NCBI GenBank assembly: GCA_017935065.1
Contig: JAGBIF010000047.1
Span: 1-37,663, forward strand
DNA: 37,663 bases
Origin: Clostridia bacterium
GTDB taxonomy: Bacteria; Bacillota; Clostridia; Oscillospirales; CAG-272
Reading direction: 5' to 3'
This document shows, in pieces, positions 1 through 37,663 of the stretch. The notes below the pieces were generated by a model. That model saw only the letters and a list, made by a program, of their open reading frames with translations, did no database searches and was not told the DNA's origin. The position numbers and the translations under genes were made by a program. Each line of letters starts with the position of its first letter. Within the stretch, counting starts at the first letter, position 1.

Positions 1-2
1 TT

Positions 3-749
3 ACCGTAAACGGCAATACCTACGAGGGGCTTGTACCCGTAACGCTTGATGACGGTAAGTCCTACTACCGCATAGAGGTTCCTATGGCGGCGGCAGAAGC
101 GGCAGAGGATATAATCCTTTCCGTCACTCTCACGGTAGGCGTCGAGGAATTTACAGGCACCTACACTATGAGCATACCCAAGTATGCAAGGAAGTCAATC
201 GCAAATAGCGAAAGCGCCAAGGAGGTAACCCTCGTCAAGGACGTTCTCGCATACATCAGGGCGGCGTACGTATACTTCGGCTCGGAAAGCCTTGAGGCAG
301 TATGCAATGAAATCGACACCATCCTCGCGGGCTACATCTCGGACTTCGCGGCGGTAGAGGGTGAAACCAACATAACTGCAGGCCTCAAGGGTGTTATCAC
401 AGTCCTCGGAGCAAAGCCCTCCGTGCGCTTCATTCTTCCTGAGGGAATAAGCGCTGACGGCTACACCTTCACACAGGACAGCAGAACGCTAGGTTACACT
501 ACGGGCACCTACACCGAGGACGGCGTGGATTACGTCTATTGTGAGGTAGAGCTTTACGCCTACCAGATGATAGGCGAGATAGAGTACACCGACGGCACAA
601 ACAGCGGTAAGTACCATATCAACAGCTATTACAGCTTCGTAACCACCGACGACGCTCACAAGGACAACGCGGAGCTTATCTCGGTAGTAGAAAAGCTCTA
701 CAGCTACTGCAAGTCGGCAGATGCCTACAGAAGCTCTGTAACGAAGTAA
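3..749 (+). CDS. Surface/secreted protein, C-terminal part only (5' end outside window)
   Basis: The frame is open from base 3, so this is the 3' end of a longer gene; the first ATG at 84 is internal. The visible 248 residues end with a module that recurs in the two giant exported proteins at 4465-8820 and 8825-13162. It has a helical stretch (VLAYIRAAYVYFG), a beta-rich part containing PSVRF, a YHINSYYSFV segment and a final YSYCKSADAY helix. Unlike those paralogs, the protein stops right after this module and lacks the SGNH and discoidin-like domains. The module matches no family I can name. It probably acts outside the cell, by analogy with the paralogs that carry signal peptides. A small peptide gene follows 13 bases downstream and is probably co-transcribed. 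Confidence 0.8.
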   Translation, partial: TVNGNTYEGLVPVTLDDGKSYYRIEVPMAAAEAAEDIILSVTLTVGVEEFTGTYTMSIPKYARKSIANSESAKEVTLVKDVLAYIRAAYVYFGSESLEAVCNEIDTILAGYISDFAAVEGETNITAGLKGVITVLGAKPSVRFILPEGISADGYTFTQDSRTLGYTTGTYTEDGVDYVYCEVELYAYQMIGEIEYTDGTNSGKYHINSYYSFVTTDDAHKDNAELISVVEKLYSYCKSADAYRSSVTK

Positions 750-762
750 GGAGGAAGAAAAA

Positions 763-882
763 ATGAAGAAATACACAAATCCCGAGCTTGAGATACTCAA
801 TCTCTGTGACTGCGACATAATAACCTCGTCGCAGGGCACCGAAACTCCGACTTACGACGAAACCGACCCCGATTGGCACTAA
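763..882 (+). CDS. 39-residue peptide, 'MKKYTNPELE...DIITSS' type
   Basis: The 39-codon frame starts with ATG at 763 behind a very strong ribosome binding site (AGGAGG, 749-754, overlapping the upstream stop codon) and ends at TAA 880-882. The peptide begins MKKYTNPELEI, has a CDCDIITSS centre and an acidic, Thr/Pro-rich tail ending DPDWH. Short peptides of the form MKKY-x-P-E-x-E-I followed by D-I-I-T-x-S recur in Clostridia, in my recollection, and have no assigned function. The leader-like N-terminus and acidic tail would fit a modified or signalling peptide, but no maturation enzyme is visible nearby. Translational coupling to the upstream surface-protein gene is likely. A strong hairpin terminator follows at 917. 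Confidence 0.75.
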   Translation: MKKYTNPELEILNLCDCDIITSSQGTETPTYDETDPDWH

Positions 883-916
883 AATCCTATAAATGTAAAT
901 CAATATAGGCAAAACG

Positions 917-950
917 CGGGCTATCTCTTTCGAGATAGCCCGTTAAATTA
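917..950 (+). terminator. Hairpin terminator, probably bidirectional
   Basis: There is a perfect 11-bp stem (917-927 with 932-942) closing a TTTC loop. It is followed by TTAAATTA on the plus strand and CGTTTTG on the minus strand. It sits between the peptide gene and the convergent Sel1 gene, so it may serve both. The U-tract is weak on both sides. Confidence 0.65.
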
Positions 951-1038
951 TTTCATATCAATTCGCAATCTGCTTTTTTCACACTTAAAATATTATGCCT
1001 TTACAAATCAATTGTTTGGGATTTGGTTTTTAAGCTTT

Positions 1039-2838
1039 TTATATCCTCTTTATTATCTTTAAAAATTTCGATTTGTATTTTGCGCCGTCGTCGACGTAGC
1101 TGCCGTAGGCGGCGGAGCCTATTCTGGCTTTGTCGTACAGCTCGCTTGCGCGCTTGCGTGAGCATTCACAGCCAAGACCGAATTCGTACATAAGACCGAG
1201 GGTATATATTGACTTGGGGTAGCCTATATTCATACACGCGGCGAGGATGCGGTGCGCCTCGGTGAATTTCTTCATATATATAAGCTCGCAGGCGGTGGCG
1301 AAAAGGCCTCTCACAGCCTTGCTTCTGCGTCTGATATTAAGCTCGTAAAGAAGATTGCCTGCCTCGACGGTTCCGCCCTCGAGCGCGATTTTCAGATACC
1401 TTACCGCATCCCTGTATGAGAACTGCACGCCAAAGCCCTTTGCATAGCAAAGACCGAGCGAATACGCCGCCGCGCTATCCCCCTTACCGTATGCCTCACT
1501 GAAGAGGCGGAAGGCATCGCGGGGGCTTCTTTTCGTGCCAAAGCCGTACGCATAGCACTTTGCCAGCGCGCGGGGCGCCGAGGGATGACCGTAAAAGTGA
1601 GCTATAACCAGCGACTTGAAGGCCTCTCTTGCCTGTGACTGCGTTACCGCCTCTGCGCTCTCAAGCGTACCGACACCGCGCGTATAGAGCTCGTCTCGGT
1701 ATGCAAGTATTTCGTCGCGGCGGGTGATTGAGTCCTTGTCACCGACCTTAGCACCCTCCTCAAATATCGCGAGGGCAAGAGCTATATCGGGCACGCCGCT
1801 TTCGCTGTGCGCACCGCTGTAATATATGTTACCGACACGGCCGTATGCCGAATACGCGCCTGCCTTGACGGCAAGCTCGTAGTAGTAAAGCGCACGCTCT
1901 ACATCATAGCCGAACAGTCCGTCCTCCTTAAGGTAGGCGTCACCGAGATAGAGCGCGGCGCGTCCGCTTCCGTTCATCACCGCGGTCATAAGAATACCTA
2001 GCGCTTCCTTTGGATCGGCATCGGTACCGACACCCTCTGCCGTAAGTATGCCGAGGGTAGCCTGCGTGTCAAGATAGGACCTGTCTGCAAGGATTGAGAT
2101 TATCTTGTAGTAGGCGGTATCAAAGCCGTATGCCTGCGCCTCGACCGCAAGCGAATTGAGATATTCGTCATAGTCGGGGAAGGTTATCTCGTCGGGCAGC
2201 TCGCTTTTTACCGAGCGGAGCCTGTGCGCAAGCTTTATTGCCGAAAGCGGGGGAAGCTTGAATTTATCAAGATACCATTTTGCGTGTGCCTCGCTTTGGG
2301 GTACGCCGATACCGCCCTCATATCTTTTTGCCATTGATACGATAGAGGGCACGTCGTCTGCCGCCGCGGCAAGCGAGCAGTAGTAGGCGGAAATCTCGTC
2401 CTCGCCGACACTCTCAAAGTATTCCGCAAGGTCGGGATAGGCGTTGACACACTCAAGCACACCCGAGAACTTTAGAAAGAACGCGCCTGCTGCCTCGCTC
2501 GTTCTGCCTACGAGCCTTGAATAGCGGTAGGCGGAAAATGGGTCGTTCTTCTTTGCCGCCGAGAAGTAGAATTTCATAGCAAGGTCAAGGTCGCGCCTTG
2601 ATGAGTCGGTCCTTTCAAGGAAGCTTGCATACTCACGCTCGCTCTCGGTGTCACCCGCATATGCAAGAAGCTCTCTTGCCGTGAGCGCCTTGGGCTGATT
2701 TTTCTTATATATTGCAAGAGAGAGCGCCTCTCTTGCCGAGGCTATCTCATCCTCGGTAGGATGAAGCGTCGCGCCGCAGATAGGGCAGATGCCGCCGTTG
2801 AAATCCACATCGTGACGGCAGGAATTACATAGTACCAT
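1039..2838 (-). CDS. Zinc-ribbon plus Sel1-repeat (TPR-like) protein
   Basis: A 599-residue protein with no signal peptide. Residues 4-21 form a zinc ribbon with two CxxC pairs (CNSC and CPIC). The rest is alpha-helical and rich in Sel1-type repeats, recognisable from units such as ALGILTAEGVGT, ALAKCYAYGFGTKRSPRDA and SLGLCYAKGFGVQFSYRDA, which are about 36 residues each and densest from residue 260 to the C-terminus. Sel1 repeats are solenoid scaffolds for protein-protein contacts, so a cytoplasmic adaptor role is likely; the partner is unknown. The start is supported by GAGG five bases before ATG and by a TTGACA/TAAAAT promoter upstream. It is transcribed alone on the minus strand, divergent from the 65-residue membrane peptide gene. 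Confidence 0.85.
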   Translation of the reverse strand: MVLCNSCRHDVDFNGGICPICGATLHPTEDEIASAREALSLAIYKKNQPKALTARELLAYAGDTESEREYASFLERTDSSRRDLDLAMKFYFSAAKKNDPFSAYRYSRLVGRTSEAAGAFFLKFSGVLECVNAYPDLAEYFESVGEDEISAYYCSLAAAADDVPSIVSMAKRYEGGIGVPQSEAHAKWYLDKFKLPPLSAIKLAHRLRSVKSELPDEITFPDYDEYLNSLAVEAQAYGFDTAYYKIISILADRSYLDTQATLGILTAEGVGTDADPKEALGILMTAVMNGSGRAALYLGDAYLKEDGLFGYDVERALYYYELAVKAGAYSAYGRVGNIYYSGAHSESGVPDIALALAIFEEGAKVGDKDSITRRDEILAYRDELYTRGVGTLESAEAVTQSQAREAFKSLVIAHFYGHPSAPRALAKCYAYGFGTKRSPRDAFRLFSEAYGKGDSAAAYSLGLCYAKGFGVQFSYRDAVRYLKIALEGGTVEAGNLLYELNIRRRSKAVRGLFATACELIYMKKFTEAHRILAACMNIGYPKSIYTLGLMYEFGLGCECSRKRASELYDKARIGSAAYGSYVDDGAKYKSKFLKIIKRI

Positions 2839-2867
2839 AAAAACCTCGTAAAAAAATTACTGTATAT

Positions 2868-2896
2868 ATTTTATATTACAAAAGATAATTTGTCAA
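2868..2896 (-). promoter_or_regulatory. Promoter of the Sel1-repeat gene
   Basis: On the minus strand, TTGACA (2891-2896) and TAAAAT (2868-2873) are separated by 17 bases, about 30 bases before the start codon. Confidence 0.65.
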
Positions 2897-2962
2897 CTGT
2901 AATAATTGAGCCGTATGTCGGGAATAATCGAAGCAGAGCTTTTTTGTAAAGGAGTAGAGGAT

Positions 2963-3160
2963 ATGTTTAATAAAAGCGAAAAAAAGAAAAAGGGGCCTGC
3001 CGTAGCCATAGGCATCGCTACACTTGCCGTATACGGTGCTTACAGTATGGTAAGCAAAATCAAGGGAATGACAACCGATAAAATCTCGGGCCTTATGTGC
3101 AGAATGAAGAAAAAGAAGGGCGAGGGTGAGTGCGACTGCGAGAGCGAGGATTGTGATTAG
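2963..3160 (+). CDS. Small single-pass membrane protein with Cys/Asp/Glu-rich tail
   Basis: A 65-residue protein. I chose ATG 2963 over the upstream in-frame ATG 2906 because AAAGGAG lies eight bases before it. The lysine-rich N-terminus (KSEKKKKG) precedes a hydrophobic stretch (AVAIGIATLAVYGAY, residues about 12-28), then a basic KKKK patch and a tail ending GECDCESEDCD. The four cysteines among acids in the tail could bind metal or form disulfides. It resembles the small YtxH-like or general-stress membrane peptides of Bacillota only in architecture; I recognise no family. A terminator follows at 3244. Confidence 0.65.
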   Translation: MFNKSEKKKKGPAVAIGIATLAVYGAYSMVSKIKGMTTDKISGLMCRMKKKKGEGECDCESEDCD

Positions 3161-3243
3161 TGACTGGTGGCCTGCGGTTGGATGCGGGGCTTTAATTATT
3201 CATCATTCATTATATTAGCGGTTTGCGGACGTTTATTTGTTAA

Positions 3244-3276
3244 GCGCACCTCGGAAGATACGGGGTGCGCTTTTTG
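3244..3276 (+). terminator. Rho-independent terminator
   Basis: A 10-bp stem with one G-U pair (3244-3253 with 3261-3270) and loop GAAGATA, followed directly by TTTTTG. It ends the small membrane peptide transcript. The convergent M20 gene ends at 3287, so the stem may also act on the minus strand, although the U-tract is poor there. Confidence 0.75.
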
Positions 3277-3286
3277 TAAATATTAG

Positions 3287-4420
3287 TTAGCCTATCATAT
3301 TGTTTATGACGAAATTTACGAAGAAGTCCGAGCCTATTGTCATGGCGGATTCGTCTATATTGAAATGCTCGCTGTGCAGGGGATGGGTGATGCCGAGAGC
3401 CTCATTTTTGATGCCGAGGCGTATCATACACGAGGGGCAATATGTAGAAAAGTAGCCGAAGTCCTCGCCTATCATATCGGGGATCTTGTTTATAATTTTT
3501 TCCTCGTCGACGATCGTAAGAAGCGTCTCTCTTGCGCGCTCGGTAACCCCCTCGTCATTTATAACGAGAGGGTAGAGCTTTATCGGGAATACAAGACCCC
3601 TGCCGCCCGCTTCGTTTGCTACGCGGTCGACTATCTCGCGCATTTTTTTGTCAAAGGTGAAATACGCCGCGTTGCTCGTTGCTCTTACGGTACAGAACAT
3701 ACGGCATTTGTCGCAGACTATGTTATTCGTTTTGCCGCCCTCAACGGCGCCGCACCCGAAGATAAGCTCACCGCCCTCAAATTCATCTCTTGCACGGTTT
3801 ATCTCGTTATACGCCGTCATAGCCATTTTTATTGCATCGACACCCTCGCTCTGCCTTGCGACGTGCACGCTCTTTCCGTAAAAATCCAGATAAAAGCCGT
3901 AGCTTATCGCATTCTGCCTGCCCGAGGAAATTCCTACACAGCCCGCATCGTAGCTTGGGTCCACGTGAAGCGCTATTGCCATATCAACGCCCTCAAGCAC
4001 ACCCGCCTCTATCATAAGAAGCGCGCCCGAGGGGGTGTATTCCTCGGCAGACTGGAAAATTACCCTTACCTCACAGGTGAGCGTATCCTCAAGCTCCTTG
4101 AGCCGTCTTACCGTGTCAAGCGCTATTGCGGTATGCGCGTCGTGTCCGCATGCGTGCATTGCCCCCTCGTGCAAAGACTTATAGGGGATATCGTTCGCCT
4201 CGCTTATAGGCAGGGCGTCCATATCCGCGCGGATGGCAATCGTCCTGCCCGCATCTCTTTTGCCAAGATACGCGACGATAGAGGATTTGCCGTATTTTTC
4301 GGTATACGGAACCCCCATTCTGTCAAGCTCTGTCCTGACGAAGGCGAGGGTTTTGCCAAGGTCGAAGCCTATTTCGGGAATTTTGTGAAGCTCGCGCCTT
4401 GTGTTGACTAAATAGTCCAT
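3287..4420 (-). CDS. M20-family amidohydrolase (N-acyl amino acid/peptide hydrolase)
   Basis: A 377-residue cytoplasmic metallohydrolase of the M20D amidohydrolase type (IAA-amino-acid/hippurate hydrolase-like), which cleaves the amide of N-acylated amino acids. Family hallmarks visible are RRELHKIPEIGF at the N-terminus, the metal-site motifs RADMDALP (64-71) and HACGHDAH (89-96), SAEE (124-127) with the catalytic and metal-binding glutamates, LHVDP (151-155), and IGEDFGYF with a final HSEHFNID region near the C-terminus. The length is typical. The exact substrate cannot be read from sequence; such enzymes serve amino acid salvage or release of acyl groups. It lies 44 bases downstream of the giant protein gene at 4465 with no obvious terminator between, so read-through is possible. 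Its ribosome binding site is weak. Confidence 0.9.
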   Translation of the reverse strand: MDYLVNTRRELHKIPEIGFDLGKTLAFVRTELDRMGVPYTEKYGKSSIVAYLGKRDAGRTIAIRADMDALPISEANDIPYKSLHEGAMHACGHDAHTAIALDTVRRLKELEDTLTCEVRVIFQSAEEYTPSGALLMIEAGVLEGVDMAIALHVDPSYDAGCVGISSGRQNAISYGFYLDFYGKSVHVARQSEGVDAIKMAMTAYNEINRARDEFEGGELIFGCGAVEGGKTNNIVCDKCRMFCTVRATSNAAYFTFDKKMREIVDRVANEAGGRGLVFPIKLYPLVINDEGVTERARETLLTIVDEEKIINKIPDMIGEDFGYFSTYCPSCMIRLGIKNEALGITHPLHSEHFNIDESAMTIGSDFFVNFVINNMIG

Positions 4421-4464
4421 ATTATCGCCTGATTTCTTTTTTAAGATTTAGATTTGCGCCGAGG

Positions 4465-7400
4465 TCAATTCGTCTTACCGTATACGGCAATTTCCTGTAC
4501 ATTCAGGTCATAGGTCTTATTTGAAGCAGTCACGCCGTCTATAATTCCTATTCGTATGTACTGCGCGGTTATTCCGCCCGAGGCTGATTTCAGGTCGACT
4601 ATCGCCATAGCGCCTGTGGTGTTGCCGTCAGAGCCGCTCGGCACGCTCGCGGCAGTTGTGATAACCGAGCCTGATGAGGTATCGTAGCAGGCCCCGGGTA
4701 CTATCGACCAGGTCGCACCGTCATTTGAGGTGAATATCTCTATTGCCTGAGGCATACCCGCGGTAGTGTTCGCAAAAAAGGCGAGTGCCGTCATATTGAC
4801 CTGCTTGCCGAAGTTAAAGGTAACGAGACATTTAAACTGCTCAATGCTGTTTACCGTACCGTCAATAAAGTGCGTGTCACCTATGAAGTTTGATGAGGTG
4901 CGGTAGGCGGCATCGTTCTTCCACTTGCCGTCATTGATAACACCGACGCCGTTGGGCGCGGATGAAATACCTATTACCGAAAGACCGTATTTTATATCGG
5001 CAATATCCTTTTTCTGTGTCGCGGTGAGTGCCGCGCCCGATTCTGTCGAGTGCGTCTTTCCGCTACTGCCCTTAATACCGCTTGATATAAGCGTTGAGCC
5101 TGCGGGTATCTGTGTAAGGAATACGCTTGTCGCGCCCTCGCCCTTGCCCTCTGAGGTAGTCTTATATTTATCGGGGATCTTCAGCGGATTAAATACCGCA
5201 TCGTGCGCGGCGGTCTGAACGATACGCGCGGTTGCAGGATCAAGACCGAAGGTATAGGGGACACCTATCGGTGACCTTCCCGTAAGCGTTGCGAAGTGGC
5301 AGAGCGCCGATACGTAAGTGCCGAGCGCTGACGGATGGTTGTGGTCCTCGGCATAGACCTCTATGGAGGGATAATTCTTATAGATGTTATAAACGCCGAT
5401 GCCGCCTGGGGATTTGACATAGCCCGTTTCCTTGGCAATGGCATCGTAGACACCCGTCATAATAAAGGTCATTTCCTCAGAGCTTATGCCCGCGTCCGTG
5501 AGGGTGGCATGAGGCTGCTTTCTTGAAAACGGCTGGTAGATAATAGGTACAGCACCGCTGTCCTCAACTATCTTACCCATTTTCCTTATTCCGTCGTATA
5601 TAGTCTCGGGCTGTGTTACGGCGTATGGAGCAGAGCCTTGAAGAAATACGAAATCGTATCCGTTGTTGTTTATCGCATCCTGAGCGGCTTTTCCGTTTGT
5701 ATCGCTGTAATTTGCAAACTTAAGTAGCCAATATCCGCCTGCAGTTGACTTTTTGACGGTGTAGGAATAGCCCGCGGATGCGCAAATATCACTGAACACT
5801 GAGGGAAGATTGTTATTGTCGGTATGGCTGTTTCCTACGAAGAGGATATTAAGATTTTTGTCCTCTGACAGTCCCGTTGTGTATTCCTTTATTTCCTCAC
5901 CGCACGCACAGGTGCTTAATTTATATCCGCGCTCAAGATAGGTCGGCTCCTGTTCCTTGACGGTGTAAGAGTGAGTGTGGGGGATAGGCGAGGTGGTAAG
6001 CGCCTTGTAGGTGTCAGCACTCTTACAGTAGACATAAAAGCGCTCGACAAGGCTGACAAGCGCCGTCTTATTCGCGCCCGAATAAGTGTTTTTTACATAG
6101 TCAACATAAGAATTAATGTGATAGGTGCCCACGCTGACACCGCCGCGGTAAAGCTCAACGGCCTTTATCATACGGTGAGCATACAGCGTTATGTCGGAAT
6201 AATAAACGGTAGTGCCGTTTATGGGCTCGCCACCAACCTCGGCGCTTATCTGTGTACCCTCCGACCTGAAGGTGTGAGCGTCTCGCTCCGCGCGGCTTGC
6301 AAAGTAAAAGCGCACTCTCGGTGTCGCGTCAAGAATAAGCGTTGAGCCGATCAGACTGCCAATATCCGATGAGGCACCTGTCACTCTTTGGAACTCCCCT
6401 GATGTCCTATCACCGAGTATGTCCTCAACCCTTCGTGACACCTCTTCCTTGCCGTCGGAATTAAAATATTCGTACGCGCTGGCAATATAGGCGAGAATAT
6501 CTCTTGCCAGAGCCCTTTCCTTTTCGCTGATACCGCCTTCACTAAGCAGGCGCTCAGCATAGCTTAATACCGAAAAATCAAAAGTAAGACTTACGGGTGT
6601 GCCGTCAACGGTGAAGTTTGCGACAAGGGTAAGCGTGCGTGCCGCCTCTTTTGCGGGAAGGCTGACGCTTGCCGTATAGCAGCCGTTCTTAACGGTATTC
6701 CTGTTGACCGCCACACCGTCAAGCACAGCACCCGTCATATAGCTGTTTTCGGGAAGGTAGACGTTAAAAATAATATCAGAATGAAGAGTGATGCTCGAGC
6801 TTGGCGTGAAGGCGATTTTCGCCGTCTTACTGTCGGCAAGCGTGTATGCCGACAGGCCGCCATCCTCGCCCGCGCTCATAAACGCGCCGCTGCCCTTTTC
6901 TGTGGGAAGCGTCAAACTCGGGGCGGCGAGGGATTTCTTTTGTAAAAGGCGCGTACCGGTCTCGATGATGACCGACGAGCCGTTATTTTGGTTGACCGAA
7001 TACAGCGTGTAGCTCGTAAGTGCCCTCTCGCTTATAATTTTGCAGCTCGTAAGCCTGATATTTACACTTGAATTTACCGCCGTTTTATCGGTGTTTTGCG
7101 TGACTGTATCGTTTGCGTTAAATATGGTAGTGCCGCTTTTTGCGTGAGTGAGATCAAAGGTGCAGTCTGTGAACTTGAAATTAGTAACGCTGCGCTTATT
7201 GCCACTGCCCGCAAAAATTCCGTCCTGAAAGCTTCCCGTCATATTCGTGACGGTATTGCCCTTGGCGAAGGAAAATCTCACGTCCTTGAAGCTTACGTTG
7301 AAGGTTTTGTAGGAGGTGTCGGTTGCAAGGGAATATCCGCTGTCAGCCGCCTGGGAATAGGCCGACATACAGGCAATTCCGCCACTGCTGAGGAATACCT

Positions 7401-8820
7401 GGCCGCCGAAGATGTTGATGCTCTGCGTCCCCGTATTTTTCGCCTGAAGATTTAAAAAACCGCCTGATGCCGACGATATAACCGAGAAGCCGCCGAGGTC
7501 AATGTTCAGATTGCCCTTGATGTAGCTCGTGTTGGAATAGGGCGAGCTTACGGTTGCGTTTCGTCTTAAAAGCAGGGTTGTCGCGGTAGCGCCGTTCGTT
7601 TTGTACTCGTTGCTTACGGCATCTAACGCCGCCGTCATCGTGCTGTACGCGCCGACGAATTTTCCGTCGGAAAATACCGTGTAGGGGAAGGCCGTCGGGT
7701 AGGCGTAGCGTCGCGGTATAGTGCCGTATTTCGTGCTTTCGTTCTCACCGAGAGTGTAGTAGACGTTTTCATTGCTTGAACGGTTGTAGGTTATGCCGAA
7801 GGTGAGCGTCTTGCCGTTGGTAGCGGATTTGAAGCTGGTTGAAAAATCCGCGGGGTAGTCGCTCGCGGCGCGGTAGGGGAAGGAAAGGTCAAGGTAGGCG
7901 CCGCTTTCGTTCTTTTCATATATTACGCTGTCACCGTTTCCGTTGTCGCGCGGGAATGCGTAGCAGTCAAACGGCTCGTTTGTCGCGAGCTTGAGCTTCG
8001 CGCCCTTTATCGAAAGGGTGCCGTCTATTCTGTAGCCCGTATCCTTGAAGCTTACGATATTGATAAGCTTCGGCGCGGACCCTGAGCCCTTCGGGACATT
8101 TGTCACAAGGTCGATATAACAACTGTCAAGCGTTACCTTCGCTGTGATATTTCCGTTTTCGGATGAGGTAGCCTTTGCTATTACCTCGGTATTGGTAGCG
8201 CCCGAGGCATAGGTTATGCGAAGATTATAGAAATAAAAGTCAAAGTGCTTATCCTTACCGCCGTACCGCTCGTAGTCGCTCGCGGCACCGCTGTCGGTCT
8301 TGATGCTTAAATTGACAAGAGCCGAGCTTTGCGTGATAAAGCCGTTTCTTATCTCAAAATATCCGTCACCGTAGCTGTATTTCGCCTGCGCGTTGAATAT
8401 AGGCGCGGTCGTTGTAAGGGTATTTCCCATAAGGTCAATAACCACAGTGCCGCCTATCATAGAGGTGTTGTTGTAGCCCTGAGTGTTAGTATAATTCTTA
8501 CGCATAAGAATTACCGCCCTGTCGCTGGGGCTCATATCGTCTGTCCCGTTTTTGCAGATAGCGCCCTTCGCCGCTTGAATAGCGCCCGTAGCCGAGTCGG
8601 TGCTTGTCAGGTCGTTGTATCCGCCGACGAGTGTGTATTTTGTCTCGTTCGCAAGCCTTTTCAGCACCACGAAGGTGCTTGACGGGCAGGAGCTTATATC
8701 AATGGTCTGCCCGTCGTAGCTTACGGTAGCTACCGCTGAGGAGCTTATGGCAAAAATTCCTGCCGAAAGAGCTATGAGAAGCACTGCCGTAAGGCAAATA
8801 AATAAGTTTTTTCTTTTCAT
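4465..8820 (-). CDS. Giant exported protein: beta-helix-like repeats, SGNH hydrolase, discoidin-like C-terminus
   Basis: A 1451-residue protein with a signal peptide (MKRKNLFICLTAVLLIALS). Residues about 45-370 and 385-720 are two similar beta-rich halves. Each has an ILMR or LLLR strand, an N-T-S-x-I-x-G segment and an 'IDL.G' strand, suggesting right-handed beta-helices and an internal duplication. Residues about 745-945 match the module in the partial gene at 3-749. A short linker HTHSYTVKEQEPTY with a CACGEE turn (about 948-980) leads to an SGNH hydrolase domain: block I VGNSHTDNNN near 995, FVFLQGSAPYAV, and the catalytic Asp/His block DHNHPSALGTY near 1160. I judge it closest to the DUF4886-type SGNH family. 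The last 180 residues resemble an F5/8-type (discoidin) carbohydrate-binding domain (FTSNDGATWS, AQYIRIGI). It starts four bases after its paralog and is probably a cell-surface or secreted esterase acting on glycans. No LPXTG anchor is visible. Confidence 0.85.
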   Translation of the reverse strand: MKRKNLFICLTAVLLIALSAGIFAISSSAVATVSYDGQTIDISSCPSSTFVVLKRLANETKYTLVGGYNDLTSTDSATGAIQAAKGAICKNGTDDMSPSDRAVILMRKNYTNTQGYNNTSMIGGTVVIDLMGNTLTTTAPIFNAQAKYSYGDGYFEIRNGFITQSSALVNLSIKTDSGAASDYERYGGKDKHFDFYFYNLRITYASGATNTEVIAKATSSENGNITAKVTLDSCYIDLVTNVPKGSGSAPKLINIVSFKDTGYRIDGTLSIKGAKLKLATNEPFDCYAFPRDNGNGDSVIYEKNESGAYLDLSFPYRAASDYPADFSTSFKSATNGKTLTFGITYNRSSNENVYYTLGENESTKYGTIPRRYAYPTAFPYTVFSDGKFVGAYSTMTAALDAVSNEYKTNGATATTLLLRRNATVSSPYSNTSYIKGNLNIDLGGFSVISSASGGFLNLQAKNTGTQSINIFGGQVFLSSGGIACMSAYSQAADSGYSLATDTSYKTFNVSFKDVRFSFAKGNTVTNMTGSFQDGIFAGSGNKRSVTNFKFTDCTFDLTHAKSGTTIFNANDTVTQNTDKTAVNSSVNIRLTSCKIISERALTSYTLYSVNQNNGSSVIIETGTRLLQKKSLAAPSLTLPTEKGSGAFMSAGEDGGLSAYTLADSKTAKIAFTPSSSITLHSDIIFNVYLPENSYMTGAVLDGVAVNRNTVKNGCYTASVSLPAKEAARTLTLVANFTVDGTPVSLTFDFSVLSYAERLLSEGGISEKERALARDILAYIASAYEYFNSDGKEEVSRRVEDILGDRTSGEFQRVTGASSDIGSLIGSTLILDATPRVRFYFASRAERDAHTFRSEGTQISAEVGGEPINGTTVYYSDITLYAHRMIKAVELYRGGVSVGTYHINSYVDYVKNTYSGANKTALVSLVERFYVYCKSADTYKALTTSPIPHTHSYTVKEQEPTYLERGYKLSTCACGEEIKEYTTGLSEDKNLNILFVGNSHTDNNNLPSVFSDICASAGYSYTVKKSTAGGYWLLKFANYSDTNGKAAQDAINNNGYDFVFLQGSAPYAVTQPETIYDGIRKMGKIVEDSGAVPIIYQPFSRKQPHATLTDAGISSEEMTFIMTGVYDAIAKETGYVKSPGGIGVYNIYKNYPSIEVYAEDHNHPSALGTYVSALCHFATLTGRSPIGVPYTFGLDPATARIVQTAAHDAVFNPLKIPDKYKTTSEGKGEGATSVFLTQIPAGSTLISSGIKGSSGKTHSTESGAALTATQKKDIADIKYGLSVIGISSAPNGVGVINDGKWKNDAAYRTSSNFIGDTHFIDGTVNSIEQFKCLVTFNFGKQVNMTALAFFANTTAGMPQAIEIFTSNDGATWSIVPGACYDTSSGSVITTAASVPSGSDGNTTGAMAIVDLKSASGGITAQYIRIGIIDGVTASNKTYDLNVQEIAVYGKTN

Positions 8821-8824
8821 AATT

Positions 8825-11800
8825 TCAGTTTATCTTTCCGTATACGGCAAGCTCAAGCGTATTAAGTCCGCCAAAGTAGGTGTTGGCGCTGTCGGTGATG
8901 CCCTGACGGATGGCGAGCCTTACGTACTGAGCGTTAACTCCGCCCGAGGCCGAGTTCATATCAAACAGCACCGCAACGCCTGGCGTCGCGTTATTCTTAT
9001 CCTTGGGCATATTCGCCATGCTCGAAAGGGGAGTGGTCCCCGCGTTGTAGCAGGCGCTGTCCACCTTCGCCCAGGTTCTTCCGTCATTTGAAACAAGCAC
9101 GTCCGCTTCCTGCGGGAAGCCGCCAAGCGAGCCTGACATAAAGCCTATTGCGGTCATATTGACCGTCCTGCCGAAGTTCAGCGTGATAAGCGCGCTATAC
9201 GACTCGTTGTTGTCAAGCGTGCCGTCTGCCGCGTAATGATTTCCCGTAAGAGTTATCGAGGTGCGGTTGCTTGCCGTGCTGTTCCATACGCCGTCAATAA
9301 GCTTTGAAAGCACCCTGTCATTGGTCTTTGCGCCTATTATAGATACGCCGTAGCCGATATCGCCAAGGTCGCTTTGCTGAGTTTGGGAAAGGGCCTCGTT
9401 GCCGACTGCCGCGGTTGCGGTGGAGCTGACGGTTCCCTTGGTTCCCGTAATATTCGCCGATATAAGAGTTGAGCCCGAGGGTATTGCCGACAGAAGGTTA
9501 GAGTTGCCCGAGGCGGTGATGCCCTTGCTTGAGGTCTTGTAGGAGGCGGGCACTATCGACTCGCCGAATACCGCATTGTGTGCTGCGGTCTGAAGCACAA
9601 GCGCGGTCTCGGGATCGTAGCCCAGTGTGTAGGAAAGTCCTATAGGTGACTTGCCCGAAATTGTCGCGTAGTGGCAAAGCGCCGCAAGATAGGTGCCGTA
9701 ATTTGAGGGGTGATAGTTATCCTTACAGTAAAGGTCGATAGAGGGGTGGTTGTAATACACGTCAAGGAAGGCAGAGCCAGCGGGTGAGAGCTCGTAGCCG
9801 CATTCCTCGGCTATGGCCTCGTATGCCGCCGCAAGCCTGTACGCGAACTGCGCGTGCGTGTTGTTTTCCTGCGTAAGCGTTGCGTCGGGCGCCTTTCTCG
9901 ACCAGGTCTGATAAAGAATAACCTCAGCGCCCGAGTCGGTAGCCATCTTACCCACCGCGCGCACGCCGTCGTAGAAGGTACCTGGGATAAGCGCGGGAGT
10001 GGTGCTTTGCTCTTGGAGGAATACAAAATCAAAATCGTTATTGTTAAGAGCGTTTGTGAGCTTGGTATTGTATTCCTGCTCGGTAGATGAGCTTGTGTAG
10101 GTGTACTGAATAAGCTTGTAGCCGCCCTTTTGCGTGTGAGAGGTTTTCACCACGTAACCGCCCGCGGCAAAGGCATCGGCAAGCTTCTGGTAAAGGTCGT
10201 TAAACTGTGTAAAGCTGTTTCCGACAAGGTGGATATTAAGCTCGGTCTTGTCGGTAAGTCCCGTAGTGTATTTTACCGTAGTATATCCGCACTCGCAGAT
10301 GCTTTCCTCATAGCCTCGGCTGGTGAGCGTCGGCTCGTGAGTGATCTTGGTGTAGCTGTGAGAGTGGGGCGCTTGCGCAAATTCAAGATAGGCAGCTGCC
10401 GACTGACAGTATTTCGCGAAGCGCTCTGTGAGAGTAACAAGGGTCGGGCTGCTTTGCGTTTTGGCAAACGCGAGATAGCTTCCGAGCCCGAAGCTGCCCA
10501 CCGTCTGCGAGCCGCGCTTTACGCTTATTTCCCTGCTCATATCAGCGACAGAGAGCATCATAAAGAGGTAGGTGCCGCGCGAGTCCTTGCACCACTCGGT
10601 GTCAAGAGCCTTATTGCCGATATAGAATTTCAGCGTTTTATCGCTTGTGTAAAATCTGATATTCGGAACCGAGTTCAGCGTAAGCTTCACCGCGGATGCT
10701 ACCGTAGCAGAGGGCTTCTTGTCAGAGAGTGCCGCGGGCATATGGCTTTCGTTATATCCGCTACCGAGAAGCGCGTCTATTTTCGCGATATCCGAATCCG
10801 TCCTGCCGAAATAGGCGTAAGCGCTCTTGGCATAGGCTAAAATATCGTAAATGAGTATACGCTCCTTATCGCCCGCACCCTCAAGCCTTTGCGAAAGATA
10901 CTCGAAAAGACTGTATTTAAGAGTAAGTGAGGTTGTGTCTCCGCTCTCGTTAAGGGTGACACCGACGGTCATATCGTCGAGCATCCTCTTTGCGCCGAGG
11001 GGTATACTTATGACGTAGTAGCTGCTGCCCGAGACCGTCTCAGCAGGAAGCTTGGCCATATCGGTGTAGGTCTTGCCGCCAACGCTTACTCTTGTGAGCG
11101 CGGAGGTCCCAGGAAGATATACCTTGAATATCATTTCCTCACCGAGGTCAATATCGGTAAACGGTCTGAAGGTAGGATGAGCTTCCTTGTCCGACCTGAG
11201 AAGATAAACCACCTCGTCGCCCACCGTGCGGTCGGATATGAGAATTCCCGTGTCCCCGCCGTAAAGGGGAAGGGCAATTTCGGGTGCCTGTGCCGTCCTC
11301 TTCAGCCTGAAGCTGGAATGCTCGCTGCTCTTATCAAAGACAACCGAGGTGCTTATTTTCGTATTTACCTTGCGCAGGGTAAAGGCATCAATGCTTGCGG
11401 GGAATATAAATTCACAGCCCGACACCGATACGTTCATCTCGGAAATTACCTTTCCTGTGCTGGTAGATGAAGGCGAGGTGTCGTTTGCGTTAAAGACGGT
11501 CATACCGCTTTTTGCGTTGGTAAGGTTGAAGGTGCAGTCCTCAAAGGATACGGTATTGCCGACCTTGAGATTGGCGCTTGTGCTGACAAGCTCATCCTGA
11601 TAGCTTGCCAGAAGCGCGGATGCCGTAGCGCCCTTATCATAGGTGAAGTAAACATCCCTGAAGCTAAAGACGAATTTCTTGTACGAGGTGTCGGTAGCGC
11701 TTCTGTAGCCCTCGGTATCCGTTGAGTATGCCGATGACTTGATAAGGGGCGATTTTTTCAGAACGATGCTACCGTTTGAAATGTTGAAAATACCGTCTTT

Positions 11801-13162
11801 CGTAACGTCTCTTGCCTGCGCGTTTAGAAGCGGTGTGGTGCCTGTGAGGAAAAGCGCCTGATTTCCAAGGTCTATGTTGACCGTGCCTGCGGTCATTCCT
11901 GTGTTATTGCATATCGCGCTGACATTTACGTTTGCGCGAAGAAGAACGGTCGCAACTCTGCCACCACCCGAGAGGGCGCTCTGCGCAAGTGCCATAGCAC
12001 CCGTATCGCCGCCCGAGCTGTCACTGAAAACGGCAGACGCGCCGACAAAGACACCGTCACAGAAAACCGCAAGGGGATTTCTTTCCGCGTAAGAATAGCG
12101 GTGCGGAATATCACCGTAGGGCGTTTTGACAGCCTCGCCGAGTGAGTAGAGGGTTATGCTTTTTGACTGTCTTGAGCCAAACTGAAGCGTCTTGCCGTCA
12201 ACCGATTTGAAGGTCTGGTTGCCGAAGGGGTAGTCTGCATCGGGAATTTCCACGTCGAAGTATATTCCGTCGGCACTCTTTTTATATACTACGCTGTCGT
12301 CGGTGTCAAGCGCGAAGCCGTAGCCGCCAACCCCCGTTGCCATAAGATTTACACCGCATACTGTAAGCCTGCCCTTAAGGAGCGAGCTTGAATTCTTAAA
12401 GTCGACAATATTCACCGAGGTGATATCGGTGGGAAGGTTGTTCAAAAGGTCAAGCGAGCAGGAAGTAAGCGTTATATCGTAATTTATCCTGTGCGTGCTG
12501 CCGAGGCTTCCCGCATAGGCGAGGTATGCCGAGCCGTTAAAGCCCGACGTGAGATTAAAGCAGGTGTTTTCAAAGGTGAAGCTGAAGGTCTTTTCCGCGC
12601 TGAGGGTATCGAGCGAGCGCAGACTTAAAAGCCCCGTGCCCGTAGCGGTAATAAAGCCGTCCTTGAAGGTGTAGCGCGACTCGCCGCCGTTGGTTCCCTT
12701 GGCGACCGCATCGACTATGGCGACCGAGGTCGCAAGGGTGTGGCCGCCGAGATCGAATACTATCTCGCCGCCGTAAAGCTGTGTAGTATTTGCATATGCG
12801 CCCGAGTTCGTGAAGTCGCGCCTCATTAGTATCACGGCAACCGCGCCCGTTTTGCCCACGACCGCGTTCTTTGCCGCCTGGAAGGCACCTATGGTAAGAC
12901 CGTTTGCCGTATCGGCGGAGGTTTTGCTCAGGTTATTGTGCGCGCTGACAAAGGTGTAGGAGCTATCTGTCGCGCCTTTCGTAAATAGCGCAAACGGGTA
13001 GTCATCCTTGCTTGAATAGGCGCTCGGTATGCTTCCGTAGGTCGAGTCTGCCTCCCCCTGTGCCACAGCACCGACTGTGAACACCGCGAATGCGCAGCCG
13101 ACGAGAATTACCAGAGTAAATATAGCGGCAAGCGCCGATAGCTTCAGTCTGATTGATTTCAT
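8825..13162 (-). CDS. Giant exported protein, paralog of the downstream gene
   Basis: A 1445-residue protein with the same domain order as the 4465-8820 product: signal peptide (about 1-33), two beta-helix-like halves, the shared central module (DILAYAKSAYAYFG near 785), a linker HSHSYTKITHEPTL with CECGYT, an SGNH hydrolase domain (VGNSFTQFND near 982; FVFLQEQSTTP; DNYHPSNYGTY near 1150) and a discoidin-like end (VSNDGRTWAKVD, ending VYGKIN). The catalytic Ser, Asp and His positions are all present, so both copies look active. The strongest similarity is in the SGNH and C-terminal domains, while the beta-helix halves have diverged, consistent with an old tandem duplication and different ligands. 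It is the first gene of the pair, with an AAGGTGAGG ribosome binding site and its own promoter at 13239-13267. Confidence 0.85.
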   Translation of the reverse strand: MKSIRLKLSALAAIFTLVILVGCAFAVFTVGAVAQGEADSTYGSIPSAYSSKDDYPFALFTKGATDSSYTFVSAHNNLSKTSADTANGLTIGAFQAAKNAVVGKTGAVAVILMRRDFTNSGAYANTTQLYGGEIVFDLGGHTLATSVAIVDAVAKGTNGGESRYTFKDGFITATGTGLLSLRSLDTLSAEKTFSFTFENTCFNLTSGFNGSAYLAYAGSLGSTHRINYDITLTSCSLDLLNNLPTDITSVNIVDFKNSSSLLKGRLTVCGVNLMATGVGGYGFALDTDDSVVYKKSADGIYFDVEIPDADYPFGNQTFKSVDGKTLQFGSRQSKSITLYSLGEAVKTPYGDIPHRYSYAERNPLAVFCDGVFVGASAVFSDSSGGDTGAMALAQSALSGGGRVATVLLRANVNVSAICNNTGMTAGTVNIDLGNQALFLTGTTPLLNAQARDVTKDGIFNISNGSIVLKKSPLIKSSAYSTDTEGYRSATDTSYKKFVFSFRDVYFTYDKGATASALLASYQDELVSTSANLKVGNTVSFEDCTFNLTNAKSGMTVFNANDTSPSSTSTGKVISEMNVSVSGCEFIFPASIDAFTLRKVNTKISTSVVFDKSSEHSSFRLKRTAQAPEIALPLYGGDTGILISDRTVGDEVVYLLRSDKEAHPTFRPFTDIDLGEEMIFKVYLPGTSALTRVSVGGKTYTDMAKLPAETVSGSSYYVISIPLGAKRMLDDMTVGVTLNESGDTTSLTLKYSLFEYLSQRLEGAGDKERILIYDILAYAKSAYAYFGRTDSDIAKIDALLGSGYNESHMPAALSDKKPSATVASAVKLTLNSVPNIRFYTSDKTLKFYIGNKALDTEWCKDSRGTYLFMMLSVADMSREISVKRGSQTVGSFGLGSYLAFAKTQSSPTLVTLTERFAKYCQSAAAYLEFAQAPHSHSYTKITHEPTLTSRGYEESICECGYTTVKYTTGLTDKTELNIHLVGNSFTQFNDLYQKLADAFAAGGYVVKTSHTQKGGYKLIQYTYTSSSTEQEYNTKLTNALNNNDFDFVFLQEQSTTPALIPGTFYDGVRAVGKMATDSGAEVILYQTWSRKAPDATLTQENNTHAQFAYRLAAAYEAIAEECGYELSPAGSAFLDVYYNHPSIDLYCKDNYHPSNYGTYLAALCHYATISGKSPIGLSYTLGYDPETALVLQTAAHNAVFGESIVPASYKTSSKGITASGNSNLLSAIPSGSTLISANITGTKGTVSSTATAAVGNEALSQTQQSDLGDIGYGVSIIGAKTNDRVLSKLIDGVWNSTASNRTSITLTGNHYAADGTLDNNESYSALITLNFGRTVNMTAIGFMSGSLGGFPQEADVLVSNDGRTWAKVDSACYNAGTTPLSSMANMPKDKNNATPGVAVLFDMNSASGGVNAQYVRLAIRQGITDSANTYFGGLNTLELAVYGKIN

Positions 13163-13238
13163 ATGTTACCTCACCTTTCACGATTAATGCTCTGCTTACG
13201 GATGTCAGGAGCTTGTGCGTAAAATAATTTTCATATAT

Positions 13239-13267
13239 ATTTTAGCACGCGCAAAAATATATTTCAA
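13239..13267 (-). promoter_or_regulatory. Promoter of the giant-protein pair
   Basis: On the minus strand, TTGAAA (13262-13267), a 17-base spacer and TAAAAT (13239-13244) preceded by TGC (extended -10). The leader is about 70 bases. The same TGCTAAAAT box occurs at two other promoters in the window. Confidence 0.7.
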
Positions 13268-13316
13268 GCAACATAATAGATAAAAAAATTCTCATTATTT
13301 GCACAAGTTGAACAAG

Positions 13317-13368
13317 CAAAAAGCACCGTATCAAGGCTCTCGTTTAAGAGAAACCCGATACGGCGCTT
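13317..13368 (-). terminator. Rho-independent terminator after the MATE gene
   Basis: On the minus strand a 12-bp stem with one G-U pair (13357-13368 with 13321-13332) is followed by a run of T's (13318-13322 as A's on the plus strand). A small inner CTCTT/GAGAG-type pairing lies in the loop. It sits between the MATE stop and the promoter of the giant-protein pair. Confidence 0.75.
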
Positions 13369-13429
13369 TAATTCAAAGCCTCGCAATGCTTGCAAAGTGT
13401 AATTGTTTATCCTCGGGAAGTCCTTTGCG

Positions 13430-14821
13430 CTATCCGTTTTTTTCCTTGACGTCAATCGCGTTAGGGCTATCCTTTGCCGAGAGATTTATCCTCTTTACAT
13501 AGGGAATAAAGAGGATCACCGCAACCGCCACGGCGATAAGGTCGCATATGGGCGTTGTGAAGGGTATTCCGTAGGAGCCGAATTTTGCGTTGATGAAGAA
13601 TACGAGAGGGATGTCAAGGCCGCCCTTTCGGATAAAGGAAAGTATCATAGGGCGGGTGCGCCTTCCTGTTGCCTGGAAGATGGCGATTATCATCATAGTC
13701 ACCGATATGGCGGGGCAGGTAACGCATATTGTGCGAAGGAAGTGCTGGCCGTATTCAACAGTCGCCGCATCGTCAATAAAGAAGCGTAAAACAGGAACGG
13801 CTAGTGTGAAGAGCAGAATAGCACCGACAGTCGCAACCGCGATATTGTAAACAAAAGATGTCTTTATAGCCTTTTTCATCCTATCATAGTTCTTTGCGGC
13901 GAAATTGTAACCGATAAGAGGAAGGACGCCCTGTGACATTCCGTTTGCTATCGCGAAGGCAAGCGTGTCTATCTTCTTTGCGATGCCCATGCCCGCAATA
14001 CATTCGTTTGAGTAGCCCGAGACGAGCTTGTTGAGAACGATATTCGACGCCGTGCCCATAAAGAGCAGCACGAAGGAGGGGAAGCCGACCGTTACTACCT
14101 CAAGGGCAATGCCGCGGGGGCGGTAGTTTTTAATAGTAGGCACAATAACCGTATCCTTGCGGTTTTTGTATATCAGTACAACGAAGTAAATTACCGCCGC
14201 GATGTTTGACACCATCGTTGCGATGGCGGCACCTGCGATGCCAAGCCCGAAGGCGAATATGAAAAGCGGGTCGAGAAGAATATTGAGCACACCGCCGAGC
14301 GCCATACCGACACTCGCCTGACCCGCGTGCCCCTCCGACCTTACAAGATGCGCAAGACAGGCGTTCAGTACGGTGGGAACCGCGCCGACCGTAACGCACC
14401 AGAGCAGATATTCGTAGCAGAAGCCGTAGGTCAGCTCGTCGGTGCCGAGAAGCGGAAGTATTACGGGCGCGAGCGCGAAAAACAAAAGACCGTAAAGCAG
14501 CGCCGATGCCGCCGCGGTGTATATCGCAAAGCTTGCGACCCTTTTCGCGCGCTCTCTGTCGCCGACACCGAGGCTTCGCGATATAAGACTTGCGCCTCCT
14601 ATTCCGAACAGGTTGGCGAAGCCTGTGAGCATTACGAAGGGCGGCATAGCAAGCGTTGCCGCCGCAACCTGGTTCGGATCGCCGAGCTGTCCTATGAAAA
14701 ATGTGTCCGCCATATTGTATATGACGGTAATTATCTGGCTGATGATAGTTGGAATTACAAGCGAGATGATTGCCCGCCATACAGGGGCTCGCTCAAAAAG
14801 CTCATCGTTATTGACCTTCAT
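13430..14821 (-). CDS. MATE-family efflux transporter
   Basis: A 463-residue multi-pass membrane protein with about 12 hydrophobic segments, exporting drugs or metabolites in exchange for Na+ or H+. The family signature is clear in the first helices: PTIISQIITVIYNMADTFFI, then GDPNQVAAATLAMP and GIGGASLISRSLG, with the matching second half beginning near VVTVGFPSFVLLF. Length is typical. An in-frame ATG at 14899 would add 26 residues, but I prefer 14821 because the extra N-terminus is basic and unlike MATE proteins, and AAGGA lies upstream of 14821, although spaced about 12 bases. Substrate cannot be inferred. It is monocistronic, with a terminator at 13317-13368. Confidence 0.9.
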   Translation of the reverse strand: MKVNNDELFERAPVWRAIISLVIPTIISQIITVIYNMADTFFIGQLGDPNQVAAATLAMPPFVMLTGFANLFGIGGASLISRSLGVGDRERAKRVASFAIYTAAASALLYGLLFFALAPVILPLLGTDELTYGFCYEYLLWCVTVGAVPTVLNACLAHLVRSEGHAGQASVGMALGGVLNILLDPLFIFAFGLGIAGAAIATMVSNIAAVIYFVVLIYKNRKDTVIVPTIKNYRPRGIALEVVTVGFPSFVLLFMGTASNIVLNKLVSGYSNECIAGMGIAKKIDTLAFAIANGMSQGVLPLIGYNFAAKNYDRMKKAIKTSFVYNIAVATVGAILLFTLAVPVLRFFIDDAATVEYGQHFLRTICVTCPAISVTMMIIAIFQATGRRTRPMILSFIRKGGLDIPLVFFINAKFGSYGIPFTTPICDLIAVAVAVILFIPYVKRINLSAKDSPNAIDVKEKNG

Positions 14822-14865
14822 TATAATCTTAAGTCCTTCCTTGCGCCTTTGTGGCCTTGCTATGT

Positions 14866-14874
14866 ATTTTAGCA
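14866..14874 (-). promoter_or_regulatory. Candidate extended -10 promoter of the MATE gene
   Basis: On the minus strand TGC is followed by TAAAAT (14866-14871) about 45 bases before the preferred start; the -35 region is poor. It is also one reason to prefer the start at 14821. Confidence 0.4.
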
Positions 14875-15018
14875 CAAAACGGGCAAAAAATCCACTCATT
14901 TTAGCAAAGATTTTAAAAAGCTATGTAAGGATTTAAAAATAATGCCCTGTATTCCTATTCCTTGCGATGCATTTTTTAAAAAATAACCGAAAAGAGGCGA
15001 AAAGATATAGGAAAAAAC

Positions 15019-15047
15019 TTGATTAGATCTGAGATTTGTGCTAAAAT
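15019..15047 (+). promoter_or_regulatory. Promoter of the CUT1 ABC operon
   Basis: TTGATT (15019-15024), a 17-base spacer and TAAAAT (15042-15047) with an extended TGC. The start codon at 15079 is about 25 bases after the expected transcription start. No operator or riboswitch is evident. Confidence 0.6.
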
Positions 15048-15078
15048 TATCTTATGCATTATAGAAAGGGGTGGCCTG

Positions 15079-16179
15079 ATGAAGATCACACTTAATTCTG
15101 TTACTAAAATTTTTCCGTCGCGCTCCCGTAAGAAGCCCGAGCCTGTGGTTGCCGTAAACGATTTTACCTTTGAATTCCCCGACGGCAGACTCGTTGCTAT
15201 ACTTGGCCCGTCGGGTTGCGGAAAAAGCACGACGCTTCATCTTATATCCGGCCTCGAAAAGCCGACGGGGGGCAGGATATTTTTCGGAGATACCGATATG
15301 ACCGAGATCCCTGCTGAGGGCAGAGGAGTCGGACTTGTCTTTCAGAGCTATGCGCTCTACCCGCACCTGTCGGTGCTTCGTAATATTACCTTCCCGCTTG
15401 AAAATCTTAAGGGCGAGAATAAGCTCACCAGAGAGGAAAGGGAAGCGCGTGCGTACGAGGCGGCAAGGCTCGTGCAGATAGACGAGCTTATGGACAGACG
15501 GCCGAGCGAGCTTTCGGGCGGACAGATGCAGAGAGTAGCGATAGCACGCGCGCTTGTAAAGCTTCCGTCAGTGCTTCTGCTTGACGAGCCTCTGTCAAAC
15601 CTCGACGCGAGGCTGCGACTCAGGACACGCGAGGAGATAAGACGAATACAGCGCGCGACGGGTATTACCACTCTTTTCGTAACGCACGACCAGGAGGAGG
15701 CAATGAGCATATCCGACCTTATCGTGGTTATGAAGGACGGCGTGATTATGCAGACGGGCAAGCCGCAGGAGGTCTATGACGATCCCGCCTGTCTCTTCGT
15801 CGCAACCTTCCTCGGAACACCGCCGATAAATGTAATTTTAGCAGAGGTAAGGGACGGCGGGCTCTATATAGGCAACGCCGAGGTTATGCGGGTTGCGGGC
15901 GCGCCTGACGGTGAGGTTTACTGCGCTATACGCCCCGAGGGCTTTGCTCCCTCGGAGGACGGTGCGCTTCCCTGCGGACTAAGCGAGGTCGAGGTAATGG
16001 GGCGTGACGTGAGCGCCGTATGCACGCATCCCTCGCTTATATCCGATGAGATGAGAGTGATAATTCCCTCGGACACCGAGCTTGACGCGAGTAGCGATAC
16101 TGTAAAATTCAATCTCAAGCCTCACAAGGTTTATCTCTTTGATAAGCAAACTGAGAAAAGAATATATTTTGACCTGTGA
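15079..16179 (+). CDS. CUT1 ABC transporter ATP-binding protein (MsmK/UgpC/MalK type)
   Basis: A 366-residue cytoplasmic ATPase that powers sugar import. All ABC motifs are intact: Walker A GPSGCGKST (43-51), Q-loop Gln89, signature LSGGQ (145-149), Walker B VLLLDE (165-170) and the switch His203 in VTHDQEE. The C-terminal ~120 residues form the regulatory beta-domain typical of MalK/UgpC (CAIRPEGF). ATG 15079 is chosen over an in-frame codon at 15019 because AAAGGGG lies just upstream and the family starts at this point. It is the first gene of an operon with two permeases and a binding protein. In many Bacillota this ATPase is shared among several transporters, so its presence beside its permeases is somewhat less usual. 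Confidence 0.95.
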   Translation: MKITLNSVTKIFPSRSRKKPEPVVAVNDFTFEFPDGRLVAILGPSGCGKSTTLHLISGLEKPTGGRIFFGDTDMTEIPAEGRGVGLVFQSYALYPHLSVLRNITFPLENLKGENKLTREEREARAYEAARLVQIDELMDRRPSELSGGQMQRVAIARALVKLPSVLLLDEPLSNLDARLRLRTREEIRRIQRATGITTLFVTHDQEEAMSISDLIVVMKDGVIMQTGKPQEVYDDPACLFVATFLGTPPINVILAEVRDGGLYIGNAEVMRVAGAPDGEVYCAIRPEGFAPSEDGALPCGLSEVEVMGRDVSAVCTHPSLISDEMRVIIPSDTELDASSDTVKFNLKPHKVYLFDKQTEKRIYFDL

Positions 16180-16231
16180 CTGATATTTGTAAATAACTAT
16201 TGTCATATCTTTATGTTTTGGGTGAAAAATA

Positions 16232-17122
16232 ATGAAATTTAACAAATATAAGGCGTGGCTATATCTTGCGCCAGCATTGGTGTTTCTTCTTGCCTTTATG
16301 GTATATCCTCTTATCGATGTGCTCGTGTACTCGTTTGAGGAGGGCTTTAACTCTGCGTCGCAGACCTATTTTGGGGTAGGCTTTTATAATTATTCCTACG
16401 TCCTGTCCGATCCGTATTTCCTTTCCGCGGTTGGAAACACCTTCATTCTCGTATTTATAACCGTACCGCTGTCTACCTTCCTTTCGCTGGTTATATCTCT
16501 GGCGCTCGCCTCAATAAAGAAGCTTCGCGAGCTTTTTCAGACAGTATATTTTCTTCCCTACGTCACCAATACCCTTGCGGTGGGACTTGTCTTTATGATA
16601 CTCTTCAGACCGACACCGCACAGCGACGGTCTTGTAAATGCGTTTTTAGGGCTTTTCGGCATCTCGCCGATAGACTTTATCGACGGTCCCTACGCTATGA
16701 AGATGCTGGTGCTTTGTCTATACACCGTCTGGACGGTTATGCCCTTTAAAATTCTCGTTCTGACAAGCGCATTGCTTTCCGTCAAGGAGGAATACTATAA
16801 CGCGGCGAGAATTGACGGCACGCCCAGGCTGCGCATTATCACGAAAATAACCCTTCCGATGATATCGCCCACCCTTTTCTATCTTATTATAACGGGCTTT
16901 ATCGGTGCCTTCAAGGCGTACAGCGATGCGGTAGCCCTCTTCGGTGTTAACCTTAATGTCGCGGGTATGAATACCATCGTAGGCTATATCTACGATATGC
17001 TTTACGGCGAGGGCGGCGGCTATCCCTCTTATGCGTCAGCCGCGGCGATCATACTCTTCCTCATAATACTTACGGTTACGGCAATCAACCTTACGGTCAG
17101 CCGTCGCCGTACCTTCTATTAA
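16232..17122 (+). CDS. CUT1 ABC transporter permease, MalF type
   Basis: A 296-residue membrane protein with about six helices, the first beginning at AWLYLAPALVFLLAFMVYPL. The EAA loop that docks on the ATPase is present (EEYYNAARIDGTPRLRII, near residue 190). Family: MalF/UgpA-type inner-membrane subunit for oligosaccharide or glycerophosphodiester uptake. It lacks the long periplasmic loop of enteric MalF, as usual in Gram-positives. The ribosome binding site is modest (GGGTG). The second permease follows after 12 bases. Confidence 0.93.
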   Translation: MKFNKYKAWLYLAPALVFLLAFMVYPLIDVLVYSFEEGFNSASQTYFGVGFYNYSYVLSDPYFLSAVGNTFILVFITVPLSTFLSLVISLALASIKKLRELFQTVYFLPYVTNTLAVGLVFMILFRPTPHSDGLVNAFLGLFGISPIDFIDGPYAMKMLVLCLYTVWTVMPFKILVLTSALLSVKEEYYNAARIDGTPRLRIITKITLPMISPTLFYLIITGFIGAFKAYSDAVALFGVNLNVAGMNTIVGYIYDMLYGEGGGYPSYASAAAIILFLIILTVTAINLTVSRRRTFY

Positions 17123-17134
17123 GGGGGTGGCGGT

Positions 17135-18004
17135 ATGATAAGCAACACTTCTTCAGTCCGCGAGAGCTTAAAGCGACGGGATATCATATTTAATATTTTC
17201 GTATACACTCTGCTTGTAATTTTTGCTCTTATCGTTATTTTTCCCTTCTGGTGGATGATTATTACATCCTTTAAGAGCTACGGTGACTATAACGCCGAGG
17301 TGGTACCGACGCTTATTGCCGTAAGCCCGACGGTGGAAAACTTCATCAAGGTATTTACCGACGTTCCGCTTGCGAGATATATTCTCAATACGGTAATATA
17401 CAGCGTCAGCACAACGGCACTTATGCTCGTTATATCCATTCCCGCGGCGTTTGCCTTCGCAAGGCTGGATTTTCGCGGAAAGGATATTCTCTTCACTCTG
17501 TTTTTGGCGCTTATGATGATACCCTCGGAGCTTGTTATCATCACTAATTTCGTCACGGTTACCGAGCTTAATCTTCGCAATACCTTCACGGGTCTTATTC
17601 TGCCGAGTGCGAGCTCTGTTTTCTACGTCTATCTTCTGAAGGAGAGCTTCTCGGCTGTGCCGAACGAGCTTTATCTTGCCGCAAAGGTAGACGGCACCTC
17701 TGACCTTAAGTTTATGCTGAAGGTTATGACACCCGTGTGCAAGCCCACCGTAATCACGGTGACGCTGCTTAAGCTTATTGAGTGCTGGAACGCCTACGTG
17801 TGGCCGAGGCTCATTACCGACGAGGAGACACACTTCCTCGTCTCAAACGGAATTCAGCAGCTTCGCGAGAGCGGCTTCGGACGCGAGAACGTCCCCGCTA
17901 TGATGGCGGCCGTGGTGGTTATATCGGTACCTCTTATCCTACTGTTTCTGATATTCAGAGGCCGTATTATGGAGGGCGTTGCGAGAGGAGGAAGCAAGGG
18001 ATGA
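17135..18004 (+). CDS. CUT1 ABC transporter permease, MalG type
   Basis: A 289-residue membrane protein with six predicted helices and the MalG/UgpE signature: N-terminal FPFWWMIITSFKS, central FPRKS-like cytoplasmic turn, and the EAA loop NELYLAAKVDGTSDLKFML near residue 185. It pairs with the MalF-type subunit to form the channel. The GGGGGTGG ribosome binding site is strong. Its TGA overlaps the ATG of the binding-protein gene (ATGA, 18001-18004), which implies translational coupling. Confidence 0.93.
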   Translation: MISNTSSVRESLKRRDIIFNIFVYTLLVIFALIVIFPFWWMIITSFKSYGDYNAEVVPTLIAVSPTVENFIKVFTDVPLARYILNTVIYSVSTTALMLVISIPAAFAFARLDFRGKDILFTLFLALMMIPSELVIITNFVTVTELNLRNTFTGLILPSASSVFYVYLLKESFSAVPNELYLAAKVDGTSDLKFMLKVMTPVCKPTVITVTLLKLIECWNAYVWPRLITDEETHFLVSNGIQQLRESGFGRENVPAMMAAVVVISVPLILLFLIFRGRIMEGVARGGSKG

Positions 18005-19608
18005 AAAGACTGATCTCAATTATTCTTTTGCTGTCTGTAATGCTCGGGCTTACCTCGTGCCACGGAAGGCTAAAGACAAATACTCAATCCGAGCGCACCG
18101 ACTATTCAAGGGCGCTCACCGATTACGAGCTTCCTGACACACTCGACGAAAATAAAACCTACAGAATAACCTTCCTCGCAAAGAGCGACAGCAACGAGGT
18201 GCAGACGGGAATTTACGAGCGAGCTATAAGGGAATTTGAGGCGCTGTACCCGAATATCGAGGTGAAGCTCTCGGTAGATAACGATTATTCGCGTATATAC
18301 CAGACGGTAATTACGAATATTCCGACCGACACCACGCCGAACGTATGTATAAGCTATCCCGACCACGTTGCGACCTATCTTACGGGTGATAAAACGGTGG
18401 TACCTCTTGACACGCTCTTTACCGATGAGAGGTTCGGTCTTGGCGGCAGCGAGGTGAGGTTTGACGCGCCAAAAAGAGATGAGCTGACACAGAAATATCT
18501 TGACGAATGCAGGATAAACGGCAGATACTACGCGATGCCCTTTATGCGCTCAAGCGAGGCGTGCTATATCAACGAGGACCTTGTTCGTGCGCTCGGATAT
18601 ACGGTGCCCGAGGTGCTGACCTGGGATTTCATCTTTGAGGTGAGCAGGGCGGCGACTGCCAAAAACGATGACGGTACGTTTGTTGCCAACGGACAGTCTG
18701 TTTTGCTACCTTTTATTTACAAATCAACCGATAATATGATGATTCAGATGATGAATCAGCTTGACGCGCCTTACTCAAACGATGAGGGTGACGTGCTTCT
18801 TTTTAACGATACCGCAAGAGATATTATGACCGACCTCTTCCCGTATGCCGACGAGGGAGCCTTCACCACCTTCAAGATAGTATCCTACCCCGGAAATTAC
18901 TTCAACCGCGGACAGTGTATATTCGCCATAGACTCAACCGCGGGAGCTACCTGGATAGGCTCTGATGCGCCAAGCTCGGATATACCTAAAGAGGATTTCG
19001 TAAGATTTAATACCGTAGTGCGTCCCGTGCCTCAGTACGATACCGAGAATATCAGTATGATATCGCAGGGCCCGTCAATCTGCCTTTTCAACAAAAAGGA
19101 TAAGGGCGAGGTGCTTGCATCCTGGCTCTTTATGCAGTACCTTCTTACCGACGGTGTGCAGATTCCCTACTCGACCACCGAGGGTTACGTCCCCGTTACC
19201 GACAAGGCGGTGCAGAGTGCCGAATATAGAGATTATCTCTCGCGTGCGGGTGAGGACAACGAGCTTCATTATAAGGTCAAGCTTGATGCGGTAAAAATGC
19301 TTATTGAAAATACCGAAAACACCTTTGTAACACCCGTATTCAACGGCTCTGCCAATCTGAGAAATGCGGCGGGACAGCTCATTGAGGAGGTCTGCCGAGC
19401 CTCGCTTTCGGGTAAGGAGGTGGACGGCAGGTATGCCGAGTCTCTCTTCCGTAATATAAGAACGCTCTACCGTCTTGAGCGCGAGGTTGAAGGTATTCCC
19501 GCGGGCTCGGTTGCTCTTATCGCGGGTATAGCCTGTGTGAACCTGTCCTTGCTTGGATTTTTCGTCTATAAGTGGATAAAAAAGCGAAAACTTCAAAAAA
19601 AGTCTTGA
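18001..19608 (+). CDS. ABC sugar-binding lipoprotein with extra C-terminal membrane helix
   Basis: A 535-residue extracellular solute-binding protein of the family-1 (MalE/UgpB-like) type. The frame is open further upstream, but ATG 18001 has GAGAGGAGG before it and begins a lipoprotein signal (MKRLISIILLLSVMLGLTSC, Cys20). Binding-protein features include ITFLAKSD, an E-A-L-Y-P-N-I-E-V strand and YYAMPFMRSSEACYINEDL, the usual open-closed hinge region. At ~535 residues it is longer than the typical 430. The surplus includes a hydrophobic helix at about 502-523 followed by KWIKKRKLQKK, a positive-inside membrane anchor. So the protein seems tethered at both ends. The cognate sugar is not readable. 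Its stop overlaps the -35 box of the next promoter. Confidence 0.9.
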   Translation: MKRLISIILLLSVMLGLTSCHGRLKTNTQSERTDYSRALTDYELPDTLDENKTYRITFLAKSDSNEVQTGIYERAIREFEALYPNIEVKLSVDNDYSRIYQTVITNIPTDTTPNVCISYPDHVATYLTGDKTVVPLDTLFTDERFGLGGSEVRFDAPKRDELTQKYLDECRINGRYYAMPFMRSSEACYINEDLVRALGYTVPEVLTWDFIFEVSRAATAKNDDGTFVANGQSVLLPFIYKSTDNMMIQMMNQLDAPYSNDEGDVLLFNDTARDIMTDLFPYADEGAFTTFKIVSYPGNYFNRGQCIFAIDSTAGATWIGSDAPSSDIPKEDFVRFNTVVRPVPQYDTENISMISQGPSICLFNKKDKGEVLASWLFMQYLLTDGVQIPYSTTEGYVPVTDKAVQSAEYRDYLSRAGEDNELHYKVKLDAVKMLIENTENTFVTPVFNGSANLRNAAGQLIEEVCRASLSGKEVDGRYAESLFRNIRTLYRLEREVEGIPAGSVALIAGIACVNLSLLGFFVYKWIKKRKLQKKS

Positions 19609-19632
19609 CATAACGGCTTCAAGGTGTATAAT
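19605..19632 (+). promoter_or_regulatory. Consensus sigma-A promoter of the OB-fold lipoprotein gene
   Basis: A perfect TTGACA (19605-19610) overlaps the stop codon of the binding-protein gene. A 16-base spacer and a perfect TATAAT (19627-19632) follow. The start codon is about 43 bases after the expected start site, behind AAAAGGAG. Confidence 0.85.
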
Positions 19633-19681
19633 TAAATAAAAGCAAAATTAAATAAAAACAAAACAAAAAGGAGATTTCAAA

Positions 19682-20374
19682 ATGAAAAGAATTCTTTCGC
19701 TTCTTCTCCTCGTTGCTCTTTGCCTTTGCGCTACCGCGTGCTCGGGCGTTATGAGCTACGACGAGTACGTAAAGGCACCTCTTGAGAGCGAGGTTACGAT
19801 TGAGACCTACGTTCAGGCACACCAGAGCTGGTGGCAGGATAAGGTTACCGTTTATACCCAGGATAAGAACGGCGGCTACTTCCTCTATGAGCTTCAGTGC
19901 TCCGAGGAGGACGCGGCAAAGCTCGTTCCCGGTCAGAAGATCAGAGTAACGGGTAAGAAGACCGCATACGCAGGCGAGGTTGAGATCCTCGGCGGAACCT
20001 TCGAGTTCATTGACGGTGATACCTACATCGCAGATGCAAAGGACCTTACCGCAAAGCTCGGCACCGATGAGCTTTACGATTACCTCAACCAGAAGGCTAT
20101 CTTCAAGAATCTTACCGTTGTTTCTATTGATTACCAGAACGGCGCAAGAGGCTCTGATATCTACGTAAAGGTTTCAAACGGCACTGCTGAATTCAGCTTC
20201 TGCGTTGAGAGCTATCTCACCTCTCCCACCTCCGAGACCTACCTCGCGGTAGAGGCACTCGCCGAGGGCGATAAGGTTGATATAGAGGGCTTCGTTTACT
20301 ACTGGTCGAGCGATGATACCATTGACGCCTCCGACGTCAACGTTCACATCACCGCAGTAAGCGAGAAAATCTAA
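19682..20374 (+). CDS. Lipoprotein with two OB-fold-like units
   Basis: A 230-residue protein with a lipoprotein signal (MKRILSLLLLVALCLCATAC, Cys20). The mature part looks like two similar beta-barrel units: about 40-125 (VTIETYVQ ... LVPGQKIRVTGKK) and 132-228 (IFKNLTVVSID ... LAEGDKVDIEGFVYYW). The strand order and the 'G-x-K-(I/V)-x-(I/V)-x-G' element suggest an OB fold, like bacterial surface lipoproteins formerly grouped near nucleic-acid-binding OB domains. The ligand is unknown. Codon choice is notably uniform (GTT, GAG, AAG, CTC), and with the perfect promoter and strong ribosome binding site this suggests high expression. It sits after the CUT1 operon but has its own promoter. Confidence 0.75.
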   Translation: MKRILSLLLLVALCLCATACSGVMSYDEYVKAPLESEVTIETYVQAHQSWWQDKVTVYTQDKNGGYFLYELQCSEEDAAKLVPGQKIRVTGKKTAYAGEVEILGGTFEFIDGDTYIADAKDLTAKLGTDELYDYLNQKAIFKNLTVVSIDYQNGARGSDIYVKVSNGTAEFSFCVESYLTSPTSETYLAVEALAEGDKVDIEGFVYYWSSDDTIDASDVNVHITAVSEKI

Positions 20375-20400
20375 TATAAAACCGATTTAATTTATAATCA

Positions 20401-20450
20401 AAGGACTGCTTCAAGCGCATTTTCGCACTTGAAGCAGTCCTTTTTATTAT
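20401..20450 (+). terminator. Strong rho-independent terminator
   Basis: A perfect 15-bp stem (20401-20415 with 20428-20442) is followed by TTTTTATTATC. It ends the lipoprotein transcript. The convergent XRE gene stops at 20455, five bases away. Confidence 0.9.
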
Positions 20451-20454
20451 CTTT

Positions 20455-20766
20455 TTACTTTATCAATATATCGGCAATCGCCTTGAAGGTCGGATTGTTG
20501 CTGTACGCCGAGATGATTTCGCTTTTCCTGCTGTGCGGCTTGGTCCCGCCCTCATAAAGAGGCCTCGGCTCGTCAATAAGCCCCGCCAGGTAGTCTATAG
20601 ATACGTTATAATACTCGGCAAGTTTTTTGTAATGGCGGATAGGAAGCTCCACCTGCCCAAGCTCGTATCTGGAATAATATTGCTGTGATATATTCAAAAC
20701 CTCGGCAATTTCCTTCTGGTCCTTGTCGCTGTCCTCCCGTATATCCTTAAGCCTTAAATGAGACAT
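20455..20766 (-). CDS. XRE-family HTH transcription regulator
   Basis: A 103-residue DNA-binding protein. Residues about 5-62 form a Cro/C1-type helix-turn-helix: LKDIREDSDKDQKEIAEVL, then ISQQYYSRYELGQVELP (recognition helix) and YKKLAEYYNVSIDYLAGL, the standard end of the fold. The short C-terminal tail has no recognisable ligand or dimer domain. GGAGG eight bases before ATG supports the start. It is transcribed away from the giant membrane-protein gene, and their promoters overlap (20830-20885). It is therefore the best candidate repressor or activator of that gene and of itself. It may also control the twin promoter at 27913. Confidence 0.9.
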   Translation of the reverse strand: MSHLRLKDIREDSDKDQKEIAEVLNISQQYYSRYELGQVELPIRHYKKLAEYYNVSIDYLAGLIDEPRPLYEGGTKPHSRKSEIISAYSNNPTFKAIADILIK

Positions 20767-20829
20767 TGTACTACCTCCACCCTAACTCTCAAAAAGGCAA
20801 CCCGCCCCCGAGAATTAATTTTTGAAAAT

Positions 20830-20838
20830 ATTCTAGCA
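20830..20838 (-). promoter_or_regulatory. Candidate extended -10 promoter of the XRE gene
   Basis: On the minus strand TGC precedes TAGAAT (20830-20835), with no good -35. The place a -35 should occupy overlaps the -35 of the divergent promoter, so a single bound regulator could affect both. Confidence 0.45.
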
Positions 20839-20856
20839 TACATTATTTATTATGTA

Positions 20857-20885
20857 TTGACAAAACAATATATATTATGTATAAT
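20857..20885 (+). promoter_or_regulatory. Consensus promoter P1 of the giant membrane-protein gene, with ATTATGTA sites
   Basis: Perfect TTGACA (20857-20862), a 17-base spacer and perfect TATAAT (20880-20885). The -10 lies in an ATTAT-GT-ATAAT dyad. ATTATGTA or its complement recurs three times between 20848 and 20905, a plausible operator array for the divergent XRE protein. The leader is about 160 bases. It holds a weak GCATT/AATGC hairpin (20938-20952) and a T-run (20961-20967) that might attenuate transcription. Confidence 0.75.
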
Positions 20886-21053
20886 AATAAATATGTACAT
20901 AATATAATAGCCAACTAGAACCAATAATTCGGTAACCGCATTGAAAAAATGCAAATGTTCTTTTTTTGATACAAAGCAGTCAATGCTATTGAATGATATT
21001 ACATGAGATGGTAAGATTGATTAAAAAGGAAAAATTGATAAAAGGAGATTTTG

Positions 21054-24000
21054 ATGATGTTTGAGAAGCTAGGGGCGTTTTTTGCAGGATTCTTAGGTGA
21101 AAATTGGAAAGAGAGCATTGGTACAGAGCTTGCTGCAGATCCGCTTGAATTCTTGTTGGCCCTGTCTATTAAGCTCCCGTTTAAAGCAATAAAAGGCATC
21201 AAGACGGGCAAAAAATATTCTGCAATCTATAATGAGGTTAACAAGGCTCTTATTGCGCTTGATGCAATAGAGCATGGACTTTTTGAAAAAATTCTTGAAG
21301 AGCTTAACGACAATCAGGTTTTTAAGTCTGATAGAGTTTTTTTTGAAAAGATTAAGAGCTTCTTTTCTAAAGAAAAGGGAAGAGCTAATGCCGCTGATGT
21401 CAATAGGACATTGTTAAATTCGCTTGACTTTAATGTTGGCGGAATCCTTGAGCTTGAGTGCGTTAAAAATTTAGATGGTGGCAAGAAAAATGCAATCAAA
21501 GACGCATTTGAGAAGTTTAGAAAGCTCTTGACCGAGCTTCATAACAACATGCTCAACAATGACTCTCGTATGCTTATAAATGTTATCGATTACAGAATTG
21601 GTGACACCGTTGAGTACAGGGTAAGAAGCCTGATGGAAGAGTTCTTCTATTCACCTATTGAGAACGGTTATGAGCCTGTAACCGAATGCCCTATATGCGG
21701 AAGACCTACGCTCAAAGGCGCAAGCGGTGAGACTGTTGAATGCGAGGCTTGTCATCATACATATGCCTTAAAAAAGAGGGGGCTCTCCGAAAACGGCGGT
21801 GCTCTTAATAAGCTGATTGCAAAAAAGCTTGATGACATTGAGCAGTCTATATCAAGGCTCGGCGGAGAAGTTGCAGAAGGCTTTTCACGTGTGGAGAGCA
21901 TGATTGAAAAGCTCCCTGAAGAAAACGCCAAAGCATTAATTGGAGCTCTTAACGAATTAGGCGTTTTGAGGTCCGATAAGGAAACCGTGGACACCTGGCT
22001 ATGGCGAATCTACTCGATTGTTTTGCATATAGAATGCAATTCGTTTAATGACGTCAAAGAAGACGATATCACCCTGGCTAGGAAGTATGTAACAGTTGTA
22101 AGCGCCGAGCTGATAAAAAATGGAGATAAAAACTCAGTAAAAGAGGATTTTATTAAACCTTGGGGAAAGGCATCAAAAAAATATGAGCGTTACCTCAAGC
22201 GCAGAGCCGCAGGCGATAAAATAATGGCGCCGCTTAAAAGACTTTGGGCGAAGGTTAAGAAACACCCGTGGATTTCATTTGGAACGGTTATCACGATTTT
22301 TGCGGTCGTTGCTGTAACGATAGCTACCATCTTTTCCCCCGCAACTCTTATTGATCCCGAAACAGGTATAGCGATGGACGCGTCTTACCACGATAAGACG
22401 AAGGAAATGGCTGCCGTTGAGGCGGTTGCAGAAACGTATGCGCTTGACTCCATTGCTAAAACCCATGGTATCAGTGATATCTCGCAGATTGATACGCGTG
22501 CGTTTGATATAACCCTCTCCGACAGCACGTCTCCCGAGGTGCAGCCTAAGGCGGAAATTACTATTTCTATCCCACTTACCGAGTATGAGCTTACCGCGAA
22601 GGAAAACATACGCGTGTTCCATCAGGGAAGCACCTCTGCGGAATTTATCGAGTCGCGTATAGTCGGAGACAAGGTTGAGTTCAAGACCGACCACCTCTCG
22701 GTATATATCGTTGCGGTAGTTCCGTACGACGTTGAATTTGTTTCGGGTGGCGAGGTTATCCTTAAGGATGCCAAGCTTCACGGAAATCATATTGATGTAC
22801 CTGCCGCCGAGCTTACAGGACACTCTTTCATTTGCTGGAAGGCAACAAAGGCTGACGGCAGCACGGTAAAGCTCACTCCCGACACGAAAAGAGCATATAT
22901 CACAGAAAATGTAAAGTTTATTGCGCATTATGCGCCCGAAAGCTATACGCTTAACATCTCATCCGATGGCATTTCGACGGCAGGATCGGTAATCCTTACC
23001 TACGGTGAGGAGTATACTCTTCCCGAAAACCTGCTTGCTAAAACGGGCTATACCGTACGCAATATCAGCATAGCGGATATCCCTATAAGCAGCAGCGGCG
23101 TATGGAATATCGACGTTGATACCGTTCCTGAAATTCAGAGATACATCTATGCGCCTATGTCGGCGAATGAGTATAAGGTTCTGTTTGATCTGAATATTCC
23201 CGAGATTTCAGGCGCGAGCTATAATGGCACAGTAGAGAGCCTTGAGTGCTTCTACGACGGCGAGTATGCTCTGTCGAAGTGCCCTATTGATATTGACGGC
23301 TGGAAGCAAGTCGGCTGGTGTCTTTCCTCTGACGGCAGTGGTACCGTATATACGGTAGGCTCAAAAATTGAAAACCTGACTGCCAAAGACGGTGGCGAGG
23401 TGCTACTCTTTGCCAAGTGGGTGCAGAATAACTACACCGTACACTTTGATTCAAATAAGCCTGCCGGCGCTTCATCCGAAATTACAGGTACGATGGCAGA
23501 TATGATGCTTAACTATGATGCGGATGCTACGCCTCTTACAAAGAACGCCTTCGCGCTCACAGGTTGGACCTTCCAAGGCTGGAGCACCTCAAGGGATGGA
23601 GAGGTCGTATACAGCGACGGCGCATCGGTGAAGAATCTTGCCACCGATGGCAGTATAACCCTCTTCGCAAAATGGCAGGTGAACAGCTATGAGGTTATAT
23701 TCAATAAGAATAAGCCGACGCATGCGAGCCACGAGGTAAGCGGTACTATGCCTTCGGTTGTACATACCTACGATTCAGCTTCTTCCTATACCATTCCCGA
23801 ATGCATATATTCTCTCGCAGGCTGGAGCTTTATCGGATGGAGTACAACAGCCAGCGGAGATGTAGTGTATACTGATACACAGAGCGTTAAGAATCTCGCA
23901 ATAGGCGGTAATATTACTCTTTACGCAAAATGGCGCGCAAATACCTATAAGGTGAATTTTAATAAAAACAAGCCGATAAATGCCAGCGACGAGGTTGACG

Positions 24001-27000
24001 GCTCAATGCCGCAGGCATCTCTTATCTACGATTCGGAGACTTCTTACACGTTGCCTGAGTCTGCATATTCCCTCACAGGATGGCGTTTTATCGGGTGGAG
24101 CACCGCGGCGGACGGTGATGTGGTATATGCAGATACACAGAGCGTTAAGAATCTTACTGTCTCTGACAGTATTACTCTTTATGCGAGGTGGCAAGCGAAT
24201 ACTTATCGCGTAGAATTTATGTCTAATAAGCCTGCCGGTGCTACTCACGATGTGACAGGTATAACCAGGGCCATTACTCTTACCTATGACAGTGCTGAGT
24301 CGTTGCCTTCATGCACGTTTGAGCTTGAGGGATATAGCTTTGATGGCTGGAGCACTAAGTCCAACGGTAGCGAAGTGTTATATATCAATGAGCAAACGCT
24401 TGTTAACCTGACCCCTGTTAACGGAGATGTTGTGGTGCTCTACGCAACATGGAGCGAGTGCCTTTACAGCATCAGATTCGATAAAAACACTCCTACGAAT
24501 GCAAGCAGTCGAGTAAGCGGCAGCATGCGGCAAATCTCCTGCAACACTATTGACAATTTCAATTTACCAAGCTGCGAGTATACTCTTGCGGGATGGAGCT
24601 TTGTTGAGTGGAACACCTTACCAGACGGATCAGGTGACGGTTATCTTGACTGTGCGGAAATCATTGCAAACGGCTTTGCACAGGAGGGTGATACCGTTTG
24701 TCTATATGCAATATGGCAGAGAAACACCTATACTGTAAAATTCAATTCTAATAAGCCCGTCTTAGCAAGCGGTGAGGTAAGTGGCGTTATACCTGCCGTA
24801 GAGCATACTTATGATAATGAGAGCTTCTATGCGCTTCCCGAGTGCGGCTTTACGCTTACGGGATGGAGCTTTATCGGCTGGAGCACTTCAGCAAGTGGTG
24901 AGGTTATATACACCGATGGGTACAGTGTTAAGAATCTTGCAACAGATGGTGATGTTACACTTTACGCAAAGTGGCAGGCAAATTCCTATTCTATAATTTT
25001 CAATTCCAACAGACCGTCACTTGCGAGTGAGGATGTTTTAAAACAAATCAGTCCAATTAACGCAAGATATGATAGCACGCTCGATCTTCCTAAAGGCTAC
25101 AGCATAAAGGGCTGGACATTCCTTGGATGGGCGACATCGGCAGATGGCGGCGTTGCATACGATGACGAGCAGAGTGTTAAGAATCTTGTAACGGGCGGTA
25201 GCATTACGCTATATGCAAAATGGAGTGCAAACACCTATACTGTCAAGTTTAACGCAAACAAGCCTGACCTTGCAGGCAAAGAGGTCGAAGGACATCTCGC
25301 AAGCGTTATCCATACCTATGATTCCGAGTCCGCATATGCTCTGCCTCAAAATGGCTACTCACTTGTAGGTTGGGAATTCCTTGGATGGGCAACAAGCAAG
25401 GATGGTGAGGTAGCATATTCCGATATGCAGAGCGTTAAGAATCTTGTAACAAGCGGTAGTATTACGCTTTATGCCAAATGGCGTGCAAATATCTATACGG
25501 TGACGTTTGATAAGAACGAGCCCGCCAATGCTAGCGGTAATGCGGAGGGAGGTATGCTGCAGGTATCACAGCTTTATGATTCCGATACTCTCTATATATT
25601 GCCAAAATGTGCCTATTCTCTTAACGGATGGAGCTTCCGCGGCTGGGCAACGAGCGCCGACGGAGACGTTGTATATACCGATATGCAAAGTGTTAAGAAT
25701 CTTGCGACAAGCGGCAACGTTACTCTTTATGCAAGATGGCGCGCAAATACCTATACAGTAATTTTTGACTCCAACAAGCCCTCTTGTGCGAGTGGTGAAA
25801 TTTCAGGACAGGTGAATCCTGTAACGGTTGAATACGATAAGAAGTTCGCTCTCTCCACGGGATACAGCCTCATGGGCTGGAGCTTTGTCGGATGGGCGAC
25901 ATCCAAGGATGGCGTGCCGGAATACGATAGCATGCAGAGCGTCGATAATCTGACAAGCGGGGGTAGTGTTACCCTTTATGCCAAATGGCAGGCGAATACT
26001 TACACGGTTTATTTTGATGCTAATAAGCCCAGCAGTGCAAGCGGTGAGATCGTAGGTGCTGTTGAGCCCGTGGTGCATACTTACGATCCCGAGGTTCCTT
26101 ATACGCTGGAAAAATGCAGATTAACTCTTAATGGCTGGAGCTTCCGCGGTTGGAGCAACTCAAAGACTGGGTGGCCGATTTACTCGGATGAGGCAAGCGT
26201 CAAAAATCTCGGAAGCATAGGTAGCGTTACGCTTTACGCAATATGGGAGCAAAACAAATATACGGTTGAATTTGAGGCAAACAAGCCCGAGTCCTCCGAA
26301 TATGAAGTTGAGGGCGACATGCCGGATATGCAGCTTTCCTATGATGACGCAGCATCGGATAGCGGAATTATAGGTGAGAACGGATATTCGCTCCCAGGTT
26401 GGAATTTCCTTGGCTGGAGTAGCTCTCCAACAGGAGCCGTAGCATACAGACAGAGCGATATCTTACACAATCTTACTGCGGAAAATGATGGGGCTATAAA
26501 GCTTTATGCAGTTTGGGCAGTAGATCCCTATACGGTAGGCAAGTATGTTTCAAACGGTGCCGTTGTTAAGGATACCGACGGAACTAATTCCTATACAGTC
26601 TACAACCGTATTGAACAGACCCCGAGGCTTGAATGCACCGGAAAGGTAATCGTTGATTGGTCCTCCTGCACGGCGGGTGATCATAGCTACAAAAATGCGG
26701 TTAATTCCACAGGCTCAAGATACGGTGGAGGCAGCGACGATCTTGATATCGTTTATGGCGTGACCGAGGTATTCTTTATAGGAAACCCTGTGGCGACCTA
26801 TACCGATTTACGTATCGTTACTTATAATTTCCTCATGGATTCCACTCTTACTCTTCATCTTAAGAATATGAATATTTCCGCAACCAAGAGACCGATTGAT
26901 TCATGGTATGTGGATTCCGAAAAGGATATCGGCATGTATCTGACTATTGACTGCATAGGAAATAGCAGCATCACCGCAACGGGCGACGGAGCGCCTGCGA

Positions 27001-27671
27001 TAGATAATCGCAAGAACCTGGCCTTCATAGGCTCTGGAAGCCTTGAAATAAAGGCAGGCGATGGTCACAGCTACATTTCTCAAAGCAACGGTGGAGACGG
27101 TGGTGACGCCATTATTGCATCTAATGTAATTATTGATATGAGTGGCACATTAACCGTATCCGGAGGCAATGGCGGACATGCATATAATCGCAGCTCAGGT
27201 GACAATAGCGGCAATTGCAGCAATGGACGAGGCGGTTATGTTGGCGGTACAGGTGGTGATGCGTTTGCTGTTGAAAGCCTGACGATCATAGCAGGAAAGT
27301 GCGAAATTGCAGGCGGTAATGGAGGCAACGGCGGAAGCGGTAGTGAAGGAAACGATTGTCTTAGCCCTTTTCACGAGCACTACGGTGGTAATGGCGGTGA
27401 CGCCGGTTCGGGTGGAACCGCGGTAAATGCCACGGTACTAACTGTTAACGAGGATGTGGCTCTCAAGCTTACAGGTGGTAATGGCGGTAAGGGTGGAACT
27501 CCAGGCGGTATGCACGAAGAAGGATATGAAAATCCTGGCACTCCCGGCAAGGGTGGCTCACTCGGAAGTGCTATATCGTCAACTTGTACGCAAACTATTT
27601 CCGAAAATGCGATAACCGATATCAAAGACGGTGAAGCAGGTGCTCAGGGCGAGGGTCTCAATTGGTGTTAA
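21054..27671 (+). CDS. Giant single-pass membrane protein: zinc-ribbon cytoplasmic head, 13 B-repeats, glycine-rich end
   Basis: A 2205-residue protein without a signal peptide. AAAGGAG (21041-21047) fits either ATG 21054 or 21057. Residues 1-400 are predicted cytoplasmic and mainly helical, with a zinc ribbon near 213-240 (CPICGRPT and CEACHH) and a coiled-coil-like stretch after it. A basic KKHP flank and one membrane helix (about 405-428, GTVITIFAVVAVTIATIF) put the C-terminus outside. An extracellular beta-rich module (440-700; 'KTDHLSVYIVAV' is typical of Clostridial surface proteins) leads to 13 Listeria-Bacteroides (InlB B-type) repeats (705-1822). A last region to 2205 is rich in GGNGG. 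No sortase motif is visible. The architecture resembles a sensor or tether joining the cell exterior to a cytoplasmic partner. Composition is more AT-rich than its neighbours, especially in the 5' part, hinting at acquisition by transfer. Confidence 0.85.
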   Translation: MMFEKLGAFFAGFLGENWKESIGTELAADPLEFLLALSIKLPFKAIKGIKTGKKYSAIYNEVNKALIALDAIEHGLFEKILEELNDNQVFKSDRVFFEKIKSFFSKEKGRANAADVNRTLLNSLDFNVGGILELECVKNLDGGKKNAIKDAFEKFRKLLTELHNNMLNNDSRMLINVIDYRIGDTVEYRVRSLMEEFFYSPIENGYEPVTECPICGRPTLKGASGETVECEACHHTYALKKRGLSENGGALNKLIAKKLDDIEQSISRLGGEVAEGFSRVESMIEKLPEENAKALIGALNELGVLRSDKETVDTWLWRIYSIVLHIECNSFNDVKEDDITLARKYVTVVSAELIKNGDKNSVKEDFIKPWGKASKKYERYLKRRAAGDKIMAPLKRLWAKVKKHPWISFGTVITIFAVVAVTIATIFSPATLIDPETGIAMDASYHDKTKEMAAVEAVAETYALDSIAKTHGISDISQIDTRAFDITLSDSTSPEVQPKAEITISIPLTEYELTAKENIRVFHQGSTSAEFIESRIVGDKVEFKTDHLSVYIVAVVPYDVEFVSGGEVILKDAKLHGNHIDVPAAELTGHSFICWKATKADGSTVKLTPDTKRAYITENVKFIAHYAPESYTLNISSDGISTAGSVILTYGEEYTLPENLLAKTGYTVRNISIADIPISSSGVWNIDVDTVPEIQRYIYAPMSANEYKVLFDLNIPEISGASYNGTVESLECFYDGEYALSKCPIDIDGWKQVGWCLSSDGSGTVYTVGSKIENLTAKDGGEVLLFAKWVQNNYTVHFDSNKPAGASSEITGTMADMMLNYDADATPLTKNAFALTGWTFQGWSTSRDGEVVYSDGASVKNLATDGSITLFAKWQVNSYEVIFNKNKPTHASHEVSGTMPSVVHTYDSASSYTIPECIYSLAGWSFIGWSTTASGDVVYTDTQSVKNLAIGGNITLYAKWRANTYKVNFNKNKPINASDEVDGSMPQASLIYDSETSYTLPESAYSLTGWRFIGWSTAADGDVVYADTQSVKNLTVSDSITLYARWQANTYRVEFMSNKPAGATHDVTGITRAITLTYDSAESLPSCTFELEGYSFDGWSTKSNGSEVLYINEQTLVNLTPVNGDVVVLYATWSECLYSIRFDKNTPTNASSRVSGSMRQISCNTIDNFNLPSCEYTLAGWSFVEWNTLPDGSGDGYLDCAEIIANGFAQEGDTVCLYAIWQRNTYTVKFNSNKPVLASGEVSGVIPAVEHTYDNESFYALPECGFTLTGWSFIGWSTSASGEVIYTDGYSVKNLATDGDVTLYAKWQANSYSIIFNSNRPSLASEDVLKQISPINARYDSTLDLPKGYSIKGWTFLGWATSADGGVAYDDEQSVKNLVTGGSITLYAKWSANTYTVKFNANKPDLAGKEVEGHLASVIHTYDSESAYALPQNGYSLVGWEFLGWATSKDGEVAYSDMQSVKNLVTSGSITLYAKWRANIYTVTFDKNEPANASGNAEGGMLQVSQLYDSDTLYILPKCAYSLNGWSFRGWATSADGDVVYTDMQSVKNLATSGNVTLYARWRANTYTVIFDSNKPSCASGEISGQVNPVTVEYDKKFALSTGYSLMGWSFVGWATSKDGVPEYDSMQSVDNLTSGGSVTLYAKWQANTYTVYFDANKPSSASGEIVGAVEPVVHTYDPEVPYTLEKCRLTLNGWSFRGWSNSKTGWPIYSDEASVKNLGSIGSVTLYAIWEQNKYTVEFEANKPESSEYEVEGDMPDMQLSYDDAASDSGIIGENGYSLPGWNFLGWSSSPTGAVAYRQSDILHNLTAENDGAIKLYAVWAVDPYTVGKYVSNGAVVKDTDGTNSYTVYNRIEQTPRLECTGKVIVDWSSCTAGDHSYKNAVNSTGSRYGGGSDDLDIVYGVTEVFFIGNPVATYTDLRIVTYNFLMDSTLTLHLKNMNISATKRPIDSWYVDSEKDIGMYLTIDCIGNSSITATGDGAPAIDNRKNLAFIGSGSLEIKAGDGHSYISQSNGGDGGDAIIASNVIIDMSGTLTVSGGNGGHAYNRSSGDNSGNCSNGRGGYVGGTGGDAFAVESLTIIAGKCEIAGGNGGNGGSGSEGNDCLSPFHEHYGGNGGDAGSGGTAVNATVLTVNEDVALKLTGGNGGKGGTPGGMHEEGYENPGTPGKGGSLGSAISSTCTQTISENAITDIKDGEAGAQGEGLNWC
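23167..26520 (+). repeat. 13 tandem ~86-codon B-repeats inside the giant gene
   Basis: Units start near 23167, 23431, 23683, 23940, 24198, 24461, 24724, 24982, 25231, 25489, 25747, 25996 and 26257. Each encodes NTYTV-x-F-(N/D)-x-N-x-P, a GWSF-x-GW-(S/A)-T core, a QSVKNL turn and an ITLYAKW end. The first unit and the one starting at 24461 are the most degenerate. The DNA itself is similar between units, so copy number could change by recombination. Confidence 0.9.
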
Positions 27672-27741
27672 CGCAGATTATCATCTAAACCTGAAGAGAT
27701 CTATAAAAGTCACAGAGCAAACTATTAACTAACCTAAAAAG

Positions 27742-27780
27742 AGCGGGTGTTTTTTACCAAAAGGGTATTGAGCATCCGCT
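27742..27780 (+). terminator. Weak hairpin after the giant gene
   Basis: AGCGGGTG (27742-27749) pairs with CATCCGCT (27773-27780), with one G-U pair and a 23-base loop. There is no clear U-tract. It lies 70 bases after the giant gene's stop and may terminate or partly insulate it from the downstream operon. The rest of the 480-base gap holds two promoters and an inverted repeat, listed separately. Confidence 0.4.
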
Positions 27781-27912
27781 CGCTTAATTAGAATTGTTTG
27801 CTCTATTATTGCCGTATTACACCTTTTTGTATATAATGCGCAATGATAGGCTTTCGGGGTTGTATAATGTGAAAAAATATTTAATATATGTAATATAGGG
27901 CATTATATTGTA

Positions 27913-27941
27913 TTGACAGAAAATAAAAAATTATGTATAAT
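27913..27941 (+). promoter_or_regulatory. Consensus promoter P2, twin of the giant gene's promoter
   Basis: Perfect TTGACA (27913-27918), a 17-base spacer and perfect TATAAT (27936-27941) in an AATTAT-GT-ATAATT dyad. The block closely matches P1 at 20857-20885, including TGTATTGACA and TTATGTATAAT. It lies 211 bases upstream of the ESCRT-like operon and would add a long leader to that operon's mRNA. Confidence 0.75.
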
Positions 27942-28044
27942 TAATATGAATACAATACTTTATTTGGCGTATACGTGTGATAATTTAATCGTTGCAAAAT
28001 TAATTGAACAGTGCGGTATATGGGGGCATTTGGAATGTAATTTT

Positions 28045-28061
28045 ATGGTAAAAAATACCAT
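28045..28061. repeat. Perfect inverted repeat in the P2 leader
   Basis: ATGGTA (28045-28050), AAAAA, TACCAT (28056-28061). It could be an operator or a small RNA hairpin between P2 and P3. Confidence 0.6.
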
Positions 28062-28096
28062 GTGTTTCAAAAAATGATACAATAAGACCTATCCCA

Positions 28097-28125
28097 TTGA
28101 CAGGTTTTTCCACCTTTGCTATAAT
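28097..28125 (+). promoter_or_regulatory. Perfect promoter P3 of the ESCRT-like operon
   Basis: TTGACA (28097-28102), a 17-base spacer and TATAAT (28120-28125) preceded by TGC (extended -10). Every element matches consensus. AAGGAG (28140-28145) and ATG 28152 follow at once, so the leader is about 20 bases. Confidence 0.9.
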
Positions 28126-28151
28126 TGATACACAACGACAAGGAGAACGAA

Positions 28152-28691
28152 ATGTTTTTCAGAAAACGCAAGAATAATCTTCAGCGCGTTATGTGCCGCG
28201 AGCCGTTTATCGCCGCATTCAGCGATAAGCCGTTTTACGAGGCGCAGGACGGCGCGGCATTCCCCGATTTCGTATTCTGTGAGTACGACGGACACTTCTG
28301 GTGCGTGCGCATCGGAGAGTTTGAGATACTCTGGGGCTTCGGTGACAGGCAGCTTGGCTTTGGTGCCAACGGCAGCGTGATACTCAAGCGCCACAATATG
28401 AATGCGGCGACCTTCGATATGAAGGGAATACCCACGACGAGGGTCGGTGAGATAAGCTACATGTTTATCAACCGAATAACCGACAGAGGCAGAGAGGGCT
28501 TTGCAAAGTACCTTGAGCCGAGACTTCTTCCTCATATCGTAGATATAGCAAGACGCTCGGGCGCGGACGATTTCAAGACAGCGCTAGCTGAGGAGCTGCC
28601 GCGGTGTGAGGCGCTCAGCGAAATGCTTGCCGAGCACGGCATCGAGCTGATGTCTGCCACCGTAAAGTCGGTAATCGTTTACAGTGAATAA
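28152..28691 (+). CDS. Possible SPFH/Band-7-like protein, first gene of the operon
   Basis: A 179-residue protein. ATG 28152 is chosen over an in-frame codon at 28125 because AAGGAG lies six bases before it and the promoter -10 would overlap the longer form. The N-terminus is basic (MFFRKRKNN). The first ~110 residues are beta-rich (FVFCEYDGHFWCVRIGEFEI). The C-terminal part is helical and ends EMLAEHGIELMSATVKSVIV, which resembles the 'L-x-x-Y-G-I-x-(V/L)-x-x-(V/A)-x-I' end of SPFH (stomatin/prohibitin) domains. No membrane helix is obvious. If it is SPFH-like, it would be a membrane-associated scaffold fitting a membrane-remodelling operon. The assignment is tentative; gene order and promoter make it clearly a real gene. 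Confidence 0.8.
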   Translation: MFFRKRKNNLQRVMCREPFIAAFSDKPFYEAQDGAAFPDFVFCEYDGHFWCVRIGEFEILWGFGDRQLGFGANGSVILKRHNMNAATFDMKGIPTTRVGEISYMFINRITDRGREGFAKYLEPRLLPHIVDIARRSGADDFKTALAEELPRCEALSEMLAEHGIELMSATVKSVIVYSE

Positions 28692-28719
28692 CTTAACATT
28701 TACATAAGGAGAAAATATC

Positions 28720-29433
28720 ATGGCAATCAAAGAAAAGAAGGAATCCTGGTTCCAGAAGCGCACAAGACTCCGCGCCGAGGCCGAATGTGCCGTAGTTGAC
28801 GCTTGCGTTATTCAGGCGGATTCTAAAAGCAAGGAATCGCAGGTGATTATTTCGGAGCTTGAAAGGCTTGTCGAGACCATCAGAAGCGAGGTCAAGCAGC
28901 GCTTTGCCGCAAAAGACGATATCGGTGAGCTTACCATAAGAAAGGAAGAGGCACTGCAGTACGAGCTTGAGGTCAAGGAAGAGCGCCACTTCAAGGAATC
29001 GTATATGCGACTCGTTCAGATGCTCAGGGATGTTCAGATGATGATCAACCGACTTATGAGAATGGGTGACTACAAGACGGTTATCCGCATCATTCCCGAA
29101 AAGACTCTTCCTAAGTATATTAAGGCTTTGGACAAGGAAACTCTTGAGAAGGTGCTTGAAAAGACCGATGCTATCCGAAAGAAGCTCCAGGACAGGATGC
29201 TCGAAATCACGAAGGCAGGCAAGGCGCGTGCCGAGGCGAAGGCCCGCAGCTCGTTCGTTTCGGACTTCGTTGCCGAGAAGGCTAACGGCACTGAGGCTAA
29301 GCAGCGTGCCGATCTCGAAGCCTTCATCGCAGGCGGAAAGACCGCAACCGAGCCTGTCGTTCCCGTTCCCGCGGAGGTTGAGACATCACAGACCGAGACC
29401 GCACCCGCCGTCAGACCTACCAACAAGGCGTAA
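28720..29433 (+). CDS. Helical/coiled-coil protein, possible ESCRT-III-like subunit A
   Basis: A 237-residue charged, helical protein without a signal or membrane segment. Residues about 40-110 look like long coiled-coil helices (ISELERLVETIRSEV, LQYELEVKEERHFKES). Residues 110-180 hold shorter helices (QMMINRLMRMGDYKTVIR, LEKVLEKTDAIRKKL). The last ~35 residues are a Pro/Ala/Thr-rich tail. Size, helix pattern and flexible tail are similar to the next gene, and both lie beside a Vps4-type ATPase, as ESCRT-III subunits would. Sequence alone is not decisive; PspA/Vipp1-like or generic coiled-coil scaffolds are alternatives. An AAGGAG site and 28-base spacing from the upstream gene support the start. 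Confidence 0.85.
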   Translation: MAIKEKKESWFQKRTRLRAEAECAVVDACVIQADSKSKESQVIISELERLVETIRSEVKQRFAAKDDIGELTIRKEEALQYELEVKEERHFKESYMRLVQMLRDVQMMINRLMRMGDYKTVIRIIPEKTLPKYIKALDKETLEKVLEKTDAIRKKLQDRMLEITKAGKARAEAKARSSFVSDFVAEKANGTEAKQRADLEAFIAGGKTATEPVVPVPAEVETSQTETAPAVRPTNKA

Positions 29434-29485
29434 TCACTAACCCACCCACACTTCACTAAATTACAATTTATAAGGAGATATTACC

Positions 29486-30130
29486 ATGGCAAAGAAAGAC
29501 AAGGAATTACAGCAGGAAATGGAGCTTGCAGGGCTCGTTTACGACATTACCAAACAGCGCGAGAATCTTGCGGATCTCATTGAGACCTATAGAAGCAATG
29601 CCTATGAGGCGGCTAAGATGGGTCGTGACGATTTCGCCAACGAGCTTCTTGAGTCGGCATCCGAGACCAAGGCCTTCATCGAGGACCTCGCCTTCGTCGA
29701 GCTTGAAATCAAGACCGCCGCTCTTACCGCTAAGGCGTTCAAGTCTCTGAAGAAGCTTCCCGCGGCTCTCGCGGGTGTAACCGACGTGTTCGCCAAGGGC
29801 GTCAAGATTGGCAAGCTTGGTGAGAATCTCAAGAAGCTTCGCGAGACTCTCAAGAATGCCAGAGGTCAGTTTGGCGTTATCAGAGACGCGATAAGCTCGG
29901 ATGCCGAGCGCGCTCACACATCTCTCTTTGGACGCTCCAAGGAGTCGGGCATCAGCGACAGGGCGAGAGCCTTCTTTGATGAGGAGCGCAAGGCGCTTGA
30001 GGCTAAGCTCGCGGTTGAGGGCAGTGCTACCGCACCCGTTGCCGCTCCCACCCAGGCCGCTACCAGCGAGGCTGCGGCGAGAGTTGACGCAATCACCGCC
30101 ATGCTTGACGAGGAGAAGCGCAAGAAATGA
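29486..30130 (+). CDS. ESCRT-III-like helical protein with a candidate MIT-interacting tail
   Basis: A 214-residue helical protein, no signal peptide. Residues 20-95 follow the rhythm of Snf7/CHMP proteins: a helical hairpin with small-residue-rich faces (AYEAAKMGRDDFANELLESA, then FIEDLAFVELEIKTAAL and AFKSLKKLPAAL), then shorter helices to about 165, a flexible Ala/Pro/Thr linker (175-198) and a terminal short helix, ARVDAITAMLDEEKRKK. A short amphipathic helix at the extreme C-terminus after a flexible linker is where ESCRT-III proteins carry the MIM motif that binds MIT domains of Vps4. Its stop overlaps the start of the Vps4-type ATPase gene (ATGA), a sign of stoichiometric co-expression. 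ESCRT-III identity is an inference. Confidence 0.85.
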   Translation: MAKKDKELQQEMELAGLVYDITKQRENLADLIETYRSNAYEAAKMGRDDFANELLESASETKAFIEDLAFVELEIKTAALTAKAFKSLKKLPAALAGVTDVFAKGVKIGKLGENLKKLRETLKNARGQFGVIRDAISSDAERAHTSLFGRSKESGISDRARAFFDEERKALEAKLAVEGSATAPVAAPTQAATSEAAARVDAITAMLDEEKRKK

Positions 30131-31494
30131 GTGCTTTAGATACCTACGTTGCGGCTTATAACGAAGCCAGAAATTCAGGCAACATAAGCCGCGCCGTCGA
30201 TATGGGCTCTCGCGCCGTGAGCATTGCCAGAGAGGAGCTGGCTAAGGACAGCAGCTACACCAACAGGGCACACCTTGAGAGCGTGATTGCATCCATCGGA
30301 GCGTTTCTTGAAAACCCCGATAGATGCAAGCCGCGCCCCAAGGCGCTCAAGCGCTCGGAGGATCCCGAGGACAAGATATCTGCGACCGACTGGTTTTCAG
30401 CACCTATTCCCAGCGTAAAGCTTAAGGATATAGCAGGTCTTGCCGAGGTCAAGGATGCGTTTATAGTCAATATCTTCGCACCCCTGCTTCCGGGCTACAG
30501 TGCTATATACAGTAAGTACATGGGCGAGGCGAGAGGCATTCAGGCGCTTCTCTACGGCCCTCCCGGTACGGGTAAGACTCACGCAGTAAGATGTCTTGCG
30601 GGTGAGCTTGGCTGTAAGATAGCGGTAGTCAAGATTTCGGATACTCTTCAGAAGTACGTCGGTGAGGGTGCTAAGGTAATTGAGACGGTATTCGAGCAGG
30701 CGTCGAAGTACGATAAGTGCATAATCTTCTTTGATGAGATAGACTCGATTGCCTCGGCGCGTGACGGTGACGATTCCCGCAACACCAAGGAGCAGCTTAC
30801 CACGCTTCTTACGAAGATGGACGGCTTCACCTCGGGTGTTAAGGAGGGACAGATAAGAATAGTTATCGCCGCTACCAACCGCCCTTGGGCACTTGACTCG
30901 GCTGTTAAGCGAGGCGGACGTTTTGACACTCAGATATACATTCCGCTGCCCGATTTCGAGGCAAGATGCCAGCTCGTAAGACTTGCTCTTGGCAAGGACG
31001 AGAGGGTAGCGAGCAGAGTTGACGTTCCCTGTGCCCCCGACGTATCTGTTGAGGCTCTTGCACAGCGCCTTGAGGGCTACTCGGGCGCGGATATCAAGGC
31101 GGTGTGCCGTCAGGCGATAAGCCTTCCCCTAAAGAGAGAAATCGTATCCTACGGCGCAGGCCAGCACAGAGATGACTGCCTCACTATGGATGATTTCAAG
31201 GTGGTCCTTTCAAGATACATAAACTCCATCACCGATGACGCGCTTATGCAGTTTGAGGCATACAGGGAGAATATGGAGTTTGATATCGACTACATAAGAT
31301 ACAAGACTAACGACATTATTATAAGACTTTACAACAGGTACGTGAACAAGGCGGACGTCGCCGTTCAGTGGTACGAGATAACCTGGCTCAAGACCTATTG
31401 GGATAACGGATTTATTGAGAGCAGCTTCGGAAAGAAGTACGATCTCAGATTCCTCCCCGCGGTCTTTGAGGAGTACGAGAAGAAAAAGCAATAA
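30127..31494 (+). CDS. Vps4/katanin-type AAA+ ATPase with N-terminal MIT-like domain
   Basis: A 455-residue cytoplasmic ATPase. Residues 1-65 are a three-helix, MIT-like domain (YVAAYNEARNSG; SRAVSIAREEL; SSYTNRAHLESVIASIG). The AAA+ core (95-345) has Walker A GPPGTGKT (144-151), the pore-loop motif KYVGEG (176-181), Walker B IIFFDEID (199-206), sensor 1 ATNRP (249-253), RGGRFD with a candidate arginine finger (about 265), and IYIPLPD (270-276), a hallmark of the Vps4/katanin/spastin clade. YSGADIKAVCRQA follows in the small subdomain. About 100 C-terminal residues are an extra helical extension. The eukaryotic relatives disassemble ESCRT-III polymers. Here the likely substrates are the two helical proteins encoded just upstream. 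FtsH- or Cdc48-type function is less likely because there is no membrane helix, protease domain or second AAA ring. Confidence 0.92.
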   Translation: MSALDTYVAAYNEARNSGNISRAVDMGSRAVSIAREELAKDSSYTNRAHLESVIASIGAFLENPDRCKPRPKALKRSEDPEDKISATDWFSAPIPSVKLKDIAGLAEVKDAFIVNIFAPLLPGYSAIYSKYMGEARGIQALLYGPPGTGKTHAVRCLAGELGCKIAVVKISDTLQKYVGEGAKVIETVFEQASKYDKCIIFFDEIDSIASARDGDDSRNTKEQLTTLLTKMDGFTSGVKEGQIRIVIAATNRPWALDSAVKRGGRFDTQIYIPLPDFEARCQLVRLALGKDERVASRVDVPCAPDVSVEALAQRLEGYSGADIKAVCRQAISLPLKREIVSYGAGQHRDDCLTMDDFKVVLSRYINSITDDALMQFEAYRENMEFDIDYIRYKTNDIIIRLYNRYVNKADVAVQWYEITWLKTYWDNGFIESSFGKKYDLRFLPAVFEEYEKKKQ

Positions 31495-31512
31495 GCAAAA
31501 GAGGAGCTTACA

Positions 31513-32700
31513 ATGGGCTACAGGGATGCCGCGGAGAAATACCGCGCGGATATGTTCATCGCAATCGAAAAGAACGATAGGTCAGCAGGCAGAGAGAATG
31601 CTATTGCCTATGCGACGCTTCTGCGTCAGATGGCGGGTATGCTTGATTCCTACACTGATCGCGCCTTTCTTACACGCGAGGCGGATAAGTATGAATATAT
31701 TGCCGCTATAATCACCAAGTGGGGCAGATGCGACGAGCTCTTTCGCGCCCTGAATGATCCCGCGCCGCACCTTAAGACTAAGGAGGAGCCGAAGCCCGAA
31801 GCTCCCATCACCTCAAAAAGCGAGCCTGCGAGGGGGGAGGAGAAGCCTGTGGCACCCAAGCGCCGCGCTGCTAAGAGCAGCGCCGAGTCTGCCGCGAAGG
31901 CTCCCGCCCCCTCGGTAGCCGCCGCGCCTAAGCCTGCGGCACCTGAGGCCGTAACGCCCCCCACACCTGCGATCAGCCCGTCTCTCGGTGAGCTTATAGC
32001 AGGTATGAGCGCAACGTCCTCACCGAAGAAGGTTACACCTCCCGCACCGAGCGCACCGTCAGGCGGCAGTGAGCCCGCCGTGAGCTCGTCGGGAATCGAA
32101 TGGATCGCCGATGCTATGGAGAAATACATAGGCTCGGTATGGATCGTAAGAACAGGACACAGCTCAGGCACGGGCTTCTTCATCTCAAAGGACGGACTTT
32201 TCCTCACCAACAGACACGTGGCGTATGAAAACGAAGCGCCCGAGCCTAACCTATGGATAGAGTCCGACGACGGAAAGAAGCGCTACCCCGCAAAGATACT
32301 TCACGTAAATAAGACCTATGACGTGGCGCTGCTTCAGATTCTGGGACTGATAGCAGACGTGCCCGCTTTACCCCTTTTACACGATTTTTCGACCGTAAGG
32401 CCCGGATGCGATATGATGATCATAGGCAACGGTCTCGGTTACGGTCTCGCTCCCATTACGGGAACGGTTAAATATCCCAAGTCAAAGAAGGGCGGAGATA
32501 TGATCTATACCGCCTTAACCAACAACGGTGACAGCGGCTCGCCTGTGCTTAACAGAGCAGGCTACGTCATCGGCATTCACAAGTCAACAACCAACGCTAA
32601 GATCGTCGGAGATACGAGAATTGAGGCAAAGGGTATGTCAAACGCGACGCCTGTATGCGAGATTCTCAAGCTTCTCGACGGTTGGGGCGTAAAAATATAA
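31513..32700 (+). CDS. Cytoplasmic trypsin-like (HtrA-type) serine protease with N-terminal MIT-like domain
   Basis: A 395-residue protein with no signal peptide. Residues 1-75 are helical and share the 'D-S-Y-T-D-R-A' motif with the neighbouring ATPases (MIT-like). Residues 84-205 are a Pro/Ala-rich linker. Residues 206-395 are a chymotrypsin-fold protease with an intact triad: His235 in TNRHVA, Asp270 in YDVALLQ and Ser341 in GDSGSP, plus the N-terminal GTGFFIS strand. There is no PDZ domain, unlike DegP. Most bacterial trypsin-like proteases are exported; a cytoplasmic one tied by an adaptor domain to an ATPase operon suggests controlled cleavage of a system component or an effector role. 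Spacing is 18 bases after the ATPase gene. Confidence 0.92.
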   Translation: MGYRDAAEKYRADMFIAIEKNDRSAGRENAIAYATLLRQMAGMLDSYTDRAFLTREADKYEYIAAIITKWGRCDELFRALNDPAPHLKTKEEPKPEAPITSKSEPARGEEKPVAPKRRAAKSSAESAAKAPAPSVAAAPKPAAPEAVTPPTPAISPSLGELIAGMSATSSPKKVTPPAPSAPSGGSEPAVSSSGIEWIADAMEKYIGSVWIVRTGHSSGTGFFISKDGLFLTNRHVAYENEAPEPNLWIESDDGKKRYPAKILHVNKTYDVALLQILGLIADVPALPLLHDFSTVRPGCDMMIIGNGLGYGLAPITGTVKYPKSKKGGDMIYTALTNNGDSGSPVLNRAGYVIGIHKSTTNAKIVGDTRIEAKGMSNATPVCEILKLLDGWGVKI

Positions 32701-32715
32701 GAAACGGAGCAGGGA

Positions 32716-34392
32716 ATGAAAACCTTATCAGAGTTAAGAGAATTATTTGTATCGGCAAGAGAGATTGCAAAGGAGGCATCCCCCGAGCGCGCGGCAGAGG
32801 CAGCGGGAAAGCTTGAGGGAATATCCACTCATTGCAAGAAGCTCTACGAGGTCAGCAGCTCTTATATGGAGCGCGCCAAGTGCCGCAACCTTTACGAGAG
32901 TATTGACAACGTTATCAAGATTCTTCTCGGTGCAGGCTTCTGCAATGAGATAGTAGGCTCGTTCTTCGGACTTATCGACTCGGCAAGAGGCGTCAGCTTC
33001 AGCGAGGTAAGCGCGGGGCGCGCTTCAATTAAAAAGGCAGATATTCCCGAAATGCCCGTGACCCCTGTGGCACCTGCTACCCCTGTGGAGCCCGCCACCC
33101 CCGTAGCTCCCGCTTTGGCAGAGCTTCGTATGCCTCCCCCTCCGACACCCGCGGCAAATGAGCCCGAGGCGCCCGTGACTGTGGCACCCGTGGCACCCGC
33201 GCCTGTGGCAGAGGAGCCCGTATATGCTCCCGCCAAAGAGGACCCCGAGGCACCCCGCGATGCCGCAAGCGTGCTTAACCCCGAGAGCTTTGATGACTTT
33301 ATCGGTCAGGCTCACATTATAAAGGCGCTCAGAGAAGAGATAGCCGCGGCAAAGATTCAGGGCATCAAGCACCTTGATAATATCCTTCTTTTCGGAAACC
33401 GCGGTCTCGGTAAGTCAACTCTTATGAAGCTTATCGCAAAGGAGCTTGGCGTAAGATTTGAGTTTATCGACTGCTCAACCTTTATGAATGATGTAAAGAG
33501 CCAGAGGCTCTTCCACGAATTCTTCGTACGTATCTCAAAGCTTGACGAGCCTGTTGTTATCGCACTCGACGAGATACACGCGCTTCCCACCAGACTTCAG
33601 TCGGCGCTTCTTACTCTTCTTAACGACAGGGTGTACAGCTACGTCACCGAGAGCGGTACTAAGAATGTACCCATCCGCGATTTCACCTTCCTCGGTGCTA
33701 CCACCGACTACGATGCGGTGCTTCCCACGCTAAAGGACAGATGCTCAAATCTTACCTTCTTTATGAAGGATTACACGAGAGACGAGCTTTCGAGAATATT
33801 CAGAAACAAGTTCCGCGCTATGCGCCTCTCGCTTGAGACCGATAAGATTGTCGAGCAGTGCGTAAACCGCTGCAGATCCTCTATAAGAGACGTAAACGCG
33901 ATAATCAAGGGACTTAATACCAAGGCAGTTAACCGTAATCACGGTGTGGTTACTATGGATATGGTAGACGAGTATTTTGCCGACAGAGGTATCGACGCGA
34001 TAGGTCTTAAGGATACCGAAAAGCGTATTCTTGAGGCGATCGCAAACGAGCCCCGCGGATCTATATCCGAGGAGACTCTTGCGGCAAGGGTTTACCTTGA
34101 TCCTGCAGTCCTTACCAGCGAGCATGAGCCCTTCCTTCTTAAGATAGGATTTATCTCTATCAACTCTAAGGGTAGAAGCCTCACTCAGGCGGCAGAGGAC
34201 TATATGAGATACGGCTACTTCCAGTATCCCGACGGCCATACGGTAGGCGCGAAGCCCGCCGCGGACGGTGAGATTAAGATCACCGCAGCCCCCGCGGCTC
34301 CTGTAGCTTCCGAGCCTGCTAAGCCTGCCGAGGAGCCTGTTCTTCCGCCCCCGCCCGCACCAAAGACAGATCCTAACGGTTCTGATGAATAA
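32716..34392 (+). CDS. RuvB-derived AAA+ ATPase with N-terminal MIT-like domain
   Basis: A 558-residue protein, much longer than RuvB (about 340). Residues 1-90 are helical and carry SSYMERAKC, matching the N-terminal motif of the two preceding genes. Residues 110-185 form a Pro/Ala-rich linker. The AAA+ part (187-425) follows RuvB closely: FDDFIGQ, Walker A GNRGLGKST (227-235), Walker B VIALDEIH (281-288), sensor LGATTDY and arginine finger Arg342 in LKDRC. Residues 430-505 match the RuvB winged helix (TEKRILEAIANE; EPFLLKIGFI). RuvB moves Holliday junctions, but the adaptor domain and operon argue for a recruited role here. GNRG replaces the usual GPPG in Walker A. A Pro/Ala-rich tail follows. 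Confidence 0.9.
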   Translation: MKTLSELRELFVSAREIAKEASPERAAEAAGKLEGISTHCKKLYEVSSSYMERAKCRNLYESIDNVIKILLGAGFCNEIVGSFFGLIDSARGVSFSEVSAGRASIKKADIPEMPVTPVAPATPVEPATPVAPALAELRMPPPPTPAANEPEAPVTVAPVAPAPVAEEPVYAPAKEDPEAPRDAASVLNPESFDDFIGQAHIIKALREEIAAAKIQGIKHLDNILLFGNRGLGKSTLMKLIAKELGVRFEFIDCSTFMNDVKSQRLFHEFFVRISKLDEPVVIALDEIHALPTRLQSALLTLLNDRVYSYVTESGTKNVPIRDFTFLGATTDYDAVLPTLKDRCSNLTFFMKDYTRDELSRIFRNKFRAMRLSLETDKIVEQCVNRCRSSIRDVNAIIKGLNTKAVNRNHGVVTMDMVDEYFADRGIDAIGLKDTEKRILEAIANEPRGSISEETLAARVYLDPAVLTSEHEPFLLKIGFISINSKGRSLTQAAEDYMRYGYFQYPDGHTVGAKPAADGEIKITAAPAAPVASEPAKPAEEPVLPPPPAPKTDPNGSDE

Positions 34393-34405
34393 AAAGGAGT
34401 AACGA

Positions 34406-34786
34406 ATGAAGAAAACTGGATTCATAAGAGGCGAAAGGTTCCGCGATATCCTCATTGAGATAAACGGGAGCCTTCTGAATACGAAGCTTCAGCTTGAGAA
34501 GGAGATCATTGACAGCAGTCCGCTCTCCGCGCTTAAGCAGACCTGGCTCGATTCCTTAAACAGATGCCTTGAGAAGCTTGACAAGTGCGTAAGAGTGCTT
34601 GTTTTGCTCAACGCTCCCAAGAACCTCGAAAAGAGCGACTCGCTTGAGCTTGAGATTGAGAAAAAGCTCAGGGCTATTATGAAGTACTCGACCGAATATA
34701 TGAGGTACTACTCGGTGATTTCTGAAATGATCGAGCCTGAGGTCGATGACATCTACGCTCTTATGAACGAATACGTTACGCTTTAA
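34406..34786 (+). CDS. Small helical protein of the ESCRT-like operon
   Basis: A 126-residue, mostly helical cytoplasmic protein with no signal, membrane helix or motif I recognise. Helices are suggested by FRDILIEINGSLLNTKLQLE, LDSLNRCLEKLDKCVRVL and LEIEKKLRAIMKYSTEYM; the C-terminus is acidic (EPEVDDIYALMNEYVTL). AAAAGGAG and a 13-base gap to the upstream gene show it is part of the operon. It could be an adaptor or a further helical partner. Confidence 0.8.
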   Translation: MKKTGFIRGERFRDILIEINGSLLNTKLQLEKEIIDSSPLSALKQTWLDSLNRCLEKLDKCVRVLVLLNAPKNLEKSDSLELEIEKKLRAIMKYSTEYMRYYSVISEMIEPEVDDIYALMNEYVTL

Positions 34787-34830
34787 CTTAATTTATCAAT
34801 CTGAATTTTATTTACAAAGGAGATAAGTCT

Positions 34831-35418
34831 ATGAAGAAAATTGAGTATTTTGACCCCAGCGAGGTATCCGAGATTCAGGGAGCATCGGTTCGCGAATTGG
34901 CGTTCCCGACCCGTCTTGACGCGACCGCTACCGACCTTGCGCGTAAGGTATGGGCGTTTTCCAAGCGCAAAATCACCGACCGCCTTGGCAGGGTTATCAT
35001 CGGCGCGGCAGATACCATGACCTCCGCCTTCGCGAGGAAGATAGAGGAGTTTCTCTCCGACGAGGAGCATCTCGCTAAGAACTTCGACGGCAAGCGCCCC
35101 ACCGACCAGATGATGGCAGACCGTGCGGGCTTCTCCCGCCCCAAGTGGAACAGACTTACCTCTGCGGCGCACCTCGATATCGAGAGAGGTAACGCCTTTG
35201 CCGTTGCTATCGCGCTTAAGCTTGACGAGGCACAGACCGCCGAGCTTCTTTACGCGGGTGGCTTCGTTCTCAACTATGAGCATGAGCTCGACTGCGCGAT
35301 GATGTACTTCATTAAGCAGGGCATCTACGACATCAGGCTTATCACCTCCACCCTTTCGCAGTTCTGCGATATCAAAAACGGCTTCGATAAGTTCACCTTC
35401 ACCCCCAAAAGCAAATAA
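34831..35418 (+). CDS. HTH-like protein, last gene of the ESCRT-like operon
   Basis: A 195-residue protein. Residues 92-125 resemble a degenerate XRE-type helix-turn-helix (MMADRAGFSRPKWNRLTSA). It is followed by NAFAVAIALKLDEAQTAELL (121-140), YAGGFVL and a helical end with IKQGIYDIRLI. This combination, an HTH-like start then 'A(I/L)AL-x-L-x-x-x-x-x-x-x-LL-x-x-AGF' and a 'x-x-G-I-Y-D-I' turn, is one I associate with a recurrent domain in Clostridial conflict or stress loci; I cannot name the family with certainty. Residues 1-90 are unique. It might regulate the operon or act as a protein-interaction module. A 44-base gap and AAAGGAG precede it. Confidence 0.8.
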   Translation: MKKIEYFDPSEVSEIQGASVRELAFPTRLDATATDLARKVWAFSKRKITDRLGRVIIGAADTMTSAFARKIEEFLSDEEHLAKNFDGKRPTDQMMADRAGFSRPKWNRLTSAAHLDIERGNAFAVAIALKLDEAQTAELLYAGGFVLNYEHELDCAMMYFIKQGIYDIRLITSTLSQFCDIKNGFDKFTFTPKSK

Positions 35419-35424
35419 TCTAAT

Positions 35425-35476
35425 AGCATTGAGTGTCCATAACAGATTAAGCTATGGACACTCAATGCTTTAAAAT
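35425..35476 (+). terminator. Hairpin terminator of the operon
   Basis: A perfect 17-bp stem (35425-35441 with 35453-35469) with an 11-base loop, six bases after the last stop codon. It is followed by TTAAAAT, a short U-poor tail. Confidence 0.75.
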
Positions 35477-35510
35477 CCCCCGAACTTGCTACCTCTGTTA
35501 CCCCAAGCGC

Positions 35511-35556
35511 AAAATATAGTATATTTTATCTCCGAAAACACAATATATAGTGTTTT
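35511..35556. repeat. Two adjacent AT-rich palindromes in the 334-base gap
   Basis: First: AAAATATA-G-TATATTTT (35511-35527), perfect 8-bp arms. Second: AAAACAC (35535-35541) and GTGTTTT (35550-35556) around AATATATA. Both are followed by CTCC within a few bases, so they look like two copies of one unit. Function unknown; an operator pair or terminator is possible. Confidence 0.6.
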
Positions 35557-35680
35557 TTGCTCCTTTTCAAACGCTTTGTACCACTCTTAACTCCGTCGTT
35601 TCCATCGCTTCCAAGTCGGTCTATGGTCAAGAATGGGGTCAAAAAAGCTTTGGGTGGAGCAGCCGCAAAAGGATAGGGGA

Positions 35681-35716
35681 GAAAAGATTGGTGACTCAAA
35701 AACTGAGTCACCAATC
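35681..35716 (-). terminator. Terminator of the 92-residue gene
   Basis: A perfect 13-bp stem (35686-35698 with 35704-35716) and loop AAAAC; read on the minus strand it ends in TTTTC. It lies 37 bases past the stop of the minus-strand gene at 35753. Confidence 0.7.
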
Positions 35717-35725
35717 AAAGAAAAA
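35697..35725. repeat. Imperfect direct repeat, left copy
   Basis: The block 35697-35725 is repeated at 36141-36169, with 25 of 29 positions identical by eye. The core is TGAGTCAC-x-A-x-TCAAAGAAAAA. The left copy is also half of the terminator hairpin. Confidence 0.6.
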
Positions 35726-35752
35726 TTACTGCTGATCGAATAGCCCTTGTTA

Positions 35753-36031
35753 TCATTCATAGCGCACCTCTACTCGCGTGATGGGTTTCAGGAATGCTTC
35801 AGTGTTCATATAAAGGTTTTCAAGAATAGGGATGAGGTCGATATATTCTTCCTCTTCTGTCGGTCGTGTCGAATACTTCGCCATAACCACAAGGTAGCCG
35901 TTATCCCATTCTTTGATGCTTGTATAGCGTTCAAGGCTTTTGCTGGTAAGGAAAGTGAGAGTACGACCGCCGAAGGTAAAGGTGGTGTACTCACCGATAT
36001 TACTTAAATATGCTTTCGATTGTTCAGCCAT
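35753..36031 (-). CDS. Small conserved protein of unknown function (92 residues)
   Basis: A soluble 92-residue protein with AAAGGAG before its ATG and a good promoter upstream. It has a beta-rich body (YTTFTFGGRTLTFLT, KSLERYTSIKEWDNGYLVVM) and an acidic middle (RPTEEEEYIDLI). I recognise this type as a small protein found with integrative elements of Bacillota, without a known function; that is recollection, not a search result. It is flanked by the 29-bp imperfect repeats and lies next to an XRE regulator and a tyrosine recombinase, so it may be element cargo. Confidence 0.8.
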   Translation of the reverse strand: MAEQSKAYLSNIGEYTTFTFGGRTLTFLTSKSLERYTSIKEWDNGYLVVMAKYSTRPTEEEEYIDLIPILENLYMNTEAFLKPITRVEVRYE

Positions 36032-36074
36032 CGTGTTGCTCCTTTCAAAATGATACTATTTCACCATCATATAC

Positions 36075-36103
36075 ATTATACCACGATTTTGTGAATAATT
36101 CAA
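36075..36103 (-). promoter_or_regulatory. Promoter of the 92-residue gene
   Basis: On the minus strand TTGAAT (36098-36103), a 17-base spacer and perfect TATAAT (36075-36080) with an extended TGG. The start codon is about 40 bases after the start site. Confidence 0.7.
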
Positions 36104-36140
36104 GTAGAAAAACAATATATGTGCGGAGATTTTTGAAGTT

Positions 36141-36169
36141 CAAAATTTGAGTCACTATTCAAAGAAAAA
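36141..36169. repeat. Imperfect direct repeat, right copy
   Basis: The partner of 35697-35725, lying upstream of the promoter of the 92-residue gene. The two copies bracket that gene at a distance of 444 bases. Confidence 0.6.
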
Positions 36170-36279
36170 GGGAGGATCGAGTTAACAAAAAGTTATCTGG
36201 ACTTTCTGCATACGGTGTGATATTGTTGTTGCTAATACCCAAAGGACTATTGACATGAACAGAATATCAGAGGTATAAG

Positions 36280-36624
36280 ATGGAATTATCTCAATGTGAA
36301 TTTTTAAGAAAGCTTGGAAAAGAAATATGTGCAGCTCGCAAACGGCAAAACATGAGTCAAGCAGAGCTTGCAGAAAAGGCAGATTTGTCGATAACATATA
36401 TTAGCAAGATAGAGTGCGGACACAAGAATATCAGTGCTTATACTTTGGCAAGAATTACAGAGGCACTAAACGTTCCGTCAAGTGAAATTATAGCAAAGGC
36501 TTGCAGAGATAAAACGTCCATCATCAGAGAAGCGGTAGAAGAAGCTTTAAATACTCTGCCTGCTCAAAAGCAAAGAGACGTGGTAGAAATTTTGCGAATT
36601 ATAAGCAGACTAACAACCAAATAA
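36280..36624 (+). CDS. XRE-family HTH regulator near the recombinase
   Basis: A 114-residue protein with a classic Cro/C1 HTH at about 9-68: LGKEICAARKRQNMSQAELA, then ADLSITYISKIECGHKNIS (recognition helix) and TLARITEALNVPSSEI. The helical tail (REAVEEALNTLPAQKQRDVV) may dimerise. AGAGG lies seven bases before ATG. It is a likely regulator of the adjacent element genes. Base use is more AT-rich than the operon at 28152-35418, consistent with mobile DNA. It is followed by its own terminator at 36642. Confidence 0.9.
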   Translation: MELSQCEFLRKLGKEICAARKRQNMSQAELAEKADLSITYISKIECGHKNISAYTLARITEALNVPSSEIIAKACRDKTSIIREAVEEALNTLPAQKQRDVVEILRIISRLTTK

Positions 36625-36641
36625 TACCACATAAACAAACG

Positions 36642-36682
36642 GCGGTATGCACTCGTTTTGAGTTGCATACCGCTATTTTTTG
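36642..36682 (+). terminator. Rho-independent terminator of the XRE gene
   Basis: GCGGTATGCA (36642-36651) pairs with TGCATACCGC (36664-36673), with further partial pairing in the loop, followed by TATTTTTTG. Confidence 0.85.
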
Positions 36683-36857
36683 TAAAAAATTGCACTGTCG
36701 TACAACCGTTGCCTTATCGTTTATTCCTTTTTATCTTCATTCGTTATAAAATTATAAGCTGTGGTATAAAACTCTGTCTGTATCTGCGGTTTAGGGATTA
36801 TTCGCAAAGATTTGGTAAAATAATAATACCAAAAACCTAACGCAAGGAGAGTGTTTT

Positions 36858-37663
36858 ATGAAAAGGATTTTAGAACCAAAGAAAATGCAGGAATTTGAAT
36901 TCTATTTGAGAAACGAGGAAAGGAGTACGGCGACGATTGAAAAGTATATGCGTGATGTCAGATTCTTCATGTCGTATGCTGGGGAAAACGAAATAACCAA
37001 GCAAACGGTATTAGATTATAAGAGTAAGCTTGGCGAGACCTACGCGGTGGCAAGTGCTAATTCTATGATTGCGGCAATGAACTGTTTTCTCCGTTTTTGT
37101 GGTTGGCATGATCTGTGTGTAAAACAGTTCAAAATGCAAAGAGAAGTTTACTGCTCGGAGGAAAAAGAACTGACCCGTGCAGAATATATTAGATTGCTTG
37201 AGGCAGCGAACGCAAAGCATAATGAACGCCTCAATCTGATCATCCAGACAATCTGCGGTACGGGTATCCGTGTGAGTGAATTGCAATATATCACTGTGGA
37301 GGCATTGGAGAATGGTGAAGCGATCGTAAACTGTAAGGGCAAAAACAGACGGGTATTTATCGTTCCCGAGCTAAAGAAAAAACTGCTACGTTACGTGAAG
37401 GAGCAGAGAATTAGTGCCGGAACGATATTCGTTACAAGAGGTGGAAAGCCCATAAGCCGGCACAGTATCTGGAAGGATATGAAGGCTCTGTGCGAACAGG
37501 CAAACGTTTCGCCGAGCAAGGTCTTTCCTCATAACCTTCGCCATCTGTTTGCCCGCACCTTTTACGGTATCGAAAAGGATATTGCCAAGCTCGCCGATAT
37601 ACTCGGACACGCAAGCATCAATACGACTCGCATTTATATCGTTACAACAGGCGCAGAACACAA
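36858..37663 (+). CDS. Tyrosine recombinase/integrase (3' end outside window)
   Basis: The ATG at 36858 follows CAAGGAG, and the frame stays open to the right edge (268 codons visible). Residues about 8-90 are the SAM-like core-binding domain (FYLRNEERSTATIEKYMRDV). The catalytic domain shows Arg in GTGIRVSEL, a Lys in CKGKNRR, H-x-x-R in HNLRHLFA, His in LGHASI and the nucleophile Tyr in TRIYI. All five key positions are intact, so it is likely active. It catalyses site-specific strand exchange, either for a mobile element or for chromosome dimer or promoter inversion. Its size and lack of an N-terminal arm-binding domain resemble XerC/D-like or invertase-type enzymes more than conjugative-transposon integrases. 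An attachment site is not evident. Confidence 0.92.
   Translation, partial: MKRILEPKKMQEFEFYLRNEERSTATIEKYMRDVRFFMSYAGENEITKQTVLDYKSKLGETYAVASANSMIAAMNCFLRFCGWHDLCVKQFKMQREVYCSEEKELTRAEYIRLLEAANAKHNERLNLIIQTICGTGIRVSELQYITVEALENGEAIVNCKGKNRRVFIVPELKKKLLRYVKEQRISAGTIFVTRGGKPISRHSIWKDMKALCEQANVSPSKVFPHNLRHLFARTFYGIEKDIAKLADILGHASINTTRIYIVTTGAEH

Follow-up and report, generated by a model that had tools for sequence, protein, structure and literature searches.

The window (the whole stretch of DNA analysed, 37,663 nucleotides from a Clostridia genome) contains eight open reading frames, P1 to P8, all open at the coordinates of Table 1 and all on one strand. Each has a GGAG-type ribosome site 5′ of its start, and successive genes from P1 to P8 are separated by 28, 52, −4 (ATGA), 18, 15, 13, and 44 bases. 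These frames and measured gaps agree with an earlier note made from the sequence alone, which described eight same-strand genes spaced by 13 to 52 bases or an ATGA overlap, with a perfect promoter before them and a long hairpin behind the last; both signals are indeed present. A further 12/12 promoter match lies at 27913-27941, and the site next to P1 is thus not unique. The hairpin sequence is a perfect inverted repeat that lacks a T run and is absent from the terminator-scan output.

Table 1. Genes and signals of the operon, in window coordinates (L numbers denote loci in other genomes)
Feature	Position	Strand	Assignment	Basis
Promoter	28097..28125	+	sigma-70-type promoter-like site	TTGACA-17-TATAAT, 12/12 match; TG precedes second hexamer
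P1	28152..28691	+	SPFH/Band 7-like protein, 179 aa	profile comparison and gene slot
P2	28720..29433	+	237-aa helical protein occupying slot of second ESCRT-III-like gene; tail modelled with low confidence	model; relatives; family unproven
P3	29486..30130	+	putative helical hairpin protein of ESCRT-III/PspA type, 214 aa, tail motif at C terminus	profile, predicted fold
P4	30127..31494	+	MIT-type domain and Vps4/CdvC-like AAA+ ATPase, 455 aa	AAA E 1.3e-37; CdvC model; MIT profiles
P5	31513..32700	+	trypsin-like serine protease, 395 aa, joined by Ala/Pro linker to helical-looking, adaptor-like N terminus	Trypsin_2 E 4.8e-21
P6	32716..34392	+	RuvB-like AAA+ protein, 558 aa, with winged helix; adaptor-like N terminus joined by Pro-rich linker	RuvB_N 5.5e-19, RuvB_C 2.6e-10
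P7	34406..34786	+	small protein, 126 aa, no family	Pfam; comparison with L148-L150
P8	34831..35418	+	195 aa, no family	Pfam; comparison with L148-L150
Inverted repeat	35425..35469 (35425-35441 with 35453-35469)	+	perfect, arm 17 bases, loop 11, 3′ of P8	read directly from sequence

The first gene had been called SPFH-like, and profile comparison supports this. Against the SPFH family, a three-row profile of P1 (window, L148, and L150) scored 40% (E = 3e-4) when L010 was included, its reversed decoy giving 0.3%, and 4% (E = 0.0099; decoy, 0.4%) when it was not; the proteins in the P1 slot of L010 and L011 match Pfam Band_7_1 at 2.5e-7 and 3.1e-14. Single-sequence hhalign was weak (3.7%) and rose only once L010 was added to the SPFH family. 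P1 itself, queried from a longer start at 28125, had no Pfam match, and Pfam SPFH matched neither P1 nor its counterparts from L148 and L150. Profile values under about 15% carry little weight, because PspA scored 11% against its own reverse.

P5 retains the catalytic H (235), D (270), and GDSG (S341) residues and has an orthologue in L148 (36% identical). P6 also has one there (51% identical), with the start of another in L149. The protease and second ATPase of the earlier note are recognizable as a trypsin-like and a RuvB-like AAA+ protein, but their supposed MIT-like domains are not: the N termini of P5 and P6 gave no profile link to MIT and nothing in single-sequence hhalign. These two N termini show a weak likeness to each other (E = 0.0015, 17%; shuffle p = 0.002). 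Compared with them with relatives included, the P4 N terminus is at decoy level (0.15% and 0.20%), in contrast to a weak result for the single pair (p = 0.038). P7 and P8 have no significant relative in L148 to L150.

The ATPase and its helical partners

P4 carries a single classical AAA+ domain with lid (AAA, 1.3e-37; AAA_lid_3, 6.6e-12), with Walker A and B motifs at residues 144 and 199, respectively, and about 70 additional residues at the C terminus. In archaeal ESCRT systems, the relevant part of PMC10936438 recognizes Vps4-type ATPases by a MIT domain or by ESCRT neighbours. An N-terminal MIT domain, by which Vps4 (ESCRT-IV) is judged, is found here by profile at the level of the ATPase family. 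Searched against the PDB, the ATPase-family N-terminus profile gave 37 matches up to E = 10, including chitin synthase 1 (1.6e-4), 2w2u (named p60 katanin; 0.0065), calpain-7 (0.0071), and VPS4B (0.033); two repeat proteins stood above the MIT chains, and an RNase P protein (1.8e-4) was among them. We take the first three chains named to be MIT domains and the two top-ranked repeat proteins to be designs. Of 42 family members, 7 matched Pfam MIT with E values of 0.5 or less, the lowest being 1.7e-4, and window-type N termini scored 51% (E = 1.5e-4) against those of the family, versus 4.7% for the reversed family. On its own, the P4 N terminus had no Pfam match and scored 0.31% in single-sequence hhalign, versus 0.24% for shuffles, a value that rose with relatives added. 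The MIT-type N terminus postulated for this Vps4-like ATPase is supported by the PDB, Pfam, and window-versus-family profiles.

The CdvC equivalog NF041006 scored 147.5 bits on P4 (aligned over 6-382), far below its curated cut-off of 650 bits, which sets P4 apart from archaeal CdvC. Five relatives scored 170.5 to 221.3 bits, and in L092 and L090 the model aligned over its whole length. The Vps4_C helix has sub-cut-off matches in L010 (0.0014) and L011 (0.0021) and none in P4.

Of the two helical proteins for which an ESCRT-III nature had been proposed, P3 is moderately supported as an ESCRT-III/PspA-type hairpin protein by its profile and list of fold matches, and P2 is not. The four-row P3 profile scored 78% (E = 1.9e-5) against the escB family, two reversed decoys staying below 1%, and so shows P3 to be orthologous to that family. 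A profile of escB, the P3 proteins, and L010 scored 56% (E = 1.1e-4) against PspA, with a reversed decoy at 0.3%. Single-sequence hhalign of P3 was weak (2.2%) and rose with relatives added. The P3 model has moderate confidence scores (pLDDT 66, pTM 0.49), and its first five Foldseek rows are CdvB (twice), CHMP1B+IST1, Vipp1, and PspA, all rows being nonsignificant (E = 0.09 to 0.20 for these five) and the ESCRT rows having TM scores of 0.24 to 0.52; VIA-align ranked Snf7 lower than BAR domains and designed bundles. In the alignment, all four P3 proteins carry, after a hypervariable linker, a conserved tail of the form phi-x-x-phi-x-x-[MF]-[LM]-[DG]-[DE].

The P2 model (pLDDT 69, pTM 0.30) shows two long helices, 2-68 and 75-114, with no Foldseek match. 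Its profile matched neither the second helical family (escA) nor PspA, and single-sequence hhalign gave nothing. P2 has relatives in L148 (E = 6.5e-5) and L149 (E = 6.7e-4) and a counterpart by position only in L150; an IPEK motif occurs in three of these four proteins. PDB profile searches with both helical families (A4 and A5) returned no ESCRT entry, and Pfam Snf7, a model that stays below its own cut-off in all 14 control genomes too, found nothing in the window genome. As a protein query in 147 related genomes, P3 found itself only. Taken as a group, the helical partner genes of the ATPase are likely ESCRT-III by nature.

Recurrence of the gene set

Three loci from the same family (L148, L149, and L150) all keep the P2/P3/MIT-AAA order; two also have the SPFH-like P1 and one the protease and RuvB-like ATPase. 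Because L148, from a different genus, has P1 to P6 in the same order, their grouping is more than chance. A genome scan found 247 relatives of the ATPase, and 80 were kept. Among these, mostly from Clostridia and also from Bacilli and planctomycetes, escB occurs in 60, an SPFH label in 59, and the second helical family in 53, as counted by phmmer best matches (E = 1e-3) after greedy longest-ORF calling on the plus strand, which may miss genes; several of the contigs are cut. The SPFH count becomes 57 on removal of L092, whose labelled gene is a zinc-ribbon kinase, and L091, where Pfam finds zinc ribbons only. Clustering at 60% identity placed 54 of 75 ATPases in one cluster (window and L010 included; L011 and L012 omitted as duplicates of L024 and L045), and escB is present in 8 of 15 other clusters without the window and L010. 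Synteny, survey, and clusters all support recurrence of the gene set in other genomes, a point that the earlier note had named as a check. Effectors beside the relatives include TIR, caspase, proteasome-like, BrxL, and kinase proteins, and the sequences show that the downstream enzyme is exchanged. The TIR protein of L010 has no match in the window genome, an absence that by itself is no evidence.

Comparison of P4 with plasmids gave 2027 records, one at a coverage of at least 80% and all below 60% identity; the 20 matches listed were other AAA, Cdc48, and FtsH proteins by label, with some unlabelled. Viral contigs gave 16 pattern matches, none of them confirmed. Six proteins (P1 to P3, P5, P7, and P8) were compared with PHROGs, where P5 alone had matches, in three families, one of them named protease. 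A search across the phylum gave matches in nine other genomes; of these nine matches, the seven examined (L015-L017 and L020-L023) all carry GPPGCGKT and do not belong to the P4 family. A genome from the same family (G1101) has a MORN-type AAA protein, no operon, and no match to the P3 profile A4.

Possible functions and known systems

The operon is rather more probably than otherwise a bacterial ESCRT-III/Vps4-like machine carrying effectors, and the core of the system first proposed is supported, unlike P2 as ESCRT-III and MIT domains on P5 and P6. It would probably combine an ESCRT-III-like membrane polymer, a Vps4-like remodeller, and an effector platform, serving against envelope damage or phages; we infer that all parts act as one membrane-remodelling or defence machine. 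P1 may mark or organize a membrane patch, at which P3, probably with P2, would polymerize as an ESCRT-III/PspA-type filament. P4, a probable tail-gripping ATPase, would bind the conserved P3 tail through the MIT-type domains of its hexamer, pull subunits from the filament, and so remodel it. P5 and P6 could reach that polymer through N-terminal domains of their own. A polymer that persists, for example after envelope damage by phage, might turn the effector on by clustering, the effector place being taken in relatives by TIR, caspase, proteasome-like, or BrxL proteins. More tentatively, Clostridia, Bacilli, and planctomycetes may possess a complete ESCRT-III/Vps4-type machine with an SPFH scaffold that guards membrane integrity, with a filament as sensor and the MIT-Vps4-like ATPase as reset; the killing or cleaving arm would be an interchangeable enzyme (trypsin, TIR, caspase, proteasome-like, or BrxL). 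If so, ESCRT and innate-immune effectors would share a bacterial past.

A less probable reading, still to be taken seriously, is envelope-stress repair of the PSP kind, with neither immunity nor cell death: SPFH-like and PspA-like proteins would plug and stabilize damaged membrane, the ATPase would recycle the plug, and the protease and RuvB-like ATPase would provide quality control. PspA exceeds its cut-off in 0 of 8 system-bearing genomes, the window genome being 74.9% complete, versus 22 of 119 in the phylum sample (chance of eight blanks, about 0.2), and the system could therefore stand in for PspA. HSP70-like neighbours, found in L098 and, below the Pfam cut-off, in L148, also fit repair, but the TIR, caspase, and BrxL proteins beside relatives speak against it, since such partners typically belong to conflict systems and not to PSP loci. 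In the passages used from PMC10936438, the SPFH protein YdjI is required to bring PspA to the membrane, which again favours repair.

Of six ATPases scored, five (P4, L024, L072, L092, and L010, not L090) score higher with the CDC48 model than with CdvC. This and the trypsin, proteasome-like, and BrxL partners would suit a chaperone assembly of ATPase and protease (Cdc48/PAN/IetA-like) whose helical proteins serve as adaptors for substrates and not as membrane polymers. The MIT-type domain of the ATPase, the SPFH gene, the fixed place of two helical genes, and the P3 fold list headed by ESCRT-III/PspA make this improbable. That the genes are mere neighbours is very hard to credit: P7 and P8, without counterparts in L148 to L150, would agree with it, but it is disfavoured by synteny, with order kept in another genus, and by co-occurrence across phyla.

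Caspases are among the effectors of NTP-dependent conflict systems. These systems resemble the ESCRT-III/Vps4-like machine favoured here in their regulated, exchangeable effectors, as described in parts of PMC7159879 and PMC8195603, whereas the terms Vps4, ESCRT, and MIT domain are absent from the main texts of both. Archaeal ESCRT (Cdv; Meth_adaptin type) shares the Vps4-type ATPase, an ESCRT-III gene mostly upstream of it, and, in the Meth_adaptin type, an SPFH partner (relevant part of PMC10936438); the system described here, in contrast, is bacterial, with a protease in the window and TIR, caspase, or BrxL partners in relatives. PSP loci and bacterial PspA/Vipp1 share the ESCRT-III superfamily hairpin and band-7 partners, but in the portion of PMC11237479 consulted bacterial PspA is accompanied by an ATPase with two AAA domains or of another type and not by MIT-Vps4, and PspA_IM30 (PF04012) has no match at E up to 1 in the operon or elsewhere on the window's contig. 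The same portion describes Vps4-like ATPases that bacteria acquired by transfer and that have a TPR/6TM partner; these are similar as bacterial Vps4-like AAA proteins, but snf7 is displaced there. Four of the seven GPPGCGKT proteins start, by eye, with TPR-like repeats, and L021 looks membrane-bound; as a guess, those with the TPR-like start may be this transferred family.

None of the PADLOC models is matched by P1 to P3, P7, or P8 at E up to 0.1, and P1 to P8 match no described anti-phage gene set, the AAA and protease matches being at domain level only, among them the AAA similarity to IetA of IetAS (2e-36). The literature search found no bacterial system of this composition, and recent papers describe bacteria as without an ESCRT machine, a picture with which a bacterial MIT-AAA adjoining ESCRT-III/PspA-like genes would be at odds. 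Such a system would link the remodelling of membranes with TIR, caspase, and protease effectors and offer a genetically simple setting in which to study the origin of MIT-tail coupling. Since the scan includes the named relatives Anaerocaecibacter muris (L087) and Inordinaticella fortuita (L090), tests may be within reach.

The operon and its close relatives

The operon proposed in the earlier note is real: eight plus-strand genes follow one another with gaps of −4 to 52 bases, and a ribosome site precedes each of them. Over the Pfam cut-offs, three of the eight products are named, P4 as AAA (1.3e-37), the trypsin-like protease P5 as Trypsin_2 (4.8e-21), and P6 as RuvB_N (5.5e-19) and RuvB_C (2.6e-10), and the five others (SPFH-like P1, helical P2 and P3, and P7 and P8) receive no name. 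The gene 5' of the operon encodes a 2,206-aa protein with 10 Listeria-Bacteroides repeat stretches (Pfam) and, by eye, a helical N terminus, a zinc-ribbon-like CxxC...CxxC stretch, and a hydrophobic segment. Because large zinc-ribbon/membrane proteins are also present with some relatives of the operon, this gene may be part of it.

Features of the window and of related loci
Feature	Contig or locus	Position	Strand	Remarks
Eight-gene operon P1-P8	window	28152-35418	+	gaps 28, 52, -4, 18, 15, 13, 44 bases
Promoter-like site	window	28097-28125		12/12 bases
Second promoter-like site	window	27913-27941		12/12 bases
17-base perfect inverted repeat	window	3' of last operon stop		without T run
Gene for 2,206-aa protein	window	21051-27671
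Terminator-like hairpin	window	35686-35716	-	14 pairs, T tail; separates operon from next genes
Two genes in succession	window	4465-13162	-	1,451 and 1,445 aa; Pfam in second only, DUF4886 and F5/8 type C
MORN-AAA protein of G1101	L105	9205-13116		1,303 aa
Two caspase-FGE-sulfatase proteins	L097	3611-7779		beside ATPase
ATPase amid kinase, PP2C, vWA-type genes	L090	3122-15596
ATPase amid kinase, PP2C, vWA-type genes	L102	10374-18358

The gene set is rare. A search with P4 in 395 genomes of the window's own family, window included, gave five matches: the window genome, G1540, G1338, and G1279, which belong to other genera (P4 identity of 53 to 57%), and a MORN-type AAA protein in G1101; no further genome of the window's genus matched in this sample. 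The set itself was found in the window genome and those three others among the 395; the order sample (394 genomes) gave the window genome and G1101 only and the class sample (391 genomes) the window genome and three with a wider plan. In the G1101 protein, an AAA domain is fused behind many repeats that we read as MORN type, and ESCRT-like genes are absent from its locus.

Locus L148 (G1540) carries an HSP70-like gene and P1 to P6 in the order of the window. The 4-kb contig L149 (G1338) has P2, P3, P4, and, at its end, the start of P6, without P5 and with no P1 seen. In L150 (G1279), P1, a 198-aa protein, P2 (by position), P3, P4, and a 134-aa protein are followed by a zinc-ribbon/TIR/leucine-rich protein (TIR_2 match of 3.4e-5, below the cut-off), which replaces P5 and P6. 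No significant counterpart of P7 or P8 was found in any of the three loci. Given these gene contents, the conserved core of the operon looks like P1 to P4, with the following genes exchangeable.

The ATPase and the helical proteins

A profile of 42 ATPase N termini, window first, gave 37 matches in the PDB, including chitin synthase 1 (1.6e-4), 2w2u (named p60 katanin; 0.0065), calpain-7 (0.0071), and VPS4B (0.033). The chitin synthase 1 and 2w2u chains are MIT domains. Two repeat proteins ranked above these four, an RNase P protein (1.8e-4) stood among them, and TPR proteins came after. With Pfam, 7 of the 42 N termini matched MIT at E values up to 0.5 (best, 1.7e-4) and 5 matched TPR_2 (best, 0.0028), the window's own N terminus matching neither. 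In profile comparison, the four window-type N termini matched the family at 51% (E of 1.5e-4), versus 4.7% for the reversed family. The CdvC model spans the whole length of the ATPases of L092 (1 to 368) and L090 (1 to 377), ranking first among NCBIfam models for L090. None of the scored ATPases comes near the 650-bit cut-off of CdvC, and in L024, L072, L092, L010, and P4 the CDC48 model has the higher score.

The two helical families, escB (the family of P3) and escA (the second one), show a weak likeness that covers the greater part of both (14%, E of 4.7e-4; 7%, 0.0052; and 4%, 0.012, in three comparisons; decoys, <1%). P2 occupies the position of escA and has relatives in L148 (6.5e-5) and L149 (6.7e-4); profile comparison with escA gave no link, and Foldseek found no match for its model (pLDDT, 69; pTM, 0.30). 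P5 and P6 are alike at their N termini (shuffle P of 0.002; profile, 17%, E of 0.0015 versus 2.8% for the decoy). As single sequences, the N termini of P4 and P5 were also alike (P of 0.038) and those of P4 and P6 showed no likeness (P of 0.11); both links of P4 were gone once relatives were added. All these shuffle P values are soft, because the pair P1-P3 also reached 0.004 among the 28 pairs compared. Neither the P5 nor the P6 N terminus was linked to MIT by profile.

The central idea of the earlier note, a bacterial ESCRT-III/Vps4-like system, holds for the ATPase, likely holds for the SPFH-like P1, and has moderate strength for P3. For P2, and for MIT-type N termini in P5 and P6, it is a possibility.

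Distant relatives and neighboring effectors

When the ATNRPW region served as the pattern in a scan of GTDB genomes, 247 relatives emerged, and 80 of them were retained; the ATPase occurs in 75, escB in 60, SPFH in 57 (after two zinc-ribbon matches were dropped), and escA in 53, counts that are not independent because most of the 80 are titled Clostridia and a single cluster takes 54 of 75 ATPases compared. Outside this cluster, the ATPase and escB occur together in L086 and L088 (titled Bacilli), their relative L083, Inordinaticella (L090), Acholeplasmataceae (L096), and, by record title, Thermoguttaceae (L091), Planctomycetota (L092), Planctomycetia (L093), and Brocadiaceae (L082). From the class sample, G513, G425, and G442 carry SPFH, two helical genes, the ATPase, and TIR/TPR-type proteins, with trypsin additionally in G513. 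At 83% identity, the Clostridia-type ATPase and TPR gene also occur on a contig titled Gastranaerophilales (L047), which may reflect an error in binning.

The ATPase adjoins TIR_2 proteins in L010 (9.7e-11), L065 (2.5e-8), and L072 (2.4e-8), caspase C14 in L095 and L097, a proteasome-like protein in L096 and L102, HSP70 in L098, a kinase, PP2C, and vWA in L090, and a kinase in L102. Trypsin is found in 8 of the 80 relatives (seed match). A BrxL-type cluster occurs at seven loci; all three members tested are BrxL by Pfam, and PADLOC calls two of them likewise (1.7e-193 and 1.5e-189). Zinc ribbons are carried by the SPFH proteins of L011 and L093 and, by eye, by TIR and trypsin proteins too. In both L097 proteins, caspase and FGE-sulfatase domains are fused in one chain. 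The surroundings of the ATPase in L090 and L102 are reminiscent of ter-type phosphorylation sets.

Possible function and precedents

The operon appears to work in the manner of ESCRT-III/Vps4 and is a candidate for full membership of that class. The SPFH protein would mark a membrane patch on which an ESCRT-III/PspA-like filament may form; the ATPase hexamer would grip subunit tails through its MIT domain, and the filament could recruit the effectors, with defense as the probable purpose. The main rival is a PSP-like repair role without immunity. In its favor, PspA was over the cut-off in none of eight tested genomes with the system and, for the phylum sample, in 22 of 119, a gap that is not significant.

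Among the matches listed from the open PubMed Central literature, which leaves subscription papers mostly and preprints largely outside, none reports a bacterial MIT-Vps4 operon by title or abstract start. In the passages considered, PMC10936438 confines vps4 and ESCRT-III systems to archaea and eukaryotes, PMC7615534 states that bacteria lack a clear Vps4 homologue, and PMC7618577 names only ESCRT-III-like proteins for bacteria. None of the terms looked for occurs in the main text of the BREX paper PMC12839542. The nearest prior observation is that of PMC11237479, which describes bacterial Vps4-like ATPases that were acquired by transfer and whose snf7 partner is displaced; it also describes other AAA proteins adjoining PspA or Snf7 homologues that bear TM segments. 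We also observed a separate bacterial AAA family in the same phylum (L015, L016, L020, and L022), with a GPPGCGKT Walker A motif and, by eye, a TPR-like N terminus.
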